Virus record (IMG/VR): IMGVR_UViG_3300003322_000628
Location: 1-64,000 of that record
Direction: 5' to 3' (one strand)
Source of the DNA: a virus
DNA: 64,000 nucleotides
Of the stretch, positions 1 to 64,000 are shown piece by piece (within the stretch, counting starts at the first letter, position 1; the number at the start of each line of letters is the position of its first letter). The position numbers were made by a program, and so were the translations under genes. The notes under the pieces were generated by a model, which worked only from the letters and a program-made list of their open reading frames with translations, had not been told where the DNA came from and did not search any database.

Positions 1-300
1 GGCCTGCCTGCCGGGAGCGATGCGGTCGATCGCGTTGACGCCATTCGCATGGTGACGAACGGACTCGCCGACTGCGAAGGCGTTCGTTGGGTGTGCCAAC
101 AGCTTCGCGAACTCCCGTCCGTAGCCACCGCAGAACAGCCGTCCTGCCGGCAGGATGCGCGGGATGTGGCCGTGCGAGAGCTGATCGAGCCCGCGCAGCC
201 GATTTCAAACTACCAGTGGCCGAACGAAAAGGAGTGGAATCGCTTCCACGCCGCCGTCGCAGCCATCGCCGCCCAACAGCGGCAGGGTGGTTCACCGTGA
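1..300 (+). CDS. Partial hypothetical protein, 5' end outside window
   Basis: The frame is open from base 1 to a TGA at 298-300, so the true start may lie upstream; an internal ATG at 49 would give 83 residues. I recognise no domain. The sequence is GC-rich and unlike the AT-richer genes after 1.1 kb. The next gene starts on a GTG that overlaps this stop, so it is the first visible member of a four-gene translationally coupled set (1-1116). The partial gene at the right edge (63923-64000) would join it in frame if the window ends were contiguous. Confidence 0.55.
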   Translation, partial: GLPAGSDAVDRVDAIRMVTNGLADCEGVRWVCQQLRELPSVATAEQPSCRQDARDVAVRELIEPAQPISNYQWPNEKEWNRFHAAVAAIAAQQRQGGSP

Positions 301-503
301 GTTGGGAGTGCCCTTATTGCGGATCGACACATGGGTGCCTGCGAATGCCGACGTTCCGAGCATCGCTTCCGAGGATTCCAATCCGCGAACGCACATTCAG
401 CGAATTGGTAGACGGTTGCACGCCGGAAGAAATCGCAGAACTCGAAGCGCATCTTTACCAGTTTCGGTTGCGAACAAAGCTTGCGAAGGACGCCAAGCCA
501 TGA
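297..503 (+). CDS. Small zinc-ribbon-like protein
   Basis: 68 residues from a GTG that overlaps the previous stop (GTGA). The N-terminus has CPYCGSTHGC, a C-x2-C followed by another Cys, which looks like a small zinc-binding knuckle. The rest is basic/acidic and probably helical. A longer ATG start at 87 would overlap the preceding gene heavily, so the coupled GTG is preferred. Function unknown. Confidence 0.6.
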   Translation: MSWECPYCGSTHGCLRMPTFRASLPRIPIRERTFSELVDGCTPEEIAELEAHLYQFRLRTKLAKDAKP

Positions 504-754
504 CCAACGAACTCCGCACCAACGACGAACCGCAGCGCATCCTGTTGGAGGCGTCCGAGCGGATCAAGGCGTGCTATCCGAACGGCACGCGCGTTGAAGT
601 GAGATACCCGCGAGGAACAGTGATCGGAACGGTGCGATACATCGGACTCAGGACGCACGGCACGGATGGTAGGCCGGAGTTGTTCGTAATCGACTCCGAC
701 CTTGGAGAGTGGCCCTTCTCCCCTGCTGTCAATCCCCACCGGGTGCTGCCATGA
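500..754 (+). CDS. Hypothetical protein
   Basis: 84 residues; the ATG at 500 overlaps the previous stop as ATGA. The C-terminal half (VEVRYPRGTVIGTVRYIG, then ELFVIDSDLGEWPFSP) looks like a small beta-barrel of SH3/KOW type, as in many short phage proteins. The upstream ATG at 287 would bury the start in the previous gene. No function can be assigned. Confidence 0.6.
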   Translation: MTNELRTNDEPQRILLEASERIKACYPNGTRVEVRYPRGTVIGTVRYIGLRTHGTDGRPELFVIDSDLGEWPFSPAVNPHRVLP

Positions 755-1116
755 ACAGCAAGAGCACGAACAACGAATCCCCCGCCGCGCTGTTGCCGAT
801 GGCGAACGATCCGCCGTTGGTGAAACTCACGGCGATGTTGCAGGCGCTGGAGTTCGAGCCTGCCGCTGTGAACCTCAGTGCGGAAGTTCTAGCAGCCGCG
901 TGCAGGGCTATCGCACGACAGGCGAAGGATACCGTAGCCCTTCGCGCCGAGAACGAGACGTTGCGGACGGTTGTGGAAAGCAAGTTTCCACTGACGGACG
1001 AGGACGTAAAACAAATCATGGATGAATTTGTTAAGCATATAAACACAACGCGTGTGAGACGCACGCTGCGACGCGGCGCAAAAATTGCGCTGCAATCCTT
1101 CATCCGCAGCAAGTAG
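751..1116 (+). CDS. Hypothetical protein, helical
   Basis: 121 residues; the ATG at 751 overlaps the preceding TGA, the third overlap of this kind in a row. The centre (about residues 55-75) is rich in A, L, E and R and may be coiled coil; the C-terminus is basic (RVRRTLRRGAK). It closes the GC-rich coupled cluster; the next gene follows a TTGCTANNTAGCAA palindrome and uses AT-richer codons. Confidence 0.6.
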   Translation: MNSKSTNNESPAALLPMANDPPLVKLTAMLQALEFEPAAVNLSAEVLAAACRAIARQAKDTVALRAENETLRTVVESKFPLTDEDVKQIMDEFVKHINTTRVRRTLRRGAKIALQSFIRSK

Positions 1117-1119
1117 GCT

Positions 1120-1133
1120 TTGCTAACTAGCAA
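1120..1133. repeat. TTGCTA-AC-TAGCAA palindrome
   Basis: Perfect copy of the 14-bp palindrome found throughout this phage. It lies between the stop of the gene ending at 1116 and the ATG at 1145, and its 3' end runs straight into the Shine-Dalgarno (AGCAAAGGAG). As RNA it could form a 6-bp hairpin (UUUGCU-AACU-AGCAAA) beside the ribosome site; as DNA it could bind a dimeric protein. Confidence 0.9.
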
Positions 1134-1144
1134 AGGAGATAAAA

Positions 1145-1495
1145 ATGAATAAGTGTGACTTGGAAGAAATGAGGCAAGTTGCCATTGAAGCTTTTTTGAA
1201 GGAAGCAGAAAAGCCGTGGAAGAGAGATGGAAGCAGGTTTGTACGCGGTCGCATGCAGCTCACTGTGCACAAGCACGAGCGCGCCTATCTTGATGTTGGG
1301 CGCGAGTACATAGGCCCCCTTACAGGGGCAGCTCTAAAGGCAGCGCTAGCACTCTGCGCCAAAGTTGAGCAAGAGTACAGAGAAAGAGAGCTTCGCAAAC
1401 GTTGCGAGGATTTGCAAACAGCCCTGTTCGGAAACGCGTTTACGCGTGCGTGGAGACGCGTAAAACACTGGCTTTGGTGCATCGTTACGGAGTAA
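1145..1495 (+). CDS. Hypothetical protein
   Basis: 116 residues, ATG preceded by AAAGGAG at good spacing; that Shine-Dalgarno abuts the palindrome at 1120-1133. The C-terminus is rich in Arg and Trp (RAWRRVKHWLW) and could contact nucleic acid or membrane. No recognised domain. Confidence 0.65.
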   Translation: MNKCDLEEMRQVAIEAFLKEAEKPWKRDGSRFVRGRMQLTVHKHERAYLDVGREYIGPLTGAALKAALALCAKVEQEYRERELRKRCEDLQTALFGNAFTRAWRRVKHWLWCIVTE

Positions 1496-1746
1496 TGCCC
1501 ATGTACTTCATGATGAAGCCCGTTTTCTGTCCTCTCACGCATCGCTATTGCGGAATGCAGCGCACTGGCAAGCCCATTAAGGACGGAAGCGTCGTGGCTA
1601 AGCTTCTTAAGAGGCTTGCAAAGAAATTCTCAGGGCCTCAAGTGCCTTACGCTGTTGATGAGCATAACGTAATTGTGGCCTATCCCCCAACGCCGTCTAT
1701 TCCGGATGGCTTTTTTGCTAAGGAGCAAACGTATGAAGCAGCGTAA
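1495..1746 (+). CDS. Hypothetical protein
   Basis: 83 residues; ATG at 1495 overlaps the previous stop (TAATG), with a second in-frame ATG at 1501. Two Cys near the start (FCPLTHRYCG) are the only motif-like feature. The 3' end overlaps the next gene by 14 bp. Confidence 0.55.
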   Translation: MPMYFMMKPVFCPLTHRYCGMQRTGKPIKDGSVVAKLLKRLAKKFSGPQVPYAVDEHNVIVAYPPTPSIPDGFFAKEQTYEAA

Positions 1747-2083
1747 AACGGGTGTGCCGTACAAGAGTACGAAGGAAGGCGTGGAAGAGCACTATTTCCA
1801 CATCCGCGTTCCTGTGGAAGTGGATGGTGAAGTTGTTTCGCACAAAAGCGTCGGCACGGTGTTCATGCGGCGAGAGCATCCAGATGCTCCTATGTTCGCT
1901 TCCGTTGCCCGCGTGTCCAAGGGCGATAATTTCAGTAGGTCACAGGGCCGCTCCATCGCTCGCCGCAAGTGGTTTGACGGAATCGAAGCCGAGGACATTG
2001 AAAGCGAAGCGCGCATTGCCGCCGTCTTAACACCTACATTCGAGGAAGCAGAGCGCATCTTCCATGACAGGAGTGTCAAGTGA
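1733..2083 (+). CDS. Hypothetical protein
   Basis: 116 residues from ATG 1733, which has AAGGAG upstream inside the preceding gene. The protein is charged, with a basic central stretch (SQGRSIARRKW) and an acidic, helical C-terminal third. Translation is probably coupled to both neighbours. Function not recognised. Confidence 0.6.
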   Translation: MKQRKTGVPYKSTKEGVEEHYFHIRVPVEVDGEVVSHKSVGTVFMRREHPDAPMFASVARVSKGDNFSRSQGRSIARRKWFDGIEAEDIESEARIAAVLTPTFEEAERIFHDRSVK

Positions 2084-2469
2084 TGAACGAACAACTACAA
2101 AACACCGTGAATGAAATCCTGCAAAAAGCCATTGCAGGCGCTACGCAGGCCGGGGAGTTTCTGAAGGATCAGATTCCTGACGTTGTTCAACAGCTTTTGA
2201 CGTGGAAGCTGACCGAAAGTGCTGTCGAAGGAGTGGGCTGTGTTGTTGGCGTTGTGGCGCTGGGCATTGCTTACAAAAAGTTTTGCAAATTGATTGCACG
2301 CATGGACACTGACTATTTTGCGAGGAGCCTAGCCGGCGCCTTCAGCGGTGGAGGCGTAGTCGTTTTGTCTGTTGCATCCCTTTCAAATCTACTCGAAGTT
2401 CTCAAGATTTGGCTCGCTCCGAAGGTGTGGCTGCTTGAATACGCTGCCAGCCTTGTGAAGGGCCACTAA
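2083..2469 (+). CDS. Putative membrane protein, two hydrophobic segments
   Basis: 128 residues. ATG 2083 overlaps the previous TGA (a GTG at 2080 would add one residue). After an amphipathic N-terminus there is one clear hydrophobic segment (VGCVVGVVALGIAYKK) and a second hydrophobic stretch near the C-terminus, so it is probably an inner-membrane protein. The next gene also encodes a membrane protein and starts 1 bp away. A holin-like or host-takeover role is possible, but nothing in the sequence decides it. Confidence 0.6.
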   Translation: MNEQLQNTVNEILQKAIAGATQAGEFLKDQIPDVVQQLLTWKLTESAVEGVGCVVGVVALGIAYKKFCKLIARMDTDYFARSLAGAFSGGGVVVLSVASLSNLLEVLKIWLAPKVWLLEYAASLVKGH

Positions 2470-2470
2470 C

Positions 2471-2845
2471 ATGGCCACTGCAAGCCGAGAGCAAATCGAG
2501 CAAGTTGCCCGAGAACTGGCCGCCTGCCAGCGCTATACCGACCAGTATGTTGCTGCTGGTGCGACCGTGGAACAGCAGCAGTATTATGCTACATGTACGC
2601 TAAAGCTCCATCCAATTCCATACAACGGTAGAACAGACGCGGAAATAAGGCATGATGTGCAGGCGTTTCTGCTGATTGGACTTGTAGGAGCGGCCTTAGG
2701 GGCCTTTATCGACAGGGAATTCTTCAAAGAGAAGTATTGGGGCCTTAATATGCTCGCTGCAGCCCTTGGCTTTTTCTTGTTTCCCCTGAGCTTAGCCCTT
2801 ATCGCACTATTGTGCTACTTTATCAAGTGGGTTGTGGTTGGCTAA
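2471..2845 (+). CDS. Putative membrane protein
   Basis: 124 residues. The N-terminal half is soluble and helical (AREQIEQVARELAACQRY region); the C-terminal half has about three hydrophobic segments (FLLIGLVGAALGAF; LNMLAAALGFFLFPLSLAL; ALIALLCYFIKW). It sits directly after another membrane protein gene, so the pair may act together. Confidence 0.6.
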   Translation: MATASREQIEQVARELAACQRYTDQYVAAGATVEQQQYYATCTLKLHPIPYNGRTDAEIRHDVQAFLLIGLVGAALGAFIDREFFKEKYWGLNMLAAALGFFLFPLSLALIALLCYFIKWVVVG

Positions 2846-2854
2846 GGAGTAGAC

Positions 2855-3502
2855 ATGTACGGCAAACTTCCTGACGTTTTGGGCCGCTATCACGTCGATG
2901 TGCGTGAAGTGATGTACTATCTCTACCTGCCTATCTCCTTGGCGGGCTCCAATCAAATTGCGCTGCCTCCACAGCTCCTGCCTTTCTCGGAGCTTGTTGG
3001 CGCGTGTCGTATTGATGAGCCGGAACGCTTCCGTGATGAGAACGTGTATGTCACGATTAAGCGTATGTTTGTTGGCGGCGGTGTTACGCCCAATCGTCCG
3101 GGCTGGCACGCTGACGGCTTCCTCACCAGCGATTTGAATTACGTTTGGTACGACTGCGTACCGACGGTGTTCAACAACAGCAAATTCGTGATTGCTCCCG
3201 ACCATATCGAGAGCTTGCGGCAGTTTGCTGAGCAGGCGTTGCCGGAGAACAACGTCGTCTATCCAAACGAGACGTTGCTTAAGCTGGACAGTCATGTCGT
3301 ACACGCTGTGGGCGAAGCCGTTGAACAGCAGATGCGCACGTTCTTCAAGCTGAGCATTTCTCCGGACAAGTACAACCTCAAGGACAACTCACACAACTAT
3401 CTGCTTGATTATCATTGGCAGATGTTCGATCGGGCTAAGGTGAGGAACAGCCCCCAGCACGCGCAGAAAGACAGCGCTCCAGAGGACGACCACTTCAAGT
3501 AA
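2855..3502 (+). CDS. Probable 2-oxoglutarate/Fe(II)-dependent oxygenase
   Basis: 215 residues, ATG with a GGAG site. The pattern HADGF (an H-x-D iron pair, about residue 88-92), then a late LDSHVVH and R-T-F-F-K-L-S-I-S, fits the H-x-D...H and 2-oxoglutarate-binding Arg of double-stranded beta-helix dioxygenases, and length suits the family. Such enzymes hydroxylate proteins, nucleic acids or small molecules; the substrate cannot be told. Two tRNA genes follow immediately. The family call rests on motif spacing only. Confidence 0.5.
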   Translation: MYGKLPDVLGRYHVDVREVMYYLYLPISLAGSNQIALPPQLLPFSELVGACRIDEPERFRDENVYVTIKRMFVGGGVTPNRPGWHADGFLTSDLNYVWYDCVPTVFNNSKFVIAPDHIESLRQFAEQALPENNVVYPNETLLKLDSHVVHAVGEAVEQQMRTFFKLSISPDKYNLKDNSHNYLLDYHWQMFDRAKVRNSPQHAQKDSAPEDDHFK

Positions 3503-3508
3503 TACCAC

Positions 3509-3585
3509 GCGCCCGTAGCTCAGCTGGATAGAGCACGAGCCTTCTAAGCTTGTGGTCGGGGGTTCGAGTCCCTCCGGGCGTGCCA
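3509..3585 (+). tRNA. tRNA-Arg (anticodon TCT)
   Basis: Cloverleaf: acceptor GCGCCCG/CGGGCGT (one G-T pair), D arm GCTC/GAGC, anticodon loop CTTCTAA (TCT), T arm with GGTTCGAGTC, discriminator G and encoded CCA. It reads AGA, a codon common in this phage and usually rare in GC-rich hosts. Confidence 0.93.
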
Positions 3586-3589
3586 ATTT

Positions 3590-3603
3590 TTGCTAACTAG
3601 CAA
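3590..3603. repeat. TTGCTA-AC-TAGCAA palindrome between tRNAs
   Basis: Perfect copy of the 14-bp palindrome. It fills most of the 25-nt spacer between the tRNA-Arg CCA end and the 5' end of tRNA-Met, so it is not tied to a ribosome site here. Confidence 0.9.
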
Positions 3604-3610
3604 CGAACAA

Positions 3611-3686
3611 GGGCGTGTAGCTCAAAGGTTAGAGCAGGCGACTCATAATCGCTTGGTTGCAGGTTCGACCCCTGCCGCGCCCACCA
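3611..3686 (+). tRNA. tRNA with CAT anticodon (Met or Ile2)
   Basis: Acceptor GGGCGTG/CGCGCCC, anticodon loop CTCATAA, T loop TTCGACC, encoded CCA. Position 1 pairs (G-C), which argues against an initiator tRNA. It could be elongator tRNA-Met or a lysidine-modified tRNA-Ile reading ATA; sequence alone does not separate these here. Confidence 0.9.
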
Positions 3687-3704
3687 TGTTCAGGAGAACA
3701 GAAA

Positions 3705-4091
3705 ATGAAGTTTAAATTTGACGCGAATGGCCTAATAGAAGGCAAATACACTTTTGCTATGCCTAAGGCGGCGCTCGCCAAATGGCTTAACGGACTTCGC
3801 AACAAAGGCTACAAGCAGGGCAGAGGTATGTTAGGGTGTGATAGCACTGGGTATTGCTGTCTGGGAGTTCTTGAAAAAGAACTAGATGGTTTTGTACGGT
3901 GCCCAGACGCCTCAAGATCGTCCCAAGACTTTTTTGAAAGACACGGCATCGAGACGGGCCCATATGAGAAGTGCAACCCCATGCTTGTGTTTGGCACGAC
4001 AAGGTTCTCAGCTATTGCAGCTAATGACGCTAAAAATAAGAATTTTGCGCAGATTGCGGATGCGATCGAGCGCAGTTGCAAAGCCTACTGA
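3705..4091 (+). CDS. Hypothetical protein
   Basis: 128 residues; ATG 3705 has AGGAG upstream, directly after tRNA-Met. The pattern GxLGCDSTGYCCLGVLEKE resembles short phage proteins with a conserved CCLGVL core, sometimes called domains of unknown function; I cannot assign a role. The C-terminus (FAQIADAIE) is helical. Confidence 0.6.
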   Translation: MKFKFDANGLIEGKYTFAMPKAALAKWLNGLRNKGYKQGRGMLGCDSTGYCCLGVLEKELDGFVRCPDASRSSQDFFERHGIETGPYEKCNPMLVFGTTRFSAIAANDAKNKNFAQIADAIERSCKAY

Positions 4092-4107
4092 TAGGAGAAT
4101 AGCATGA

Positions 4108-4344
4108 ATGAATAGCTATCTGGATTACAGCAACGCGAGTGGCTTCGCTGTTGGGGATAGGGTAAGGATTACTCGCATAGCGAGCAGCTACGAAGGTGGT
4201 TGGGCTGCTCCTTGGGGGCAGGCTATGGACGCGATGGTAGAGGACACTGTTTACACTATCGACAGGGCGGATTCTGGGCAAGGCTTCCGAATGCAGGGTA
4301 GTAGGTATACGTTCCCTTTCTTTGTGCTTGAACATGCGGACTAA
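4108..4344 (+). CDS. Hypothetical protein, SH3/KOW-like
   Basis: 78 residues; ATG 4108, after a nearby out-of-use ATG at 4104 that ends within three codons. GDRVRITRI and DTVYTIDR look like strands of a small beta-barrel common in phage accessory proteins. It overlaps the deaminase-like gene by 11 bp. Confidence 0.55.
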   Translation: MNSYLDYSNASGFAVGDRVRITRIASSYEGGWAAPWGQAMDAMVEDTVYTIDRADSGQGFRMQGSRYTFPFFVLEHAD

Positions 4345-4642
4345 ACAGCGCATCGAAGCATTCGCGTATGACAAGCGCGGACGTTTGCTTGCCATAGGAC
4401 ACAATTCCTACACCAAAACACATCCCCTGCAGAAGCGTTATGCTGCAAAAACAGGCAAGCCGGACAGGATTTTTCTGCATGCCGAAACTGTAGCGCTACT
4501 GAAGGCTAGTAAGCGCGGTAAGGTGTACAGGCTTGTGGTTAAGCGCTACGGTAAGAAAGGGCAGGAATTGTTGGCAGCACCTTGCGAATGCTGCAGAGAA
4601 GCTATACAGCAGTTTGACGTGAAAGTGGTACAGCACACTTAG
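4334..4642 (+). CDS. Miniature cytidine-deaminase-fold protein
   Basis: 102 residues. It contains the zinc signature of the deaminase superfamily: HAE (in FLHAETVALL) about 40 residues before PCECC (P-C-x-x-C). An N-terminal two-strand segment (AFAYDKRGRLLAIGHNSY) matches the usual first strands. It is shorter than typical dCMP deaminases, so the substrate (free cytidine nucleotides, a base in DNA/RNA, or something else) is open. ATG 4334 lies inside the end of the preceding gene. Confidence 0.7.
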   Translation: MRTKQRIEAFAYDKRGRLLAIGHNSYTKTHPLQKRYAAKTGKPDRIFLHAETVALLKASKRGKVYRLVVKRYGKKGQELLAAPCECCREAIQQFDVKVVQHT

Positions 4643-4659
4643 ACCTATGAGGTTTGAAC

Positions 4660-4971
4660 ATGAAAACAACGGCTGAAAAGATTGCTGTAATGCAGGCATA
4701 TGAAGATGGCAAGACGATTCAGGTCAGCATGCGTGGGTTCGCATCGGGCGTAACGCCGTGTGAATTGTCGAAAAAGTCTGTAAAAAACCCTCTTTGGGAC
4801 TGGGAGACTTACGACTACAACATCAAGAAAGAGCCGCGTACGTTCTACGTAAACGAATACAAAGACGGAAGCTTTGGTGCGGCACACTCATCTGCTGACC
4901 GGGCCGCTATTATTCTAGCTAACACATACTGTGGCGGCAGAACAATCAAGGTTGTGGAAGTATTGGACTAG
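4660..4971 (+). CDS. Hypothetical protein
   Basis: 103 residues from ATG 4660 (a TTG at 4654 is also in frame). It has a short N-terminal helix (AEKIAVMQAYEDGKTIQV) and a beta-rich centre with a WDWETYDYNIK stretch; the N-terminal phrase is common in phage proteins that begin with a stretch describing a charged helix. No assigned role. Confidence 0.55.
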   Translation: MKTTAEKIAVMQAYEDGKTIQVSMRGFASGVTPCELSKKSVKNPLWDWETYDYNIKKEPRTFYVNEYKDGSFGAAHSSADRAAIILANTYCGGRTIKVVEVLD

Positions 4972-4973
4972 CC

Positions 4974-5141
4974 ATGCTAGAGCAAGACGTGGCTGCGTTT
5001 GCCAAAGCTGTGCTTTGCGGGGCCAATCCCGAAGATTGCAAGCCTATTCTCGAAGGCTACGACTTTAAATCCAAGCAAGGCGCATATACGTGCGCCGAAT
5101 GCAGGGCTCGCATTTCCATGCCCATGAGGGAGACAGGCTGA
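4974..5141 (+). CDS. Small Cys-rich hypothetical protein
   Basis: 55 residues, ATG three bases after the previous stop. Cysteines in CGANPEDC and CAEC could bind one zinc. Too short for a family call. Confidence 0.45.
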   Translation: MLEQDVAAFAKAVLCGANPEDCKPILEGYDFKSKQGAYTCAECRARISMPMRETG

Positions 5142-5142
5142 C

Positions 5143-5298
5143 ATGACGTACAAGCAGGCGCGAGCGCGGCAGAAGCTGCATAAGCTGTACGACAGCAAAA
5201 ACAAGCAGGAGGAAGAGCCCGCCTATTTTCCTGTTGTTGTGTGGACGTTGTTGTTCAGCTCCATCATGTTCTTCGTATTCATCTGCATTGCTAAGTAG
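5143..5298 (+). CDS. Small single-pass membrane protein
   Basis: 51 residues: a basic helical N-terminus (KQARARQKLHKLY), an acidic linker, then one strong transmembrane segment (VVVWTLLFSSIMFFVFICIA). Its stop codon lies inside the palindrome at 5288-5301. Confidence 0.5.
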   Translation: MTYKQARARQKLHKLYDSKNKQEEEPAYFPVVVWTLLFSSIMFFVFICIAK

Positions 5299-5301
5299 CA
5301 A
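5288..5301. repeat. TTGCTA-AG-TAGCAA palindrome
   Basis: Perfect copy; its TAG provides the stop of the membrane protein gene ending at 5298, and it continues as AGCAAAGGAG, the Shine-Dalgarno for the ATG at 5312. Confidence 0.9.
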
Positions 5302-5311
5302 AGGAGAAAGC

Positions 5312-5587
5312 ATGAAAGCTCTTACGTTTGGCGAAATCCCCGTCGGCACCACGTTCCGCGCCCTGCGCAATGATGTAATTGGTCGCGGCCCTGAGGCGCG
5401 CATCGTAAACAACAATGGCATCTACACGAAAGTTGGCTCTCAGGTGGCTGTGGACGTGAGTCACGGCAACAAGGAGTGTATTTTCTTGTTGGGCATGCCT
5501 GTGCGCGAAATCAAGACGGTTATGCATATCGATTACAAATCTCTCGAAGCTTACAAAGTGAGCCAGAAGGGGAGGGTTGCTGCGTGA
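5312..5587 (+). CDS. Hypothetical protein
   Basis: 91 residues with a strong AAAGGAG site fused to the palindrome. The sequence LTFGEIPVGTTFRALRND, then VGSQVAVDV, suggests a small all-beta domain. Its stop overlaps the GTG of the next gene. Confidence 0.6.
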   Translation: MKALTFGEIPVGTTFRALRNDVIGRGPEARIVNNNGIYTKVGSQVAVDVSHGNKECIFLLGMPVREIKTVMHIDYKSLEAYKVSQKGRVAA

Positions 5588-6006
5588 GAATTGGGTCTCT
5601 TGTAAAAATCGGAGAGGCAGAGCATTTTATCTCTGTTGATCTTGGTTTGTGGTCGTGCTACTGCGGAGGCGTAATTGTAAACTCCCAAGCAAAGTTTCCT
5701 AGCAGTCCAAGCTACGCTCATGTGTTTGAGACTTATGGGATTAAAGATCGCACCGTCCGTACGGCTGAGGAGTTTGGAAAGTGGCTTGTCGAACAGGCAG
5801 CAGAAAAATCCTTGTGTGCAATAGCCATGCCCTCGCATTGGGAAATTTCCCAATGCCTACTAAAAGCTCCCTCTGCGTGGGAAAGCGAGGGCTACAAGTA
5901 CACGGCATACAGACACGGCCCATTCCGTAATTTGAATTACGACCATTCCGGACAGACGGGAACTCAGATGATTGCAATGATGGTGGTGAAGGAGAAAATT
6001 CCGTGA
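5584..6006 (+). CDS. Hypothetical protein, possible paralogue of next two genes
   Basis: 140 residues from a GTG overlapping the previous stop (GTGA). The layout - N-terminal strands, a TAEEFGKWLVEQAAEKSL helix, then a C-terminal region ending in DHSGQTGTQMIAMMVV - resembles that of the genes at 6003 and 6431. Function unknown; the three are translationally coupled. Confidence 0.55.
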   Translation: MRIGSLVKIGEAEHFISVDLGLWSCYCGGVIVNSQAKFPSSPSYAHVFETYGIKDRTVRTAEEFGKWLVEQAAEKSLCAIAMPSHWEISQCLLKAPSAWESEGYKYTAYRHGPFRNLNYDHSGQTGTQMIAMMVVKEKIP

Positions 6007-6431
6007 GGGTTGTGGCTAATGATTCTCAGGGCACCAAGTATGCGTGGGAGTTTTACGTCTACGGAGTAGAAGGCTTTTGTGGTGGGAACGTACTGTGCAT
6101 GCTGCGATGTTTTGTGCTAACGAAGCGCGATCGCCCAGAAAGTAGTGGAGACGTGAATTTGCTAGAAGCAATTCTAGACAGCTACACGAGCGGAATGCAG
6201 CTCCAGATTAATGACAACGAAGGGGGTATGTGGTGGACCCATCTATTCCCTCTGGTTCCTAAGGAAGGGGAACTGCGCCGTAACGAGTGCACCTACTATT
6301 TTGTGTTTTCAGCCGAAACTCGCAATCCAAATTCAGGAAATGTCTGTAAGACATTGATTATTTCCTGCGAGCCCGATAATTTCGTCGATCCTGAAGATGA
6401 CGACGAATATTACGACGACGAGGACTATTGA
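6003..6431 (+). CDS. Hypothetical protein with acidic tail
   Basis: 142 residues from a GTG overlapping the previous stop. A central helix (NLLEAILDSYTSGMQLQI), FPLVPK, and NPNSGNVCKTLIIS parallel features of the next protein. The C-terminus is almost entirely D, E and Y (last 18 residues), which is typical of DNA-mimic or protein-binding tails. Function unknown. Confidence 0.55.
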   Translation: MRVVANDSQGTKYAWEFYVYGVEGFCGGNVLCMLRCFVLTKRDRPESSGDVNLLEAILDSYTSGMQLQINDNEGGMWWTHLFPLVPKEGELRRNECTYYFVFSAETRNPNSGNVCKTLIISCEPDNFVDPEDDDEYYDDEDY

Positions 6432-6838
6432 TGTTCTACTGGAAGGAAGGCAAACGATGGAAAAGCTTTGACTTCAGTTGTCTCGGCAGCATTCCTTCTT
6501 GCTGCGGAATTGAAGATGTTGGTGAATTTTATGCTCAAACGTGGAGCACGGAAAAGAAAGCCGTGGGCGACGACTGGATCGACCGAGAAAAAATTACTAA
6601 GAGAGCCCTATTCAAAGAGCTTGTAAAGGAATGCTTGCGTAGGGGCTCTATCATCATGGCAGATAGGAAAGGCGGGGATGCGGATAGAGTTTTATTTCCT
6701 CTCGCGCCTAAGAGAGCTTTCTTTCTTACGGATGCCGGAGTAAAGTGGAAATGCAAAGCTCATTTGTCCGACTACTACCACAATAGCAACAGTGGCGCTC
6801 GCATCCGGCATTGCATTGTGACGATGGAGAAAGCATGA
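6431..6838 (+). CDS. Hypothetical protein
   Basis: 135 residues; ATG 6431 overlaps the previous TGA (a TTG at 6428 is also in frame). ALFKELVKECLRRGSII, FPLAPK and NSNSGARIRHCIVTM align by eye with the two preceding proteins, so this may be a tandem duplicated family. The end overlaps the ATP-grasp gene by 4 bp. Confidence 0.55.
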   Translation: MFYWKEGKRWKSFDFSCLGSIPSCCGIEDVGEFYAQTWSTEKKAVGDDWIDREKITKRALFKELVKECLRRGSIIMADRKGGDADRVLFPLAPKRAFFLTDAGVKWKCKAHLSDYYHNSNSGARIRHCIVTMEKA

Positions 6839-7638
6839 GAGTTACAATCGTAACGAACGGCCCTAGCAATAGCGCTCGCAATCTGCAGGCGGCCTTGCGC
6901 TTGCGAGGAGGGGAAGCTTCACGTGCACGGCCAACGTCGCGCCTGTCTTGCCGCGGCACTCGATATGTAATAAACCTCGGAGTATCGGCCGCGCTAGGTT
7001 TTCAGCAGAGGCGTTTGCTAGTTAGCAACTCACAAGAGGGAGTACGCAACTGCCAAGATAAGCGCCTTACGTTCGATGCTCTTCGTAGAGCCAGCGTATC
7101 TTCGCTGGAGTGGGGGGAAACGCAAGAAGGGGCTGTTGCGACGTGGCTAGAGCGCGACGGTAAAGTTGTTGTGCGTCACACAGCGACAGGCCACAGCGGA
7201 GCAGGAATTCAAATCGTGCGTAAAGGAGAGCAGATTCCAGTTGCGCCTTTATATACGCGCTACTTCAAGAAGCAGGCGGAATACCGCGTGCATGTAGCGT
7301 TTGGTAATGTTATTCTTATCCAGCAAAAGAGGAAGCGAAATGGTGTTGAGCAAGAAAATGAACAATCTTTGGTACGCACTCATGCAAATGGATGGGTGTT
7401 CTCTACACAGGCTCTCTCTTGTAACGAGCGTGGCTATCGTGACAATCTCTGTGCTCTTGGTATTGCCGCTGCTAATGCGATAAGGGCTGCACATTGCGCT
7501 GTAGATATTCTCGTAAGCCACGAGAACGGAAACAACATGGTGGTGTGCGAAATCAATTCCGCACCAGCGCTGGAAGCCAATAGCACGCTAGCTGCATACA
7601 CAGATGCATTCATTAACGAAATGAGGAAATACGCGTGA
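6835..7638 (+). CDS. ATP-grasp ligase (RimK-like), start of amide-bond module
   Basis: 267 residues, ATG overlapping the previous stop (ATGA). ATP-grasp enzymes activate a carboxylate with ATP and join it to an amine or thiol. A glycine-rich segment (RHTATGHSGAGIQIV), a basic strand (YRVHVAFGNVILIQQKRKR) and a metal-binding end (AVDILV...VVCEINSAPAL) fit the nucleotide-binding loop, the adenine-contact strand and the D...E-x-N magnesium ligands. The first 85 residues form the smaller N-terminal lobe. Four further amide-chemistry genes lie in the next 6 kb, so it probably makes or extends a peptide-like product with them. Substrate unknown. Confidence 0.75.
   Translation: MRVTIVTNGPSNSARNLQAALRLRGGEASRARPTSRLSCRGTRYVINLGVSAALGFQQRRLLVSNSQEGVRNCQDKRLTFDALRRASVSSLEWGETQEGAVATWLERDGKVVVRHTATGHSGAGIQIVRKGEQIPVAPLYTRYFKKQAEYRVHVAFGNVILIQQKRKRNGVEQENEQSLVRTHANGWVFSTQALSCNERGYRDNLCALGIAAANAIRAAHCAVDILVSHENGNNMVVCEINSAPALEANSTLAAYTDAFINEMRKYA
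7015..7028. repeat. TTGCTA-GT-TAGCAA palindrome in coding
   Basis: Perfect copy inside the ATP-grasp gene, read in frame as Leu-Leu-Val-Ser-Asn. Confidence 0.9.
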
Positions 7639-7919
7639 ACAAAGACAATGCCCATCTCTATCTGCCTCTCGTGAAGGCTCTCGCTGAAGGTAAGGTTATT
7701 CAATACCAGACAAGCATTGGGACATGGCTAGATGTTACAGATGTATCTTTCGGGGTGGGTCATTATCATTATAGAGTCAAACCAGAGCCTCGCGTTCGAT
7801 GGGCTGTATACGATGAGAACGGGGAATTCCGCGTAGGTTCGCACGATAAGAAGTTGATCGAAGGTATGCAACGGCCTAAGGACACTATGGCGAAGTTTGT
7901 AGAAGAACTGGAGGGCTGA
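7635..7919 (+). CDS. Hypothetical protein
   Basis: 94 residues from a GTG overlapping the ATP-grasp stop. A helix (LVKALAEGKVIQYQTSIGTW) is followed by strands (HYHYRVKPEPRVRWAVYD); the first part matches a short domain seen in many phage proteins, of the type 'helix, GKxIQYR..G.W.D'. Role unknown. Confidence 0.55.
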   Translation: MNKDNAHLYLPLVKALAEGKVIQYQTSIGTWLDVTDVSFGVGHYHYRVKPEPRVRWAVYDENGEFRVGSHDKKLIEGMQRPKDTMAKFVEELEG

Positions 7920-8362
7920 TGGAGCCCCTGATTGTTGTATTCCAGTACACAGCCAATGGCGTTAAGGTTGCGGAATGGGCGTGGCTTAAGAAAAAGAAAG
8001 ATGCTATTCCTGTAGCTAGAAGTAAGAGGCCAGAAGGCTCTGCACTGCAGGCTGTGTGGACATGCGCGTGGCGCAGTGCTCCTTCGCATTACGAGCTGGC
8101 GTACGGCTATGTTACTGAGGAAAATCAGCGAGGACCCTTCAAGGACATTGCGGCTAGCATCCGAGACAAACATCTGCGCAAGCCCAAGGACAACAAATGG
8201 ACTAGAGCTGCTAAGAAAATCCTAGCCGATGCAATAGCTCCCGCTTCAACGCAGCTGGTTATTCCTCGGGAGCCGCCTAAGGAAGCTCCCAAGCCAAAAC
8301 CCAAAGCCAAGCTTTGGAATCCCTATTACATTTACGAGGCCCAGAAACGTGCAGCTCATTAA
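7919..8362 (+). CDS. Hypothetical protein with Pro/Lys-rich linker
   Basis: 147 residues; the ATG shares a base with the previous stop (TGATG). The N-terminal 100 residues are ordered-looking; residues about 120-135 are a PKEAPKPKPKAK linker. It overlaps the COOH-NH2 ligase start by 14 bp, so it may be made in step with that enzyme. Confidence 0.55.
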   Translation: MEPLIVVFQYTANGVKVAEWAWLKKKKDAIPVARSKRPEGSALQAVWTCAWRSAPSHYELAYGYVTEENQRGPFKDIAASIRDKHLRKPKDNKWTRAAKKILADAIAPASTQLVIPREPPKEAPKPKPKAKLWNPYYIYEAQKRAAH

Positions 8363-9212
8363 GGTTGGTGCTGATCCGGAAGTTGGCATCTACAATACCG
8401 CCAAAGGCATTGTCGTCCCGGGATGCGGTAAGATTCCCGGCACCAAAGCCAAGCCACACCCCGTTCCAAACTCAAAGATCGGTCTCAAGATTCAGGAGGA
8501 CGGAGTTAGTTTGGAGTACAACTTCGATCCTGTTCCAGTGAAGGACTTCTATCGGCGCGCCTTGGACGCTGCAGCTGGCGTGCGGAAAATGGTTAGTGCG
8601 CTATTCGGCCCAGACTATGACTGGTGGATTGGTGATGGCCACACGTTCGACATGAAGCAGCTGCTTCCACATCCGCAAGCTATGTGCTTCGGGTGCGACC
8701 CAGACTATCTCGCGCATCGCCGAGGGGAAATGAGGATGCCTCTGGACGCTAACGATTTGGGAGGCAATCGCTTCTTCGCGGGCCACATCCACATCGGATA
8801 CGACAGGAAGTCGTGCCTCGTTCCGGACTGGGCGATTGTGCAGGGCATGGAAGCTCTGGCGTACACGCATCTGGCCTGCCTTGGATATGACGACCAGCCT
8901 AACAGGCGCAAGTATTACGGCATTCCGGGCCTGTTCCGGCCCAAGAGCTATGGCTTGGAATACCGGACACCCTCCAACTTCTGGGTGCATCAGCCACAGC
9001 ATGTGTCTACGCTGATTTCCACGGCAGAGCACATCATCAACAAGCCTGCAAAGTTTCAGGAAATCTACCGACGCATCAACTTCGATGATGTGGTGGGGTA
9101 TATCAACGATCCGCGCAAGCGAGGTACGGAAGTGTTTGTTGACAGCATGGGCGATTTGCGAGACGAGCTTTTTGCGGCTCCTGAGGAGAACATCGATGGT
9201 GAGGAAAAGTAA
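8349..9212 (+). CDS. COOH-NH2 ligase type 2 (phiEco32-like)
   Basis: 287 residues from GTG 8349. VGADPE at the N-terminus, a PGTKAKPHPV segment, then QEDGVSLEYNFDPVPV and GHIHIGY match the family described in phiEco32-like phages, a glutamine-synthetase-like fold that links a carboxylate to an amine with ATP. Acidic and His residues in those motifs are the likely metal/ATP ligands. It overlaps its upstream neighbour and abuts the next gene (TAATG). Iyer, Aravind and colleagues proposed peptide or cell-surface modification for this family; the substrate is unproven. Confidence 0.82.
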   Translation: MQLIKVGADPEVGIYNTAKGIVVPGCGKIPGTKAKPHPVPNSKIGLKIQEDGVSLEYNFDPVPVKDFYRRALDAAAGVRKMVSALFGPDYDWWIGDGHTFDMKQLLPHPQAMCFGCDPDYLAHRRGEMRMPLDANDLGGNRFFAGHIHIGYDRKSCLVPDWAIVQGMEALAYTHLACLGYDDQPNRRKYYGIPGLFRPKSYGLEYRTPSNFWVHQPQHVSTLISTAEHIINKPAKFQEIYRRINFDDVVGYINDPRKRGTEVFVDSMGDLRDELFAAPEENIDGEEK

Positions 9213-9829
9213 TGCACCACTACAGTAGGGATGATTTTATTTCGTACTATGGAGGCAGCTTCCTGCTCAGTCCATCCACCAATAAGGTGGTAAGAGTTTT
9301 GCAGGGCGATCCAGCCAGAGAGTCCCACGTCATTCTGACGGATAAGAGCAGCGTCCATCTGCGAGACTTGGACTGGAAGCATGTCAAGACTCCGCAGCTC
9401 GGCTTTCGTACGCTGGAGAATGGACGCCTGCTCTACTACGTACAGAGGCGTGCGGTGCGCGAGCGCCAGAAGGGCGTAACCCCTGTGGCCATTGTCATTG
9501 ACATTCCGGGCATCATGACTTCTATTGCTCAGGAGCTTGGCTATTCTCAGGACGTTGCTCGTCTAGCCCAGCTCAATGACAAGCTGGCAGAGGCTATTTT
9601 CCATCCCGAGTTTGTGTCGATGGAAGATGCGCTGGAATTGCTAGCTAGCAAACGACATGCTGTAGCATTCGCGCTGTCTCCTGATTGGGCAATCACGCTC
9701 GGCCTGCATTCGGACAAGCGCTATCTGCTGCATTACAAGAATCGTCGAGCAGGTCATTCCGTCGATGGGAAGAAGTGGGCATTCAATGACAGCGATGTAG
9801 AATACATCTTCAATAGGAGCAAGCTATGA
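9212..9829 (+). CDS. Hypothetical protein within amidoligase cluster
   Basis: 205 residues; ATG overlaps the ligase stop. I recognise no domain. The C-terminal third (KRHAVAFALSPDWAITLGLHSDKRYLL by position 145-170) looks like alternating strands. Its place between the two ligases and the cyclotransferase suggests a partner or substrate role, which is inference from position only. The palindrome at 9638-9651 lies inside, read as LLASK. Confidence 0.5.
   Translation: MHHYSRDDFISYYGGSFLLSPSTNKVVRVLQGDPARESHVILTDKSSVHLRDLDWKHVKTPQLGFRTLENGRLLYYVQRRAVRERQKGVTPVAIVIDIPGIMTSIAQELGYSQDVARLAQLNDKLAEAIFHPEFVSMEDALELLASKRHAVAFALSPDWAITLGLHSDKRYLLHYKNRRAGHSVDGKKWAFNDSDVEYIFNRSKL
9638..9651. repeat. TTGCTA-GC-TAGCAA palindrome in coding
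   Basis: Perfect copy inside the hypothetical gene 9212-9829, in frame as Leu-Leu-Ala-Ser-Lys. Confidence 0.9.
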
Positions 9830-10182
9830 TGAACCGAGTAGTGGTTTACGGAAGCCTAAAGCGCGGCTTTGGTAACCACCGATTGCTAGAGACAGCTGAG
9901 TTTGTTGGGCCGTGCGTGTTCCGAGGCACAATGTACAGTCTCGGCGGATTCCCTGCTGTGTCTCTACACGGGGACACGCAGATTGTTGGAGAGCTGTATG
10001 ATGTAGATGACGCTACGCTCTCTCGTCTTGATGGCCTCGAAGGATTCCGTGGTCATGGAGAACGCAATTGGTATGAGCGAGAGAAGATTGAAACAAACAA
10101 GGGGCCTGCGTGGGTGTACACGCAGGACGCCGACCAGCAGCTTTCGTCCTATCCGATTGTCAAGAGTGGGGTGTGGGAGTGA
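9826..10182 (+). CDS. Gamma-glutamylcyclotransferase-like protein (AIG2/GGCT fold)
   Basis: 118 residues; ATG 9826 follows AGGAG and overlaps the previous stop. VVYGSLKRGFGNH is the family's YGSLxxG substrate-binding loop; GELYDVDDATLSRLDGLEG is the conserved second half with a catalytic-type Glu. These enzymes cleave gamma-glutamyl amine links by cyclising to 5-oxoproline, or act as gamma-glutamylamine cyclotransferases. Next to two amide ligases it could edit, trim or recycle a gamma-glutamyl-linked product. Confidence 0.82.
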   Translation: MMNRVVVYGSLKRGFGNHRLLETAEFVGPCVFRGTMYSLGGFPAVSLHGDTQIVGELYDVDDATLSRLDGLEGFRGHGERNWYEREKIETNKGPAWVYTQDADQQLSSYPIVKSGVWE

Positions 10183-10553
10183 AGATTGAAATTGGAAAGA
10201 CGTACGCCGTCCGCTCAGTAATTGGCGGCCACGTTGTTAATAATTTCCAAGTGCGGGCTCTTGGGCAGGACGGATGGTACTACGGCCTGTGGATGGAGAC
10301 AAACGATAGTGGTGCCGCAGCCGGTAGGTTTTCTGCGGAAGGACTAACAGACAAATGCGGCTACAGACTGGCGCCCAACATCAAGAAGGTGAAGAAGTAT
10401 ACTGCAGTGCTATCGCCAAAAACGAAGGGCTTCAAGATACAGATGGCAGCGATGATGTTCGATACTGAACAGCAAGTTATAGAGCATTGGGCAGACTCTG
10501 CTTTTTTCAAGATCATCAAAATTGTGGAAGTAGAGTGGGAAGAGGAGGAATAA
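10179..10553 (+). CDS. Hypothetical protein
   Basis: 124 residues from a GTG overlapping the cyclotransferase stop (GTGA). IEIGKTYAVRSVIGGHVVN starts a beta-rich N-terminal half; the C-terminus is very acidic (EVEWEEEE). The upstream ATG at 10110 would overlap heavily and is not preferred. It lies between GGCT and amidoligase and is probably part of the module. Confidence 0.55.
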   Translation: MKIEIGKTYAVRSVIGGHVVNNFQVRALGQDGWYYGLWMETNDSGAAAGRFSAEGLTDKCGYRLAPNIKKVKKYTAVLSPKTKGFKIQMAAMMFDTEQQVIEHWADSAFFKIIKIVEVEWEEEE

Positions 10554-11666
10554 ATGGGACAGAACGTAGGTCAGCGATACAAGCGTACAGTCCATCGCCA
10601 GCCAGAGGTTGACGACAGCCTACCCGTGCCCTACGCCAAGGTGGGCATCGAGATCGAAGTGGAGGGCTATCGCACCAAGGAAGATTTGGGTGGATGGCTA
10701 AACCACTGGTCAATTAAGGAAGACCACAGCCTTCGCAATAATGGCATGGAGTTTGTCACAGATCAGGGCATGGTTGGGAAGGATATCAAGCTATGCATTG
10801 AGAACATCTGCAAGCTGTTCAGGCACAACAAATACAGCGAGGGCTATCCGCGCGCCGGCATTCACTTCCACATCGACGTAACGGACTTGAACGAGCACAG
10901 CAACACGCAGCTGCTCAATCTGGTGCTTGCGTATATGCTGTTTGAGAAGGCCGTCTTTCGCTTTGCTGGCGAGTGGCGAGAGGCTTGCGGATTTTGCGAT
11001 CCTCTTCTGCTTAGCCAGCGAGACTTCCCGAACATCAGCGCCTTGCTGTACGACTGGAATAACCTGTACCCACTGAGTGAGGGCAGGTTTAGCAAGTATC
11101 AGGCCATTAACTTTCTACCGCTCGCTCGTTTTGGCACGCTTGAATTTCGCCAGCTCCCCACCACGTTTGATGCACAGCGTATCATCGACTGGCTGTGCAT
11201 TTGCCTGAGCTTCAAGCAGTATGCCGTCAACTATGACGTTGATCCTGTTGATTACATGGACAAATATGGTGTTGATGGCCTTGTCAATGCTGTGTTTGGC
11301 AAGTGGCGCAGCGCTGTGGACAAATATATCGTAGACGCGGAGATTAAAGCTGCTGCTCTGGAAGTTAGAAGCCTGCGTATTGGCCGATCTTTCTCTGGCA
11401 AGAAAGCAGTTAAGCCGGTGTTGGATAGCTGGGACAAGCCAGACAATCCTTTGCTACTTAGCAAGATAGAACAGGCACCAAAAAGGCCGGCCGCTAAAAA
11501 AATAGACGCGGCTACACTAGAAGCCGTAGCTTTAGACCGGCAGCACGCTGCCGACGCTGCGCTGTTCGGCGCGGGCAGAGAAGCAGAGTGGCTGCGCTTG
11601 AACGAGCAGTTGGCGCAACAGCTACGCGGCGTGCCCGACCTCATCCCGCCGCAACGTCGTCGTTAA
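10554..11666 (+). CDS. Amidoligase (glutamine-synthetase-like fold)
   Basis: 370 residues, ATG directly after the previous stop with GAGGAGG upstream. VGIEIEVEG and the RAGIHFHIDV strand are the family's metal-binding motifs (E-x-E and H-x-H); ARFGTLEFRQLPTT is the late E-x-R segment. Amidoligases form amide or isopeptide bonds using ATP. The last 90 residues are Ala-rich and probably flexible. It carries a palindrome at 11451-11464 in frame (LLLSK). It acts most likely with the glutamine amidotransferase that follows. Confidence 0.82.
   Translation: MGQNVGQRYKRTVHRQPEVDDSLPVPYAKVGIEIEVEGYRTKEDLGGWLNHWSIKEDHSLRNNGMEFVTDQGMVGKDIKLCIENICKLFRHNKYSEGYPRAGIHFHIDVTDLNEHSNTQLLNLVLAYMLFEKAVFRFAGEWREACGFCDPLLLSQRDFPNISALLYDWNNLYPLSEGRFSKYQAINFLPLARFGTLEFRQLPTTFDAQRIIDWLCICLSFKQYAVNYDVDPVDYMDKYGVDGLVNAVFGKWRSAVDKYIVDAEIKAAALEVRSLRIGRSFSGKKAVKPVLDSWDKPDNPLLLSKIEQAPKRPAAKKIDAATLEAVALDRQHAADAALFGAGREAEWLRLNEQLAQQLRGVPDLIPPQRRR
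11451..11464. repeat. TTGCTA-CT-TAGCAA palindrome in coding
   Basis: Perfect copy inside the amidoligase gene, in frame as Leu-Leu-Leu-Ser-Lys. Confidence 0.9.
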
Positions 11667-11688
11667 TTCAATTTAAGGAGAACGTGCC

Positions 11689-13089
11689 ATTTGTGGTATT
11701 CTTGGTGTCATTAACGGCGAACAGTCGTGGAAGAAGGGCCTCGGTGAGCTGAATGCTTACATGAAGCAGGGCTGCATCTCAGGTATTTTCCGAGGAGAGG
11801 ACAGCACCGGGCTGGTTCAGATCAGCAGGAAGTTTGATTCTCGTGTTCTGAAGATGCCCTTTGACGGATACATCTTCGCTCAGCAGAAGAAGGTAAAGCA
11901 GGCATTCGATAATGTGGATAGCAATTTCGCTACTATTGTCCATCACCGCGCTGCTACTCATGGCACAGTCAGCATGGACAATTGCCATCCCTTCGAGCAC
12001 AAGGCAGGCGAACGTTACGTAGTGGGAGTGCATAACGGCACCATCCACACGTTCAGTAGGAACGAAGATGGCAAGAGCTTTGATGTAGATAGCGACTGGC
12101 TCTACCATCGCATCGCTCGCGACGGCGCTATGAAGGCGCTCGGTAGCCTGAGTGGGGGCTCTTACGCCCTTGTCTGGGCGGAGAAGCCAAGCGATAAGAT
12201 TTTCATGGCCGTTAATGAGCAGCGGCCGCTGGCGTTTGCTTTCGTCAGAGGGCTCAATGCTATGGTATTGGCTAGCGAGCACGCCCATCTGTGGTATTTG
12301 GCGTGGCGGAATGGTATCGAAGTGGAACAGATTATGTATCCAGCCGTAGACACCATCTACGAATTCGATCCCAAGGGGGATTTGCGCGACTATAAAACCC
12401 ACGACATTGAGAAGATAAAGTATAAGCCACCAGCCTACTCTGCTCCTTCTTATTCATCTGCGCCACCTGTCAATCAGGTGGTGAGGCAGCACGGTGTTAA
12501 TGAAATTAGAGATGTGTATGGTGCAGCTTCCAACTTGAATGAGATGGGGTTCAATCCCGGCGAGGAGTTGGAGTTTGTCCTTCACCGCAAGCTCGCGATG
12601 GCAAATAGAGCGACAGAAACATACGCGCTGTTTGGAGAAGTGATTAATCCGAGGGCTGTTGTAGAAAAGGCTGTAATCAATGGCGCTACGTCTAATGTCA
12701 TTGAGAACATGACCAAATCCAAGCTTATCATGGTGAAGGCTTTGGGTACGCGAGAAATCACAGATCGAACCACAGGAAAGGTGGTGGACAAATTTGTAAT
12801 TTGCAGCACTCCGTCTTGCGATATCGAGGATGATAGTGGAGAGCAACTTGCTAACGTGGAGGATGAGAATAGCGACCCTTTCGTCATTGGGCCGCGTGGC
12901 AATCCCGTAACTAAGGAAGAATGGGAGCGCCTCACTTCCAGAGGGTGTTCCCATTGCGGCGAGCGATTTCACGTCGAAGAGGCTGGGACTATTGTCTGGA
13001 CTTCTTCTGGGGATAGCCCTGTGTGTGCTCAGTGTATTCAGTGGTGGAACAACCAGTACCCCAACAGCATGAGGGGGATGTTGAATTGA
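11689..13089 (+). CDS. Class II glutamine amidotransferase, AUU start
   Basis: 466 residues. Class II (Ntn-type) glutaminases need Cys as residue 2, exposed when Met is removed. Here CGILGV follows an ATT at 11689, with AAGGAG at 11675-11680 (8-nt spacing); the first ATG (11761) would delete the nucleophile. Other family motifs are present: FRGEDSTG, VHHRAATHG, NCHPF, VGVHNGT. The C-terminus (residues about 420-450) has a C-x2-C...C-x2-C zinc ribbon after a disordered middle. No synthetase domain is fused, so released ammonia may feed the neighbouring ligases. Confidence 0.85.
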   Translation: MCGILGVINGEQSWKKGLGELNAYMKQGCISGIFRGEDSTGLVQISRKFDSRVLKMPFDGYIFAQQKKVKQAFDNVDSNFATIVHHRAATHGTVSMDNCHPFEHKAGERYVVGVHNGTIHTFSRNEDGKSFDVDSDWLYHRIARDGAMKALGSLSGGSYALVWAEKPSDKIFMAVNEQRPLAFAFVRGLNAMVLASEHAHLWYLAWRNGIEVEQIMYPAVDTIYEFDPKGDLRDYKTHDIEKIKYKPPAYSAPSYSSAPPVNQVVRQHGVNEIRDVYGAASNLNEMGFNPGEELEFVLHRKLAMANRATETYALFGEVINPRAVVEKAVINGATSNVIENMTKSKLIMVKALGTREITDRTTGKVVDKFVICSTPSCDIEDDSGEQLANVEDENSDPFVIGPRGNPVTKEEWERLTSRGCSHCGERFHVEEAGTIVWTSSGDSPVCAQCIQWWNNQYPNSMRGMLN

Positions 13090-13907
13090 GCGTCGAAGTG
13101 TACAGCGTACGAGACAAGATTAGGGATATTGCTGGTGAGCTTGCTCTAGATGAGCAGGCCACCGGCCTTACATGCCCCTACTGTGCCGGCGGCAGTAGTG
13201 GAGAGAAGTCCCTGTCTGTCATTCGCAAAGCTAACAAAGCTGAATATTTCTGCCATCGCGCTAGTTGCAACATGCACGGCGCTGTCAATATGGCTGGACG
13301 AGAGCTGATAGTTGCTAAGAAGAAGGAATACCACGCGCCTCCTGAGTTTAAAATGGAGGGAGTGCCGGAGGCCGTTCTAGAAAAAATCAAGGACAGAATT
13401 TCCAAGCGCCACATTATGCTTGAGGGCGTGATGTGGTGCCCTACACAACAGAGACTGGCGATCCCAATCAGGAACAGATACAACCAGCGCATCGGGTATG
13501 TCTTTCGAGCGATAGAAAAAACTGACAAATCAAAAGCTTACATCCGCCTTACGGATTCTACGTTTCCTGTAATGAGCTGGCATCGCAAGGATGGGGACGC
13601 GTTTGGAAATTGGGGGGGCACTCCGATTGTACTTGTCGAGGACATCCCATCTGCGTACAAAGCGACGGAGTTTATCCATGCAATAGCACTCCTTGGCACC
13701 AATCTGTCGGATAACAAGGTGGCGGACATTATCAAAATGAAGCCACGCAAAGTATTAGTGGCTCTGGATCAGGACGCCACAGCTAAAGCTGCTGCAGCGC
13801 TAGCTAGGTATGACGGTGTTCTGGACAGCATAGAACTTAGGCCGCTGACAAAAGACTTGAAGGACTGCTCCTCTGAAGAAATCAAAGAGGCGCTCCAGCT
13901 AGGTTAA
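13086..13907 (+). CDS. DNA primase: zinc ribbon plus Toprim
   Basis: 273 residues. The likely start is TTG 13086, overlapping the previous stop; GTG 13098 is an alternative. An N-terminal zinc ribbon (CPYC, then CHRASC) matches T7 gp4-type primases; the later VLVEDIPSAYKA and KVLVALDQDATAKA carry the Toprim Glu and D-x-D that bind magnesium. It synthesises RNA primers for lagging-strand replication. Unlike T7, the helicase is a separate gene 0.85 kb downstream. Confidence 0.8.
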   Translation: MSVEVYSVRDKIRDIAGELALDEQATGLTCPYCAGGSSGEKSLSVIRKANKAEYFCHRASCNMHGAVNMAGRELIVAKKKEYHAPPEFKMEGVPEAVLEKIKDRISKRHIMLEGVMWCPTQQRLAIPIRNRYNQRIGYVFRAIEKTDKSKAYIRLTDSTFPVMSWHRKDGDAFGNWGGTPIVLVEDIPSAYKATEFIHAIALLGTNLSDNKVADIIKMKPRKVLVALDQDATAKAAAALARYDGVLDSIELRPLTKDLKDCSSEEIKEALQLG

Positions 13908-13909
13908 CA

Positions 13910-14213
13910 ATGCCTTCCTTAAAGAAACGCCCCAAAAAAAGTTGAGGCTCTGACGTGGGCCTCTAAGGGAAAGTGTTTTTATTGTGGACAATTTATGGGA
14001 ACGAGGGCCACATGGGACCATTTCCTTCCAGTTGTTAGAGGACACAGCCATAGACTGAACATCGTGCTGGCATGCAAGAAATGCAATTGTCGTAAAGGCC
14101 ATCGTAGGCCCAGCCCAAAGCAAAGGGAGAAGTTTATCTACTTCACCCACGCTTACATAGCCCACCGCCTTTCCACTCTTTCTGGTGCAGAGCAGCCAAA
14201 GGATATCGCGTAA
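13910..14213 (+). pseudogene. HNH endonuclease gene with frameshift at an A7 run
   Basis: ATG 13910 opens MPSLKKRPKK, then reaches TGA at 13943. The rest of the protein is in another frame from 13941: CFYCGQF, WDHFLPVVRGHSHRLN, CKKCNCRKG, a complete HNH signature of about 100 residues ending at 14213. The two frames meet in a run of seven A (13934-13940); one fewer A restores a single reading frame. No ATG, GTG or TTG precedes the first CxxC in the second frame. This is a homopolymer error, a true mutation, or slippage-dependent expression. Its stop overlaps the next start (TAATG). Confidence 0.7.
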
Positions 14214-14767
14214 TGTACGGTTTGTCGCAGGCGCATTTTGAAATTCTCCGGGACAAGTTTATTCCGCTGATTGAGGAACTTCTGAATAAGGCGGAAGTCA
14301 AAAGAGAGGGTCCCGTCGAGTTTACAATGGAGCTCGTTGAAACGGACAAAGGAAACATCAATCACTCAAACGTTTACAGGTTTGAGCTGCGCGTACGACG
14401 CGAGACGATGGTTCCTATCAGAAAAGGCGGTTATTGGGGTTTTGTAAAACAAATTCAGCCTTGCACAGTTTTGTACTTCTACCTCAGCACTATGCCCGGC
14501 TGCTGCGGAGTGCTAATTAGCAACAGCATGTATGTTTATGAGGACTTCAGAAACAAAGGCCTAGCAACTCTGATGCAGCAATTTAAGGAGCAGTTTGCCT
14601 TTAGCGCAGGTTATACAGTGTTGCTAGCTACGGAAAAGGAAGGAAGTGGTAACAGAGGGATATTGCAAAAGAGTGGGTGGGAAATCAAAAGCTCTTTCAA
14701 TAACCGGCGCTCAGCTAATCAAGTAAATATTCTGGTAAAGGAGCTAAAACCTATTGGGCCAAAATGA
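14213..14767 (+). CDS. GNAT-family N-acetyltransferase
   Basis: 184 residues; ATG overlaps the HNH stop. VYEDFRNKGLATLMQQFKEQ (residues 109-128) is the acetyl-CoA pyrophosphate-binding loop and helix (R-x-x-G-x-A), and ILQKSGWEI is the usual C-terminal strand. It would transfer an acyl group to an amine; substrate unknown. GNAT folds also occur in amidoligase-linked peptide pathways, so a link to the module upstream is possible. Confidence 0.75.
   Translation: MYGLSQAHFEILRDKFIPLIEELLNKAEVKREGPVEFTMELVETDKGNINHSNVYRFELRVRRETMVPIRKGGYWGFVKQIQPCTVLYFYLSTMPGCCGVLISNSMYVYEDFRNKGLATLMQQFKEQFAFSAGYTVLLATEKEGSGNRGILQKSGWEIKSSFNNRRSANQVNILVKELKPIGPK
14510..14523. repeat. Near-copy of the palindrome (GTGCTA-AT-TAGCAA)
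   Basis: Matches the 14-bp palindrome at all fixed positions but the first base. It lies inside the acetyltransferase gene (GVLISNS) in the same frame phase as other coding copies. Confidence 0.6.
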
Positions 14768-15974
14768 GCCATCACTAGAGAAGAAAGTAGTTGCTGCTTC
14801 TATAAGGAGCAAAGGTGCGTTCAATCGAATCGAAGCCGCTTCAACCTTCGATGACTACACGCCTTACGGCAGCTACTGTCTTAAGCTTGTAAAGCGTTTT
14901 TACGAGCGCGATCCCGAGGCCTCTAAGGTAGATAGGGACGTGCTATTGGAGTGGGTGAAGGCTGACATACCTGATAAAAATCAGCCTCTCTATTCCGACT
15001 TCATCAAAGAATGCTGTGCTATTGACGTATCTTCCACAAACATCGCCGATTTGGTGGTGGACACAAAGCGCAGGAACATAAGCAACAGGCTTGCGGCTGC
15101 CCTTCTAGACAGGAAGGATCAGCCTAAAATCCTTGAGCTAATGAACTCCTACACTTCGTTGGAAGAGGCGGAGGAGGCCGAAGAGGAAGAGAATTTCTCC
15201 GAGGTAAGCATTGAAGACATGCTTCGCCAAGAAGCAGAAGGAGCAGGACTACGAATAAAGCTACTGCCTAAACAGCTCGACGAAATCTGCAAGGGTAAAA
15301 CAAAGCGCGGACACCATATTGTTGTGTTCGCTAGGCCTGAGACAGGCAAGACATGCCTTACGCTTACAATGGCGTTTGGCTTTGCGTTGCAGGGCTTGGA
15401 TGTAATTATCTTCGGCAACGAAGAGCCTGTCCAAGATACAATCCTTCGTGCTCAGTGCTGTTTCACTGGCATGACAGAGGAGGAAATCAAGGCCAATCCT
15501 GCACGAGCGCAGGCTTTGTTGGATAAGCGTGGGTGGAAACATCTTCGTTTCATTCCTTTGAGCCCCGGCTCGCCCAAGCAGATTGACAAGTATGTCGAAC
15601 GGTATAAGCCAGACGTTGTTATTGTCGATCAGATTCGCAACCTGAATGTCGGGGCTGAGACGCGTGTAAATCAGCTTGAGATGGCAGCGACGTCGATGCG
15701 CAACATCGGCAAGCGGCGCAACTGCCTGATGATTAGCGTTACGCAGGCTGGCGACAGTGCCAACAATAAGCTTGTTCTGGATATGGGAGATATTGACTTC
15801 AGCAATACAGGAATCCCTGCCACAGCCGATTTGATGGTGGGTATGGGTGTTAACGCTGAGAAGGAGGCACAAGGACTTCGCGTGTTCAACACGCCAAAGA
15901 ACAAGATTGGTGGTAGGCACCAGCACTTTCAGTGTTTGATTAAACAGCAAATCTCTAGACTGGAGGATTTGTAA
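14754..15974 (+). CDS. DnaB-like replicative helicase
   Basis: 406 residues. TTG 14754 has AAAGGAG upstream and overlaps the previous gene by 14 bp. Residues 1-150 form the N-terminal region, ending in a Glu-rich linker; the RecA-like core has Walker A ARPETGKT (193-200), a NEEP segment, Walker B PDVVIVDQ (about 285) and the later SVTQAGDS sensor. A hexameric 5'-3' helicase is expected, working with the separate primase upstream and the DNA polymerase downstream. Confidence 0.85.
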   Translation: MGQNEPSLEKKVVAASIRSKGAFNRIEAASTFDDYTPYGSYCLKLVKRFYERDPEASKVDRDVLLEWVKADIPDKNQPLYSDFIKECCAIDVSSTNIADLVVDTKRRNISNRLAAALLDRKDQPKILELMNSYTSLEEAEEAEEEENFSEVSIEDMLRQEAEGAGLRIKLLPKQLDEICKGKTKRGHHIVVFARPETGKTCLTLTMAFGFALQGLDVIIFGNEEPVQDTILRAQCCFTGMTEEEIKANPARAQALLDKRGWKHLRFIPLSPGSPKQIDKYVERYKPDVVIVDQIRNLNVGAETRVNQLEMAATSMRNIGKRRNCLMISVTQAGDSANNKLVLDMGDIDFSNTGIPATADLMVGMGVNAEKEAQGLRVFNTPKNKIGGRHQHFQCLIKQQISRLEDL

Positions 15975-16330
15975 TGCCGTGTCGTTGTGATTATCTGGAA
16001 CCCACAGCCCGAGAGCGTGGGAGTTTGGCGGTACGGGAATTCTTGAAAGAAGTTGGATATGCTGTTAAGCGCAGCGGGCCTTACGGTAATGTGGACAAGC
16101 TAGATGAGGACACCGCAAAGCTCTGTTCTTTCCTTAAAGCGCAAAGCAAGGAGGTTATTTCAGGTTTAAGTTTGGAGCTTCAAATTTGGTGGAGAGATCA
16201 TCAGAAGGCAGACGCCGCTAGAAAACAGCGTGAAGAGGTACAGCGAAAGCAAGTTAGGGAGCGCGCCCTATCTAAACTCTCGGAAGAAGAACTCCGAGCA
16301 CTCGGTGTGAAGAAAGGGAGGGATTGGTAA
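15974..16330 (+). CDS. Hypothetical protein, CRCDYLEP N-terminus
   Basis: 118 residues; ATG overlaps the helicase stop (TAATG). It starts MPCRCDYLEPT, a phrase I know from small phage proteins of unknown role, and ends in a charged coiled coil (RKQREEVQRKQVRERALSKL). Position between helicase and kinase suggests a replication link, but that is inference. Confidence 0.6.
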   Translation: MPCRCDYLEPTARERGSLAVREFLKEVGYAVKRSGPYGNVDKLDEDTAKLCSFLKAQSKEVISGLSLELQIWWRDHQKADAARKQREEVQRKQVRERALSKLSEEELRALGVKKGRDW

Positions 16331-16773
16331 TGATTGTGTATTTCCTTCGTGGGTTGCCGGGAGCGGGTAAGAGCGCGCTTGCTAACGAGCTTCTGAATGT
16401 GCACGCTGACGCAACTATCGCTTGGGGAGATGAAGAAAAGGCTATCTCTATTGAAGCCGACGACTACTTCATTGACGAGAACGGCGAGTACAATTTCGAT
16501 CCGGGCAAATTGGAAGAGGCCCATTCCTATTGTCGTGAGCGCTATCAGAAAGCTCTGCACGAGCATGTTAATTGTATCATCGTCTCTAACGTTTCAGCCG
16601 AGAAGAAACATGTCGATTGGTATAAGGAGGAAGCAGAGCTGTACGGATACATGTTCATTTCCCTGATTGTCGAAAACCGCGATCAGCGTAAGAGCATCCA
16701 CAACGTTCCTGCCAAGAGCGTGCAGAACATGGCTCGCAAGTTTGACATTCAGCTCGGCCCTACGGAGTATTGA
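16330..16773 (+). CDS. P-loop kinase of AAA_33 / N4BP2L1 type
   Basis: 147 residues. Walker A is GLPGAGKS (8-15); a DDYF segment followed by YNFDPGKLEEAHSYCR is characteristic of this kinase family, related to the kinase half of polynucleotide kinase. It probably phosphorylates a nucleoside or nucleic-acid end. An RNA ligase at 25.8 kb and a metallophosphoesterase at 17.4 kb could complete an RNA or DNA end-repair set. ATG overlaps the previous TAA. Confidence 0.75.
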   Translation: MIVYFLRGLPGAGKSALANELLNVHADATIAWGDEEKAISIEADDYFIDENGEYNFDPGKLEEAHSYCRERYQKALHEHVNCIIVSNVSAEKKHVDWYKEEAELYGYMFISLIVENRDQRKSIHNVPAKSVQNMARKFDIQLGPTEY

Positions 16774-17162
16774 TGAACGCACTTGAGCAGTACAACGAAA
16801 TCGCTGTTAAGATTCCTGAGCTTAAGCTCTTGTTTGAAAAGGAAATTGTCGATCAAACCAAACCTCTTGAAGAGAGATGGGATTACTGGTGCAAAGCCCC
16901 AGATGCGTTGAAGAATGAAGAGCCCTACATCAAGCGTTTCGATTCGGAAAAGCTTTTGCCGGATGGCCGAATTGATTGGTATGACGATTTTGGCATTGAG
17001 CGTCGCCGCGTAGTAGACCTGTGTGTGTTTCTCGACGAGCACGTTTTGGATGTGTGGAATGGCGAAGAGCACTGGGCTGATGGGTGGAACGAACAGATAA
17101 GGGATGCTTTTCGAGAAGAAGTGTTGGCTAAAAACCTAGGCTCATTTGTGATGGACTGGTAG
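16773..17162 (+). CDS. Hypothetical protein
   Basis: 129 residues; ATG shares bases with the kinase TGA. Rich in W, D and E (RIDWYDDFGIERRR; WNGEEHWADGWNEQIRDAF), no recognised domain. It lies in the kinase-phosphoesterase stretch. Confidence 0.55.
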   Translation: MNALEQYNEIAVKIPELKLLFEKEIVDQTKPLEERWDYWCKAPDALKNEEPYIKRFDSEKLLPDGRIDWYDDFGIERRRVVDLCVFLDEHVLDVWNGEEHWADGWNEQIRDAFREEVLAKNLGSFVMDW

Positions 17163-17182
17163 GTCGAAATGAGATTTCTCCT

Positions 17183-17377
17183 ATGAAAATCTGGATTGTC
17201 AGAGCTGAAGATTGGAGTCAATGCTTCTACGAAGGAGACACCCCGTCTACAGTTATCAAAGCGTTTTCCTCTGAAGAGGGGGCGCAGGCTTTTATGGCAG
17301 CAGAGAAAGCCAAATATAAAAACAAGAAGTATCGTTACAGTCTCTCTTGGGAAGTGGAGGAGATGGATGTAGAATGA
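17183..17377 (+). CDS. Small hypothetical protein
   Basis: 64 residues, ATG 17183. A ferredoxin-like small strand-helix pattern (MKIWIVRAEDW, then SSEEGAQAFMAAEKAKY). Overlaps the next gene by 4 bp. Confidence 0.55.
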   Translation: MKIWIVRAEDWSQCFYEGDTPSTVIKAFSSEEGAQAFMAAEKAKYKNKKYRYSLSWEVEEMDVE

Positions 17378-17916
17378 GAACATTCGTCATAGCAGATTTG
17401 CACTTCGGGCATGAGAAGATTGTCAAGTTTGAAAAGGAGGGCAAGCCTCTGCGTCCTTGGGATGACGTAGATGAAATGAACAAAGTATTAGTCTCCAATT
17501 GGAATGCCGTGGTTGGAGACAAGGACTTGGTGTATGTGCTCGGAGATTTCACTGTCAATGGTAAGCACGTCTGGCTAGCGCAAGAACTGCGCGGGCGGAA
17601 GGTGTTGGTGAAGGGTAATCACGACACGGCCAAGCTTGCTGAATACGCAGAATACTTCGAGGATGTAATAGCATGCCGCGTTCTTGATTGGGCAATCCTC
17701 ACACACATCCCTATCCATCCGATGGAGCTTGGTAGGTTCAAGCACAACATTCACGGCCACTTGCATGATAAACGTGTACCTTTGATGTGCGACTCCCAAC
17801 ATCCCGCGCTTCTTCAGATCGTAGCCGACCCAGCCTACACATGCGTAAGCGTAGAACAGACGGGCTATAAGCCTATGGACATACAGGAGATTTATGAACG
17901 AGTCAGAGCTGGATGA
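17374..17916 (+). CDS. Calcineurin-like metallophosphoesterase
   Basis: 180 residues; ATG overlaps the previous stop. All metal-binding motifs are present in order: ADLHFGH (D8, H10), LGDF, KGNHD, LTHIPIHP and HGHLH. These enzymes hydrolyse phosphomono- or diesters, including cyclic phosphates. With the P-loop kinase upstream and RNA ligase at 25.8 kb it may serve nucleic-acid end healing; nucleotide or cyclic-signal breakdown is an alternative. Confidence 0.85.
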   Translation: MRTFVIADLHFGHEKIVKFEKEGKPLRPWDDVDEMNKVLVSNWNAVVGDKDLVYVLGDFTVNGKHVWLAQELRGRKVLVKGNHDTAKLAEYAEYFEDVIACRVLDWAILTHIPIHPMELGRFKHNIHGHLHDKRVPLMCDSQHPALLQIVADPAYTCVSVEQTGYKPMDIQEIYERVRAG

Positions 17917-18058
17917 ACAAATCATGAACCACCTAAGCTTCGGGCGTGGCTCCGCAGGCTGGGACGATAAGCCAGTACTAGAGCTTCGCTGGAAGGGCAG
18001 GCGAGTGGACTATCTAGATGCGTACGACTTGCGCTTTATATTGGAGAATGGCCAATGA
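17894..18058 (+). CDS. Small hypothetical protein
   Basis: 54 residues from ATG 17894, overlapping the phosphoesterase 3' end by 23 bp and the next gene by 4 bp. No motif. Confidence 0.45.
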   Translation: MNESELDEQIMNHLSFGRGSAGWDDKPVLELRWKGRRVDYLDAYDLRFILENGQ

Positions 18059-18300
18059 AGCCTAAGACAGCTGAGCAGATACGCCTAGAACGCAACAGGA
18101 GAGCGCTGGAGGCGCAACGAATCATGGACAGCTACTCCCGGTCGTCTCAGATAGACGACAGCCTTGTAGCGATTGTAGAGGCCGCTCTGATAGAGACGTC
18201 CTTAGAGAGCACGCTTAACTCCAGTAGCTTCGCAGACAGCGATGCTTTCTCCGGCGGAGGAGGGGATTTCTCCGGAGGCGGTAGTAGTGGAGATTTCTGA
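18055..18300 (+). CDS. Small protein with Gly/Ser-rich tail
   Basis: 81 residues; ATG overlaps the previous stop. Basic helical N-terminus (EQIRLERNRRALEAQR) and a flexible tail of two GGG-D-F repeats (SGGGGDFSGGGSSGDF). Such short tails often bind a partner protein. Function unknown. Confidence 0.5.
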   Translation: MKPKTAEQIRLERNRRALEAQRIMDSYSRSSQIDDSLVAIVEAALIETSLESTLNSSSFADSDAFSGGGGDFSGGGSSGDF

Positions 18301-18302
18301 GT

Positions 18303-18392
18303 ATGAATAGCACATTCGTGCTTCTGGCTCTAGCAGTCGCGTTGCTGTATCTTTGGTCATCTGATGATGACGATTGGAACTGCTATGGATGA
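18303..18392 (+). CDS. Tiny membrane peptide
   Basis: 29 residues: a single hydrophobic segment (TFVLLALAVALLYLW) followed by an acidic DDDDW end. ATG three bases after the previous stop. One of three tiny membrane peptides in 18.3-19.0 kb. Confidence 0.4.
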   Translation: MNSTFVLLALAVALLYLWSSDDDDWNCYG

Positions 18393-18625
18393 AGCTGAAC
18401 AGAAGATAAACAGCTGTTTGAACTAAGGGAACAAGCTTTTGTCTAATTAAAAGCTCTTGCTCTTGCTTTGTTTTTATCTTTGCTTTATCTTGCTTTTGCT
18501 TGCGTAATACCTTAGCAAGCCTAGACTAACTACAAGAGAACAACAATAAAGAAAGCATGGATTTACTTTGTATTCAGCTTAAGTATTTTGCTAACTAGCA
18601 TTCTCATACTGAAAGGATAGATGCA
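18393..18625 (+). other. Non-coding region with TTGCT-rich tract
   Basis: About 230 bp without a convincing gene. It holds an AAACAGCTGTTT palindrome (18408-18419), a 7-bp hairpin AGCTTTT/AAAAGCT (18434-18455) followed by a long tract of T, C and TTGCT repeats (about 18454-18510), and a near-copy of the genome-wide palindrome at 18588. The hairpin plus T-rich tract could terminate transcription; strand asymmetry just upstream of the polymerase would also suit an origin. Neither is proven. Confidence 0.5.
18588..18601. repeat. Near-copy of palindrome (last base differs)
   Basis: TTGCTA-AC-TAGCAT: one mismatch from the 14-bp motif, in non-coding DNA 25 bp before the ATG at 18626. Confidence 0.65.
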
Positions 18626-18703
18626 ATGATTCTTGGTTTGGTGCTTGGGTTTTTCCTAGGCTGTTTCTTATTCATCGTAATTGATGACATGGGTAAGCTA
18701 TAG
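18626..18703 (+). CDS. Tiny membrane peptide
   Basis: 25 residues: one hydrophobic segment (ILGLVLGFFLGCFLFIVI) with a short DDMGKL end. GAAAGGA precedes the ATG. Real translation is plausible but not certain. Confidence 0.4.
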   Translation: MILGLVLGFFLGCFLFIVIDDMGKL

Positions 18704-18720
18704 TAGTTGGAGATAATCCA

Positions 18721-18915
18721 ATGTTAGCCCATCTCAATCTTGATAGAGGTAGATTTATGATGGCTCTATCCGACGCTATGCAGCAGCGACAGGCTACTGT
18801 CGATAGGCTTACAAGCGAACTTAGCACAGCGCAGATACGCGTAGAAGAACTTAGGGACAAGCTAGATTTGGCTAAGCGCCTTCAAGAAGAAACTAAGAGG
18901 ATTGCTAGCCTATGA
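18721..18915 (+). CDS. Small coiled-coil protein
   Basis: 64 residues, ATG with TTGGAGA upstream. Residues 25-62 form an uninterrupted heptad-like coiled coil (VDRLTSELSTAQIRVEELRD and on). Probably an oligomeric accessory protein; role unknown. Confidence 0.55.
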   Translation: MLAHLNLDRGRFMMALSDAMQQRQATVDRLTSELSTAQIRVEELRDKLDLAKRLQEETKRIASL

Positions 18916-18986
18916 GTTTTCTACTGCTGGTTTTCGTCTTCATGCTATGTGTCGTCATGATAGCTGACGTGTTTGATACGCCGTGA
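18912..18986 (+). CDS. Tiny membrane peptide
   Basis: 24 residues, almost all hydrophobic (FLLLVFVFMLCVVMIA). ATG overlaps the previous stop (ATGA) and its TGA overlaps the next GTG; this tight coupling supports expression. Confidence 0.4.
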   Translation: MSFLLLVFVFMLCVVMIADVFDTP

Positions 18987-19162
18987 CTTTGGATGTATCT
19001 TATGCTAAAAGCCAAGCACTAGTAATTAGAAGAATAGCGGACAGGCTTACGCGTATTGGAGAGAGTATCAAAAGTCATGGCATAGTAGACTTCGGGCTAC
19101 ATCTAAAGACAGAAGTAGGGTATTTGATGGACGCTTTAGACATGAAAGAAGATGAGAGATAA
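18983..19162 (+). CDS. Small hypothetical protein
   Basis: 59 residues from a GTG overlapping the previous stop. Helical throughout (SQALVIRRIADRLTRIGESI). Its TAA forms part of the TAAGGAG ribosome site of the polymerase gene. Confidence 0.5.
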   Translation: MTLDVSYAKSQALVIRRIADRLTRIGESIKSHGIVDFGLHLKTEVGYLMDALDMKEDER

Positions 19163-19171
19163 GGAGCTGCT

Positions 19172-21037
19172 ATCGACTACGAAAACATAAGCCCAGAAGT
19201 CTACAAGACAGGTTCCTTCGTAGTTGTAGATTTCGAGACCACAATCTTAGAAAAGGGAAGTCCACTAAATCTACAGAACGATTTGGTGCTGGCCTGTTGG
19301 TACACGTCGTGGGATGGGGCCTACCACAGCAAGTTTGGCACTGAGTATGAGCAGCGTGAATTACTCCGCGACATAGCTCAGGCCGACTTTGTAATAGCTC
19401 AGAACGCAAAGTTCGAGCTTGGGTGGCTAGATAGATGTGGACTAGACTTGCATGACGTGCTCGTCTGGGACACCATGCTTGCAGAGTGGGTAGTGGCCGG
19501 CAATCGGCAATTCCCTAAAGACCTCGGCAGCATGCTCAAGAAGAGAAGTCTAGCCGGCAAGGAAGACGTTGTTGGCGGAATGATTAAGCTGGGCATCTGT
19601 CCCTCTAACATTCCCAAAGGACTGCTAAACGCCTACTGTCGTGAAGACGTTAGGGGAACTCTTGAGCTGTTTCGCTGTCAAATACAAGAACTGGAAGAAA
19701 GACAGCAGCTCCATCTTGTCCTTGCTCGGTGCCTCCTCACTCCTGTCCTAGCAGACATTGAGAAGCAGGGTATTGTCCTAGACAAAGATGCCGTGTATGA
19801 AGAATACCACAGAGTAATTCAGGAGAAAGATGACACAGAACGATTGCTGTCAGAGTTTGGACAAATCAACTGGAACAGCAGACAGCAAGTTGCAGAGTTG
19901 CTGTACGACCAGCTCGGATTTGATGAGCTGCGAGACAGAAGAGGTAATGTCATTCGCACAGCTGCAGGCGCTCGTAGCACAAGCCGAGCAACCCTATCTC
20001 AGCTCAGAGGAAAAACAGCAACTCAGCGCGCCTTTCTGGAAGCGTTTGCTAAGCTGGCTCTTCTAAATACAAAAATAAGCAAGACACTTGCGTTCTTCAA
20101 GGAGATATGTGACAACCACGAGTGCAAGTTCCACGGAGCATTTAACCAAGGTAGCACTGGAACTCATCGCCTCAGCAGCTCCGGGAGGAAAATTGAAACT
20201 GACCAAGGAGATTCACTCTCCGCCCAGCTCCAAAATATTCCTAGAGAGTACAAGAAATTCATTCGAGCTAGAGACGAGGGATGGGAAGTTTGTGAGGCTG
20301 ACGGTAGCCAAATTGAATTCCGAGTGGCTGCCGACCTTGGGCATGATGAAGTAGCATATGACGAGATTTGCAGAGATGCTGACATTCATACAGCTACAGC
20401 TACCGTCTTTTTGGAGGACGGCACTCATCCAGATTTCAAAGGACTAGACTTAAAGCAAGCAAGACAGCCCGCTAAGCCTCAGACGTTTAAACCGCTGTAC
20501 GGCGGGAGAGGAAATCATCCTGCAGAAAAAGTGTACTGTGAATTCTTCCAAGACAAATACAAAGGAATCTATAGCACACAAACACAGTGGACGTACGACG
20601 TCTTAAGAGATAAGGAACTACGTACACCGTACGGCCTAATCTTCTACTGGCCTGACACGCAGCTAACTCGCAGTGGATATATCACCAATAGCACGAGCAT
20701 ATTCAACTACCCTATTCAGGGATTTGCTACGGCTGAGATTATCCCCATCGTACTTGTTAGTTTGTGGCGTAAGCTTAGAGGATGGGATGTTCGTATTATC
20801 CTCACAGTGCATGACAGCATTATCTTGGAAGTTGGTCCATCAGTAGACAGGAGACAGCTATACGACTTGATTGCTAGAGCATTCACAGAAGATGTGTACA
20901 AGTTTCTTGAACGTGTGTATGGCTACCGCTTCACTGTGCCGTTAGGTGCGGAGATTAAGATGGGCCCCGTGTGGGGCAGTGGTAAAGGACAGAAGGTTAA
21001 GATGTTTCCAAATGAAGGAGAACTAGTTTGGCAGTAG
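19172..21037 (+). CDS. Family A DNA polymerase with 3'-5' exonuclease, AUC start
   Basis: 621 residues if started at ATC 19172, five bases after TAAGGAG. The frame is closed by TAA at 19160, and the first ATG/GTG/TTG (TTG 19283) falls after the exonuclease motif I VVDFETT (D20, E22), so a near-cognate start is needed for a complete proofreading domain. Exo II is NAKFELGWL (Glu where E. coli Pol I has Asp), exo III YCREDVRGT. Polymerase motifs: A DGSQIEFR, B with K...YGG, C TVHDSIILE (Ser replacing the usual Glu of HDE). It is the phage replicase, downstream of primase and helicase. Confidence 0.88.
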   Translation: MDYENISPEVYKTGSFVVVDFETTILEKGSPLNLQNDLVLACWYTSWDGAYHSKFGTEYEQRELLRDIAQADFVIAQNAKFELGWLDRCGLDLHDVLVWDTMLAEWVVAGNRQFPKDLGSMLKKRSLAGKEDVVGGMIKLGICPSNIPKGLLNAYCREDVRGTLELFRCQIQELEERQQLHLVLARCLLTPVLADIEKQGIVLDKDAVYEEYHRVIQEKDDTERLLSEFGQINWNSRQQVAELLYDQLGFDELRDRRGNVIRTAAGARSTSRATLSQLRGKTATQRAFLEAFAKLALLNTKISKTLAFFKEICDNHECKFHGAFNQGSTGTHRLSSSGRKIETDQGDSLSAQLQNIPREYKKFIRARDEGWEVCEADGSQIEFRVAADLGHDEVAYDEICRDADIHTATATVFLEDGTHPDFKGLDLKQARQPAKPQTFKPLYGGRGNHPAEKVYCEFFQDKYKGIYSTQTQWTYDVLRDKELRTPYGLIFYWPDTQLTRSGYITNSTSIFNYPIQGFATAEIIPIVLVSLWRKLRGWDVRIILTVHDSIILEVGPSVDRRQLYDLIARAFTEDVYKFLERVYGYRFTVPLGAEIKMGPVWGSGKGQKVKMFPNEGELVWQ

Positions 21038-21261
21038 CAAAGAAAGTAGCTTCAAAGGCTAAGAAGCCAGCAACGCCTAAGCTGTATTACCTTGGCATAA
21101 GTGATGAATATGACGGCAATTACTGGACTGGGCCGTATACCAAGGATGTTGCGATCAGAGAAGCTCGCATTCACACTGGACCAGTGAAGTTATTCAAACT
21201 AGAAGCAAATCTAATTCATGCGCAGAAGCTTGACGACAGTGTCGAGACAATTGAAATCTAA
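21028..21261 (+). CDS. Small basic hypothetical protein
   Basis: 77 residues from TTG 21028, with GAAGGAG upstream, overlapping the polymerase end by 10 bp. N-terminus is Lys/Ala-rich (KKVASKAKKPATPK), suggesting nucleic-acid contact. Located between polymerase and SSB-like genes. Confidence 0.55.
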   Translation: MAVAKKVASKAKKPATPKLYYLGISDEYDGNYWTGPYTKDVAIREARIHTGPVKLFKLEANLIHAQKLDDSVETIEI

Positions 21262-21271
21262 GGAGAATTAA

Positions 21272-21886
21272 TTGACAGCAGTAGTAGGGTTTGTAGAGAA
21301 AGTAACTGAATACCCAAGCAAGTTCAAGGGTAAGGATAGTGCATGGGCAGCAATCGTTGATAACGTTCGCTACAGCTTCGGCTTTAGTCGCTGGCAGCCT
21401 GTAAAGGAGGGCGAATACGTAGGCTTCGAGGCATCGCAGGATGCTAAGGGCTATTGGGTAGCAGACCTATCCACAATCAAGAAGGAGCAGGCTCCTGCAA
21501 AACAGACAGGTAGTTCGTCACAACGCGCAGCAGCTAGCTCAGGCGTGGCTCCAGCTGGTGACCTTCGGCAGGACAGCATTATTTATCAGTCGCAAGGAAC
21601 ACGAGCAGTTGCCTTTGTTGACATGCTGCTCCGAAACAGCCTTGTGGACTTTGGCAAAGCAAAGGGCGCCCAGAAAATCGAACTCGTAGAAGTGTATGTC
21701 GATCATTACACCAAGCGATTCTTCGATGACGTTAAGCGTCTGGCTCCGCCAGAGCATGAGAGTCCTGTAGATGCAGAAGCTCCGGCAGAGGTTACAGCAA
21801 TTGCTAAACCTCCACGTAAGAAGGTAGCAGCTCCTGCAGCAGAGGAAGATGAAGGGGATTTTGCAGACGACGTGTTACCTTTTTAA
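21272..21886 (+). CDS. Single-stranded DNA-binding protein candidate
   Basis: 204 residues from TTG 21272 (AAGGAG upstream). The N-terminal 70 residues alternate like an OB-fold (VVGFVEKVTEYPSKFKGKD, then VGFEASQDAKGYWVADL). A Gln/Ser/Ala linker follows, and the protein ends DEGDFADDVLPF, closely resembling the acidic DDIPF-type tip through which SSB proteins recruit partners. Position after the polymerase supports this. Distant from host SSB, so the call is by architecture. Confidence 0.6.
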   Translation: MTAVVGFVEKVTEYPSKFKGKDSAWAAIVDNVRYSFGFSRWQPVKEGEYVGFEASQDAKGYWVADLSTIKKEQAPAKQTGSSSQRAAASSGVAPAGDLRQDSIIYQSQGTRAVAFVDMLLRNSLVDFGKAKGAQKIELVEVYVDHYTKRFFDDVKRLAPPEHESPVDAEAPAEVTAIAKPPRKKVAAPAAEEDEGDFADDVLPF

Positions 21887-21917
21887 ATCAAATATTAGAA
21901 GCTAATAAGGAGATAGT

Positions 21918-22190
21918 ATGATTAAGGACGGAGGTTCTCCGGCCCCCAAGAAGATTGCTGAAGTAATTGACCGGCTGGATAAGCTCATCAATGGTACACT
22001 GTCAGGAAAGATTGGCGTGCTGGAAGGCCGGCTATTCACTGTGATGGAACATAAGGTCACGGATGGTAAGCCAGAACAGCCTGCAAATCCAAAAACAGAC
22101 CATGTAGTTACAACGCTGCTGGACCTAGAGCAGAGTTTGTATGGTTTGTCAGACCAACTTAGTGATGTTCTGAACAGACTTCAAACGTAA
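21918..22190 (+). CDS. Small helical hypothetical protein
   Basis: 90 residues, ATG with AAGGAG. Two helical segments (IAEVIDRLDKLINGTLSGKI; TTLLDLEQSLYGLSDQLSDV) joined by a Pro-rich loop; likely a coiled-coil oligomer. Ends just before tRNA-Gly. Confidence 0.55.
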   Translation: MIKDGGSPAPKKIAEVIDRLDKLINGTLSGKIGVLEGRLFTVMEHKVTDGKPEQPANPKTDHVVTTLLDLEQSLYGLSDQLSDVLNRLQT

Positions 22191-22194
22191 TACA

Positions 22195-22268
22195 GAGCCC
22201 TTGATGTAATGGTAGCATAACATCCTTCCAAGTTGTTTGTGTGGGTTCAAATCCCACAAGGCTCTCCA
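22195..22268 (+). tRNA. tRNA-Gly (anticodon TCC)
   Basis: Acceptor GAGCCCT/AAGGCTC (one mismatch), D arm ATGT/GCAT, anticodon loop CTTCCAA (TCC), T loop TTCAAAT, encoded CCA. One mismatch in the anticodon stem. It reads GGA. Confidence 0.85.
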
Positions 22269-22269
22269 A

Positions 22270-22345
22270 GGGTCGTTGGTGTAATTGGCAGCACGGCAGA
22301 CTCCAAATCTGTCAGGTGTGGGTTCGAGTCCTACGCGGCCCGCCA
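22270..22345 (+). tRNA. tRNA-Trp (anticodon CCA)
   Basis: Acceptor GGGTCGT/GCGGCCC with G-T pairs, anticodon loop CTCCAAA (CCA), T loop TTCGAGT, encoded CCA. One base from tRNA-Gly; probably one transcript. Confidence 0.88.
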
Positions 22346-22352
22346 ATAAAAG

Positions 22353-22377
22353 AAGGGCAGCAATGAGGCTGCCCTTT
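22353..22377 (+). terminator. Rho-independent terminator after tRNA pair
   Basis: Stem AAGGGCAGC/GCTGCCCTT (9 bp), 6-nt loop, followed by TTTGTTGT. It ends the SSB-tRNA transcript before the next gene at 22410. Confidence 0.8.
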
Positions 22378-22409
22378 GTTGTCTAAAACTATAAGAACAA
22401 GGAATTCTA

Positions 22410-22667
22410 TTGAGCATTTATACATACGGCAGATACGAAGTGGTTATTACACAGGAACACTACGAGGAAGGCCTAGGAAAGATTCCGGGCTATGGTGTCC
22501 TGAATAAGGAGACAGGCATCATGGAGCACACATCTGCCGTGCTATGCAACGCCATGAACTGTGCTCGGATGTTTGAGCGACAGATTAAGAACATTGAGGA
22601 GATGGGAGAGGAACCCTCGCCAGAGGATTTTCCTAACGTATCCCTGTCTGATTTGCGACCCAACTAA
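22410..22667 (+). CDS. Hypothetical protein upstream of RNR
   Basis: 85 residues from TTG 22410 (CAAGGAATT upstream). Contains MNCARMFERQIKNIEEMGEE helix; no family recognised. First gene after a terminator, so a promoter may lie in 22378-22409, but none is clear. Confidence 0.5.
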   Translation: MSIYTYGRYEVVITQEHYEEGLGKIPGYGVLNKETGIMEHTSAVLCNAMNCARMFERQIKNIEEMGEEPSPEDFPNVSLSDLRPN

Positions 22668-22677
22668 GGAGAGGTTC

Positions 22678-24591
22678 ATGGACGAACCACAAATTGTCAC
22701 GCCTTGGAGTAGTGTTGGATACCTTACATACAAAAGAACCTATGCTAGACGCCTCGATGAGCAGAACGCTAGCTCTGCAACTGAAGAATGGGCAGACACT
22801 ATTGATCGAATTATCAGAGGAACAGCTAAACAGCTTGACTGCGGATTTACCTTGGCAGAGCAGGAGCGGCTTCGACGACATCTGCTTGAACTTCGAGGTA
22901 CTGTGGCAGGCCGGTTCCTGTGGCAACTCGGCACGGCTACGGTTGAAAAGCTGGGGCTTGCCAGCTTACAAAACTGCGCCTGCGTCTGCGTAGACGAACC
23001 AATTCGTCCATTTACGTGGACGATGGACATGTTGATGTTGGGGTGTGGTGTTGGCTTTAATATTCAGAGAGAGTATGTCTACAAACTACCCAAAGTGGAT
23101 GCTGGATATATTGGTCCTGCGCGACATGATGCAGCAGATGCAGATTTCATTGTCTCAGATACTAGAGAAGGTTGGGTCAAACTCCTCGAATATACTCTCC
23201 GAGCTGCATTCGATGGCAATGCGAAGAAAAGATTTACATACTCTACGCAGCTTGTACGTGGAGCGGGAGCCCCAATTAAGGGTTTTGGAGGAACAGCTTC
23301 CGGCCCTGAAATCTTGTGTGACGGCATTGGAAACATTAGTGCTATCTTGGCGACAAGGGCTGGAAAGCAACTCCGACCAGTAGACTGTCTCGACATTATG
23401 AACATCATCGGCGCCATTGTCGTAGCTGGTAATGTACGACGCAGTGCTGAGATAGCAATAGGTGACATGGATGATTTTCAATATCTCCGTTCTAAACGAT
23501 GGGACTTGGGAAATATCCCAAACTGGAGGTCCAACTCCAACAACTCGGTCGTGTGTAATGATTTTGACCTACTGCCCGACGAAATCTGGAAAGGGTACAT
23601 GGGCAATGGGGAACCTTTTGGACTTATCAATCTTAAGCTCGCGAGAGCAGTTGGACGAACTGGTGAACGCCAGTATGCCGATAAGGACGTTATTGGGTTC
23701 AATCCGTGCGCGGAACAGAGTCTCGCTAATTACGAAACTTGTTGCCTTGCTGAAATCTTCCTACCCAACATCCGCAGTAAGGATGAGCTATTCGACGTGG
23801 GATCGTTGCTGTACAGGGTTTGCAAGCACAGCCTAAATCTGCCATGTCACAATAAGGAGACAGAGGAAATTGTCCATCGCAATCAGCGAATGGGTATTGG
23901 AATTACAGGATATCTTCAAGCAACGGAAGAACAGCGCGACTGGCTTTCCTCAACTTACGATAGGCTTAGAGAATACGACGCTGCTTATTCGAGAGAACAC
24001 GGCTGGCCTGCAAGTATTAAACTCACTACTATCAAGCCATCAGGAACTCTCTCACTTCTGCCCGGTGTTACACCCGGCTGCCATCCAGCATACGCAAAGT
24101 GGATGGTTAGACGGATTAGACTGTCTGCTGATAGTCCCCTCGTCGCAACTATTCGCGAGCACGGATACAAAGTGGAACCTGTGCGTGCTTTCGATGGATC
24201 AGTCGACCGTTCGACTGTGGTTGCCGAATTTCCATTCTGTTACCCGGAAGGCACTAAGCTCGCGCGTGATATGTCTGCAATCGACCAGCTTGAAGTTGTT
24301 AGGCGCCTCCAAGCAGAATGGAGTGATAATGCAGTAAGCTGCACTATCTATTACAGAAAGGAAGAGCTGCCAGCGATCAAAGAGTATCTAAGCAAATACT
24401 ACAATAAACACTTCAAGAGCTTAAGCTTTTTGCTTCACAATGATCATGGCTTTGATCAAGCTCCACTAGAAGAAATAACTGAAGAGGAGTACAACAAGCT
24501 TGTCAGAAAGACACGACTTATCACAGCTGTTGATCGCGCAGAATTCGATGGAGACGACGAGTGCGCTTCCGGCGTTTGCCCGATCAAGTGA
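22678..24591 (+). CDS. nrdJ: Class II (adenosylcobalamin-dependent) ribonucleotide reductase
   Basis: 637 residues, ATG with AAGGAGAGG. It resembles the monomeric ribonucleoside-triphosphate reductase of Lactobacillus leichmannii. Likely active-site residues: redox Cys100 and Cys355/356, thiyl Cys344 and Glu346 in NPCAEQSL, and the C-terminal shuttle pair C629/C634 in CASGVC. It makes dNTPs for phage DNA using coenzyme B12 and no second subunit or oxygen. No class I nrdA/nrdB or class III partner is visible. Confidence 0.9.
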   Translation: MDEPQIVTPWSSVGYLTYKRTYARRLDEQNASSATEEWADTIDRIIRGTAKQLDCGFTLAEQERLRRHLLELRGTVAGRFLWQLGTATVEKLGLASLQNCACVCVDEPIRPFTWTMDMLMLGCGVGFNIQREYVYKLPKVDAGYIGPARHDAADADFIVSDTREGWVKLLEYTLRAAFDGNAKKRFTYSTQLVRGAGAPIKGFGGTASGPEILCDGIGNISAILATRAGKQLRPVDCLDIMNIIGAIVVAGNVRRSAEIAIGDMDDFQYLRSKRWDLGNIPNWRSNSNNSVVCNDFDLLPDEIWKGYMGNGEPFGLINLKLARAVGRTGERQYADKDVIGFNPCAEQSLANYETCCLAEIFLPNIRSKDELFDVGSLLYRVCKHSLNLPCHNKETEEIVHRNQRMGIGITGYLQATEEQRDWLSSTYDRLREYDAAYSREHGWPASIKLTTIKPSGTLSLLPGVTPGCHPAYAKWMVRRIRLSADSPLVATIREHGYKVEPVRAFDGSVDRSTVVAEFPFCYPEGTKLARDMSAIDQLEVVRRLQAEWSDNAVSCTIYYRKEELPAIKEYLSKYYNKHFKSLSFLLHNDHGFDQAPLEEITEEEYNKLVRKTRLITAVDRAEFDGDDECASGVCPIK

Positions 24592-24739
24592 GGATTATGT
24601 AAACGATCTGCAATGGCGTAAGAAAATTCTAGTTGGGTATATGCAGTCCTCTATAGGGGTAGAGGACTGGCATGCTGTACGAGATGCGGTTGTTGATGTT
24701 GAACTAATCGAAAAAGAACTGGAGGTTTTGAACAGATGA
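24548..24739 (+). CDS. Small hypothetical protein overlapping RNR end
   Basis: 63 residues from ATG 24548, which lies 44 bp inside the reductase gene in another frame. Helical, with LIEKELEVL at the end. Overlaps the next ATG by 4 bp, which supports the 3' part as real; the start is less sure. Confidence 0.45.
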   Translation: METTSALPAFARSSEDYVNDLQWRKKILVGYMQSSIGVEDWHAVRDAVVDVELIEKELEVLNR

Positions 24740-25401
24740 AATTCTTGCTATCCCTAGCTCTAATGCTATTCACCACAGCAGTCGGAGCTACAAGCTCTGA
24801 TACCATTTACGCTAATGGCTTTGAGCTGTCGCCAGCTCCTTGTCTAGCTACCATCAATCCAGATGGAACGCCGCGCACACGACTTCTTACAAGTCCTGTG
24901 GCGTATGGGGCAGCTCTAATAACTCGCCCTGCTGTGCAGCTTACTGAGTATGGCAACGTATACAGCTACAACAATGCAGCTCCGGGTCCGGTGCTACCCT
25001 TCCCCGGCCTCACTGGCTCAGCCCCACGATTCACCAACTTCAAACGCAATAGCTACATCGCGTTGCATTTCAAGGTGCCATCCAACATGGATCCTCGAAG
25101 TTATGGAACGTGGTCAGCCCCTTCGGCTTGGCCGGGGTCGCTTCCAATAACTGTGTCCATCAGTAGAGGATGTGGGGACTTCTCCCACTTCCTGTCCTCG
25201 CCGGGCTGCGTAGCAAAGAACGTTCCGGCTGCTGATGGTCCGATTATCACATGGACATTTTCCACAGCGTCTCCAAATACATCGTGTGTGCTAAAGCCCG
25301 GCTTTGACTACTACATGAATATAATTCAAACAAACCCGGCCCTAACGCCAGCGTGCTCCGGGAATAAGTGCCAAGCGCCGGCAGCATGGAGGACTGGTTA
25401 A
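24736..25401 (+). CDS. Secreted protein with signal peptide
   Basis: 221 residues; ATG overlaps the previous stop. Clear signal peptide (KFLLSLALMLFTTAVGA, cleavage near ATS). Directly after it, SSDTIYANGFE matches a short ANGFE/ADGFE motif that I associate with secreted proteins of Xanthomonadaceae. Six Cys in the mature part suggest disulphides, hence periplasmic or external location. No enzyme motif. It looks acquired from a host and sits among nucleotide and RNA enzymes. Confidence 0.65.
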   Translation: MKFLLSLALMLFTTAVGATSSDTIYANGFELSPAPCLATINPDGTPRTRLLTSPVAYGAALITRPAVQLTEYGNVYSYNNAAPGPVLPFPGLTGSAPRFTNFKRNSYIALHFKVPSNMDPRSYGTWSAPSAWPGSLPITVSISRGCGDFSHFLSSPGCVAKNVPAADGPIITWTFSTASPNTSCVLKPGFDYYMNIIQTNPALTPACSGNKCQAPAAWRTG

Positions 25402-25568
25402 TGAAGCGAGAGCACCCTATCATAGGAACGTGGGCTTCTACGGAGGCCCTAGGCAAGGCTCTTGAAGAGCTTATGGCCAGCGCTTGTGAGCTAGCTGTGC
25501 CCCGATGGTTGTATGATTTGAACGACAGAGGTAAGGAGATCGATCGTGACTCAGAAGAGCTTATCTAG
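25401..25568 (+). CDS. Small hypothetical protein
   Basis: 55 residues; ATG shares a base with the previous TAA. Ends in an acidic DRDSEELI. Overlaps the next gene by 23 bp. Confidence 0.45.
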   Translation: MKREHPIIGTWASTEALGKALEELMASACELAVPRWLYDLNDRGKEIDRDSEELI

Positions 25569-25785
25569 GCTGGAAGAAAAACATCAGAAAGACCCAAGAG
25601 TTGGATATGTAAGGTTGCAGCTGACAATAGCAAACCCCAGTAGGGAGGCTGTAACATTTGCTGGCGATATTCAAATTTGCGATAGAATCCAGACCGAACA
25701 CGGAAGAGAAGACGCTGTGCTTAGCGATGCATGCAGAGCGTTGATGGGTATGATTGATTGTCAAATGCGAAACTACAAGGAATAA
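25546..25785 (+). CDS. Small hypothetical protein
   Basis: 79 residues from GTG 25546 with AAGGAGATC upstream. Helical with central strands (YVRLQLTI). No domain recognised. Confidence 0.5.
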   Translation: MTQKSLSRLEEKHQKDPRVGYVRLQLTIANPSREAVTFAGDIQICDRIQTEHGREDAVLSDACRALMGMIDCQMRNYKE

Positions 25786-25787
25786 CA

Positions 25788-26690
25788 GTGATTAAGAGCT
25801 ACCCGAAGATTCTTCCTGCTGTTAGCAAGTACGCAGACTTGATTGTTGGCCGTGACATTCAGATTGAAGAAAAGGTAGATGGCAGCTTCTTCGGCTTTGG
25901 TGTGGACGAAGAAGGCAAGCTACATATTCGCTCTAAGGGTCAGGCAATCGAACCAACAGCCCCTAACGATTTGTTCCGCCCGGCTGTTGAGCACGTCATT
26001 ACAATTCAGCACCGTCTACCCAAGGGCTACGTGTTCTATGGTGAAACGCTAAAGACCGCACGCCACAACACACTGGAGTATGCCCGGGTACCCCGCAATC
26101 ACATTGCTCTGTTTGGTGTGTTCACGGATTGGGAACGCTCAGTAGCTCTGCCATACGAAGAGATGGCAGAGTGGGCTGGTAAGCTAGACATTGATGTTGT
26201 GCCTCTCATCTTCCGAGGCCAGCTGCAGAGCTTAGACCAGCTCGGCCAGCTAGTGAAGGAAGGCCGAGAAAGCTTCCTAGGCGGCCCTGCTATGGAAGGC
26301 GTGGTGGTGAAGAACTATAACATGCCTATGGAATTCTCTGGCATGATTTATCCGTTCTCTGCTTTCAAGCTTGTAAGCGAGGCCTTCAAGGAAAAGCATT
26401 CCAGCAATCCCGACTGGAAGCCACAGCGTGACGTGCTTGAGGAATGCCTAGAGCAGTATCGCTCAGAGGCTCGCTGGATGAAGGCTATCCAGCATCTTCG
26501 TGAGAAGGGGGAGCTTGTTGGTGAGCCAAAGGATATTGGCCCGCTGATGAAGGAGCTATGGGAGGACGTGCTTACGGAAGAGAAGGAAAACTTCAAGGAA
26601 GAGCTGTTCAACATCTTTAAGAAGCGCCTAGCCTCAAAGGTTCAGGCAGGCTTCCCACAATTCTATAAGGAGTATTTGCTACGTGTATAA
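25788..26690 (+). CDS. RNA ligase
   Basis: 300 residues from GTG 25788. Nucleotidyltransferase motifs in order: I EEKVDGS (adenylated Lys29), III FYGETL, IV MEGVVVKN, V FKLVS; the C-terminal 100 residues are helical. ATP-dependent sealing of RNA ends, for example tRNAs cut by host defence nucleases. The P-loop kinase (16.3 kb) and phosphoesterase (17.4 kb) could heal the ends. Confidence 0.85.
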   Translation: MIKSYPKILPAVSKYADLIVGRDIQIEEKVDGSFFGFGVDEEGKLHIRSKGQAIEPTAPNDLFRPAVEHVITIQHRLPKGYVFYGETLKTARHNTLEYARVPRNHIALFGVFTDWERSVALPYEEMAEWAGKLDIDVVPLIFRGQLQSLDQLGQLVKEGRESFLGGPAMEGVVVKNYNMPMEFSGMIYPFSAFKLVSEAFKEKHSSNPDWKPQRDVLEECLEQYRSEARWMKAIQHLREKGELVGEPKDIGPLMKELWEDVLTEEKENFKEELFNIFKKRLASKVQAGFPQFYKEYLLRV

Positions 26691-27102
26691 AGACGAAGAG
26701 GCTTTACTACTCAATCGCGCAATTGAGAAAGTAGAAATAAACGAAGACAAGACTGCACTGCGGTTTCACTTCAAAGAAGGAGAGCCTTGTGTCTTATACG
26801 TAAGTGGAGATTGTTGTTCTGAGTCTTGGATTGAGCATCTTGCTATGCCTTATTCTTACAGGTTAAATACTGTAGAAAATCTGAAGGCTGTTGATGTCAC
26901 ATGCGTAGATATTGGAGAGGTAGTTCCTACAAGACAGGAAGTTGATCTGCTGTATTCCATCACTGTGAAGTTTGACACAGGATCAGAAATGATTATAGAG
27001 ATGCGGAACAGTAGTAATGGTTATTACGGAGGCGATTTCGGCATATGTCAGGTGAATCGTTGGGAGAAGGATTCATTTAAACCTCTCACGGAATCCTTTT
27101 GA
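26683..27102 (+). CDS. DUF7448-like hypothetical protein
   Basis: 139 residues from GTG 26683, overlapping the ligase by 8 bp. The pattern SGDCCSESWIEHL and later NSSNGYYGG matches a widespread phage/bacterial protein of unknown function. Beta-rich. Confidence 0.6.
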   Translation: MYKDEEALLLNRAIEKVEINEDKTALRFHFKEGEPCVLYVSGDCCSESWIEHLAMPYSYRLNTVENLKAVDVTCVDIGEVVPTRQEVDLLYSITVKFDTGSEMIIEMRNSSNGYYGGDFGICQVNRWEKDSFKPLTESF

Positions 27103-27359
27103 TTAAAGGCTTTCTGTGGGGGCTGGCCTTTTGCACAGCGCTATGGGCAGCCTACAATACAGGAGCGAATAGACAAGAGGCAGAGATTGTGTATACATGC
27201 AACATGTACGGTCGCTATCATTTTGATGGGACGCAGGAACTATTCTGCTCAGCTATTGTCCAAAGGAGTGAGGAGTACATGAAGCCGTCTGTTGCAGAAA
27301 CAAATGCTAAACTGTACAGCAAAGAGAACAAAAACCTGCATAAGAAGGATAGGAAATAA
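27099..27359 (+). CDS. Small membrane-anchored protein
   Basis: 86 residues from TTG 27099 overlapping the previous stop. N-terminal hydrophobic segment (FLWGLAFCTALWAAYNTG) then a soluble tail with two Cys and a Lys-rich end. Probably anchored in the inner membrane. Confidence 0.5.
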   Translation: MIKGFLWGLAFCTALWAAYNTGANRQEAEIVYTCNMYGRYHFDGTQELFCSAIVQRSEEYMKPSVAETNAKLYSKENKNLHKKDRK

Positions 27360-27526
27360 TGCCAAGCAAATCAAAGAAGCAAGCACGCTTCATGGCAGCA
27401 ATTGCTCACTCTCCTGAATTTGCCAAGAAAGCAGGAGTTCCTCAGAGTGTTGGAGAAGAGTTTAACAAGGCTGACGCAGGCAAGGGATTGCTAAGCCCTC
27501 CCAAAAAGAAGAAGGAGAAGAAGTAA
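27359..27526 (+). CDS. Small basic phage protein (KSKKQARFMAA family)
   Basis: 55 residues; ATG overlaps the previous TAA. SKSKKQARFMAAIAHSPEFA and QSVGEEF are near-universal in a family of small basic proteins of many lytic phages, function unknown. Lys-rich C-terminus. Confidence 0.7.
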   Translation: MPSKSKKQARFMAAIAHSPEFAKKAGVPQSVGEEFNKADAGKGLLSPPKKKKEKK

Positions 27527-27528
27527 GT

Positions 27529-27813
27529 ATGGCAGTTCCTCTGCTAATGATGCAGACGATTTTGAATCCCAACAAAACTAGAGGTGGGTATAGCTATGGG
27601 TATGGAGGAAGTGGCTTGTCAACTAATTGGATGCTAAAGCTAGCGTTCTTATCTGGTATTAGTTTAGGACTAAGTGTGGTGGCTGGGCCGATAGCCTATG
27701 CGCTTAGCCCTGTAATTGTCCCAAAGCCTTGGCTATGGTGGGTTGGGCTGTCGGCGAGCACGTTTGTCGGTAGTTTTATTATCGGCATACTCTGGGACCT
27801 AGTCAGTGACTAA
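27529..27813 (+). CDS. Membrane protein, two segments
   Basis: 94 residues. A Gly/Tyr-rich N-terminus precedes two hydrophobic segments (LAFLSGISLGLSVVAGPIAY; WWVGLSASTFVGSFIIGILW). Holin-like topology, but far from the lysozyme gene; role uncertain. Confidence 0.5.
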   Translation: MAVPLLMMQTILNPNKTRGGYSYGYGGSGLSTNWMLKLAFLSGISLGLSVVAGPIAYALSPVIVPKPWLWWVGLSASTFVGSFIIGILWDLVSD

Positions 27814-27982
27814 ACCCTTCAATCAATACGCGCAGAAGCAGCTGGAAGCTCTTGTAGAGAGCACACAATTTAATACGCTAGAGCGTAAGGATATGCGCGA
27901 TTTGTTCCTAGAGCTACTGGCCAGACTCCGTGCTCAGACAAAACAAATCCGAGCACTAGAGATGGTAGTGAACAAATTTTGA
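27806..27982 (+). CDS. Small helical hypothetical protein
   Basis: 58 residues from GTG 27806, overlapping the previous gene by 8 bp and the exonuclease start by 4 bp. Fully helical (LFLELLARLRAQTKQIRAL). Confidence 0.5.
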   Translation: MTKPFNQYAQKQLEALVESTQFNTLERKDMRDLFLELLARLRAQTKQIRALEMVVNKF

Positions 27983-28812
27983 CTAGCGTAGTCCGCTTAA
28001 TTGATTGTGACGTAGTGTGTTACAGAGCTGCGTTCTCTGTAGAGAAGATGCGCTATCGCGTGTGGAACGAGAGCAGAGATGAAGAGCTGTTCTTTGAGAA
28101 TCACAAGGAGATGCGAGAGTATTGCAATAGTTGCGACGATGACAGAGTTTGGGTGGACAAGCAGAAAGTTGTAGAGCCCTTGGAGAACGCTCTGCAGAAT
28201 ACGAACAGCTTGATGCATAAGCTAACAGAGGGATTTAAATACGAAGCCTACCTAACAGGCCAAGGCAACTTCAGGCATGCTCTTGCTACCATCAAGAAGT
28301 ATAAGGGCAATCGCGACGAAACTGAGAAGCCCAAGTATTACCATGAGGTAAGAGAGCACCTAGCTAGGCGATGGGGAGCCAAGGTTGTAGATGGTATGGA
28401 GGCTGACGACGAAATCTCTATCCGCGCTCACGAACTAGCTAAGCAAGGTAAGCAGCCTTGCGTCGTGTCGAATGACAAAGACATGCGTATGATTCCAGCA
28501 ATCCACTACGACTTTACAAAGGATTTGTATTTCGAGATTGGGAAGGAAGAGGCATGGCGTAATTTTTACATGCAATGTTTGATGGGAGACAGCACAGACA
28601 ATATCCCCGGACTACCAGATGTGGGACCAAAGACAGCTGCAAAAATTCTAGCTAACGCCAAGGGTAAAGGAGAGATGCTAGAGGCCGTAAAGAAAGAATG
28701 GCAAAACAGATATCCTGATGGGTATCCACGAGATGACGGCAGCCTGATTACAGCAGACGCTGCTATGAAGGAAGTTGCTTCCCTATTGTGGCTTAAGAGG
28801 ACAAGAGAATGA
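27979..28812 (+). CDS. 5'-3' exonuclease (FEN / T7 gp6-like)
   Basis: 277 residues from TTG 27979. Acidic metal ligands in LIDCDVVCYR, MEADDEI and VSNDKDMR; the helix-hairpin-helix region GDSTDNIPGLPDVGPKTA is diagnostic. It removes RNA primers and may degrade host DNA or process recombination intermediates. The N-terminus fits the TTG start because LIDCD begins right after it. Confidence 0.87.
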   Translation: MTSVVRLIDCDVVCYRAAFSVEKMRYRVWNESRDEELFFENHKEMREYCNSCDDDRVWVDKQKVVEPLENALQNTNSLMHKLTEGFKYEAYLTGQGNFRHALATIKKYKGNRDETEKPKYYHEVREHLARRWGAKVVDGMEADDEISIRAHELAKQGKQPCVVSNDKDMRMIPAIHYDFTKDLYFEIGKEEAWRNFYMQCLMGDSTDNIPGLPDVGPKTAAKILANAKGKGEMLEAVKKEWQNRYPDGYPRDDGSLITADAAMKEVASLLWLKRTRE

Positions 28813-29159
28813 GTTGGCTTAAAACTGTAGGCCTTGGAGTATTTACAGGCCTAGCGTGCGTAGGCACCTACCACACAACGCACGGCGTACTGCAAAATCT
28901 TCACCATACGCGAACGCTTGTAGTGTGCACAATCCCATCCATAGGCAATGTCAAAATGCACGTAGACGATTTGCGTATCGAGTCTTATGGGTTCTCGGGT
29001 AAGGATGAGAACGGCAATAGGCAGTTTTACATGAAGAGCATGATGGAAAGTTGCTTTAGCGTAGACGAGGAAATCTTAGAGAAGAATGCGAGTAAAAACA
29101 CCCAAACACCGCTGCAACGGAACAATGAGCGAAGCCCTGCCTTGGATGTCAGGATTTGA
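28809..29159 (+). CDS. Membrane-anchored hypothetical protein
   Basis: 116 residues; ATG overlaps the exonuclease stop. One N-terminal hydrophobic segment (TVGLGVFTGLACVGTY), then a soluble domain. The 3' end is read in a second frame by the HNH gene, so its C-terminus may have been replaced by insertion of that gene. Confidence 0.5.
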   Translation: MSWLKTVGLGVFTGLACVGTYHTTHGVLQNLHHTRTLVVCTIPSIGNVKMHVDDLRIESYGFSGKDENGNRQFYMKSMMESCFSVDEEILEKNASKNTQTPLQRNNERSPALDVRI

Positions 29160-29670
29160 GGGCATCTACAAAATAGATGCCTATGGAAATGTTTTCAGCG
29201 TAGACAGATACGTAAAACACTCCCGCGGGGGCTTTAGAAAATGCAAGGGGCAGAAATTAAAACCATACCTAGCGAACAACGGCTATCTTGTAGTAAGTGC
29301 TTCAAAAGAAGGAAAGGACAGTCCTGTTCTAGTACATAGAAAAGTCCTAGAAACGTATGCGGGCCCCTGCCCTCGGGGTATGGAGGCCTGCCATAAGGAT
29401 GGTAATCGATTGCACAATCACGTATCTAATCTTAGATGGGATACTAGAGAAGAGAACTCTAAGGATAAGATTAAGCACGGCACAATGATTAGAGGAGAAC
29501 AGAGCAACTTATCTAAACTATCTGAACAAGATGTGAGCATTGTAAGGAATCTTTACGAACAAGGCTTAAGCGTAAATTATATAGCGCATGTGTACGGAAT
29601 GTCTAAAAGCGGAATAAGGGACGTTCTGTCAGGAAAATCATGGAAGTGGCTAGATGCCAAAAATTCCTAA
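29086..29670 (+). CDS. HNH homing endonuclease with NUMOD4 motif
   Basis: 194 residues from ATG 29086; ATG 29125 would give MSEALPWMSGFEGIYKID and a cleaner start. NUMOD4-type N-terminus (W-x-SGFEGIYKIDAYG), then HNH_3 (CHKDGNRLHNHVSNLRWDT) and a C-terminal helix-turn-helix-like DNA-binding part (SVNYIAHVYGMSKSGIRDVL). A free-standing homing endonuclease that cuts phages lacking it. It overlaps the neighbour by 74 bp, consistent with insertion. Confidence 0.85.
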   Translation: MRVKTPKHRCNGTMSEALPWMSGFEGIYKIDAYGNVFSVDRYVKHSRGGFRKCKGQKLKPYLANNGYLVVSASKEGKDSPVLVHRKVLETYAGPCPRGMEACHKDGNRLHNHVSNLRWDTREENSKDKIKHGTMIRGEQSNLSKLSEQDVSIVRNLYEQGLSVNYIAHVYGMSKSGIRDVLSGKSWKWLDAKNS

Positions 29671-30028
29671 GGATAGGCCATTTGCTAGCGGGACAATGAC
29701 AAAGGCGCAGTTCTTTTCGTTTATACGTGCAGCCCTCAGACAAAAAAGTCGAAGATGGAAGCCCATATATGATTGCCTTAGTGCTGCGCGCCGACCTAGT
29801 AAGGACAAGAAAAATAAACGGCTAAAGTGGCAATTTCAGTGCAGTATGTGCAAGCGTTGGCATGCCCAGTCGGGAGTTTCTGTGGATCATATAGTGCCGT
29901 GTGGTAGTCTAAATGAACTAGAAGACTTACCGGGATTTGTGAAGCGGCTCTTTGTGGAAATTGATGGATTGAGAGTTTTGTGCCATGCATGTCACGCTAA
30001 AGTCACGCAAGAACAGAGGAGTAACTGA
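29654..30028 (+). CDS. HNH nuclease
   Basis: 124 residues; ATG overlaps the homing endonuclease by 17 bp. Zinc-ribbon-like CSMCKRWH, the HNH core VDHIVPCGSL and a final CHACH pair. Probably a resolving or packaging-associated nuclease rather than a homing type, since no DNA-recognition module follows. Confidence 0.75.
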   Translation: MPKIPKDRPFASGTMTKAQFFSFIRAALRQKSRRWKPIYDCLSAARRPSKDKKNKRLKWQFQCSMCKRWHAQSGVSVDHIVPCGSLNELEDLPGFVKRLFVEIDGLRVLCHACHAKVTQEQRSN

Positions 30029-30354
30029 TGGATAACAAAAAGTACCAGAAAGCCACTGCAAAGTTTGCTGTATATCCAAAAGATAAAGCTTTGGAATATC
30101 TCACATGTGGTTTGACTTCTGAGGCCGGCGAGGTAGCTGGCAAGATGAAGAAGGCTATGCGCGGCGACTACGCTGGTCGTCCCGGAGATTTTCAGTATGA
30201 CATGGAGGCAGAAATCGGCGACGTGCTATGGTATTGTAGCGAACTGTGTACCGCAATGGGCGTAGCACTAGAGGATGTTATGAGTCAGAACATTCTAAAG
30301 TTGGAGGATAGACAGGCTCGTGGTAAGCTTAAAGGAAGCGGCGACAATCGATGA
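30028..30354 (+). CDS. MazG-like nucleotide pyrophosphohydrolase
   Basis: 108 residues; ATG shares a base with the previous TGA. GLTSEAGEVAGKMKKA and EIGDVLWYCSEL give the E-x-x-E and E-x-x-D magnesium ligands of the MazG family. It hydrolyses NTPs/dNTPs or (p)ppGpp; in phage it may clean the nucleotide pool or blunt starvation signalling. Confidence 0.82.
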   Translation: MDNKKYQKATAKFAVYPKDKALEYLTCGLTSEAGEVAGKMKKAMRGDYAGRPGDFQYDMEAEIGDVLWYCSELCTAMGVALEDVMSQNILKLEDRQARGKLKGSGDNR

Positions 30355-30617
30355 GCCATTTTGATCGGCAAGTACAAGGCAATCACTACAAGCAATTTAC
30401 TATCCAGCCAATGGCGTATGCGCTGGCCAACCGTATGGGATATTGTGAAGCCACAGCACTCAAGTACATAACTCGTTGGCAACTTAAGGGAGGCCTGTCT
30501 GACTTGGACAAAGCCATTCATTTCTTGCAGTTGCTAAAAGAGTATGCTCAAGACAATCCTGATCTATTTGGTCTTAATGACGATGGTACTGTGAAGGAGA
30601 AAAATGGAAACAGTTGA
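30351..30617 (+). CDS. DUF3310 family protein
   Basis: 88 residues; ATG overlaps the previous stop. Pattern HYKQFTIQPMAYALANRMGY, then ALKYITRWQLKGGLSDLDKA is the DUF3310 signature; the family is often annotated as a nucleotide kinase without proof. Confidence 0.8.
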   Translation: MSHFDRQVQGNHYKQFTIQPMAYALANRMGYCEATALKYITRWQLKGGLSDLDKAIHFLQLLKEYAQDNPDLFGLNDDGTVKEKNGNS

Positions 30618-30777
30618 AATCACACGGAGTGATTTGCGTTTCGTTCTTCGTGCAATCGACACGGCTCTGCCAGAACTAGAGGCGGCCGTTCACGACGGAC
30701 TTATTGATGAGAGCGTACTCATCGAGCTTTCGGAGGCTCAGGATATTTGCCTCCAATCACTAAACGTAAGGAAATAA
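30604..30777 (+). CDS. Small acidic helical protein
   Basis: 57 residues; ATG 30604 overlaps the previous gene by 14 bp. Its TAA is in the same frame as the exonuclease that follows, closing that frame upstream. No domain recognised. Confidence 0.5.
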   Translation: METVEITRSDLRFVLRAIDTALPELEAAVHDGLIDESVLIELSEAQDICLQSLNVRK

Positions 30778-30780
30778 GCT

Positions 30781-31527
30781 ATCCGTATACTGTCTCTAGA
30801 CATTGAAAATAGCTTTCTAGTATCCGGCACTTGGGGCTTGTGGGGACAAAACATTTCCATAGATCAGCTTTTCGATCATGGTAAAGTATTGTGCTTTGCC
30901 GCTAAGTGGATGGACAAAAAGGCTGTCGTATTCAAACGATTCGACGAGCCCAACTTCCTCGAAACAATACATAGCCTTTTAGATGAGGCGGATGTTGTAC
31001 TATCGTACAACGGTAAGCGGCATGATATTCCCATGCTGAATAGGGAATTTCTAAAGGCCGGCCTTACACCTCCAAGTCCATACAAACAGATTGATTTGTT
31101 TGAGACTGTCAAGAAGGCGTTCAAGTTTCCTAGTAACAAGCTACAGCATGTTTCAAAGGAACTTGGTATTGGTGAGAAAGTAGACCATGAAGGATTTGGC
31201 CTTTGGGTCAAATGCCTACAGGGCGATGCAGCATCTTGGGCTGTTATGAAGAAGTATAACATCCAAGACGTAAAGCTACTTGAGAAGCTTTACAATTCGC
31301 TGCAGCCGTGGGTAGCCAACCACCCCAATCACAATCTGTACGGTAGAGTAGGGGTGTGCCCGCATTGTGGCAGTAAGCATGTACAAAGCCGAGGAACATA
31401 CAAGACACAGACAGCCATCTATAAGCGACTGCATTGTCAGGATTGCGGAGCATGGAGCCGTAGCCGGTACACGGAAGTTGAAAAAGAGCTACGCGAAACC
31501 GTATACACAGGAGTTAGCCTATCGTAA
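30781..31527 (+). CDS. DEDD-type exonuclease with C-terminal zinc ribbon, AUC start
   Basis: 248 residues from ATC 30781, which has AAGGA at proper spacing. The frame is closed by TAA at 30775 and the first ATG/GTG/TTG (TTG 30838) would remove exo motif I LSLDIEN (D7, E9). Exo II is SYNGKRHDIPML and exo III YNIQDVKLLEKLY. The C-terminus has a zinc ribbon CPHCGS...CQDCGAWSRSR, which likely binds DNA or RNA. A CTG at 30790 is possible but too far from the ribosome site. Confidence 0.8.
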   Translation: MRILSLDIENSFLVSGTWGLWGQNISIDQLFDHGKVLCFAAKWMDKKAVVFKRFDEPNFLETIHSLLDEADVVLSYNGKRHDIPMLNREFLKAGLTPPSPYKQIDLFETVKKAFKFPSNKLQHVSKELGIGEKVDHEGFGLWVKCLQGDAASWAVMKKYNIQDVKLLEKLYNSLQPWVANHPNHNLYGRVGVCPHCGSKHVQSRGTYKTQTAIYKRLHCQDCGAWSRSRYTEVEKELRETVYTGVSLS

Positions 31528-31688
31528 TGCACCCTAAGTTTGTTAAGCGTATCGCCGATGTGGCAGCTGATCGAATCAAGAAATATGGCTACCAAGTAGC
31601 AAACAAGTGGGCCACGGACTTTCTATCAAAGGAAGACCTACGAGAAGTGAATAAAGAAATCGAACGGAGGAATGGTAAGAAGGTATGA
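31527..31688 (+). CDS. Small hypothetical protein
   Basis: 53 residues, basic and helical; ATG shares a base with the exonuclease stop (TAATG). Ends overlapping the next ATG. Confidence 0.5.
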   Translation: MHPKFVKRIADVAADRIKKYGYQVANKWATDFLSKEDLREVNKEIERRNGKKV

Positions 31689-31813
31689 CGGAACAGCTTC
31701 TAAAGCTTCTGGATGAGGCAGCATCAGAGATGCAGAAGGCAAATAATTGGGCTGGCTATAGCAAGCTAGCTGAAGCGATGAGGCTTCTAGAAAATGCCGA
31801 GAAAGCAGCCTAG
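31685..31813 (+). CDS. Small helical protein
   Basis: 42 residues; ATG overlaps the previous stop (ATGA). One amphipathic helix pair (LLKLLDEAASEMQKA; AEAMRLLENAEKA). Confidence 0.45.
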   Translation: MTEQLLKLLDEAASEMQKANNWAGYSKLAEAMRLLENAEKAA

Positions 31814-32063
31814 CTTACCAACTCCTACGTATTGGGTAGAAAAAACCCCGGACGGGATTCCTCCCTCCGGGGCTCTTTTGCTCATTCGAGGTTTTCGCAA
31901 CTTTGAGGATGAAGAAGAAACATCTCTCTTCATCACTTTAGGAATATACTCAGACAGGCTTCAGATATTCTTAGATGAAACCGACACTGCCATAGAGCAG
32001 GGAGCTACAGTAACGCACTACCACCTAGTACATCATCCAGACGGAACATTGTTCCAGCTCTGA
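31794..32063 (+). CDS. Hypothetical protein, last gene of rightward arm
   Basis: 89 residues from ATG 31794, overlapping the previous gene by 20 bp. The sequence (GALLLIRGFRNFEDEEETSL, then HYHLVHHPDGTLFQL) looks protein-like. It overlaps the 3' end of the leftward o-spanin gene by 31 bp, tail to tail. A strong hairpin lies inside it (31841-31878), which is unusual. Confidence 0.5.
   Translation: MPRKQPSLPTPTYWVEKTPDGIPPSGALLLIRGFRNFEDEEETSLFITLGIYSDRLQIFLDETDTAIEQGATVTHYHLVHHPDGTLFQL
31841..31878. terminator. Bidirectional terminator-like hairpin
   Basis: AAAAA, then stem CCCCGGA/TCCGGGG with an inner GGGA/TCCC stem, then CTCTTTT. It has an A run on one side and T run on the other, so it could stop both converging transcripts. 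It is within the coding frame 31794-32063, encoding TPDGIPPSG. Confidence 0.5.
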
Positions 32064-32311
32064 ATACAATCTATCAGGCCTTTGTGTTTAGCCTGACAAA
32101 TCTTGTAATCTTCCTTAACGCCCTTCGCGTGTATCTTGAATTGTAAGAGGTCTTTGCTAAGTAGCAAAGAAACATCCTCGCACTGTTCTAGATACGCCGG
32201 AGGGCATTCTATTTTCTCACGTACGATTTTAGTTGTTGTAGTCGAGCAGCTCGCTGTCACTGAGATCGCAGCTAGCAGGCTTAGGTACCACAACTGTTTT
32301 AGTGTGTTCAA
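32033..32311 (-). CDS. o-spanin (Rz1-like lipoprotein)
   Basis: 92 residues from TTG 32311. A short signal peptide ends in the lipobox VTAS-C, so a lipid-anchored outer-membrane subunit is predicted. It overlaps the i-spanin gene by 83 bp in another frame, the classic nested Rz/Rz1 layout. Together they fuse inner and outer membranes at lysis. It contains a palindrome copy (32154-32167). Confidence 0.8.
   Translation of the reverse strand: MNTLKQLWYLSLLAAISVTASCSTTTTKIVREKIECPPAYLEQCEDVSLLLSKDLLQFKIHAKGVKEDYKICQAKHKGLIDCIQSWNNVPSG
32154..32167. repeat. TTGCTA-AG-TAGCAA palindrome in coding
   Basis: Perfect copy inside the o-spanin gene; on the coding strand it reads Leu-Leu-Leu-Ser-Lys. Confidence 0.9.
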
Positions 32312-32549
32312 TTACTTTCACCTTACCTTCTTTCAAGGAGTCGATATGTTTCTGAGCATCCAGAGCTTCTTTTACAGCCTGTTCTTTCTCAGCCTCGTAG
32401 CGCTTTTTATCCCGTTCATTTTGCTCGGCGGCCTTATCTGCCTGAGCTTGAATGCACTCGTCTCTGCCGGCGTAATATTGATGCGTGCGATCCGTGTACC
32501 AACTACACCCAAGAACGATAGCTAATGCAATATACAGATATTTCATCAT
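32229..32549 (-). CDS. i-spanin (Rz-like)
   Basis: 106 residues (ATG 32549; ATG 32546 also fits, overlapping the previous stop). N-terminal transmembrane anchor ([14 protein letters not shown]) and a long periplasmic coiled coil ([19 protein letters not shown]). Partner of the o-spanin nested in its 3' part. Confidence 0.78.
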
Positions 32550-33952
32550 GATAATGTCACCTTAGCTATGCCGCCAGCCCCCCCAGATGCTCCGACAGCT
32601 GCGCTTCCTGCAGCATAGTCTGCAAATCCTACAGTTCCTGTAGTCATATTACAAGTGATAATTTTACCACTACCAGCACCGGGAGCCCCATTCCCGGGCA
32701 ATCCTGTCCCAGTTCCAGTTCCGCCATTGCCGCCGGTGCCACCACTTGCATCAAAGAAATCAGGCACGGAGGGTCCTGTTAATTTTCCGTACACGCAGCG
32801 GATAGGGCCTCCTCCTCCTGCGCCTCCCCCGCCGCCGCCACCAACATTACCACCAGACGTGCCGAAGTTCGCGCCGTTACCACCATTTCCACCGACCGCA
32901 ACTACTCCCCCAGACGGAGTACTGGCATCCGTTATGATTTCTCCAAACTTCAAATCCATTCCTACGGCACCATAGGCGGGACCGCCCCCACCACCACCAT
33001 TTCGTGTGCCATCCCCCGTACCACCCGTACCTCCAGATGCACCGCCACCGCCTCCGATTCTTGAGCCCGTATCTGTGAATAGTCGAACAAAGAAACTAGC
33101 GAGAATTCCAAATCTGGTGTTTGTTCCTACAGTCCCGGATGTTCCGGGTGTACCTGTCGATCCGGCCCCGCCTTGTCCACCACGAGAACCTGTCCCGCCC
33201 CAAACATTGGATGCTGCACCAATGCTTGTCCCATTACTGGAATTGCCGGTGGCTACACCATTAGTTGCGGCCGTGGGCGATGGGCCCGGAGTAGCAAAGT
33301 ATTGGTTGCCCGTGTTAGGAATAGCACCGACCGCGCCTGCACCTGCATTGGAGGAATTACCTCCATTACCGGAGCTTCCAGAGATTACTCCATAAAAACC
33401 GGAAGTACGATCCCAAGATTTTGCTGATAGTTCATATGTGTCAGGGCGAAGAGTAATTCCTGTTGAAATTTTCAGATTGTTAAATGCACTGTGTGCTGTC
33501 AGACGATAAGTAGAGCCTGCCAATACAGCAAATGCAAATGTATTAACGCCATCAAATGTGGCATCGCCATTCTCTTCGGTTCCTCCAAAAACCTCAGCCG
33601 GAACAGTGCCAGACGGCCCGGTTGGCCCCGTAGGGCCCGTGGCCCCGGTTGGGCCGGTAGCTCCAGTTGCTCCAGTAGCTCCTGTAGGGCCCGTAGGCCC
33701 TGTTGGACCAGCAGGTCCTGTCGCGCCTGTAGCTCCGGCTGGACCTGTAGCGCCAGTGGGACCAGTTGCCCCATCGACTCCAGCTGGGCCAGTTGGTCCT
33801 TGAACGCCCTGTCCTATTGCAGCTATTGAGGCTGCTAGTTCGTTGTCTTTAGCAGCTAGCGCATGTAGGATATCGTTGGTATAGTTGCGCTCAACGTCCG
33901 GGTTATTAGTTTTAACTAGTCGAAAGTTGCTGAGATCAATTGGAGCTGGCAT
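32546..33952 (-). CDS. Collagen-like, glycine-rich tail fibre/adhesin
   Basis: 468 residues. N-terminus (about 50) probably attaches to the virion. Residues about 50-115 are Gly-x-Thr/Ala-Gly-Pro collagen-type repeats, forming a trimeric stalk. The distal part is mostly Gly in blocks ([27 protein letters not shown]), resembling polyglycine-II sandwiches of T-even gp38-type adhesins with variable loops between. It likely binds the host receptor. Last virion gene before the spanins. Confidence 0.75.
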
Positions 33953-34215
33953 TACATACCCTTAGCTTTTGTCAGGAAATCATATATCTGAATTCCGAAT
34001 TTGTAAAAGAACATTCCTAGACAGGACACTACGAAAGTTACTCCACCAATGAATCCTTTGTAGCGGGATATCTCTTTCTCTAGTGTAGCAAGGGTACTTG
34101 TCATAGTTTCCAAGCGCTCTATCATGTCCTGCCGCATAGAGGCAGCTGTTTCCATCTCTTGTAGAATATGGTCTATGTTTGCTTCTACAGTAGCAAGTCT
34201 CTCTGGTATAGTCAT
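33952..34215 (-). CDS. XhlA-like coiled-coil membrane protein
   Basis: 87 residues from ATG 34215, which follows GGAGG; the longer frame to 34320 lacks a ribosome site and overlaps the neighbour. A coiled coil ([18 protein letters not shown]) then one transmembrane segment ([17 protein letters not shown]) matches XhlA-type proteins near holins. Role in lysis is plausible. Confidence 0.6.
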
Positions 34216-34216
34216 G

Positions 34217-34993
34217 TTAGCCTCCCGGATCACGGCCTTTAACGTAGCCCTGTCCAGAGCCACCAAATCTATTGTAGTTGCCCATAGCTGGACGTACGCC
34301 GTTAATAACGGGCGACCCATTCACCATGAAGTTGCTTACACCTGAAAGGGCGTATCCTCCACCAAAGCCTTCATTCTCTCTACGTTCTTTTAGTGTTGGT
34401 CTATCTATAGGATTGCCTTCGCTATCAATGTTGCCAGCGTAGTAATCCCCGAGTCCTGAGAAGTCCGGCAACACACTGCCGCCCTGATTGTAGTTATATC
34501 CACCATCAGATAAAGAAGGACCTCCTTGTCCAAATTGATAACCTGATGAGTAGGGACCATAATCACTAACCCCATAGCTAACTTCGCCTGTGGAAGGATT
34601 GATGTATGTTCTACCGCCACCACTACCATCAGTGTTGATATCTCCTACAGTTATAGACGTTCCCGGAGAAGCATCTCTATGGAATAGATTGCGCAAGCCA
34701 TTGAAAGCCGGCATGACAATATGCCTATCCACCCAAGGAGCAGCCATAGCCCCTAAAGGCCCGGCAATAGCTCCTCCAATAGCCCTGTCTGCTAGATTGC
34801 GGCCGTAGCCTTTCCATGCGTTTCTATTGCCTCTAGCCATCTGAACAAGCTGACTATCAGCAAAAGGATGCTGACTATTGGCATTGTATATGGAAGGGAT
34901 GGGAACAGGAGACCTAAGCCCTATCTCGGACAAGCCTCTCCCGACCCCCATGTTAAGGCCACCACCAATTATCTGGTCTCTAATATCAGCCAT
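34217..34993 (-). CDS. Putative virion protein, Gly/Tyr-rich
   Basis: 258 residues from ATG 34993; an in-frame TTG at 35008 would add five. Contains a hydrophobic helix (GGAIAGPLGAMAAPWV) and a long Gly/Tyr/Ser-rich disordered region. Gene order between giant virion protein and fibre suggests a structural or ejected protein. Confidence 0.55.
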   Translation of the reverse strand: MADIRDQIIGGGLNMGVGRGLSEIGLRSPVPIPSIYNANSQHPFADSQLVQMARGNRNAWKGYGRNLADRAIGGAIAGPLGAMAAPWVDRHIVMPAFNGLRNLFHRDASPGTSITVGDINTDGSGGGRTYINPSTGEVSYGVSDYGPYSSGYQFGQGGPSLSDGGYNYNQGGSVLPDFSGLGDYYAGNIDSEGNPIDRPTLKERRENEGFGGGYALSGVSNFMVNGSPVINGVRPAMGNYNRFGGSGQGYVKGRDPGG

Positions 34994-35351
34994 AGGGCGC
35001 GTATCCAAATGCTGGCATTACTGCCTGTTGAGGTGGGGCTCTGTTAGTAGGAGGTTGTGCCATAAAAGGCTTAGGCGCTGCTATAGGCTGCTGCGGTAAC
35101 TGCTGTCCTGCGTGCAATTGCTGCAGCATCTGCATAAGCCTAGCCTGCTGACTCATGGGCGGAGCAGGGCCCTGAGCCTGCACAGGCATGGAAGCTTGCA
35201 CAGGCTGCTGGTGAGGGGTGTTGAACAGCGGCATCTGAGGATTGCCTGACCTAGTAGCAAACTGCTCCATTGGTCTATTGCGCACAGCATTGCCATCAGC
35301 ATACTGGCCTCTCATCTGGTACATAGCGGATTGTGGCAAACCGTATGGCAT
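34986..35351 (-). CDS. Putative virion protein, Gln/Pro-rich
   Basis: 121 residues, ATG 35351. Low-complexity Gln, Pro, Met and Ala throughout (LMQMLQQLHAGQQLPQQ). Overlaps the next gene by 8 bp. Likely a disordered minor structural protein. Confidence 0.5.
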   Translation of the reverse strand: MPYGLPQSAMYQMRGQYADGNAVRNRPMEQFATRSGNPQMPLFNTPHQQPVQASMPVQAQGPAPPMSQQARLMQMLQQLHAGQQLPQQPIAAPKPFMAQPPTNRAPPQQAVMPAFGYAPYG

Positions 35352-35361
35352 ATCGTGTTCC

Positions 35362-38300
35362 TTATAGTTCGTCTACATCTACCGTTCTGTATTGACGGAG
35401 AAGAGTATTTAGCTGTGTCATGTTATAGCGAAAGCGTTCTTTTGCTTCCTGTTTCTTATCTTGTGTAGCCCCTAGCATATCCTGCTCTAGGTCCTTCTTC
35501 AAATCAGCCGCTAGTTCTGTAACCTTAAGAGGCTCATTGCGCAGCAATGTGCTTATCATTCCTTCGCTAATTCCAGCCGCCTTCAGGCGTGCTACCAAAT
35601 CCCTCCTAGTCGCACCCTGCTCTTTGGCAGCTTCTACACCAAGCCGTAGTTTTTCATATGGCTTCGCGGCGTCCTTAAGTGTAGATATAAACGCCTTTTC
35701 TAGTCTTTCGGGGCTACTCTCGTAATTGGCTTTCATCAAATCAGCATAGCTATTCTTGGCTTTGTTGATTTCTTTCTTAGCCGACGCGCCTACGAAACTA
35801 CCGACGTCACTAGCAATGTCAAGTTTCTGTGCTCCTATACCACTAGCAACAGCGTACTTTAGAGGCGTGCTTTCTAGCTTATTGGACTGAGCAATATTAG
35901 CTGCTGTTTTAAGAACCAGAGGTTCTGTGGCTGCTATCAGATTGTCCGCCCCTTTAGCAGATACCCCAGCCTTTGTAAGCTGCTCATGCATGAAGTTGTA
36001 AGCATCCTCAGCTGTTCTAGCTGTGCTTGGTTTGCTATCATTCCATACTTTGGATAGAGCCTTCCACATTGTATTGCTAGCCCAAAGGCCAGAGATGTTG
36101 TCGAATGCCTGTTCGGCCTTGTCCTGAGCTTCCTTAGTTTTCCCATTACCAGCTAAAGCAAGAGCTTCGTACAGATGGTTGAGAGGGGTTGTAATAGGAG
36201 CATATGGATTTGGACGAGACAAATCGTAAGCATACTCGCCGTCTTCTGGATGCTCTGGATCAGCCAGAATCATTGAATCCTGACTATTCCAAAACTTATC
36301 CTTGTCCATGTACTTCTTACGCGGGTCATCGTCTGCTAGCTGTGTCGCAGCCAATCCAGCAGCCGCAGCTGCTGCTTTAGCAATAGAAGCAGCATACTTG
36401 TTGTATGCCACCATGCTACCTCCAACCCCAGAAAGTCTAGCAATTCCATGTCTAGCTAAGTCTAGTTGTCCATTAGCAAGTCCGTCGCGTACATCCTGAA
36501 CTCCTACCATGAAGTTGTTTTTAAGAGTACGAGCAACTTCTGAGTAGTAGGTAGCAAAGCGGCTCAATCCAGTTGCTTCTGTGAAGCGTAGTACAGGCGG
36601 AGCCATAGAGGGAGTGATGTTAGTGTCGTTGATACGACGTGCAACAAACTCCTTTAGCTGATCCTCTGACATGTTAATGCCGTGCTTCTCATTGTGTCCT
36701 TTCCAGAAGTCTAGCTCATTATGCCAGTTGGCCATCTTGGTATAGAGGTCCATAGCAGAATACAATTCCTTGTACCCTTCCAAGCCTAGCCTTCCTGCCT
36801 CTCTTACCTTTCCATAAAGCCATTGAACTGGGTTGGGCTTACTATAAGCCTCTTCCATATACTGCTTAATGCGCGAGGCTGCCTTGCTTCCGCGCAGCTC
36901 TTCCATGTGCGAGTATTCAACCAGACCGTAGCGGAAAGCATCACGAGCATCTGGAGATAGGCCAGAGCGCCTATCAGCCAGAGTCGTGTCGATCATCATC
37001 TTGATGCCCTTACCAATGGCTGTCGGGCTAATGTTGCCATTAGACAATAGCTGCATGGGTGAGCCCACGAAGTTGTTAGCGAAGTTGCCAACGTTGCCTA
37101 GCACACTGGCGAGCTTGGTAATACCAGCGATCTTGCGAACTGGCTTAACGGCCCTAGCTGCTAGATTGGCGGCAGCGGACACGCCACTACCATCTGCAAT
37201 CAAACTATCAATCCAGTCTCCCGCCGTCTTATCCATTTGGAATACACTGTCCATTGCCTTCTTAACATCAGGCGTAGTGAACAGTCCCTGAAGCGGGCCC
37301 ATCTTTTCTCCAGTGATTGCTTCATCGTGCGTGCCATTTCTAGCTTCACTGAAAATCTTGCCCATGCCTTCCGCGCGCAGCTGGTTTTGAGCTGCTAGGT
37401 TGGATAGGTAGTTGTACTGTGTACGGACGGTAGCTAGATTGCGGGCAATAGGGTTCTTTAGCTCTCCCCAAAATTGGCGAAGCTCTTCTGGCACATCTCC
37501 TAGTTCTGAATAAATGCCTCCACTGCGACGAAGGTTTCCAAAGTAACGACGCTGCGTGTTCTTCTTGTCTCCAAGGCCAGCAGCTGCCATTACAATATCA
37601 TCCAACACCTTGTCCTTGTCGGCCATCTTCCGCATCTTATCAGCGATAGCCCCCACCATAGCGTCACGGCGAGTGTCACCCTTCAATCCCTTAAGCTGTG
37701 CATCTGCATCCAAGCCTGTGTGAAATTTGTATAGCTGCTCTAGTTCGTCTGTATGACGAGAGGCTAGGTTTTGTACATCGGGCAGCCATGTCTGTTCCAA
37801 ATACTTACGAGCTGTGTCAAAGTCTTTGAAAGCACTCGCTTGTTCCGCCGTTGGTTCTTTGCCAGCAGCTATGGCTTTCTTGGCCTGCTCATAGAGTTTG
37901 GCCTTATCTTTCATGTAGCCTTTGATTTCATTGGCAGCGTAGGCGCGCGTCTGGTAATTGCCGGCGCGTTCAATGATTGTCTGTCCAATCTCTTTCTGCT
38001 TAGCAGTAGCATTTGGATCAAGAGCAATCTGTTCCCCAATCTTCAAAGACCTATCGTAATTGTTAAGCCATTCAGCCTTAACTACTTGCTGAGCAGCAGG
38101 ATCGAGGCGCTTCAAAGAAGCGACGTCTCCTTCCATAGCTCTGCCAATGTCACTCTCGTTTTCTTTGGACGTAACTCTACGTAGGCGCTTAGCACTCTGT
38201 GCTGCCTCTAGCTCTCCTTCGTTGGCTATGCCCTGCTTGGTTTTCTTTGCGTAATGGACGATAGGCTCTATACCTTTGCTACTTAGCAAAGCCTTAGCTG

Positions 38301-40911
38301 CAACTACGACCTTGCTGCGTGGCTTCTGAAGTTCCTCTGGACGATCGGCATTTAGTACGCCTCTTCCTCTAGCTATGCTCTGTCCGGCCGACTTATCAAA
38401 AAATTCGTGGCCTCCGCTAATAACAGCGTCTAGAAGCGTGTCCATCTTAGGACTCATACCGAGCATATTACGGATGCCAGATACGACCGCATCATACATA
38501 GTGCGCAGTCGGTGGAACTTAGCCTTATCTGAGCTAAACTCAGGTACAGCCTTCTCTACTTCCGATAGCTTAATCTTCTTGAGCTGGTTGCGGAAAATAG
38601 GATTGGTGTACGTCTCCGTCATGAACTCGTGAAGATTGGTTACACCGTACTGCTCTGCAAATCCTTTGAAGTCTGACTTAGGTCCGGCCTTATCCTTCAC
38701 TATACCAGCAGAATAATCAAAGAGCTTCTTTAGTCTACCAAAAGCTAGAGCCTGCTCACCAGAAAGCTTTCCATCCAATCCAGCCTGTAGTGCGCGTGCT
38801 GTAATAGCGTGCGTGCCTTCATGTAAATAGGCGTGCACTGTCTGCATCTCTGGATCGAGACGAGCCTCGTGTGCCGACTGAGAGTAGTAGCCAAAGCCCG
38901 GCTGTTGATTGCTCAGGGCCTTTTGGGCAAGATAAGATGCATGTAGAGGATCGTTCTCATCGAACGCCTTAAACTTAACATCCGCGCCACCGAGCTTCTT
39001 GTCTAGCTCTTGGAGATACTTAGCGTACTCACTAATCTCAGGATGTACTCCTGCGTCTCCGCGAGCTACGTCTCGCAATACTTCGTGGAATGTCAGGCTG
39101 CCATCGGCCAGCTTAGCCTTCCATGTTTGGGGAACGTTCTTGGTGGAAAAGAGAGGATTGCCCATCTCAACTCCACCAGACTGTCCTTCAAGAAACGCTG
39201 CCCTACGTGCGCGAGCTTCCTGCAAACTCTGCTCTAGAGTTTTGGATTTTGAAGTTGGGGCTTCTGCCGTCTTCCGAGAATATGGAACAAAGCCTTCCTT
39301 AGAAGGTCCCCTATTAAACATGTCCTGCTGCTCAGGAAATGCAAATTGCTCTTGCGTTTGTTCTACAACCTTTGGCTGTGTTGGGTTGAACAAATCCCCT
39401 TGGGTTTCTGCGACAGCCTCAGGAGCAACGAGAGCTTCCGCGTCAGCAGTTGAGCGAATATCTGGGTAGATATTTTCGTTCTGTAGTCCCTTAGCACGTC
39501 TTAGACCCGCATCTCTAAAAGCCTGACGCATAGCGTCATTAGGAGCTTCTTCTGTGTAACCAGTCGGATTATCTAGTGTACCTTGTAGCGTAGCCTCTAC
39601 TGGCTGCTCATTTACAGGCGTACGCACATCCCATAAATCTGGGTGCTGCGCGGCTGCTTCCGGGTTGTTGCCCGCGGCATATTGCTGCTCAAGTTCTGCA
39701 AGTCCTTGCTCTCTGGTGGCGTTATCAATGGCTTCCTGCTGCTGGCGTAAACGCTCCTGTCGCTGCTGGAAGTAGTTGCGCTCTAGAGCGGCCTGCTGAT
39801 CTGGGTGACGATCAGCTCCAGAAAGAATATCCTCTGCTCTACGATATTCCGCAGTAGAGGCATCTACATGTTTGCCAAACAGATCGCCCTGTACTTGGCT
39901 TTCACCAGACTGAGTGAATAAGTCCCCCTGTTCAGGCTCCTTGCGGCGATTGATTATGTCGCTCTGCCTTTTAGCCGCCGCGCCAAAATCGTATTCTTTA
40001 CTTGGACTCGCAGCTTCGACACCGGCGTCAAACGCCGCGTCTCCCGTCTTGGGGATTTCAGACTTTGGTGCCCTAGCTCGCTCCCCAAACAAACTACCAA
40101 ACGCACCCATACCTGCCGCCAATGCAGCATCTTCCTTAGTAAAATCTTCCCCGCTCAAAGCCTTCTCAGCAGCTGCAATTCCGACACTTCCGGGAACTTG
40201 CACCGCAGCTCTCTTAGCTACACCAAGTAGCCCCGTAGCCCCCTTGAAAGGCAGTCCTAGAGCCAGCATAGCCTCATTAGCTGCTGTGCTCTTACCTAGC
40301 TCTTTGTACGCCTTAGGTAGACTGCCCGTCTGGTCTAGAGCCTCTCTAGCAGCCTCTGGTCCCATACCAACAATAGAGGTTGGAAGAAGCCCGCCCACGA
40401 GCGATCCTGCCGTCTTACCAGCATCCTCAACTCCAACCATCTCCTGATCGGCAGCTTTGCTCAGAGCGTCAGCTGCTTCAAATGCCTGTGTAGATTGGCG
40501 AGCCTCTGGTGGCAGAAATTGTTCCTGAGGATTTAGAGACAGCAAGCCACCTCCGGCCACACTAAGGCCGGCTAGTCCCTTACCTAATAGGCCCCCGGTT
40601 TCTTTGGAGGCGCTGCGTAGGAAGTTGAGGCCCTGTGCTACGCGCGGATTGTCCACATCCCCAAAGTAGTTGGTGGATACACCACTCTCCACATCTGGGA
40701 ACGTGTTAGTAGCAGAGCCTGCCTGAACATTGTCCCACTGGCTAGGCGCCTTTTCTTTTGGATCGGGCTGGAGATTGAACACCGTGTCAGGAGGAGCAAG
40801 TCCCTTGCTAACAACAATTTCCTTTAGACGCGCGTTTACTTTCGCTGGGTCTTTCCCTGCGTTCATGGCGCCTATAGCCAAAGCCATGTAGTCGTCTAAA
40901 GTCTTAGCCAT
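35362..40911 (-). CDS. Giant internal virion protein with HEGTH motif
   Basis: 1849 residues, the largest gene. The N-terminal 300 residues contain Gly/Ala-rich helices that could insert in membrane; 330-560 are Gln/Glu-rich. At about residue 695-700, AYLHEGTHAITARAL contains HExxH, the zinc metallopeptidase signature. The C-terminal half is long and helical with Lys/Glu repeats, like ejected proteins of podophages (T7 gp16-type position). It may cross the envelope at infection and cut a protein or peptidoglycan peptide. One palindrome lies inside (38276). Confidence 0.65.
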   Translation of the reverse strand: MAKTLDDYMALAIGAMNAGKDPAKVNARLKEIVVSKGLAPPDTVFNLQPDPKEKAPSQWDNVQAGSATNTFPDVESGVSTNYFGDVDNPRVAQGLNFLRSASKETGGLLGKGLAGLSVAGGGLLSLNPQEQFLPPEARQSTQAFEAADALSKAADQEMVGVEDAGKTAGSLVGGLLPTSIVGMGPEAAREALDQTGSLPKAYKELGKSTAANEAMLALGLPFKGATGLLGVAKRAAVQVPGSVGIAAAEKALSGEDFTKEDAALAAGMGAFGSLFGERARAPKSEIPKTGDAAFDAGVEAASPSKEYDFGAAAKRQSDIINRRKEPEQGDLFTQSGESQVQGDLFGKHVDASTAEYRRAEDILSGADRHPDQQAALERNYFQQRQERLRQQQEAIDNATREQGLAELEQQYAAGNNPEAAAQHPDLWDVRTPVNEQPVEATLQGTLDNPTGYTEEAPNDAMRQAFRDAGLRRAKGLQNENIYPDIRSTADAEALVAPEAVAETQGDLFNPTQPKVVEQTQEQFAFPEQQDMFNRGPSKEGFVPYSRKTAEAPTSKSKTLEQSLQEARARRAAFLEGQSGGVEMGNPLFSTKNVPQTWKAKLADGSLTFHEVLRDVARGDAGVHPEISEYAKYLQELDKKLGGADVKFKAFDENDPLHASYLAQKALSNQQPGFGYYSQSAHEARLDPEMQTVHAYLHEGTHAITARALQAGLDGKLSGEQALAFGRLKKLFDYSAGIVKDKAGPKSDFKGFAEQYGVTNLHEFMTETYTNPIFRNQLKKIKLSEVEKAVPEFSSDKAKFHRLRTMYDAVVSGIRNMLGMSPKMDTLLDAVISGGHEFFDKSAGQSIARGRGVLNADRPEELQKPRSKVVVAAKALLSSKGIEPIVHYAKKTKQGIANEGELEAAQSAKRLRRVTSKENESDIGRAMEGDVASLKRLDPAAQQVVKAEWLNNYDRSLKIGEQIALDPNATAKQKEIGQTIIERAGNYQTRAYAANEIKGYMKDKAKLYEQAKKAIAAGKEPTAEQASAFKDFDTARKYLEQTWLPDVQNLASRHTDELEQLYKFHTGLDADAQLKGLKGDTRRDAMVGAIADKMRKMADKDKVLDDIVMAAAGLGDKKNTQRRYFGNLRRSGGIYSELGDVPEELRQFWGELKNPIARNLATVRTQYNYLSNLAAQNQLRAEGMGKIFSEARNGTHDEAITGEKMGPLQGLFTTPDVKKAMDSVFQMDKTAGDWIDSLIADGSGVSAAANLAARAVKPVRKIAGITKLASVLGNVGNFANNFVGSPMQLLSNGNISPTAIGKGIKMMIDTTLADRRSGLSPDARDAFRYGLVEYSHMEELRGSKAASRIKQYMEEAYSKPNPVQWLYGKVREAGRLGLEGYKELYSAMDLYTKMANWHNELDFWKGHNEKHGINMSEDQLKEFVARRINDTNITPSMAPPVLRFTEATGLSRFATYYSEVARTLKNNFMVGVQDVRDGLANGQLDLARHGIARLSGVGGSMVAYNKYAASIAKAAAAAAGLAATQLADDDPRKKYMDKDKFWNSQDSMILADPEHPEDGEYAYDLSRPNPYAPITTPLNHLYEALALAGNGKTKEAQDKAEQAFDNISGLWASNTMWKALSKVWNDSKPSTARTAEDAYNFMHEQLTKAGVSAKGADNLIAATEPLVLKTAANIAQSNKLESTPLKYAVASGIGAQKLDIASDVGSFVGASAKKEINKAKNSYADLMKANYESSPERLEKAFISTLKDAAKPYEKLRLGVEAAKEQGATRRDLVARLKAAGISEGMISTLLRNEPLKVTELAADLKKDLEQDMLGATQDKKQEAKERFRYNMTQLNTLLRQYRTVDVDEL
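38276..38289. repeat. TTGCTA-CT-TAGCAA palindrome in coding
   Basis: Perfect copy in the giant virion gene; the coding strand reads Leu-Leu-Ser-Ser-Lys. Confidence 0.9.
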
Positions 40912-41696
40912 TATTCAATGTCACCGAAAGGATTGTCTTCTTCTGTATCATCTTCTTCACTAGCCTGAGCAGGAGCAACAAGTCCCATAGGCTGAGGAGT
41001 TTTCACAACGTTGTACATTGGACGCAGTTTGTCTTCAATCTGCTTGCGGGCTGTCTGCCGAGCCTGCCATTCCTGTAGAGCCGCCTGTGCACCCTTCTTA
41101 CGCGCTGGGCTGGCGTTTGGATCGGCCAGCGTAGACTTAGCTAGTTCTGCATCGGCTGCTGTGATTGTCGTTGCATCAGGCTTGCCGTACTGCCGAGCAA
41201 ATGCTTCGTCCACATTTTTCTGGAACAGGGCCTCATCAACTTCATTTACTGGCTTACGATTGCTGACTTTAGGCTTTCCTAGATTAGCGGTTTTAGCCTG
41301 AACTAGGCTTGTCTGTGCAGCTAGTAATCCGGGCCTACCTTCAGCCATTGCCAAAGCCGCTGCTGCATTTGCCTGCTTATAAGCAGTGTCGCCTTCAAGC
41401 TTCTGCTTTAGAAGTTCCCTGCCTTCTGGAGTTTCCTGAAATACCTCTTGCATCTGTCCACGTTCATTCAAGCCCACAATGTTGCCTTCGGCCGTCTTCA
41501 TGAAGTGCGTGTACTTAGGGAATGTCTTGGCAAACTCTTCTTTCTTCTGTAGAAGGTCCATCTCAAGCTTGTTAGCTAGCTCAGCTTTACGCTTGGCTAG
41601 CTCAAAGTCTTTTTCTCTGTCTTCGTCCTTGTCCCTAGACTTGACGAAGTATTCTAGGCCTGCGCCTAGACCGGCGAGGAGTCCTGCATTAGCCAT
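40911..41696 (-). CDS. Putative internal virion protein
   Basis: 261 residues; stop and start codons overlap its neighbours (TAATG). Starts with a short hydrophobic segment (AGLLAGLGAGLEYF), then a long charged coiled coil and Ala-rich helices, acidic C-terminus (EEDDTEEDNPFGDIE). Typical of ejected core proteins. Confidence 0.55.
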   Translation of the reverse strand: MANAGLLAGLGAGLEYFVKSRDKDEDREKDFELAKRKAELANKLEMDLLQKKEEFAKTFPKYTHFMKTAEGNIVGLNERGQMQEVFQETPEGRELLKQKLEGDTAYKQANAAAALAMAEGRPGLLAAQTSLVQAKTANLGKPKVSNRKPVNEVDEALFQKNVDEAFARQYGKPDATTITAADAELAKSTLADPNASPARKKGAQAALQEWQARQTARKQIEDKLRPMYNVVKTPQPMGLVAPAQASEEDDTEEDNPFGDIE

Positions 41697-42166
41697 TATA
41701 TCTCTCCTTGCATAGGCGCTACTAGTCCACCACCAGCACCATCATCTTCACCGCCGTCTGGGTTGGGGGCTTCAGCAGGAGCCGGCATACCACTACCGCC
41801 GCCTGCCTGTTCGTGCTGATTCATCAAATCCATGATTGCCTGCTTAACGGCCTGCAGCATCTTAGGATCGCCAAATTGCTTTCCAAATGCTGACACAAGC
41901 ATCTGTGCTACCTGCATAACCACATTGTCTAGCACGCCGCCCTTAGCAATCCATACACGCCCGTCTATAGGAAGTTGGGCTTTGGCTAATGCCTGACGTG
42001 CATGGACCATCTCGATAAAGATAGCATGAGCTAGAGCATTGACAGGATCGTTCTGATTCTGCTGAATGTATTGGAGAATGTTGTCCTTGTCACCAAATAC
42101 CTTATTCATAAGGAGATTGGTAACTAGTTTTACATCGCCCTTTGCACTGTCATTTTTACCAGCCAT
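41696..42166 (-). CDS. Putative virion protein
   Basis: 156 residues. Helical N-terminal 115 (LVTNLLMNKVFGDKDNI onward), Gly/Pro-rich tail. Overlaps the upstream gene by 11 bp. Confidence 0.5.
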   Translation of the reverse strand: MAGKNDSAKGDVKLVTNLLMNKVFGDKDNILQYIQQNQNDPVNALAHAIFIEMVHARQALAKAQLPIDGRVWIAKGGVLDNVVMQVAQMLVSAFGKQFGDPKMLQAVKQAIMDLMNQHEQAGGGSGMPAPAEAPNPDGGEDDGAGGGLVAPMQGEI

Positions 42167-42671
42167 TTGCTAGAGGTCCTGAAGTTGGCTTTGGCGTGAG
42201 CAAACCAAAGATATTTGTGGGATTGTTCTCTGCCTTAGACGGATCACGATAAAAGCCCTTGTACTTCTGATAGGCGTCTGATAACTGCTTACCATGCGCT
42301 TGGTAGTATTTCTCATCCTCTGCAAGCTTTGCTCTATAGAGCTGCTCGTTAAGTTGCTCCTGAAGCTTGAGCTGCTCGGCACTCTGCTTGCCCTGAGCCA
42401 TACTATTCAAATACCCTGCGCCAGCCATTAGCCCGGCATTCATCAGCCCACCGTAATTAAAGCCAGAGCCATCATTCCCGCCCGTAGCAGACGGTCCGCC
42501 ATAGGTGTAGTCGTTATACCCATCGTAGTTGGAGGTGTCATTAAAGTTGTAGTTGGACAGATCATTCTGACTATTCCACCAGTCAGACATGTTGTAGTCT
42601 GTTCCAGTGTCTGTCAGGTCGGTGTCCGATCCACCAAACCAACCATCATCGTATAGGTTCCAGTCATCCAT
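42156..42671 (-). CDS. Putative virion protein, Asp/Asn/Tyr-rich N-terminus
   Basis: 171 residues. The first 75 are D, N, Y and G; then a hydrophobic GGLMNAGLMAGAGYLNS and a coiled coil (QLKLQEQLNEQLYRAKLAE). Likely a minor structural or ejected protein. Confidence 0.5.
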   Translation of the reverse strand: MDDWNLYDDGWFGGSDTDLTDTGTDYNMSDWWNSQNDLSNYNFNDTSNYDGYNDYTYGGPSATGGNDGSGFNYGGLMNAGLMAGAGYLNSMAQGKQSAEQLKLQEQLNEQLYRAKLAEDEKYYQAHGKQLSDAYQKYKGFYRDPSKAENNPTNIFGLLTPKPTSGPLANGW

Positions 42672-43543
42672 TAGTAACTACCTCCCTGCCAAGTAGGGAG
42701 GGGCGCATAGTTGCTAGGTGTGTCATACCAAGGACTATTTTCGCTCCATCCATTTGTCGGCTGGCCTGCGTTTGTAGCGAAGCCAAATAGATTGTCATAG
42801 TAGGAATTGCTCCCCTGAGTCGCTCTATCTAGATAGCCTTGGAACGCTTCCGGGTCGTTCATCACGAAGGGATTGTCCATACCATTTAAATAGGCCTGAT
42901 GCGTAAAGCTGTTGTCGCTATTCAGCATATTGGCGCCAAGATTAAATGCGCTCTGGCGTAGCTGATTACCAAACTGCTGCCGTTGCATGTAGTCTTGGAA
43001 CGACCTGCCTAGTCCTGCCTGATCGCCCTCAAAGGTACGATTCTCTCTATTGTTGAGCAGGTTAAGCTCGGAGCCATACCGCGAGGCTGCTGCAGCACCA
43101 GCTGCATTAGCACGAGAGGTATAGTTGTTCAGATTAGTTGCGAGAATAGAATTCAGCGCATCCATGTTCTGCCCAGCGGCCGTGCCGTATGTGTTAGCGT
43201 CCTGTTGTGCTATTGGAGCAGCTGCCTGAATGGCGGAAGCCATAGAATTACCAGCGGCCATTCCACTATTTAATAGGCCCCTACTAGCAGCCGTACGCAG
43301 GCCCGAGGCACGAGCCTGCTGCATGTACGGAGAATTGCTAGCTAGCAAACCATTAAGCTGTGTGCTCATTAGCTCGTTGGGCTGCACGTTACGCACGTAG
43401 GCGCTATTAGCGCCTCCGCCCGCATTTGAAATGCCCGAAGGCAGGTTGGTATAGTTACCTATGTAACTAGAGCCATACCCACCGCCATAGCCATTAGAAC
43501 TGTAAACATTCTGAGGCATTGGAGTTATTTGTGGTGTGGGCAT
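42671..43543 (-). CDS. Putative internal virion protein
   Basis: 290 residues, ATG 43543 sharing a base with the previous stop. Rich in Asn, Ala, Gly and Ser with a helical centre (AAGNSMASAIQAAAPIAQQ). Contains a palindrome in frame (LLASN). Confidence 0.5.
   Translation of the reverse strand: MPTPQITPMPQNVYSSNGYGGGYGSSYIGNYTNLPSGISNAGGGANSAYVRNVQPNELMSTQLNGLLASNSPYMQQARASGLRTAASRGLLNSGMAAGNSMASAIQAAAPIAQQDANTYGTAAGQNMDALNSILATNLNNYTSRANAAGAAAASRYGSELNLLNNRENRTFEGDQAGLGRSFQDYMQRQQFGNQLRQSAFNLGANMLNSDNSFTHQAYLNGMDNPFVMNDPEAFQGYLDRATQGSNSYYDNLFGFATNAGQPTNGWSENSPWYDTPSNYAPLPTWQGGSY
43335..43348. repeat. TTGCTA-GC-TAGCAA palindrome in coding
   Basis: Perfect copy inside the virion gene 42671-43543, coding strand Leu-Leu-Ala-Ser-Asn. 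Confidence 0.9.
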
Positions 43544-46500
43544 TATACATCTCCCTTATTTTCAGTGTGCTGCACCAACATTGCCTGTAGAACGAATGGA
43601 GGGCACACTTCTGCATTCACAGGGTCTTTCGTTGTCAAAGGCTGCGTTATAGTGTTATAGGACATAAACTTCATAGAGAAGCTTCTTCCCCTAGTAGCTA
43701 GAGCAGACATGTTAGTGGTTGGCTCAAAGTCATCAGACACCATAGCTGTTACTTCTCTAGGTAAACTAGCGTCAACAACTACGCGCTGATTGCTATACGT
43801 TTTGTCATCGTTGGATTCATAATCCTTGCCTACATGCATCTTGATAGGAGCATAGCCAAGAGACATGCCGTGTAATCTACACTTCCTAGCATTGTCGTAG
43901 TTGAATGGACTGCCGAAGAAGTTCTCATTTGAAATGATGTAGCACGGAATTCCTTTTCCATCAAATGTCCAACTTTTGCCATATTCATAGACGTAGTAGG
44001 TAGATAGGGTGGCGCTCTTTGAATAGTGACCAAGATGAATGTGCTCCGCTCCCGTACTATCTATCCAACTCGCCTCTGCTCTAGGAACAAAGAAGCCCTT
44101 AAATAAGCCTTCGACAGGTGTATCGCTATAGATAGCAGGGGCTCGTATCGTAAAATGAGGCTGTTGATCCTGAGCTAATGTCATGCAAAGCCAGTAGCCA
44201 TCCCCCATACATAGCCAGTATTGGTTTAGACTGCGATACGCTATTCCTACAACGGGAGCGCTTCCCGCACCAACAGTACCGATAGGGTTTATAACTCCCT
44301 GCAGTCTTGGCAGTAGCCAAGGACTTACTATGTAAGATAGACGTGATTTGGCAAAGTCACCATAAGCTGAGGTTTGATCAAAGATCGAGATTCCCTTATT
44401 AGAGCAGTAGATAGGACGTCCGACGTCAGCTACTGTGTACTCAATGGCACCTTCATAAGGATTTAGCACTGTTAGAGAGAAGTTATCAATCGACGTTCCT
44501 GTCAACCCATGGATGCTGTTCTTACAGAAGATTCCCAGTGTGGTGCCTTCCATACGAGCGTATCCCACAACAGGGTCGCCTGTATCAATCTCTATTGCTC
44601 CGGCAGTACCATCGAAGTTTGTTGGCTCTCCTATGACAGAGAGTTGGTTGGAACCTGAAGCGAAGCCAAGCACCAGATGAAACTGATGATCAGATACATG
44701 TCGTGGTTTATCTTTTGTGCTGTCAATCTGAGTGTAGATTGTGTTGAAATAGAAGCCGTCGTATGTAAATGCTCGTCTAGGCCCACTTACTCCGTAAAAG
44801 GCCTCAAAGTCTTCATTGCCTGTAAAATTAGCAGTGATAAACTGATAGCGAGATTTAGCTGTCTCTAATTCTGATAGTGGCGCTAGGCCGTTGTAGACAA
44901 ACGCCTGATCAGTCGCTACCACAGTGGCTACAACAACACCAGCGCCCCCGGGCTGTGTCCTAATTTCGTCTCCCGGCGACACATAATATCTAGTTCCCGA
45001 AGCCACAGGTATCACATCTGTAATTTGCACAATGCCCGACGCGTCGCTTTCGCTCCATGACGTATCCGGGTCTAGAAACTGATATGTAAGTTTTCCTGTA
45101 ACGTCATCCACTCCATTCCAAAAATAGTAGTTGGTAATGGTGATGGTGTAGTACACTTTGATCTGAACATAGTAAATGTCAATGGTGCCTGCATAGCTAG
45201 TAGTTACTTTGCTTACAAAAGGCTGCAAGAAGAAGCCAAAATTACTATCCAGATTAGACTTCATCTGGGCTGCTGACAGGCCGAACAAGCTAGTTGGACC
45301 ACCAAAAGTCAGCTGTCCCAAGTCCTGTACTGGCAATGATGCGTCTGCAGGCAGTAGCTGCGTTTGTGGGGAAGAGCCTACAACTAAAGAGCCGCTACTG
45401 GAAGGCTGCACAGCTATGGAAGCTGTACGAGGGCTACTATCCGCAAAAGTAAATCTGCCAGTAACCATAAGCTCCACGCCCTTAACTTCGATAGTAGGGT
45501 CTGCGGAGAAGCCGGCAATGTCGGTGAAGTTGCTTAGCACAATGTTACCGGGAGTAACTAGACTGGAGCCCGAAATAACTGTATGCTCATAAGATGACAA
45601 GCTATCGTTGTTCAGGGCAGCCGCAATCGACCCCGCACCTACAGTGGAGAACGTGTAAAGTCCTCCGGGGTTAGAAGCGACTGTCGTACCAGAAGCCGCT
45701 ACGCTAACAGTTGAAATTACATCAGTAGTTACGCTACCGCCCACGCCTCTATTGTAGAGTACGAAAGGGCCCTGACTTCCGCCTTCAAATTCAATAAGAA
45801 AGCCTTGGCGTAGAGGATTCCATCCCTCGCTAACACTTAAGGCCTGCGCCTGCAGATAGTTGTTTGAACGCCAGAGATTGGCATTTGTAGCAACCATGTC
45901 TACTCCACCGGGAGCGGCGGCGATATCAAGCACATTAGCGGTAATTACCGCACTGTCCTGCTCGTTTATCAAGTCATAGGAAGTGTTACTTATTGTTGCT
46001 CCAACCTTAGGAATTAGCTCTAACACCCCTGCAGCATCACTGGAGCCCCATGCTCCTGAGAGCACTGTCACCTTCGTAATGTACAAATCATCGTCGCTAC
46101 TACCGCCGTTAGGGCGTAGGATGGCATTTGGAAATACTTCCGTGTTTCCATTTTCAAAATATGCAGTCTGCAAATCCTTTACTGCATACACTTGATCTTT
46201 GTATCCCCACAATCCGATAACAGGATTGTCCGCTTTGCCGGGATACCCCACTAGATTTGTAATTGCTCTATACAGGGCGTTTCTGGCCAAAGTAAGTTCC
46301 TTGGCCCCTACAACTCCGGCCGCGGTTTGAAATTCGTCAAAGCTCTGCACATCTGTAATAGTTAGAGTTTGACCGTCAGCTGTAATATCTATGGTGTTGC
46401 CGGCGTTTATTGCAGCAAGAATTACTCGCCAAGAGTCGAAGTCGGTTACTGAAATACTCGTATACGTAGAACCGTGCTCTACTACATAGCCAAACGGAGT

Positions 46501-46785
46501 TGTCTCCTCTTCTACAAAAGCAGCAGATCGCGCGTCTATAGTAAAGGCATCCGAAGCGTGAACAAGATACACGGTGTTTGTATAAGTTAGTGATGGAAAG
46601 GCCGCTCCATCAAATCTCTCGTATCCGTAGATACGCGAATAGCCCATACGGTCTGTGCGCTCGAAGTTGTAGCACCCACTAAGAGTGCCTCCGGCCACAG
46701 CCACTTTGGGCGTGATTAAATCCAAGCCGCCATCTAGAGCGACGGCTTGGGGCGTATATTGATTTTGAGAGTTGGGTCCTGCCAT
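43543..46785 (-). CDS. Tail nozzle / tail tubular protein B-like
   Basis: 1080 residues from ATG 46785 (TAATG with the adaptor stop). Starts with GGLDLITPKVAVAGGTLSG and YSRIYGYERFDG, a pattern of podophage tail proteins that plug or form the tail tip. Largely beta-structured and much longer than T7 gp12 (794). Order after the gp11-like gene matches podophages. Confidence 0.6.
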   Translation of the reverse strand: MAGPNSQNQYTPQAVALDGGLDLITPKVAVAGGTLSGCYNFERTDRMGYSRIYGYERFDGAAFPSLTYTNTVYLVHASDAFTIDARSAAFVEEETTPFGYVVEHGSTYTSISVTDFDSWRVILAAINAGNTIDITADGQTLTITDVQSFDEFQTAAGVVGAKELTLARNALYRAITNLVGYPGKADNPVIGLWGYKDQVYAVKDLQTAYFENGNTEVFPNAILRPNGGSSDDDLYITKVTVLSGAWGSSDAAGVLELIPKVGATISNTSYDLINEQDSAVITANVLDIAAAPGGVDMVATNANLWRSNNYLQAQALSVSEGWNPLRQGFLIEFEGGSQGPFVLYNRGVGGSVTTDVISTVSVAASGTTVASNPGGLYTFSTVGAGSIAAALNNDSLSSYEHTVISGSSLVTPGNIVLSNFTDIAGFSADPTIEVKGVELMVTGRFTFADSSPRTASIAVQPSSSGSLVVGSSPQTQLLPADASLPVQDLGQLTFGGPTSLFGLSAAQMKSNLDSNFGFFLQPFVSKVTTSYAGTIDIYYVQIKVYYTITITNYYFWNGVDDVTGKLTYQFLDPDTSWSESDASGIVQITDVIPVASGTRYYVSPGDEIRTQPGGAGVVVATVVATDQAFVYNGLAPLSELETAKSRYQFITANFTGNEDFEAFYGVSGPRRAFTYDGFYFNTIYTQIDSTKDKPRHVSDHQFHLVLGFASGSNQLSVIGEPTNFDGTAGAIEIDTGDPVVGYARMEGTTLGIFCKNSIHGLTGTSIDNFSLTVLNPYEGAIEYTVADVGRPIYCSNKGISIFDQTSAYGDFAKSRLSYIVSPWLLPRLQGVINPIGTVGAGSAPVVGIAYRSLNQYWLCMGDGYWLCMTLAQDQQPHFTIRAPAIYSDTPVEGLFKGFFVPRAEASWIDSTGAEHIHLGHYSKSATLSTYYVYEYGKSWTFDGKGIPCYIISNENFFGSPFNYDNARKCRLHGMSLGYAPIKMHVGKDYESNDDKTYSNQRVVVDASLPREVTAMVSDDFEPTTNMSALATRGRSFSMKFMSYNTITQPLTTKDPVNAEVCPPFVLQAMLVQHTENKGDV

Positions 46786-48653
46786 TACCAAAGCTGCCTT
46801 GGCTTGAAGTAGGGTTTTGGACGCTGCTGGATTTCAAATTCCATCAGCATGTTCTTGTAATTGCCTTTTGCTCTATTCGCTACAGAAGGCTGTTCGTCAT
46901 ACTCGCCGTAATACTGCAAAGCTCTCCACATCACCATATCTACGAATTCACTAGTCATGCCCTTAGGTACATCTGTAGCATTGACAAGTTCCTGCGCTTC
47001 TCTACTGTATTGAAACTGTAGAGTGTAAGGACGATCGGGGGGCGGGAACAGTCTCCATCTGCCGACATTATCCTCTGTGATTAGACGAGGAAGGCCGGGC
47101 TGTAGAGATGGAAAATCGTAGACGTTCTGAAAGCTAGACCATGCAATATACTGCACAGGCAAGTCACTTACAGGAGCTGGGTCTTCGTGCCTAGTAATCT
47201 TGAATGTGGTGTTATTTACTTCTCGAATAGAGCCGGGAATAAAATCTCCACCATCATCCATCTCTTCGTCCCAATTAAAGCTCTTCCAGCTGTGCACATA
47301 GTTTTGGTATGGATAGGGCTGTTCATATTCAAATGAGAAGGTAGCCAGCACAGTGTCAGTAAACGTATTGTACAAGCCTAGAGAGATAGCATAATTGGTG
47401 TCGAACGAGGTGCCATCATATCCGCTTGTTGTGTAGAAAATAGCGCCGGGGTAATTAGCTTGGCACACAGGTGCCGTGGCGAATAGCAAGCTAGACCACA
47501 GAGTGAAGCACATCTGAGAAGTTTGCTCAACGCCGTTTACCAACACCTTATAAGATACCCCTGTCTCTGCATTTAGAGAAATATTGAGTATACCACTAGT
47601 GCCTGTCAAATCGGGGAACATCTCATCCACGGTAGCACTGATTGGAGAGATGATGTTTTTTACATTTCCTGCCTTGGTGGTCGAATAGTACGCCCAATCC
47701 AAGCTATCACCCAGATGCACATTATCTGCAATGCCTATCGTAGATGTAAAATTGACTTTGTAGTTGATTGGTGACACCGCAGCAGTAAGAATAAACTGGT
47801 TGCCAATGTCATCAAAGCGCAGTGCTCCATCTATAGTTTTTGTGCCAGCTGAAGTTGCTACGTCAAAACTAACGGCCACATTAAAAGCTGCTCCAGAAGC
47901 TGCTGCGTACGCCATTAGCGTATCAAACATGTCTCCTGATGCCTGTTTATAAGAAAGCTGAAGAGTTACAAAAGTGCCATCTACGACTTTACTGTCGATA
48001 CGTCCACTAGTAAATGTATATGTGTTTGTTACAGAATGAGCTACATCTTCTACAGTGACAGAATCTACACCATCTCCTACTTCCATAAAAGAAGCCGCTG
48101 TGTATGCGTTTGCACTGTTGAACACAGCCATCAGGCGTACGCGTCCGTCGTTCTGTCGCGTTAGGCGCTCTCCACCAGCCTTAAGACCAAAGTCTAGAAC
48201 GTGAGTGCTACCGACGTCATAGTCGGAATACCTCACATCCATATAGCCTAGGTAAGAAGGAAGCTGCCCCGTAGTAATTCCCTGAGTTGATAGGGCTGGC
48301 AAGCTCTGCACGCCATCTACTGTAAGGCCGGTAATTACAGTGTCTCCATTGACGTCTATAATTTCAGCAGGATTAATGGCAGCGGTACCTGAGCTAATTG
48401 GCTGGTGCGTGTAAAACATGATGCCGGGATTAATTGTTACAACCGCCTGACTCTGCATCCATTCCCAATCATAACATTCCTGCTGGATGGTGCGCCAAGC
48501 TCTAGCCACCCACTTTTTAAACCGATTCATCATCGGGTCAGTGGCCGTAGTAAAATCACTACCATCAACAGCAAAAGAGGCGAGGTCTTCCCCCGCCTCA
48601 TCTATTGCGTTATTTACCAGTTGTAGGTAGGTAGTCGTTGTTTGAGTTGCCAT
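46785..48653 (-). CDS. Tail tubular protein A / adaptor-like (T7 gp11 type)
   Basis: 622 residues. The N-terminal YLQLVNNAIDEAGEDLASF and FKKWVARAWRTIQQECYDWEW are characteristic of head-tail adaptors that bind beneath the portal. The long central insert (about 100-500) is beta-rich, and the adaptor pattern resumes at the C-terminus (EFVDMVMWRALQYYGEY). So it looks like an adaptor with a large inserted domain. Confidence 0.7.
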   Translation of the reverse strand: MATQTTTTYLQLVNNAIDEAGEDLASFAVDGSDFTTATDPMMNRFKKWVARAWRTIQQECYDWEWMQSQAVVTINPGIMFYTHQPISSGTAAINPAEIIDVNGDTVITGLTVDGVQSLPALSTQGITTGQLPSYLGYMDVRYSDYDVGSTHVLDFGLKAGGERLTRQNDGRVRLMAVFNSANAYTAASFMEVGDGVDSVTVEDVAHSVTNTYTFTSGRIDSKVVDGTFVTLQLSYKQASGDMFDTLMAYAAASGAAFNVAVSFDVATSAGTKTIDGALRFDDIGNQFILTAAVSPINYKVNFTSTIGIADNVHLGDSLDWAYYSTTKAGNVKNIISPISATVDEMFPDLTGTSGILNISLNAETGVSYKVLVNGVEQTSQMCFTLWSSLLFATAPVCQANYPGAIFYTTSGYDGTSFDTNYAISLGLYNTFTDTVLATFSFEYEQPYPYQNYVHSWKSFNWDEEMDDGGDFIPGSIREVNNTTFKITRHEDPAPVSDLPVQYIAWSSFQNVYDFPSLQPGLPRLITEDNVGRWRLFPPPDRPYTLQFQYSREAQELVNATDVPKGMTSEFVDMVMWRALQYYGEYDEQPSVANRAKGNYKNMLMEFEIQQRPKPYFKPRQLW

Positions 48654-48672
48654 GCAACTGGTTTCCTTTAGG

Positions 48673-49278
48673 TTAATTGCCTGAAATTGCCTTAGCTAGG
48701 TAGGCCTGCTGACGAGCCTCTTTGATATCGCTATCCTTAGGCCAGAAGCCATACTTCTCACTAAATTCTCGCTTGGCAGCGAGCTTCTTTTCACGCACTG
48801 TCTCCATGCCGGGGCGAGGATCAGGACCATCCGTACGCATTAGTTCTGTGTACACATAGCTCTGAGTTTCTCGATCCACGCGATGGATATCTGCTCCTTC
48901 ACCCTCATTCTCTGGTCGGCTCTCAATAGCATCCTGAAGCACACCAACTACCTTGATTGGCACATCCACCTGAACATTCCAAGGGATGTAAATCTCATAG
49001 CCGTTAAGGCTTAGATACACCGGGATATTGCCCTGACCAGCCTGAGGCATGAGTCGAATTCGTGCCCAACCGGGCTCTGGTCGATTGTCGCCCTTAGCAA
49101 TCTGGGCAAACTCGCCCTTGCTCATATGTGCTACAATCTGATCGATAATGTCTTCTTTGGTCCATTCCCGCAGAAGCTTAATACCATACTGCTTACTAGC
49201 TGCCTGTCGCAGCTCTGGCATTGTCATCTCTTCGAGCTTATCCCGAATGAGACGCGCTGCCTGACTATTAATTGACAT
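48673..49278 (-). CDS. Putative virion protein with SAP-like N-terminus
   Basis: 201 residues. EEMTMPELRQAASKQYGIKL followed by KEDIIDQIVAHM resembles a SAP/Rho-N helix pair that binds nucleic acid; then a beta region and a basic C-terminus. Between decoration and adaptor genes. Confidence 0.55.
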   Translation of the reverse strand: MSINSQAARLIRDKLEEMTMPELRQAASKQYGIKLLREWTKEDIIDQIVAHMSKGEFAQIAKGDNRPEPGWARIRLMPQAGQGNIPVYLSLNGYEIYIPWNVQVDVPIKVVGVLQDAIESRPENEGEGADIHRVDRETQSYVYTELMRTDGPDPRPGMETVREKKLAAKREFSEKYGFWPKDSDIKEARQQAYLAKAISGN

Positions 49279-49303
49279 TGTGGGTCCTCTTCTTCGCAGC
49301 TAA

Positions 49304-49324
49304 GGGGCTGCATTGCACAGCCCC
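49304..49324 (-). terminator. Hairpin after capsid genes
   Basis: GGGGCTG/CAGCCCC 7-bp stem, 7-nt loop, downstream of the 194-residue head gene on the leftward transcript. No T run follows, so it may be an attenuator or mRNA stability element that raises capsid gene expression. Confidence 0.5.
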
Positions 49325-49362
49325 CGCCGTTGATGATTGTTGACGCCTATATGCTTTTCAGC

Positions 49363-49947
49363 TTATGGAGCGTTGCCGCCGTAGTTGTCGACGACTGCTG
49401 GTGACGTAACCTTGCTACCCGCGAACGGATAGGTTGGATCAGTGACACCAGTGACATAGGTATTTGGATACGCATACTGATACTTGAATCGTAGAGTAGC
49501 GTTACGAATACCCGTGGTTGTAGCCGTGCCCGGACTACCCGTGAGGGTAAGGAACACGTCCTGCACAGTGGTCTGCACAGGGAAGGGAGTAACAGCAAAG
49601 CTGTCAATTGCAGTCGCTTCGCCATCGACGCGTGCTAGGTTCTTCTTGCCCGTTGTATTGGTCTGAAGGACTGTTGCTGACGCGAGGAGGCAGGCGTCTG
49701 AGGCAGTGATGCCCAGCTTGCCATCAAGGTCTGCAGTGGCATTTGAATCGAATGCATCCATAATCAGTTCAAACTGATTTACAATTACATTCTCGCCAAT
49801 CTTGCAGAAGTAAAGCTTATCGCCGCTGGCTAGAGCTACGCCATCAGGGATTGAAACGGTGCAGGTGATTTCCTCTGCATCGTTCTCGCCATCAGGACGA
49901 ACTCGGCCATTCTTTAGGTAAACGGCAGACTTGTAAGTGTTAGCCAT
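49363..49947 (-). CDS. Probable capsid decoration/head protein
   Basis: 194 residues directly after the major capsid gene, 11 bp away. Beta-rich with many Thr/Gly/Val and no Cys-rich motif (ITCTVSIPDGVALASGDKLY). Likely abundant on the head surface; no specific family recognised. Confidence 0.55.
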   Translation of the reverse strand: MANTYKSAVYLKNGRVRPDGENDAEEITCTVSIPDGVALASGDKLYFCKIGENVIVNQFELIMDAFDSNATADLDGKLGITASDACLLASATVLQTNTTGKKNLARVDGEATAIDSFAVTPFPVQTTVQDVFLTLTGSPGTATTTGIRNATLRFKYQYAYPNTYVTGVTDPTYPFAGSKVTSPAVVDNYGGNAP

Positions 49948-49958
49948 CTATGTTCTCC

Positions 49959-50966
49959 TTAGGAAACGTTGGTAGCTGCAACTTCAAGGCGCGTCATCCA
50001 CAGCTCGTTCAAGCGCACTGCTTGGAAATAAATCTTCCAAGAGACAAAGCCACGCTGGCCGAGGGGATCGCCGGGCTCGCCCATCTTGGGATTCTTGACA
50101 GCCATTTCGACTGCGTTGACACCCTTGAGTGGGACGGTACCAAACGCTTCCTTACCAAAGATGACACAGGGATAGACGTCAGCTGAGGTGCCGGAAGTTG
50201 AACGCATCGTACCCGCAGTACCACCAGCGTCAGCGAAGTAGCCTAGCTGTGGCGAGAGAATTACGCGTACTTCGTTAACCTTACCGATTTCCCAGTCGGG
50301 ATCGATTGGCTTGTAAGTACCATACTTCTCAACGGAGACGAAGCTTGGAAGTGCACGGAAGTCATATTCAAGGTCAGAGTGACTGACGAGAACATAACTC
50401 GAATTAACTGGTTCGGTTGCAATGCCGGGGCCGGCCGCAAGACGCTCAGTAATCTTCTTGGTGTGGTTGCGCTTGAGCTGGAGTACAGCCGCTGCGATGA
50501 TATCCTCATCAATAGGAGTATTGACGCTTGAACGCTGGGTGCCATTGGCATACCAAACGCTGGTGCCGCCACGAGCAATACCCCACATAACAGCCTCTTT
50601 AACGGCTGCAACCTGATCGGTTAGTGCGGTCATTGCGTCATCGAGAACGCGGTCTTCATGCAGGTCTGCAATGACGTCCGTGATCTGAATCCAGCCGCCA
50701 AACTGTGCGATAACGGTTGTGACGTCATCATACACAAGCTGGCTAGCTGCTGGCGTAACGCCTTCAGTTAGGTTGGTTGTAGACGCAACCAGAGGACGGA
50801 TACGACGCCACTTAATGGTGCCGCCCTTATTCTTTGGGAGCGGTGTAACTAGAGCAAACTTCTCCAGAACGAGAATGGGCTCAAGACGTGACAGCATCTT
50901 AGCAACAGCTACGATACCTACGCGAGGAGACACATCCCCATAGGAGACAAATGAGCCTTCGGCCAT
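49959..50966 (-). CDS. Major capsid protein, N4 gp56 family
   Basis: 335 residues. AKMLSRLEPILVLEKFALV, PKNKGGTIKWRR and LTEGVTPAASQLVYDDV are the family's N-terminal hallmark, followed by GGWIQITDVIADLHEDRVL. HK97-like fold; forms the head with the scaffold gene upstream. Confidence 0.9.
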   Translation of the reverse strand: MAEGSFVSYGDVSPRVGIVAVAKMLSRLEPILVLEKFALVTPLPKNKGGTIKWRRIRPLVASTTNLTEGVTPAASQLVYDDVTTVIAQFGGWIQITDVIADLHEDRVLDDAMTALTDQVAAVKEAVMWGIARGGTSVWYANGTQRSSVNTPIDEDIIAAAVLQLKRNHTKKITERLAAGPGIATEPVNSSYVLVSHSDLEYDFRALPSFVSVEKYGTYKPIDPDWEIGKVNEVRVILSPQLGYFADAGGTAGTMRSTSGTSADVYPCVIFGKEAFGTVPLKGVNAVEMAVKNPKMGEPGDPLGQRGFVSWKIYFQAVRLNELWMTRLEVAATNVS

Positions 50967-50987
50967 ATTAGTTCCTTAGTGTGTTGG

Positions 50988-52037
50988 TTACTTTTTCATG
51001 AGTTTTCGATACTCCTCTTCTAGAATCTTCTGGGCATCGTCCACGGTTAGTGGGCCGTTGCCTTTGCCCGGTACTGGGGCAATCGGAGGACCTGAAGTTG
51101 GAGTAGTCGCAGCCAATTTAGCTTTACGCTCTGCTTCAATTTTATCGGCAGCTGACGTATCTACTGGCTGAGTAGCTGGAGCCGGCGGGTCTGGACGCTT
51201 TGCATAGCCCAAATTAATCATGTCGTTTGCATACGCCTGAAGAACCGCAATCGCGTCTGTAGCTTCCAAACTAGTTGTTGCCAAATAGCGGATGCCCGGG
51301 GAGGCGTGCTTTTCTAGCCAGTTGCTATATGCTTCCGACGTTACAACTTCCTGAACATTTGGTACCATGCGAGTCAGTTCATTCCACTGATTCTCAGCAT
51401 ACTGCTGCTGCTGTCGCTCGTAGAGCGGATCAATAGCAGTCTTATGTAACTCCTGAAACTTGTCCTCTACGGGACGTACAGCAGCCTCTACACGAGCCTG
51501 TACCATGCCTTCGATGGCCTTGGCTAACTCAGGGTCGCTCTTAATGATTTCCTTCCAGCCTTCAGGAGTAGATGGCTGGTCTGCCGGTGCGGGCGGCTTT
51601 GAGGCCGTCGGCGACGTTGTTATCTGGGAAAGCTTTCGTTGCGCAGCGAGAAGCTTTTCCTGCATTCCTCGGACACGGCCGTCATCGGATTTAACACGAT
51701 GTTCTAGCTGTGCTCTTGCATTGATCTCTGCCTGTACCTTATCTCGGAGAGATTCGGGAACATCCTTAAGCCAATCATAAGGGTCAGGTTTAGCGGGAGC
51801 AGGCTCCGGCTTCTTTTCCTCTCCATTCTTTTCTGGCTCAGGTTGGGCTGGCTCTGGCGGAGCCGCCTCTTCTTCTTTCTTTTCCTCTACCGGAACCTGA
51901 GTAGGTTCGGGTGTGGGGTCTGGTGTAGGCGCTGCTGCTTCTAGAGCCGGGAGGGCCTCACCCTTGCTAATTGCCGTATAGGACTCTGCAAACATTTTCT
52001 CTGCTTCGTCCATGCTCACCACTGTGTTATCAGACAT
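50988..52037 (-). CDS. Scaffolding protein
   Basis: 349 residues from ATG 52037 with GAGG upstream; an in-frame TTG at 52061 is less likely. Acidic, Pro/Glu/Ala-rich N-terminus (EEKKEEEAAPPEPAQPEPEK), then coiled coil and basic C-terminal helix (AQKILEEEYRKLMKK) that would bind the capsid protein. Position between portal and capsid genes fits. Confidence 0.75.
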   Translation of the reverse strand: MSDNTVVSMDEAEKMFAESYTAISKGEALPALEAAAPTPDPTPEPTQVPVEEKKEEEAAPPEPAQPEPEKNGEEKKPEPAPAKPDPYDWLKDVPESLRDKVQAEINARAQLEHRVKSDDGRVRGMQEKLLAAQRKLSQITTSPTASKPPAPADQPSTPEGWKEIIKSDPELAKAIEGMVQARVEAAVRPVEDKFQELHKTAIDPLYERQQQQYAENQWNELTRMVPNVQEVVTSEAYSNWLEKHASPGIRYLATTSLEATDAIAVLQAYANDMINLGYAKRPDPPAPATQPVDTSAADKIEAERKAKLAATTPTSGPPIAPVPGKGNGPLTVDDAQKILEEEYRKLMKK

Positions 52038-52230
52038 TCTTTCCTCTATTTGCGGAGACAATCTGTCCCGGCAGGCTTAGTATGGTTTTGAGTGCGGCAA
52101 TCGCCCCTTGGGCTTGCAGCAGTTCTTTGTACGTCTTGTCCGTGGACGTACACACGCTTGTATAACGAGCTAGTGATTCCTTCACTTTTTCTTCGACGTA
52201 CTTCCATGTATCGTCGTTGAAATTAACCAT
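52030..52230 (-). CDS. Small helical protein between portal and scaffold
   Basis: 66 residues, ATG 52230 sharing a base with the portal stop. Entirely helical (YVEEKVKESLARYTSV; LLQAQGAIAALKTIL). Perhaps a head assembly factor. Confidence 0.55.
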   Translation of the reverse strand: MVNFNDDTWKYVEEKVKESLARYTSVCTSTDKTYKELLQAQGAIAALKTILSLPGQIVSANRGKNV

Positions 52231-54488
52231 TAGATTCCGGTTCCCTCTTGCTTCTTAACTTGCAGTTCCTGTTCCGTAAGCTTCTGATCGCGGGTCTTTA
52301 GAGCCGCATCAACTCCGCCTAGGAAACGGGTGGTTTGGTCTTTCATCTGCTCGATGTTAATCTTTGAGACAAGCTGCTGTCGATGCTGTTCATCTTGTGA
52401 AGCAAGAACGGCCATCTGTGTCTGGAAATCAAACTGAGCCTTGATTACACTAGCATTGGCCTCTTTCTCTCTAACATCATCTGTTCTCAGCTGAGCTTGA
52501 TATTGCATCACTGCTTCATCATGCTTCTGCTGGGCTTCGACGTCTAGACGCCTGTTCTCTAGTTCTACTCTGGCCTTATCTACCTGCACCTTTTCCATCG
52601 CAGCCTGTGCTTTTAGCAAGTTGGGATCAGGAGGAGGAGGTGGCCGCTGAGCACGCTCTCTGGCTAGTTCTTCTGGACTCTTAACTACCTGCTTGTATGG
52701 TAGGCGAGCGTCTGCCAGACGAAGCTGGTTCCACTCATCCATCTTAATCCATTCACCAATGGGGCTGCCCTGAGCAATTTCCATTGACATCTTTTCAATC
52801 TTTTGCTGATTGAGGCTACTCTGTAGATTGGCCGTTGAAGTGCGAACGTCGACGTCGTATGTGCCTTTAATCAAATCATTCTCGTTATACTGCATCTCCC
52901 AGTCTAGAAGCATCTGGATGATGGTACGAGTGATTTTATCGTCCCACTGCTCGCTCTTATAGAAGAGCGGAGAGCTGGCATTCTGCTGCATAATAGCCAT
53001 TCCGGTGGCGCTATCGCCTGCTCCAGAAGGACCATTTGGAAGCATGTCATTAACCCCAGACTCACTGTCGGCCAGCTGGTTGGCTAGTAGAAATACAGCC
53101 TGCAAACCCTCGTAGTTGTTGGGAGGAACGAAAAACTGAATTGCTTTACTGGTATCTGTACCGTATTCTTTAGCAACCCACACCTTGAATGGCGTACATT
53201 CAAGTCCACCTTCTACCTGCTGAATGAGCGTCGTATCGATGATAACCTGAGGACCAGCAGAGATGCCTGCGTTATCAAGCATCATGTGATAGGTTTCATT
53301 GATTACGCGCTGCTGATCCCTCACTTCCATCGGAATACCAAATCCGAAGATAGACGCTGGGTCCTGCAGCCAAGGTACAACCGCGTATGGGCAGCGATAG
53401 CAGCCCTCTAGATTGGAGAATTCAAAGCGAATAACGCGATGATTCACCACCCAGATTTCAGCCATAAATTCGTCTTCGCCATTATCGACGGCTGGAGTAC
53501 GGCCAAGTATTTCTAAATCCGAACGCTTAACAGGGCCGTGATATTCCAGCACAAGATAGCGATCTTTCAGTAGATTGATGCCCTGTGTGAGATAGGCCGG
53601 ATCATTAAACGGACTATTCATGTAGGGAGTTGGGGGCTCTTCCAGCGCAGGAGCAATCTGGTCTGCTAGGAAAGCTGGATTGTACATCAGCTCACGAAGC
53701 TCAGATTTGCTGAGAGGATGCACCTCAATGGTGTCCTCTGCTTTATCAATATCTGTTACACTGTCGTCTGGGAAGAAATACCAAGGATCAACTCGGTAAA
53801 CAGAAGGTGTCGAGATTGGAGCTAGCTTAGGAACACGAATGTACTTACCGTCTGAGGTTTGGCTACGTACATATGTCTTCTTAACCTTCGTGCTATTGGT
53901 TGGGCATTTAACAATGCCTGTACCAAGAATAGCCCAATCCTTAGCTGCCTTGCGTATTTCTACACCATAGTTGCTAAGTTCTAGATGGTTGGCCATTTCG
54001 GCTTCCATCTGCTCAATCTTCCACGTAGTGATTTCATCAGGAGCCATCTGCATCTGCATTAGCTGCTGAATCTGGGCCATCTCTACTGGATCAAACTGTT
54101 CTGGGACCTGAGGAGGGCGCAAGTCCCAGTTTTTGTCGCCGGCTGCAAACTGATAGGCAAGGATTTGCGCTACAGCAGTTTCGCATTTGCGGCGAGTGAT
54201 GTTAACTTCTGGGCGGTTGTTAGACGATTTTTGTGCGTCCGGTACGCCGAGAGGGTATTCATTGGTTAGATAGTTGTAACTAGACAAACTACCAAGATAA
54301 CGACGTAGAGCTTCTAGCCACTGACTCTCCTTAACCTTACGCGTAGAGAAACGCTGCGTTAGATGGGATTCGATTGTGCGTGCTAGATTGTCATACACCG
54401 TCTGCTTGGCTTTTTGCAGCTCTTCTGCAAGCTTTTGGGCCTGCTCGGTAAGCTGTGCAATATCCTCTTCAGATAGCTGTTTAGACAT
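52230..54488 (-). CDS. Portal protein
   Basis: 752 residues. N-terminal coiled coil, NITRRKCETAVAQILAYQF, then TWYFFPDD-type strand (DPWYFFPDDSVTD) and the portal stem region around MMLDNAGISAGPQVIID; C-terminal 150 residues are a long coiled coil that may form the barrel. Overlaps the terminase by 8 bp. Confidence 0.85.
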   Translation of the reverse strand: MSKQLSEEDIAQLTEQAQKLAEELQKAKQTVYDNLARTIESHLTQRFSTRKVKESQWLEALRRYLGSLSSYNYLTNEYPLGVPDAQKSSNNRPEVNITRRKCETAVAQILAYQFAAGDKNWDLRPPQVPEQFDPVEMAQIQQLMQMQMAPDEITTWKIEQMEAEMANHLELSNYGVEIRKAAKDWAILGTGIVKCPTNSTKVKKTYVRSQTSDGKYIRVPKLAPISTPSVYRVDPWYFFPDDSVTDIDKAEDTIEVHPLSKSELRELMYNPAFLADQIAPALEEPPTPYMNSPFNDPAYLTQGINLLKDRYLVLEYHGPVKRSDLEILGRTPAVDNGEDEFMAEIWVVNHRVIRFEFSNLEGCYRCPYAVVPWLQDPASIFGFGIPMEVRDQQRVINETYHMMLDNAGISAGPQVIIDTTLIQQVEGGLECTPFKVWVAKEYGTDTSKAIQFFVPPNNYEGLQAVFLLANQLADSESGVNDMLPNGPSGAGDSATGMAIMQQNASSPLFYKSEQWDDKITRTIIQMLLDWEMQYNENDLIKGTYDVDVRTSTANLQSSLNQQKIEKMSMEIAQGSPIGEWIKMDEWNQLRLADARLPYKQVVKSPEELARERAQRPPPPPDPNLLKAQAAMEKVQVDKARVELENRRLDVEAQQKHDEAVMQYQAQLRTDDVREKEANASVIKAQFDFQTQMAVLASQDEQHRQQLVSKINIEQMKDQTTRFLGGVDAALKTRDQKLTEQELQVKKQEGTGI

Positions 54489-56130
54489 TATACCGTCGTC
54501 CTGACTTAGTTGTTTGGCCTAGTCCGGGGATTCCGGTACTGCCGGCTGGAGTTGACTGGGCGTGCTTCATTGACATAACAAGATAGCGAAGAGCGTCCAT
54601 TGCATGGTCGTCTTTCTTTACAATCTTGCCTTCTTCACGCCTGTAAAGGATGTATTCGTTCTGCAGTTTGCCTGTGGTGTGTGGGAAAAATTTCAATCTA
54701 CCCTGCACCATCATAGAAGTTACTGTGGCAATACCTGTCTCTACCGCATTGTCGGCTTCAATTAGACGAAGACCTAGCTGGCGATATTTGCGCAGAGCTG
54801 TGTCGCCGTCTACAGACGACAATTTAGATGCAGGATCAATTGCTCCTACCATCCAATTCCCCGCAATCTGCTTAATTCTCGCAGCGTGTACTTCAGGAGG
54901 CTGGTGTTCCACATAGTGCACGTCGTAGATGTACAGGATTCCGCTATCTGGATCAATAGCGCCAAATACAGCTGCGGTGCGGTTCCAACCAACATCCATT
55001 CCATACACTTTTTTGTAGTAGGCTGGTATTTGAAACGTCTCATTAGGCCTAAGGAGAATGTCCTTTAGTGGCAGTGGGTACACTGCACCGTCACCTAGAG
55101 CCGGAATACCCCTACTAACTACCTCTCTTAGCTGAGGAGGCGTGGATTCAAGAAGTTCCAGCTTTGTAGTTTCATCAAGCCAAGGAATATCATCCCAACT
55201 GATGCCTACACAACCTCTGTGTTTACCTCTTGCCTGCTTCTCAAACTTTTCTGTCTTGCTTAGAGGCTCAACTCCATCCTCCATTTCCATCAAAGCTACA
55301 GCTTTTTCGATACCTTCTACACGCTCTGTCCCTGCGAGCAAGTCGCAGTTTGCAAGGTAATCGGCCAAAAGACGCGTAAGGCCTTCCTTTGGCGTGATAG
55401 TGTGGAGCAGCCTGCCGCCCTCTCTACCATTTATTGGATTGTTATCAATCTTGGCAGTACGAAGCAAGCACTCGTTGTAAATTAGTTCTGGTGCTGGCTC
55501 ATCGAGCCACACGAAGTGGCGCTTTGTACCGAAGAAGCTATGTACTTCCTGCTTGTAACTCTTAAAACTTATCGTTGACCACTTACCAGACTTATGTAAC
55601 ACCTGTACTGTGTCGTACGCTCCGGGCGTTCCCTGCAGTGCGGTCTTCTTACCGATGCAATCCTTTGGAATCATACCCGTGCCTTCGGCCCCGGGGGGTC
55701 CCATAAGAGCTCTTTGCACAGTATCGCGGGTGGTTTGGCCCGTTTTGCCGACAGCCCAGATATCTACCGGGCCATCAAACATAACTCCATCATACCACTC
55801 AGGGTATTGGCCAGTGGCTAGGATAGCGCAAATCACTGCCCCTAGTTCTGTTTTACCGGAACGGTTGGCTCCTAGAAGGAGCATCTCACGGTACTTAGCC
55901 GTACCATCCATGCACGCCTTGTGCTTGGGCAGGTGCTCAACGCTATAAGGCGTTCCCGGCTGGAAACGCTTCATAAAGCCAGAGAATTCTTCTCGTTTCT
56001 CAAGCTCTTCAATAAGCTCAACCAACTCCATAAGATCAGAGTGAGAAACAGACGTCTCTTTCGATTTTGAAATGAGGGACGCTACCTTAGCTTCTATCCC
56101 TGCTGTACTTATGTTAGTTGACTGAATCAT
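54481..56130 (-). CDS. Terminase large subunit
   Basis: 549 residues. ATPase: Walker A GANRSGKT (87-94), Walker B HFVWLDEPAP. Nuclease: GMDVGWNRTA, AIDPAS and DDHAMDALRY provide acidic metal ligands. Motor that cuts and packages DNA through the portal. Confidence 0.92.
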   Translation of the reverse strand: MIQSTNISTAGIEAKVASLISKSKETSVSHSDLMELVELIEELEKREEFSGFMKRFQPGTPYSVEHLPKHKACMDGTAKYREMLLLGANRSGKTELGAVICAILATGQYPEWYDGVMFDGPVDIWAVGKTGQTTRDTVQRALMGPPGAEGTGMIPKDCIGKKTALQGTPGAYDTVQVLHKSGKWSTISFKSYKQEVHSFFGTKRHFVWLDEPAPELIYNECLLRTAKIDNNPINGREGGRLLHTITPKEGLTRLLADYLANCDLLAGTERVEGIEKAVALMEMEDGVEPLSKTEKFEKQARGKHRGCVGISWDDIPWLDETTKLELLESTPPQLREVVSRGIPALGDGAVYPLPLKDILLRPNETFQIPAYYKKVYGMDVGWNRTAAVFGAIDPDSGILYIYDVHYVEHQPPEVHAARIKQIAGNWMVGAIDPASKLSSVDGDTALRKYRQLGLRLIEADNAVETGIATVTSMMVQGRLKFFPHTTGKLQNEYILYRREEGKIVKKDDHAMDALRYLVMSMKHAQSTPAGSTGIPGLGQTTKSGRRYNV

Positions 56131-56632
56131 TAAGTAGGGTTGTCATCTGTAGTCGGTCTGGTACCTTCTTAACTTTGTTACCGAGTTCGGCAAGTTTGTT
56201 GAGAAGTTCATCTCGGGTGAGCTGCTGTACAGGCTTACCTTCTGTCTGTTCAGCCTTGTCACTCCAGCCATACTGATTGCGCATTACTGCCCACCAGTAG
56301 TTGAAGCCGCCGTTTGCTCCGCCCTGCACAGCCTTGCGTGCTACTTTCATCCACCACGCTTTAGCTGTTTGCCTACCAAACTGTACGAGCTGGGCAAACA
56401 ATTCATCGTCTGCCACTCGTTTGTGAAATTCTTTAATCGGAAGCCTTAGGGCTGCTGCAACTTCCGTATCATCTGCACCCTGAGCGTACAAATCTCGCAG
56501 CTCATCCACCCAGTGCTTACCATTCTCAAGCCTCTGGCTCTCTTCCTTCCTCGGCCTGCCCCTCTTCTTCTGGGGAATCGAAGCCGTCTCGTCCGACTGT
56601 GGGCTCGTTGTTGAAGTAGCTTCCGTTTCCAT
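56114..56632 (-). CDS. Terminase small subunit candidate
   Basis: 172 residues, overlapping the large subunit by 17 bp. An AT-hook-like KKRGRPRKEE near residue 25, then a helix-turn-helix-like region (AQGADDTEVAAALRLPIKEF) suitable for pac/cos recognition. ATG 56632 lies 107 bp inside the upstream gene; no later in-frame start would keep the AT hook. Confidence 0.75.
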   Translation of the reverse strand: METEATSTTSPQSDETASIPQKKRGRPRKEESQRLENGKHWVDELRDLYAQGADDTEVAAALRLPIKEFHKRVADDELFAQLVQFGRQTAKAWWMKVARKAVQGGANGGFNYWWAVMRNQYGWSDKAEQTEGKPVQQLTRDELLNKLAELGNKVKKVPDRLQMTTLLNDSVN

Positions 56633-56921
56633 CTGGCACCAAATAGTGTATGATTTCTTGTGACTTGCTAATTAGCTTAGCCAGCGGAGCCACATTAAAC
56701 TGGCCATCGGCCGTGGGCTCTAGTCCAACCAAGAGAGGAACAATTTCCCCCGTATCCGGGTCCATGCCATCCATGTAAGCTAGCTGGCGCATTTCTGCTG
56801 CCTGATAGAACAGTCGGAGGACATTCCCCTTAAACTCTGTTATTTCATTTGTCAAAACAAACAGAGGGATTTCCTGTTTCTTTGGCTTGCTGTATTGTTT
56901 ACGCTTGGCTCGGTTTGCCAC
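56526..56921 (-). CDS. Hypothetical protein overlapping terminase small subunit
   Basis: 131 residues. Basic start (ANRAKRKQYSKPKKQ), middle with FKGNVLRLFYQAAEMRQLA helix, acidic end (SPEEEGQAEEGREPEA) encoded in the 107-bp dual-frame overlap. A near-copy of the palindrome lies at 56665. Function unknown. Confidence 0.55.
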   Translation of the reverse strand: MANRAKRKQYSKPKKQEIPLFVLTNEITEFKGNVLRLFYQAAEMRQLAYMDGMDPDTGEIVPLLVGLEPTADGQFNVAPLAKLISKSQEIIHYLVPDGNGSYFNNEPTVGRDGFDSPEEEGQAEEGREPEA

Positions 56922-56931
56922 AATATCCTCG

Positions 56932-57186
56932 TTAGTATGTAGGAGCTGCTTTAATTTTTTCTAGGCTCCCTGACAACGTTAGATAGTCAGATGGTAGCCC
57001 GACAGAAACAGGACGACTGTTGTTCCAATCCTGTCCCCAAAGATTGTAGGCCTTGATGACAAGGCCTTCTGTGTCGCCATACTGGCGTGTAGCGTAGTAG
57101 AGACGCTGTAGCATGCTTGCCAAACTATCGACTGGTCCAATACTGGTTAGCCAGCCCGGCTGTTCGCCCAATCCACTTGCGTCCAT
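56932..57186 (-). CDS. Hypothetical protein
   Basis: 84 residues, ATG 57186. DSLASMLQRLYYATRQYGD helix; no domain. Between lysozyme and packaging genes, so perhaps a minor virion or packaging component. Confidence 0.5.
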   Translation of the reverse strand: MDASGLGEQPGWLTSIGPVDSLASMLQRLYYATRQYGDTEGLVIKAYNLWGQDWNNSRPVSVGLPSDYLTLSGSLEKIKAAPTY

Positions 57187-57195
57187 ACTAGTTCC

Positions 57196-57636
57196 TTATC
57201 GGAGAGAATACTCCCCAGTGCGCAGTCTAAAGGCTAAGCGCGCAGCGCGTGCCTTAACTTGCCGTGCATATTTACTGTTCATCAGGTGCTGGGCCGCACT
57301 ATCCCAGTCTCCTGCGTCTGCTGCTGCTAGCGTCCCGTGAAACTCGGAGAGCTTTTCTGCTCCCATGTTAAACACTAGGTTGACAAATACGCCCTTGCGG
57401 GCATCTTCTAGCGCATCAAAAAACGGAACAACTTCCTTGGCACCTGTTACAGCTTCCTCAAAATCCTGATTGAATTCCTCGTCAGCCTGAGCCTGTGTCC
57501 AGCCCGTTGCGGGCTTCTCCTTCAGAAGGTGGCCATAGCCTATTGTCCAGTTGCCCCGCGTATCCTTATACGCTTCGAGCCGAAGCCCCTCGTCGAGCTT
57601 CAGCTCTTCTTTCTCTCGTTCTTCCCAAGCTGCCAT
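57196..57636 (-). CDS. Endolysin: T4-type lysozyme (GH24)
   Basis: 146 residues. Catalytic triad E16, D25 and T31 at the same spacing as T4 lysozyme, inside LDEGLRLEAYKDTRGNWTIG. It cleaves the glycan of peptidoglycan. No signal peptide, so a holin is needed; candidates lie just upstream. Confidence 0.9.
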   Translation of the reverse strand: MAAWEEREKEELKLDEGLRLEAYKDTRGNWTIGYGHLLKEKPATGWTQAQADEEFNQDFEEAVTGAKEVVPFFDALEDARKGVFVNLVFNMGAEKLSEFHGTLAAADAGDWDSAAQHLMNSKYARQVKARAARLAFRLRTGEYSLR

Positions 57637-57638
57637 AT

Positions 57639-57962
57639 TTAAGCCGCTGTGTCCATTACCGCGCCAACTGCCTGAGCTGTTTCATCTTTCACTAGCCTAA
57701 ATACACCCGGTGTCTTGAGCGTGTAGCTACGCTGTGTCTGATAGAGATAGGTGCCCGACTTGTTTCTTCGGGTTACATCGCCATCGATAAATGGCTCCCA
57801 TACCCCTTCGCCAATCTCAATCTCAATCTTGGCCTTCACCCTACCTACAGCAACCGCGTCCGTATCCGGAATGAGCGTAACCGTGACAGGCGTACTTGTA
57901 ACTGTAATGTCGCTGCTGGTTCCCGCTGCCGTGCTAGGCGCCAGAATTACCGTTTGTGCCAT
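57639..57962 (-). CDS. Hypothetical protein, beta-rich
   Basis: 107 residues from ATG 57962, which has GGAGG; the longer frame from 57974 would include that site. Thr/Val strands (DITVTSTPVTVTLIPDTDAV) suggest a small virion or decoration protein placed in the lysis cassette. Overlaps the holin candidate by 29 bp. Confidence 0.55.
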   Translation of the reverse strand: MAQTVILAPSTAAGTSSDITVTSTPVTVTLIPDTDAVAVGRVKAKIEIEIGEGVWEPFIDGDVTRRNKSGTYLYQTQRSYTLKTPGVFRLVKDETAQAVGAVMDTAA

Positions 57963-58143
57963 TGCCGCCTCCATATCTCTTGTTTACGTAATCTTGGAAT
58001 ACATTACCCCCTGTATAGAACATGAGGATAAGAGGCAACACCAAGCTCAAATCTGATACATCAATCCCTCTAAACTTCAAGGCAAATACCCCTACGAGCA
58101 TTGCCAGCGTAAAGAGAAACTTCGTGGAGATAAACCTCTCCAC
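57934..58143 (-). CDS. Holin candidate
   Basis: 69 residues. Two hydrophobic segments (FLFTLAMLVGVFAL; LSLVLPLILMFYTGG) joined by a charged turn and a Gly/Asn-rich C-terminus, class II-like topology. Two genes upstream of the lysozyme. Confidence 0.6.
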   Translation of the reverse strand: MERFISTKFLFTLAMLVGVFALKFRGIDVSDLSLVLPLILMFYTGGNVFQDYVNKRYGGGNGTNGNSGA

Positions 58144-58148
58144 GTTAT

Positions 58149-58289
58149 TTACGTGATATGGAAGAAGCCCTTAATCTTGGCTAGGCCACTCTTAAAGACT
58201 GCTACGGGTGACATGTTAGCTGCCGAAATACCGGCGAGCAGGACAGCCATAAGAGCTGCCTCTAGAATTGAAATACCTGTGGCTAGCAT
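58149..58289 (-). CDS. Small membrane protein of lysis region
   Basis: 46 residues from ATG 58289, which shares a base with the upstream stop (TAATG). One hydrophobic segment (ISILEAALMAVLLAGISAA) and a basic C-terminus. Could be a second holin, antiholin or pinholin-like partner. Confidence 0.5.
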   Translation of the reverse strand: MLATGISILEAALMAVLLAGISAANMSPVAVFKSGLAKIKGFFHIT

Positions 58290-58588
58290 TAGGCTGTTAC
58301 TCCTGCAGCTGAAAGCGTGGATAGGATTGCATTTACCTTAGCTGCCAAATCTGCTAGGTTGTCGCGGATATTACCGTTAATGACCCCCTGCGCTGCAAGG
58401 TCTGCAGGCGTGGTGGCTGGGATAGCAACGAGCGTGTTATTAGCTGTACCACCCGTATTGTCCGTTAGAGCCGTGATAGCTGGCTGTTCCCCAGTAATGC
58501 CTGTGGCTCTAAACTGGGCAACGAGAGCCTTCTTTTCTGCGATGTTAAAACTACCGCACTTGGTGATGTTGTCGAATGTACCTGACAT
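58289..58588 (-). CDS. Hypothetical protein, first gene of main late operon
   Basis: 99 residues. TFDNITKCGSFNIAEKKALV then a Thr/Ala-rich middle and helical end (LADLAAKVNAILSTL). Probably a small virion protein. Its ATG is 174 bp from a TAATGTATA element. Confidence 0.55.
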   Translation of the reverse strand: MSGTFDNITKCGSFNIAEKKALVAQFRATGITGEQPAITALTDNTGGTANNTLVAIPATTPADLAAQGVINGNIRDNLADLAAKVNAILSTLSAAGVTA

Positions 58589-59039
58589 ATTGATTCCTTA
58601 GATTGTCAATGTCTTCGTCTGCTCCGAGATTACAGACCTGTTTCTTTTGGGCGTAGCTTGGGCTAATGACGCTCTAGCTAGCGCTGCTATACGCTAGAGC
58701 TAAAGCCACGTTCGTGTTTGCCTATTCTAGCCAAACCCTCACTAGAGCTGTGAGCCTAATATATACATTAGCTCTTTAGCTTTGCGTTACACTGTCAGCC
58801 TATCACTAGGCTTTTGTCTCATCTACCCCTACCTACTATCAGGAAATGGCTTTTAGGAAAAACCACCACAAACCTCGCCACACTATCGCTAGCAAATTCA
58901 TAGCTCAGTGGGTATTAGGCCGGACTTAACCGGGTTCCTGTTTTGCATGTATGGCCCCAGCTCTGAAAGGGCCGGTAGCGATAGACGTCTTTACAAGCTC
59001 ACCCTCTGGGTGACATAACCTTAGACAATCGGGTGTATG
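58589..59039 (-). other. Non-coding region upstream of late operon
   Basis: 450 bp without a supported gene. It contains a long inverted repeat GCTCTAGC/GCTAGAGC (58671-58700), the TAATGTATA element on the minus strand (58762-58770), and several hairpins at 58880-59020 (for example TCACCC/GGGTGA and GGCCC/GGGCC). A structured RNA is possible; it resembles no tRNA I can fold. Confidence 0.55.
58762..58770 (-). promoter_or_regulatory. TAATGTATA late-promoter-like element
   Basis: Exact minus-strand TAATGTATA followed by T. In phiEco32 the phage sigma-like factor gp36 is reported to use promoters with the consensus tAATGTAtA. Near-copies occur on the same strand at 57998-58006 (TAATGTATT) and 59239-59247 (TAATGTATG). 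No sigma-factor gene is visible in this window. Confidence 0.4.
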
Positions 59040-59207
59040 CTAAAAGTTCCCCAACTTGTCCCTGTAGGCCTTCAGTAGCTCGGCTCGCCAGTAGGCTAGC
59101 CTGTCCTTGAGGCTCATTTCCTTCAGAAAGGCTTCCCTGTCCTCAGGCTCCATTCTCTCTACCTTCTCCCTAAGATAGCGCATCCTATCGTATTTCTGTT
59201 CCCTCAC
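59040..59207 (-). CDS. Small charged helical protein
   Basis: 55 residues from GTG 59207, overlapping the upstream stop (GTGA). Highly charged and helical (YDRMRYLREKVERMEPEDRE), ending AYRDKLGNF. Could be a nucleic-acid- or RNAP-binding factor; unknown. Confidence 0.55.
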   Translation of the reverse strand: MREQKYDRMRYLREKVERMEPEDREAFLKEMSLKDRLAYWRAELLKAYRDKLGNF

Positions 59208-59671
59208 AGCTTCCTTCCATCTGCTACAACCCGTCCCTCATACATTATGACAATATTATCTAGCTTCCAAGGCTGGTTGTCGTCTATTCTCCACATCCTC
59301 ACTTGCTGGGGTCTCAGGGCAAAAGCTCTAATTTCCACCCCTCCGGGTAGGCTGATATACCCAGCTGCTCTCCATAGCCTTCTCCATTCATCTCTCGTTA
59401 AGTTCCATTCTACGGCTTTTGTGCCTCTGGCTGCCCTTCTCTTGGCCCTAGCCCTATAGGCATTAGCCATATGTGTATATGCCCCGTCAATCGTCCTCAT
59501 CCAGCGTTTAGAGACCGCTGCATGCTTTACCCTATCCCTCCCTACCCTCTTCCTCGGACGAGGCTCCTGCGGCTTCCTACGAAGCCTGACGGGCTTCTTA
59601 ATTACATCCCCTCTGTCTTTTATTTGCTTAATAATTGTCTCAATGGTTTGAGACTCGCTATCAATTTCCAT
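59204..59671 (-). CDS. Basic DNA-binding protein, possible degenerate HNH type
   Basis: 155 residues. N-terminus very basic (RLRRKPQEPRPRKRVGRDR). The C-terminal layout W-x-L-x3-EWRRLWRAAG...RMWRIDDNQPWKLDNIVIM resembles the end of HNH/homing nuclease-like phage proteins (R-x-D...W-x-L-D-N-I), but the catalytic His pair is not obvious. First leftward gene from the divergent region, so a regulator is also possible. Confidence 0.5.
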   Translation of the reverse strand: MEIDSESQTIETIIKQIKDRGDVIKKPVRLRRKPQEPRPRKRVGRDRVKHAAVSKRWMRTIDGAYTHMANAYRARAKRRAARGTKAVEWNLTRDEWRRLWRAAGYISLPGGVEIRAFALRPQQVRMWRIDDNQPWKLDNIVIMYEGRVVADGRKL

Positions 59672-59922
59672 ACGGTTCCATGTAAAAAATACTTTACATC
59701 CACCTTCTTAGACAATTATTTTCTCTATTTGTTCCCCTTCTCTACGCTGTTTTTGCTATTTAGCATATTTATTTTGAGCGCTATAAAGTGAGCCGGAGCC
59801 CCACAGGCCGGCCGAGCATGGGACCCAATTCCAAGCTGCTACTGCCGGGGGCCAGATCGCATGGCTGTTTTTTTCTTTGCGTTCCCGGCCTGAACAGCGA
59901 CGTTCACAGGCGATAGCCGAGT

Positions 59923-59936
59923 TTGCTAGCTAGCAT
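59923..59936. repeat. Near-copy of palindrome (TTGCTA-GC-TAGCAT)
   Basis: One mismatch at the last base; lies in the divergent regulatory region. Confidence 0.65.
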
Positions 59937-60076
59937 GTGGGCCAAGGGCGAGGAAGGGCGAGCCCAAGCGTATAGCACACAGACAACAGGGGCAGCATGT
60001 AGGGGAATAGAGGGGTCTAGGCTTATACAGGCTATCGGCTCCGCCTGTATTGCGTCCCTGAGAGGGTAGGAATGTC

Positions 60077-60131
60077 TTAACACAATTTTAACAATTGCTT
60101 AACACTTTCTTAACAACCGATGTGGTATGCT
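60077..60131 (+). promoter_or_regulatory. Four TTAACA repeats at 11-bp spacing upstream of a -10
   Basis: TTAACA starts at 60077, 60088, 60099 and 60110, exactly 11 bp apart, then a 10-bp gap to TATGCT (60126-60131, with TG two bases further upstream). OmpR/PhoB-type activators bind direct repeats of 11 bp ending about 10 bp from the -10. Origin iterons are the main alternative. Confidence 0.6.
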
Positions 60132-60168
60132 GTGGAGGCTGGGCGAAATGCCCGGTGTGCGGTTGTTC

Positions 60169-60183
60169 CTTTACAATGTAAAG
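60169..60183. repeat. CTTTACA-A-TGTAAAG palindrome
   Basis: 7+1+7 palindrome between the TTAACA repeats and the sigma70-type promoter. A related ATGTAAA/TTTACAT inverted repeat lies at 59680-59699 at the other end of the divergent region; both may be operators. Confidence 0.6.
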
Positions 60184-60187
60184 ATGC

Positions 60188-60201
60188 TTGCTAGGTAGCA
60201 A
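60188..60201. repeat. TTGCTA-GG-TAGCAA palindrome next to -35
   Basis: Perfect copy that ends 7 bp before the TTGACA at 60209. It is the clearest case of the motif beside a promoter, fitting an operator. Confidence 0.9.
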
Positions 60202-60208
60202 CCGGCGC

Positions 60209-60236
60209 TTGACATGGCTTTGGGTTGTGCTATTCT
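60209..60236 (+). promoter_or_regulatory. Sigma70-type early promoter
   Basis: TTGACA (60209-60214), 16-bp spacer, TATTCT (60231-60236). Transcription would start near 60243, about 40 bp before the first rightward ATG (60285). Confidence 0.7.
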
Positions 60237-60284
60237 ATCCTTGCGCTGTGGGCATTCCGTCTACAGGCACTAGAGGATATTGAC

Positions 60285-61028
60285 ATGGCGAACAAGTTTG
60301 CGGAAATGGCGCTGGCTATCTCGCGCCTCACGAAGAATGCCGACCTCAAGGCGGCGGTCGATCAGGCCATTACGGGCAGCGTGTCCACGCTGGCTCTCAA
60401 GAAAGAAACGGACAGCGAGGCCAAGAGCCTGTGGAGTGCGTGGAACAAGGCGGCCAACATCGCTGCTGCCGACGGCTTTACGGCGTCGGACATGTCCAAC
60501 CTGCTCGATATGCGCATCGCCGAACTCACGGACGGCGACGAGGGCAAGGCCAAGGCTCTGGCCACGTACAAGAGTCGCACCAGCACCCTCGTGCCGATCC
60601 TCGCCCTGCCGGATGCCGACTATGCCCAGCTCTGGGCAGAGGCGCATATCATGCGCGGCGACGAGCCGGCGCCGGTGTCGCGTGAATTCAACACGCAGGA
60701 CGCTACCAAGCTTATCCGGGCTGCCAAGGGTAAGGACAACGCGGAACAAGCCGCATTCGAGGCCGCCTTCAAGCGGCTGTCGAAACTCATCCGCGATCAG
60801 GCCAAGCCGGGCGATCTGGAAGGCCTCAAGGCCGAAGAAAAGGCCGAAGCCCGCAAGGCCGCGTTCCGGTCGGCTACGCTTCTGTGTGACGAGCTGTTCA
60901 CCTACGCCATGAATGGCGAGGAAGCGCCGGGAGAGGGCGGCGGAGAGCTGGACGACGACGCAATCCACGCGCTCGTGGAACAGCACGACGCGGACGAGGC
61001 CATCGACCAGCAGGCTGCGGCCCTGTAA
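60285..61028 (+). CDS. First early gene: hypothetical 247-residue protein
   Basis: ATG 60285 with AGAGGATA upstream. Helical, Ala/Lys/Glu/Asp-rich and GC-rich compared with most of the phage. ELTDGDEGKAKALATYKSR and a strongly acidic C-terminus (GGGELDDDAIHALVEQHDAD). Own promoter and terminator, so probably made early and in quantity; a host-takeover or DNA-binding accessory role is possible. No family recognised. Confidence 0.7.
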   Translation: MANKFAEMALAISRLTKNADLKAAVDQAITGSVSTLALKKETDSEAKSLWSAWNKAANIAAADGFTASDMSNLLDMRIAELTDGDEGKAKALATYKSRTSTLVPILALPDADYAQLWAEAHIMRGDEPAPVSREFNTQDATKLIRAAKGKDNAEQAAFEAAFKRLSKLIRDQAKPGDLEGLKAEEKAEARKAAFRSATLLCDELFTYAMNGEEAPGEGGGELDDDAIHALVEQHDADEAIDQQAAAL

Positions 61029-61053
61029 TCAGAGCTAGCAGGCATCTAGAACA

Positions 61054-61078
61054 GGCCCCCTCTTGCGAGGGGGCCTTT
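61054..61078 (+). terminator. Rho-independent terminator
   Basis: Stem GGCCCCCTC/GAGGGGGCC (9 bp), TTGC loop, then TTT. Ends the first early transcript. Confidence 0.85.
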
Positions 61079-61098
61079 AGGCTTAGGTAGGGGGCACG

Positions 61099-61335
61099 AT
61101 GAACATAGACACAAGCCGCCTGCGCGCTGATTGTGCCCACGGGCGAGCCGAGCGCTTAGGCAGGGAACAGGCCCTAAAGGATATTGACAAGCTTGGCTTT
61201 GGCATTGCCTACAATCAAAGCCAAGTGTTAGATGGCGGCATGCGATTTCTTGACCCCGCGGCGTATTTCATGGCGGGATACAGGCAGGCCGTGCTAGGGT
61301 ATTGGCTGGCCGGGCTTGTCGAAACCAAACGCTAG
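61099..61335 (+). CDS. Hypothetical protein
   Basis: 78 residues, ATG 61099 with GGGGG upstream. Helical N-terminus; DPAAYFMAGYRQAVLGYWLAG is moderately hydrophobic. A palindrome follows its stop. Confidence 0.55.
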   Translation: MNIDTSRLRADCAHGRAERLGREQALKDIDKLGFGIAYNQSQVLDGGMRFLDPAAYFMAGYRQAVLGYWLAGLVETKR

Positions 61336-61338
61336 CTT

Positions 61339-61352
61339 TTGCTAGTTAGCAA
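61339..61352. repeat. TTGCTA-GT-TAGCAA palindrome
   Basis: Perfect copy, immediately followed by AGAGGAT, the ribosome site of the ATG at 61367. Confidence 0.9.
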
Positions 61353-61366
61353 AGAGGATTTCAGCC

Positions 61367-61573
61367 ATGAAGGCAGTAGTAGGGAGGGATATGTTCTGCT
61401 ACATTTTTAGCAGCGATTTGGGCAATTTCGCCGTGCTAGCCAGCAACACCGTATCGGGAGCCACGCTGCACGAACTGGCCAGTGTCTGTTTTGATAGGGT
61501 TTTGGGTGCCGGCACTAACGACAAATTCCACGGCCCGACTATGGCGTTGCCTGTTATTGGGGAAGTCAAATGA
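61367..61573 (+). CDS. Hypothetical protein
   Basis: 68 residues, ATG 61367. MKAVVGRDMFCYIFSSDLGN; no domain recognised. Its stop is followed by a 17-codon open frame (61570-61623) that I do not count. Confidence 0.5.
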   Translation: MKAVVGRDMFCYIFSSDLGNFAVLASNTVSGATLHELASVCFDRVLGAGTNDKFHGPTMALPVIGEVK

Positions 61574-61616
61574 TGGCCCGAGGGCAGCGCACTGCGCGCC
61601 AAAGCCGACCAGTATG

Positions 61617-61630
61617 TTGCTAACTAGCAA
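61617..61630. repeat. TTGCTA-AC-TAGCAA palindrome
   Basis: Perfect copy running into AGCAAAGGGGG, the ribosome site for the ATG at 61642. Confidence 0.9.
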
Positions 61631-61641
61631 AGGGGGATAAC

Positions 61642-61854
61642 ATGCGTACTCAATACACAGTGCCAGCGCTCGGCTACTCCTTTCGGCAAGAGGCAGTGTG
61701 CTACGCGCGATCCGGCTCTTGCGTTGTGAGAGTGTACGACACTGGCGGCAATGAAATTGTGCAGCTGGGAAAATTCTGTGACAGAGTTGTTGCTGCAAGG
61801 CTTAAAAAGCTTGAAGTAGCGTGCCGCAACGACTTTGCTATGGGAGCACGCTGA
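61642..61854 (+). CDS. Hypothetical protein
   Basis: 70 residues. Small beta domain (SCVVRVYDTGGNEIVQLG) then a helix (RVVAARLKKLEVACR). Strong GGGGG ribosome site. Confidence 0.5.
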   Translation: MRTQYTVPALGYSFRQEAVCYARSGSCVVRVYDTGGNEIVQLGKFCDRVVAARLKKLEVACRNDFAMGAR

Positions 61855-61855
61855 A

Positions 61856-62035
61856 ATGAAACCGCTGCGCGTGCAAATACAGGTGCGCCAACCCACGCAA
61901 GAGGCGTGGGAGAGAGCAAAGCAAAGCTTTGCGATCAATTGGAACGACGAATTTGCGCGATCCACAGCGAATCAAAAGATTCGAGAGGCCTTGGAGAAAG
62001 GCTATCGCGTCGATCTAATTCCAATTTCCAAATGA
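61856..62035 (+). CDS. Hypothetical protein
   Basis: 59 residues, ATG two bases after the previous stop. Helical (QEAWERAKQSFAINWNDEFA) and basic. Followed by a terminator. Confidence 0.5.
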   Translation: MKPLRVQIQVRQPTQEAWERAKQSFAINWNDEFARSTANQKIREALEKGYRVDLIPISK

Positions 62036-62065
62036 GCCGGCCAAGGCTCACAAATTAGCTACGAA

Positions 62066-62092
62066 CGGCAGGCTTAGGCTTGCCGTGTTTTT
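62066..62092 (+). terminator. Rho-independent terminator
   Basis: Stem CGGCAGGC/GCTTGCCG (8 bp with one G-T), TTAG loop, then TGTTTTT. Confidence 0.75.
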
Positions 62093-62119
62093 GCGTTTCT
62101 GAAGAACAACAAAAAGCGT

Positions 62120-62133
62120 TTGCTAACTAGCAA
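62120..62133. repeat. TTGCTA-AC-TAGCAA palindrome, extended to 22 bp
   Basis: Perfect core within GCGTTTGCTA-AC-TAGCAAACGC (62116-62137), between a terminator and the next gene. Confidence 0.9.
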
Positions 62134-62157
62134 ACGCCCATCCTCTAGGGGAATCAA

Positions 62158-62361
62158 ATGCAACGCGACGTGTCCTGCGGCAAGCTGCGGGAAGGGATTG
62201 CTACAACTGGCTCAGCGCCAATGGGCAACCCCGGAAAGCGTTTCCATCTGCTAGAGAAAGCAGAGCTATTCAAGCCGGGCAGAATAAGCCTGCGCAAAAA
62301 GCGTAAGCGAAGTGATCAAAAGGCCGGGAAGATATTTACATACTCTTTCCGGCCTGCATAA
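62158..62361 (+). CDS. Basic hypothetical protein
   Basis: 67 residues, ATG with AGGGGAAT. Very basic (SLRKKRKRSDQKAGK), so probably nucleic-acid binding. Flanked by terminators on both sides, so it is its own transcription unit. Confidence 0.5.
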   Translation: MQRDVSCGKLREGIATTGSAPMGNPGKRFHLLEKAELFKPGRISLRKKRKRSDQKAGKIFTYSFRPA

Positions 62362-62367
62362 AGAACG

Positions 62368-62391
62368 AGCCCGCCTCTGTGCGGGCTTTTT
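62368..62391 (+). terminator. Rho-independent terminator
   Basis: Stem AGCCCGC/GCGGGCT, CTCTGT loop, TTTTT tail. Confidence 0.85.
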
Positions 62392-62403
62392 GTTGGCCTA
62401 TCT

Positions 62404-62417
62404 TTGCTAACTAGCAA
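62404..62417. repeat. TTGCTA-AC-TAGCAA palindrome
   Basis: Perfect copy (CTTTGCTA-AC-TAGCAAAG at 62402-62419) fused to AAAGGAG, the ribosome site for the ATG at 62427. Confidence 0.9.
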
Positions 62418-62426
62418 AGGAGACGT

Positions 62427-62696
62427 ATGTCAGCTCAGTGCGCAGAGTACAAAAACAATGCCCGCACCTTGCGCCGAACGGCACAAAAACAAATTCAGCA
62501 GGCTCTGCTGGATGATCGTGACGAAACTCTAGCCATTTTGGAAGAGATGGCTAGAGCGGACGCCTTTTTGGATCAATTCGATGATAATTGGTTCGGCTAT
62601 GATGCTCCAATGGAATATCCGGAAGAGTATCTGGAATACTACGATCCGTATGCTGATGAGCCTATGGATATGTATGAGTATGACCCTTGGTATTGA
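62427..62696 (+). CDS. Hypothetical protein with acidic, Tyr-rich tail
   Basis: 89 residues. Helical N-terminus (NNARTLRRTAQKQIQQALL), then a tail of D, E, Y and P (residues about 60-89). A DNA-mimic or protein-binding tail is possible. Confidence 0.55.
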   Translation: MSAQCAEYKNNARTLRRTAQKQIQQALLDDRDETLAILEEMARADAFLDQFDDNWFGYDAPMEYPEEYLEYYDPYADEPMDMYEYDPWY

Positions 62697-62705
62697 GGAA
62701 GAAGC

Positions 62706-62876
62706 ATGAGCATCAAGAACAAGAAAACTGGTCCTACTCCGAACAAAGAGGAATGGCAGCATCTTGCGGACAAGCGCAGGCTTTCAGAAGCATGTGTTAG
62801 CTGCAGAATACTGCATAGATGCAGTATTCTGGATGCCATGTTTGCCGTCAAGCAATACATTCGCGTCATCAAATGA
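62706..62876 (+). CDS. Small Cys-containing protein
   Basis: 56 residues. CVSC and a third Cys (RC) may bind zinc. A perfect 13-bp inverted repeat lies inside (62804-62831). Overlaps the next ATG by 4 bp. Confidence 0.5.
   Translation: MSIKNKKTGPTPNKEEWQHLADKRRLSEACVSCRILHRCSILDAMFAVKQYIRVIK
62804..62831. repeat. Perfect 13-bp inverted repeat
   Basis: CAGAATACTGCAT-AG-ATGCAGTATTCTG inside a small gene, with only two bases between arms. Longer than any other inverted repeat I found in coding DNA here. Confidence 0.85.
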
Positions 62877-62995
62877 ACTTCCACATCTTTCACAAATGGA
62901 GCGAGTGGTCAAGTGTACTGTGGTCAGCGAGATACGGCCAAGTGCAACGTCGGTACTGCTCTGTCTGCAATAAATGTCACGAGCGTCTAGTATGA
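62873..62995 (+). CDS. Small zinc-finger-like protein
   Basis: 40 residues; ATG overlaps the previous stop. FHKWSEWS and RRYCSVCNKCHERLV form a short zinc knuckle pattern common in phage microproteins. Confidence 0.5.
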   Translation: MNFHIFHKWSEWSSVLWSARYGQVQRRYCSVCNKCHERLV

Positions 62996-63153
62996 AAATC
63001 CAAGAGGCTCTGGATATTCTTGACGAAGCTTGTAGCCAGCGAGTGCGTCGATTCGCCAATCTGTATTTTGTCCTGCTCGCGTATCCTCCACAAAATAGGG
63101 AGGCTATATGTTTCCTCTTGTGCACCCTGAAGCACAACACAATGCCTCGCTAG
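62992..63153 (+). CDS. Small hypothetical protein
   Basis: 53 residues, ATG overlaps the previous stop. Partly hydrophobic middle (FANLYFVLLAYPP). Its last 46 bp overlap the next gene in another frame. Confidence 0.4.
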   Translation: MKIQEALDILDEACSQRVRRFANLYFVLLAYPPQNREAICFLLCTLKHNTMPR

Positions 63154-63290
63154 CTGAGCGAGACAAGGCGCTGTTTAACATGTTCTTCGATGATTTGCAC
63201 GATTATGAGGCTGCCTTTGGCGCCCTGCACGAATTGCACATCGCGAAGAAAAGATTTGACACGGAAACCGTAGGGACTAGCCATGCCTGA
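63108..63290 (+). CDS. Small helical protein
   Basis: 60 residues, ATG 63108 with strong GGGAGG. Helical (HDYEAAFGALHELHIAKKRF). Confidence 0.5.
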   Translation: MFPLVHPEAQHNASLAERDKALFNMFFDDLHDYEAAFGALHELHIAKKRFDTETVGTSHA

Positions 63291-63522
63291 TTTCATGCAG
63301 TATACGAACGAACCCACACTTGATTTTCACTCGCAGCATGTTCTAAGCGAGTACGGACAGTTCTATTCCTGCACGGATGATTTCAAGTTCTTAGCTAAGC
63401 TGCGAGCTGGCAAAGCTAAGATAAAGGAAATTGATGCTTGGTTTGAGGCAAATGAAAACCGTCAAGTTTCTTATTTGGCTCAGGGTATTTTAGCGTCTGT
63501 ATACGGAATTGATCCTCCATAG
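63283..63522 (+). CDS. Hypothetical protein
   Basis: 79 residues; ATG 63283 overlaps the previous gene by 8 bp. KLRAGKAKIKEIDAWFEANE helix. A palindrome follows directly after its stop. Confidence 0.5.
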   Translation: MPDFMQYTNEPTLDFHSQHVLSEYGQFYSCTDDFKFLAKLRAGKAKIKEIDAWFEANENRQVSYLAQGILASVYGIDPP

Positions 63523-63536
63523 TTGCTAGTTAGCAA
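63523..63536. repeat. TTGCTA-GT-TAGCAA palindrome
   Basis: Perfect copy followed by ACGGAG, the ribosome site for the ATG at 63549. Confidence 0.9.
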
Positions 63537-63548
63537 ACGGAGAATGTA

Positions 63549-63671
63549 ATGAAAGTGAGTGCTCGCATCCTGCTTTCGTTTTTCTCGGCGTATGCCTTTT
63601 GCCTCGACCTGATTGCATTGGGCATATTTCTTTTGGTGTTGATGCTCATTAACGAGGCCGACTATGGCTGA
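63549..63671 (+). CDS. Small membrane protein
   Basis: 40 residues with one or two hydrophobic segments (ILLSFFSAYAF; LIALGIFLLVLMLI). First of three coupled 40-47-residue membrane protein genes. Confidence 0.5.
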   Translation: MKVSARILLSFFSAYAFCLDLIALGIFLLVLMLINEADYG

Positions 63672-63786
63672 TTTGTTTCTGCTGATTGCTGTTGTTGTAG
63701 GCGCCGGCGTGCTGCTTTCTGTGCTTGTCCATTGGTACGATGCAGAGCCGGAACAGAAAAGTACGGAAGAGGAGTGGTTTGTATGA
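63664..63786 (+). CDS. Small membrane protein
   Basis: 40 residues; N-terminal transmembrane segment (FLLIAVVVGAGVLLSVLV), acidic cytoplasmic or periplasmic tail. Overlaps both neighbours. Confidence 0.5.
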   Translation: MADLFLLIAVVVGAGVLLSVLVHWYDAEPEQKSTEEEWFV

Positions 63787-63926
63787 GAGCTTTTTACGCT
63801 ATGGCTTTCTATCTCATCTGTTTGGCTGTGTCTGTATATCACGTCTCCACCAATCCCGCTCTTGCTACATGGTGGCTGGTGTTGGGGTTTTCTTTCCGTG
63901 AAGAGTGGCTGAGGGACAGAACATGA
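63783..63926 (+). CDS. Small membrane protein
   Basis: 47 residues; two hydrophobic segments (AMAFYLICLAVSVY; ATWWLVLGFSF). ATG overlaps the previous stop, TGA overlaps the next ATG. Confidence 0.5.
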   Translation: MRAFYAMAFYLICLAVSVYHVSTNPALATWWLVLGFSFREEWLRDRT

Positions 63927-64000
63927 ACACGCGTGAGCGGGAAGTGATGGATGCGCTGGCGACGGCGTTGGCTGGCCTCAAGGACTATGCCGAAGTCGGC
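63923..64000 (+). CDS. Partial gene at right edge, GC-rich
   Basis: 26 codons from ATG 63923 (overlapping the previous stop) to the window edge, starting MNTREREVMDALATALAG. GC-rich like bases 1-700. If the ends are joined, it continues in frame into the partial gene 1-300. Confidence 0.5.
   Translation, partial: MNTREREVMDALATALAGLKDYAEVG

Follow-up and report, generated by a model that had tools for sequence, protein, structure and literature searches.

Recurrent AUU initiation predicted for a phage class II glutamine amidotransferase gene

IF3 destabilizes or represses initiation at non-canonical start codons; infC uses such a codon for autoregulation, and by the same discrimination sigR is held low (PMC5472188). 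Escherichia coli infC, the gene of IF3, and pcnB are presented in PMC9410913 and PMC5472188 as natural chromosomal examples of an AUU start that limits translation. E. coli is known to have two AUU-started genes (PMC9410913), and the limitation of pcnB by its AUU start is cited in PMC9410913 and PMC13009471. In Staphylococcus aureus, AUU/AUA starts are combined with extended Shine-Dalgarno (SD) sequences, and the starts of cvfC1 (AUU) and ccpN (AUA) are conserved (PMC13009471). Streptomyces sigR is a non-IF3 gene with a non-canonical start that was misplaced in public annotation (PMC5472188).

We analyzed a 64,000-nt stretch (the window) of a virus record from IMG/VR (64,258 bases) in which a predicted class II glutamine amidotransferase (GATase) gene would start at the very rare codon AUU. 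This gene is like infC and pcnB in its start codon, like cvfC1 and ccpN in combining that codon with a strong SD, and like sigR in being a non-IF3 gene of a kind whose start is misplaced in public annotation. Unlike infC and pcnB, which are single cellular genes, it belongs to a family of phage enzymes in which the start has changed many separate times between AUG and AUU/AUC, and in the one phage studied here three genes are affected. The autoregulation of infC has no counterpart in the phage amidotransferase, for which it is impossible because the product is not IF3. sigR differs in its GTC start, in being a regulator gene and in having been held low by IF3 in experiments, whereas the phage gene is known from its sequence; cvfC1 and ccpN differ in being cellular genes with starts shown by ribosome profiling, whereas the phage starts are read from DNA. 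The same enzyme family is found in the amidoligase/glutamine amidotransferase clusters of phiEco32, Zobellviridae and LUZ24-like phages, with amidoligase, COOH-NH2 ligase and GGACT as common neighbours, and in the window amidoligase, COOH-NH2 ligase and cyclotransferase genes also lie beside the amidotransferase gene (Table 1).

Table 1. Features of the start site, the gene cluster and the two further genes with predicted AUC starts (window coordinates)
Feature	Position	Strand	Remarks
In-frame TAA stop	11674..11676	+	Bars N-terminal extension beyond GGA GAA CGT GCC
Shine-Dalgarno AAGGAG	11675..11680	+	Anti-SD duplex energy -9.2
Predicted AUU start of the class II amidotransferase gene	11689..11691	+	Relatives with ATT/ATC at the same position
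Predicted catalytic N-terminal Cys codon	11692..11694	+	Invariant columns, profile alignment and predicted fold
First in-frame ATG	11761..11763	+	Without Shine-Dalgarno; a start there loses the nucleophile
Class II glutamine amidotransferase	11689..13089	+	466 codons; GATase_6 / phrog_4736 / phrog_18128
Amidoligase	10554..11666	+	Amidoligase_2 / phrog_7469; just upstream of the amidotransferase, same cluster
phiEco32-type COOH-NH2 ligase	8349..9212	+	phrog_3815; same cluster
Gamma-glutamyl cyclotransferase (GGACT)	9826..10182	+	Same cluster
ATP-grasp-like, RimK-type ligase	6811..7638	+	phrog_2599; same cluster
DNA polymerase	19172..21037	+	phrog_17, E 3e-69; predicted AUC start; TAAGGAG 19160-19166, 5-nt spacer
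DNA polymerase exonuclease subunit	30781..31527	+	phrog_403; predicted AUC start; TAAGGA 8 nt upstream

Read in frame, the codons around the start are TAA (11674) GGA GAA CGT GCC ATT (11689) TGT (11692) GGT ATT CTT GGT GTC. The initial annotation had proposed that the Cys of CGILGV must be residue 2, that only ATT 11689 places it there, with AAGGAG eight bases upstream, and that ATG 11761, 24 codons downstream, would delete the nucleophile. The codon reading bears this out: ATT 11689 was the sole initiation-capable codon between the in-frame stop and TGT 11692, at a spacing of 8 nt from the SD, and neither GTG nor TTG occurred in frame ahead of ATG 11761, for which a scan of window starts found no SD. 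The site combines two marks of an IF3-discriminated start, namely an SD-preceded start codon from the set AUU, AUC and AUA, and the loss of protein integrity with every canonical in-frame alternative, since TAA 11674 lies on one side and ATG 11761 is past the Cys on the other. The in-frame TAA, with no more than GGA GAA CGT GCC between it and the ATT, rules out a propeptide or an upstream start. The idea that the phage encodes an initiator tRNA matching AUU was also rejected: the only candidate was a tRNA-Met (3611, CAT) without the three initiator G-C pairs, and no tRNA reading AUU/AUC was found in the window. This CAT tRNA (3611-3686, +), having no initiator features, may be an elongator Met or an AUA-reading Ile2 tRNA.

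Three lines of evidence mark this Cys as the catalytic residue. In an alignment of twelve sequences, whose relatives were 21–27% identical to the window amidotransferase, C2, G3, R35, G36, H85, R87, N116, G117 and D134, among others, were kept. Searched against the PDB, the family profile hit GlmS and PurF (E 8e-17 to 2e-14), with profile position 2 falling on Cys1 of each mature enzyme. An AlphaFold model (overall pLDDT 78, with most of residues 1–240 above 90) opened with a first strand at residues 3–9 and resembled GlmS, PurF and EgtC. The Ntn fold, the conserved Arg, Gly, Asn and Asp residues, and a Cys codon directly after the start, which would be exposed upon removal of Met, identify Cys 2 as the predicted nucleophile of a class II (Ntn) glutamine amidotransferase.

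The initial annotation had also asked for ATT in relatives, and this check was strongly positive, isolated and sequenced phages included. Among the first 12 phage relatives, the codon ahead of the Cys is ATC in Pseudomonas phage K4 and ATT in ECBP2 (phiEco32 group), and the annotated starts of these two are 14 and 10 codons late, respectively. ATT was found in 4/4 phiEco32-like contigs (68–100% protein identity), and ATT/ATC recurred at the same codon in KpnP_VR7901, BUCT695 and many IMG/VR contigs. IMG/VR scans with the single GATase or polymerase protein of the window yielded no close relatives. A wider set of 116 relatives gave ATG 85, ATT 18, ATC 5, TTG 6 and GTG 2, with one search pattern biased toward Met/Ile at residue 1. 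IMG/VR was therefore scanned with an internal motif (NAHPF-x8-HNGT) that is silent on the start. In the 112 loci with an intact N-terminus, the codon before Cys was ATG in 89, ATT in 11, ATC in 4, TTG in 5, GTG in 2 and TAC in 1, so that ATT/ATC made up 15 of the 23 non-ATG codons, an excess over chance; dereplication at 90% (n = 105) left ATG 84, ATT 10, ATC 4, TTG 4, GTG 2 and TAC 1. ATA and CTG starts were not found among the phage GATases sampled. By this count, about 13% (about one in eight) of the phage genes in this family would start at AUU/AUC. Such starts have so far been treated as curiosities, and here they are found in a widespread phage enzyme family.

Public annotations usually misplace these starts. 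The annotated genes of L009, L010, L104, L107, L112 and L116 begin ~10 to 37 codons late and lose the catalytic Cys, and several public records thus show how gene finders limited to ATG, GTG and TTG cut catalytic residues off such proteins. The GenBank record of the phiEco32-like phage SU10 opens its amidotransferase CDS at ATT, the only such case among the GenBank records examined. The SU10 protein has been detected by mass spectrometry (9 peptides, 23.7% coverage; PMC4281155). These peptides are no proof of the ATT start, because the mass of SU10_085 (L294) is 63.8 kDa in that report vs. 76.2 kDa from the ATT-started record. In the part of the literature searched, no description of AUU/AUC initiation was found for the phage amidotransferases.

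A tree of 166 proteins was built with residue 1 omitted. The 27 AUU/AUC rows were scattered over it and required 20 changes, at least 11 of them forced by supported branches, so the family has switched repeatedly between AUG and AUU/AUC; in these change counts gain and loss are indistinguishable. The proteins of K4 (ATC) and PA11 (TTG) are almost identical, but their leaders are unrelated. In diverged pairs of the phiEco32 group, codons 2–31 carried 12–16 synonymous vs. 3–5 non-synonymous codon changes. Purifying selection thus acts on codons 2–31 in the ATT-started genes of this group, as fits translated sequence, and the AUU start is conserved across phiEco32-like phages. An AUU/AUC start of the amidotransferase is a recurrent family trait, and two further genes of the window phage would start in the same way.

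Two readings would dispense with an AUU start in the window. Translation could begin at ATG 11761 and yield an enzyme without its N-terminal Cys and therefore without its nucleophile; this is the first canonical codon in frame, and comparably late starts were chosen in some public annotations of relatives. The missing SD, the invariance of C2, G3 and the R35 region, and the constraint on codons 2–31 in ATT lineages nevertheless make such a start highly improbable. Even less credible is that the ATT is an ATG corrupted during sequencing or assembly. In favour of this, the window comes from a metagenomic virus record, and no near-identical second copy of it was found; against it, ATT/ATC stands at this codon in independent contigs and in the genomes of isolates as well, and the AUU of the window gene is for that reason to be read as neither a sequencing error nor a one-off. 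We conclude that the phage amidotransferase gene almost certainly starts at AUU 11689.

The leaders of AUU/AUC loci had stronger SD sequences than those of AUG loci (mean energy -7.8 vs. -6.3 kcal/mol, P 1e-4), an association that was not significant when only independent supported branches were counted. A perfectly paired stem, 5 bp or longer and ending 12–17 nt before the start, accompanied 12/27 AUU/AUC, 2/129 AUG and 0/10 other starts (P 5e-9), with 1.3/27 AUU/AUC loci expected from shuffled sequences; the stem P values are optimistic because the position window was picked after the loci had been seen. In independent pairs, few in number, the stem went with AUU/AUC by ~6 to 0 (median P 0.03). 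Overlap with the upstream gene is common among AUG starts, 37/129 of which touched its stop vs. 0/27 AUU/AUC starts. The comparison was therefore restricted to leaders in which every frame is closed by a stop, and the stem was then present in 11/15 AUU/AUC vs. 0/19 AUG leaders. Stop-start coupling as the cause of AUU was rejected on the same overlap counts. Stem sequences varied between lineages, no Rfam family was found in the hairpin leaders, and the SD-abutting hairpin is absent from the leader of the window gene.

The cellular control covered 398 genomes of one phylum with the pattern GGAG-N7-9-ATN-TGY-GGN-ATH-GTN-GG, which matched 67 ATG and one ATC. This sole ATC sits in the centre genome, picked for having ATC, and its frame breaks after 116 residues; elsewhere in the 398 bacterial genomes ATT/ATC was found 0 times vs. 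67 ATG. The identical pattern recovered 2 ATT/ATC vs. 8 ATG from the phage sample (Fisher P 0.015 against the cellular 0/67), and the GGAG requirement alone, a looser pattern on the phage side, recovered 12 vs. 22 (P 5e-7). A scan for the ATT/ATC form across 84,980 species returned only about four credible amidotransferases. In L273 and L285 (Salipiger pallidus and a Thermoanaerobaculales MAG), the Cys of an amidotransferase-like frame directly follows ATT/ATC, with no canonical start further 5′; cellular frames of this type are rare.

The window was scanned for genes whose first canonical start has no SD but lies downstream of a near-cognate codon that has one, and two cases had homology support. 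The DNA polymerase (ATC 19172) and its exonuclease subunit (ATC 30781) are predicted also to start at AUC. The first canonical start of the polymerase, TTG 19283, is past the 3′-5′ exonuclease motif VVDFETT, and that of the exonuclease subunit, TTG 30838, is past the catalytic LDIEN motif, so that use of either would delete the motif; the match of the subunit to phrog_403 (E 2e-85) runs from residue 2. The related Stenotrophomonas phage StenR_269 (L307) has an ATG amidotransferase, but its conserved polymerase N-terminus needs an upstream ATT. Near-cognate polymerase starts were also seen in L316 (ATT), L407 and L414 (both ATA), and in all four phages no other start ahead of the exonuclease motif has an SD. 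Near-cognate exonuclease starts were found in L376, L380 and probably L301. A phage-wide link between the start classes of GATase and polymerase is unsupported, with near-cognate polymerase starts in 2/17 phages with an AUU/AUC GATase vs. 1/16 with an AUG GATase. In the window, an ORF without known relatives (239-754, +) has ATC 239 with AAGGAG and is a weak candidate for a further near-cognate start.

It is likely, in our judgement, that this is an AUU-started gene with a strong SD, whose product exposes its Cys and whose IF3-disfavoured codon limits the dose. Ordinary fMet-tRNA, positioned by the strong and well-spaced SD, would translate AUU 11689; deformylase and then methionine aminopeptidase would expose Cys as the N-terminal nucleophile; and discrimination by IF3 against AUU would slow initiation, the codon acting as a dose limiter for the amidotransferase and probably also for the DNA polymerase and exonuclease subunit. 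From these starts we infer a low initiation rate, sensitivity to IF3 and a benefit of low dose, and on balance we favour the view that the AUU start keeps the amidotransferase dose low. Initiation at AUU may instead be devoid of regulatory meaning, little enzyme being needed and drift between AUG and AUU/AUC being tolerated. The frequent switching on the tree, the near identity of the K4 and PA11 proteins, and the lack of the hairpin in many AUU/AUC leaders, that of the window included, would all fit. This reading is possible but the less favoured one, since AUU is kept across phiEco32-like phages, strong SDs and SD-abutting hairpins accompany AUU/AUC, and AUA is absent among the GATases, though AUG-to-AUA is the transition.

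Another alternative is an IF3-responsive control in which product rises as free IF3 falls relative to 30S subunits during infection, the three genes forming a translational regulon. The AUU/AUC starts of three window genes that are early or replication genes, and the control of infC and sigR by IF3 via such codons (PMC5472188), speak for it; the uncoupled start classes of polymerase and GATase across phages speak against it, and we regard it as unlikely. A link to IF3 is a reasonable reading of the literature on infC, pcnB and sigR, but it is similarly doubtful that amidotransferase expression follows IF3 during infection. Still less probable is that AUU/AUC define a phage translational class, in which synthesis of amidotransferase, polymerase and exonuclease would follow the host IF3-to-ribosome balance or a phage factor altering it. 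Limitation of dose by the AUU start stays our preferred reading. One phage with three AUU/AUC genes, its DNA polymerase included, and many separate switches in the family lend these starts a wider interest, and since phiEco32-group coliphages with an ATT start are available as cultures, it can be tested directly whether IF3-sensitive initiation plays a part in infection.

Hairpins of 5–6 bp directly 5′ of the SD (L009, L024, L025, L026, L033, L097, L104, L112, L152 and L010), with differing stem sequences, were almost confined to AUU/AUC-started amidotransferase genes. In L010, L014-L017 and L294, a nearly invariant leader holds the in-frame mini-ORF ATGAAAGGGTTTACCCTTCAGGTGGATTAG (MKGFTLQVD), which ends two codons ahead of the AUU and whose bases also form the hairpin.

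Follow-up and report, generated by a model that had tools for sequence, protein, structure and literature searches.

What does a 14-bp palindrome, TTGCTA-NN-TAGCAA, that recurs along the genome of a podovirus-like phage do, and is it read in DNA or in RNA? The window considered here is a 64,000-nt stretch (positions 1 to 64,000) of the 64,258-base virus record IMGVR_UViG_3300003322_000628. An earlier note on this window listed 15 exact copies of the palindrome and read them as a phage-wide operator or stoperator-like site bound by a dimer.

Frequency and sequence of the palindrome

All 15 listed coordinates were recovered and the entire record held no further exact copy, while five places carried a single mismatch (Table 1). 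Base composition predicts 0.004 exact copies, and 60 genomes simulated with an order-4 Markov model gave a mean of 0.017 (maximum 1). With up to two mismatches, the count that the earlier note had proposed, 22 places were found versus 4.2 ± 1.9 in dinucleotide shuffles; the five copies within coding frames compare with a mean of 0.013 (maximum 1) over 300 synonymous-codon shuffles. Chance and codon bias are ruled out as the source of the motif by the Markov and synonymous-codon controls. Spread within a mobile element or some longer repeat was also rejected, the flanks of the copies being unrelated and most coding copies aligning to the closest relative without indels (see below). The list of near-copies required revision: 14510, 18588 and 59923 are indeed one mismatch away, 1715 and 59753 had been overlooked, and 56665 has two mismatches, as does an additional place at 61433.

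Constraint is weakest at the outermost pair: four of the five one-mismatch copies deviate solely at position 1 or 14, and a core of TGCTA-NN-TAGCA is common to 19 copies. Contrary to the earlier note, the two central bases do not vary freely: eight of the 15 exact copies have AC/GT, four AG/CT, two GC and one GG, and none has a center made solely of A and T. Immediately outside the dyad, 9 of the 15 copies have T on the left and 11 have A on the right; beyond this lean no conserved flank was found around it.

Placement along the genome

The ends of the record join inside an open frame (63,923 to 300; ∼211 codons from the first ATG), so that the 60–64 kb and 1–11.5 kb regions form one continuous early arm. 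Twelve of the 15 exact copies fall within this arm, which bears out the concentration reported previously; spacing is dense (0.28–1.2 kb) beside the early promoter and wider further along. Three copies (32154, 38276 and 43335) are placed within the late arm or at its border, and stretches of 20.7 kb and 16.9 kb have no exact copy, such that the description “phage-wide” is too broad.

Table 1. Copies of TTGCTA-NN-TAGCAA, near-copies with one mismatch, and the adjoining promoter in the window.
Feature	Position	Strand	Context
Exact copy	1120–1133		Adjoins AGGAG; ATG at 1145
Near-copy TTGCTAAGGAGCAA	1715–1728		Mismatch makes AAGGAG of gene starting 1733
Exact copy	3590–3603		4 bp behind tRNA-Arg(UCU) 3509–3585; ahead of tRNA-Met 3611–3686
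Exact copy	5288–5301		Adjoins AGGAG; ATG at 5312; includes stop codon of weak 51-codon ORF
Exact copy	7015–7028		Within RimK-like ligase gene 6835–7638; encodes LLVSN
Exact copy	9638–9651		Within gene 9212–9829; encodes LLASK
Exact copy	11451–11464		Close to 3' end of amidoligase gene 10554–11666; encodes LLLSK
Near-copy GTGCTAATTAGCAA	14510–14523		Within gene 14213–14767
Near-copy TTGCTAACTAGCAT	18588–18601		Intergenic, upstream of DNA polymerase
Exact copy	32154–32167		Gap between the converging early and late arms
Exact copy	38276–38289		Within large late gene 35362–40911 (−); encodes LLSSK
Exact copy	43335–43348		Within late gene 42671–43543 (−); encodes LLASN; relatives 2–3 substitutions away
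Near-copy TTGCTATTTAGCAT	59753–59766		Control region between late and early arms
Near-copy TTGCTAGCTAGCAT	59923–59936		Control region between late and early arms
Exact copy TTGCTAGGTAGCAA	60188–60201		7 bp upstream of −35 hexamer of probable early promoter
Sigma-70-like promoter, TTGACA-16-TATTCT	60209–60236	+	Early-arm head; TG ahead of −10; 10/12 consensus bases
Exact copy	61339–61352		Intergenic, immediately ahead of SD and ATG 61367
Exact copy	61617–61630		Intergenic, ahead of SD and ATG 61642
Exact copy	62120–62133		Intergenic, 24 nt ahead of ATG 62158; flanks lengthen inverted repeat to 11 pairs
Exact copy	62404–62417		Between terminator-like hairpin (62367–62388) and SD/ATG 62427
Exact copy	63523–63536		Begins at the base next to the stop codon of ORF 63283–63522; ahead of SD and ATG 63549

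Ten of the 15 copies are outside protein genes, though coding sequence makes up at least 81% of the record. Seven of these ten sit 9–24 nt ahead of a start codon and one directly behind a tRNA-Arg, and an SD follows most intergenic copies by 0–3 nt. There is no one-orientation link to start codons: the dyad is symmetric, half of the copies are away from starts, and the center dinucleotide occurs in both orientations within the plus-strand arm. The copy at 60188 is placed as an operator would be, in keeping with part of the earlier proposal. Apart from it, the dyad has no special tie to sigma-70-like promoters: no enrichment near them was found (2 of 15 copies versus 1.34 expected), and a general promoter element was rejected.

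Every one of the five LLxS[K/N] peptides in the called genes comes from a copy of the site, and relatives often have a different peptide there; DNA is therefore the selected level. Four of the five coding copies align without indels to the closest relative, with relatives matching up to 10 of the 12 bases; at the 38276 site the window is four residues shorter than the relative G001.

Relatives and comparable phage systems

The earlier note held that related phages with the same genes and no such sites would speak against its reading, and four relatives (G001, G002, G004 and G012) are literally phages of this kind. Relatives with a common gene order do not carry the dyad: it was not found in these four, and it is likewise missing from Stenotrophomonas phage StenR_269, the nearest named relative and a distant one. 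As no recurrent palindrome of any kind was found in the four, the family can do without the system. StenR_269 has a different palindrome, TTTAACGTTAAA, in 10 copies confined to its early arm; copies adjoin SDs at 7077, 13827 and 24567, and one lies 2 bp behind tRNA-Arg(UCU), matching the placement in the present phage. Because this palindrome occupies equivalent slots, simple absence becomes replacement in at least one relative. An asymmetric candidate motif in G014 (TGGGAGTGTAGCC) was examined and found unconvincing. Among viral contigs, the SD-extended form of the motif had no match, and TTGCTAACTAGCAA gave a single match per stretch among the matches listed, equal to chance expectation.

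The closest known case is the 17-bp palindrome TGTTCGG-NNN-CCGAACA of Corndog and the Cluster O mycobacteriophages (34 copies; PMC4351075), by analogy and not by homology. Shared features are invariant arms around a variable but biased center, many copies far above chance, roughly one-third of them in coding frames with the remainder intergenic (here five coding and ten non-coding), concentration in one arm, a phage without known lysogeny, and a putative binder. The present phage differs in sequence and family, its copies adjoin ribosome sites and a tRNA with one beside an early promoter, and whereas all five Cluster O phages share their sequence, its relatives do not.

The stoperators of L5 and other Cluster A phages, which halt transcription elongation in lysogens, likewise combine dispersed sites in short intergenic gaps with a promoter operator, and their specificity varies between relatives (PMC9283540). 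They are, however, 13-bp asymmetric sites, oriented with transcription and bound by the monomeric repressor of a temperate phage (PMC9283540), whereas the present site is symmetric and Pfam recognized no such repressor among the early proteins scanned. The SPBRE element of prophage SPbeta is also a repeated intergenic element and was found by sequence first, its single master repressor, MrpR, being shown later; it is, however, a 15-bp motif in the promoter regions of a temperate phage, while most copies here are away from promoters (PMC10516654). The start-associated sequences of Cluster K mycobacteriophages lie immediately ahead of early-gene start codons, as several copies do here, but are non-palindromic and one-directional, unlike a symmetric dyad that also occurs mid-gene and behind a tRNA (PMC3203893). 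The 21-nt repeats of E. coli phage TLS and T1-like phages resemble the present case in number (∼20 copies), in being mostly intergenic and in belonging to a virulent phage, but they are directional, non-palindromic and ∼76 bases ahead of start codons (PMC11447400).

Possible roles of the sites

We tentatively favor, with confidence a little below even, a reading in which the palindrome is the site of a predicted dimeric, sequence-specific protein, probably phage-encoded, whose binding would block early transcription or shut it down in a stoperator-like manner. Host RNA polymerase would initiate at the promoter near 60209 early in infection and transcribe the early arm; the accumulating protein would then fill the promoter-side copy and those dispersed along the arm, making initiation harder and obstructing the elongating polymerase at gene boundaries. 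The outcome would be a graded reduction of early transcription, a stoperator-like action from a symmetric site. On the promoter side, the evidence is an exact copy at a distance of 7 bp from the −35, together with two near-copies in the control region. The earlier dimer-bound operator or stoperator proposal stands as regards DNA-level selection, the two-fold symmetry expected of a dimer and a genome-wide, stoperator-like spread. “Stoperator” in the strict sense is not supported, since true stoperators are asymmetric and oriented with a known repressor, and here the site is symmetric, no repressor or lysogeny was found, and no integrase was seen among the proteins scanned.

Several points weigh against early-transcription restraint. 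Symmetric sites are unable to supply the direction that L5 repression requires; three copies are in or at the late arm; and the four relatives have no recurrent palindrome. Pfam recognized no DNA-binding regulator among the ∼48 mostly small early proteins. The first of these (60285–61028) has a weak Terminase_7 hint (E 0.024) and a poor model (pLDDT 50), and no relatives of it were found. The protein at 59204–59671, beside the control region, is a weak candidate for the binder because it is conserved in relatives without sites. Of the ORFs (35 codons or longer) that matched StenR_269 convincingly, none was absent from all site-less relatives.

Sites for a DNA-organizing protein, acting in replication, condensation, segregation, packaging or self-marking, are an unlikely alternative that nevertheless carries real weight; gene gaps would then merely be where coding constrains sequence least. 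The remoteness of most copies from promoters, the occurrence of some inside late genes or where the arms meet, and a symmetry that fits a non-directional role all agree with it, and the Corndog authors likewise preferred some function other than the control of initiation (PMC4351075). Yet density is uneven and follows the early arm, leaving two gaps of 17–21 kb, StenR_269 sites are limited to its early arm, and no ParB-like or condensing protein was recognized.

In phage N4, the center of the promoter hairpin lies ∼12 nt ahead of the transcript start. If the dyad were part of such a promoter, used by an RNA polymerase of the phage or the virion, or else a site for an activator, it would drive the gene that follows. 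This would suit the copies immediately ahead of SDs and the one at 62404 right behind a terminator-like hairpin, but we judge it improbable: the SD is too close to most intergenic copies, and with N4 geometry transcripts would start within or past it. Copies also occur inside coding frames and behind a tRNA, and no additional conserved flank accompanies them, although a virion RNA polymerase role has been proposed for the StenR_269 homologue of the large late protein (PMC10747016).

Recognition of the dyad probably takes place in DNA, since its symmetry reaches bases that an RNA hairpin could not pair, namely A6/T9 and, in the StenR_269 site, a central C/G. A hairpin in mRNA leaders, for protection, processing or translation control as a start-associated element, is thus very unlikely. 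It would explain the seven copies close ahead of an ATG, and four copies have extended pairing to an 8-bp stem (−6.2 kcal/mol). However, the bare site folds at just −2.8 kcal/mol with four pairs, and the inner A6/T9 bases are invariant although a loop of this kind leaves them unable to pair. The StenR_269 site has no fold (0 kcal/mol), and five copies are mid-gene. Least likely of all is a host regulator or nucleoid protein, which would account for other or missing palindromes in related phages of other hosts, but no regulon signal or enrichment was found in 369 gammaproteobacterial genomes (at most three copies each; the true host may lie outside this set), and the StenR_269 motif likewise had no excess among the genomes listed.

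The slots common to both phages (behind tRNA-Arg, immediately ahead of ribosome sites and mostly in the early arm) hold TTGCTANNTAGCAA in one and TTTAACGTTAAA in the other, in distantly related, apparently lytic podophages. That these are the symmetric sites of one kind of regulator, re-specified as an entire set from relative to relative and serving either an early shut-off akin to that of stoperators or an immunity code of self versus non-self in phages without lysogeny, is a doubtful though conceivable interpretation. Dispersed symmetric sites in non-temperate phages had already been noted in Corndog; the present phage and StenR_269, the latter in culture already, form a pair that follows common placement rules with different palindromes, which makes the question testable. 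If the sites restrain early transcription, stoperator-like control would extend past temperate actinobacterial phages; if they organize DNA, they would represent a new phage architectural system.

Recurrence and genome context of the palindrome

Fifteen exact copies of the 14-bp palindrome TTGCTANNTAGCAA were found in the window and none elsewhere in the record (whole 64,258 bases searched), and an exact pattern search confirmed every copy coordinate in the earlier note. Base composition predicts 0.004 copies, order-4 Markov genomes held a mean of 0.017, and the five exact copies within protein genes compare with 0.013 from synonymous-codon shuffling. Because four of the five one-mismatch copies differ at the outermost base alone, TGCTANNTAGCA is common to 19 copies. 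The centre, previously described as varying freely, is in fact biased, being AC or GT in 8 of 15 exact copies and never A/T only.

The early/replication arm occupies the + strand from about 60.2 kb across the record ends up to 32 kb, and the structural arm the - strand (32–59.7 kb). Recognised genes were structural (large terminase, portal/adaptor, N4-type capsid), replicative or nucleic-acid-related (primase, DnaB-like helicase, DNA polymerase A, exonucleases, ribonucleotide reductase, RNA ligase) or part of a peptide-ligase/amidotransferase cluster; no integrase was recognised among the scanned proteins of the record. An open frame of ∼211 codons spans the record ends (63923–64258 joined to 1–300), so the dense zones at 60–64 kb and 1–11.5 kb form a single continuous stretch. 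Judged from this frame, the record is probably circularly complete despite its linear classification.

Selected features (exact and one-mismatch copies are of the palindrome; positions in the window unless another sequence is named)
Position	Feature	Detail
1715, 14510, 18588, 59753, 59923	One-mismatch copies	
3590	Exact copy	4 bp downstream of tRNA-Arg(UCU)
60188	Exact copy	7 bp upstream of TTGACA-16-TATTCT
62404	Exact copy	Terminator-like hairpin on one side, gene start on other
63523	Exact copy	Starts directly after stop codon
6835–13089	RimK-like ligase, COOH-NH2 ligase, gamma-glutamylcyclotransferase, amidoligase and glutamine amidotransferase genes	Common to Zobellviridae (CVT22, PA11) and StenR_269; possible peptide or protein modification pathway
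59204–59671	First late-arm gene, adjoining control region	Basic product, possibly DNA-binding; C-terminal RID...PW..NN.V pattern recalls HNH nucleases, catalytic part missing
60077–60115	TTAACA hexamer, four copies at an exact 11-bp spacing (60077, 60088, 60099, 60110)	Same helix face, immediately upstream of early promoter; iteron-like or activator-like
60285–61028	First early gene	Markedly G+C-rich; product predicted all-helical; phage and viral-contig searches gave no relatives
L157 (IMGVR_UViG_3300023184_009677), 357–6238	GGGGTA-N6-TACCCC, six copies in 13.9 kb	Unrelated viral contig; scattered through A+T-rich stretches
Pseudoalteromonas phage vB_Pun_Y3 (L262), 46193–46280	Tight TACCC inverted-repeat array	Within annotated replication protein O gene; resembles lambda-type origin

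Placement and nature of the sites

Ten of the 15 exact copies are in non-coding DNA, counting the one at 5288, which overlaps a weak ORF's end. Seven are 9–24 nt upstream of an ATG, in most cases with a Shine-Dalgarno sequence immediately after the site. In RNA, the bare site forms four pairs (-2.8 kcal/mol), and the analogous site of StenR_269, a distantly related Stenotrophomonas phage, does not fold at all. A6 and T9 are invariant, yet cannot pair in a two-base loop; this inner-position symmetry fits the requirement of a protein dimer on duplex DNA.

Coding copies use a single reading frame, that without an internal TAG, giving L-L-x-S-K/N, a peptide present in called genes only at motif copies. 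Four of the five align to the closest relative without indel (at 38276, four residues of the related genome G001 are missing) and relatives match 3–10 of the 12 fixed bases. Point substitution was therefore the main origin of the coding sites, which were retained for their DNA sequence.

The control region with the 60188 copy holds two near-copies and, as its best promoter-like site, the adjacent TTGACA-16-TATTCT. Promoter linkage is absent overall (2 of 15 copies within 60 bp, 1.34 expected). Copies are spaced 0.3–1.2 kb beside the early promoter, ∼2 kb over 1–11 kb and 5–21 kb beyond.

Relatives and a second palindrome

G001 (65.2 kb) is syntenic with the window phage, with protein identity up to 83%. 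Neither the motif nor another recurrent palindrome was found in G001 or three further relatives (G002, G004, G012) by a search requiring exact arms, which may have missed degenerate or asymmetric sites in these relatives. Among named phages in the collection, StenR_269 is the closest (OR838459.1; terminase 41%, capsid 45%); its authors proposed a new family joining it with Xanthomonas phage DES1 (PMC10747016). It carries its own dispersed palindrome, TTTAACGTTAAA, in 10 exact (0.017 expected) and three near copies confined to its early arm, 159–24578 (exact copies 159 to 24,567). Copies at 7077, 13827 and 24567 are immediately upstream of ribosome sites; others occupy gaps between gene ends and following genes, the primase gene, and a position 2 bp downstream of tRNA-Arg(UCU). 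Neither phage has the other's palindrome, and the StenR_269 description nowhere mentions palindromes or inverted repeats. Dispersed sets are uncommon, since 91 other viral stretches (1.55 Mb) yielded, besides local arrays, one more of similar strength; the two-phage coincidence is based on a small sample.

A proposed binding protein and known systems

The copies are probably sites for a dimeric DNA-binding protein. The best-supported reading, a tentative one, is that a phage-encoded dimer would occupy them and restrain early transcription both at the early promoter and along the early arm. Pfam recognised no regulator fold among ∼48 mostly small early proteins, the structure model of the first early protein was uninformative, and no convincing gene was common to the window phage and StenR_269 yet absent from the site-less relatives. 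Less probable readings are an architectural or segregation role, a promoter element of another polymerase, an RNA leader element, or binding by a host factor.

In behaviour the motif is closest to a 17-bp palindrome that Cluster O mycobacteriophages such as Corndog carry: its arms are invariant, its centre is biased, roughly a third of the copies fall within genes, no binder is known, and the phages have no known lysogens (PMC4351075). Cluster A stoperators are asymmetric and oriented (PMC9283540), and SAS are one-directional and linked to starts (PMC3203893); the motif fails both tests. The earlier proposal of an operator or stoperator-like site is therefore partly supported: the support extends to an operator-like site and not to a strict stoperator. 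SPBRE is a precedent showing that finds made from sequence only, such as this motif, can prove to be a single repressor's operators (PMC10516654).
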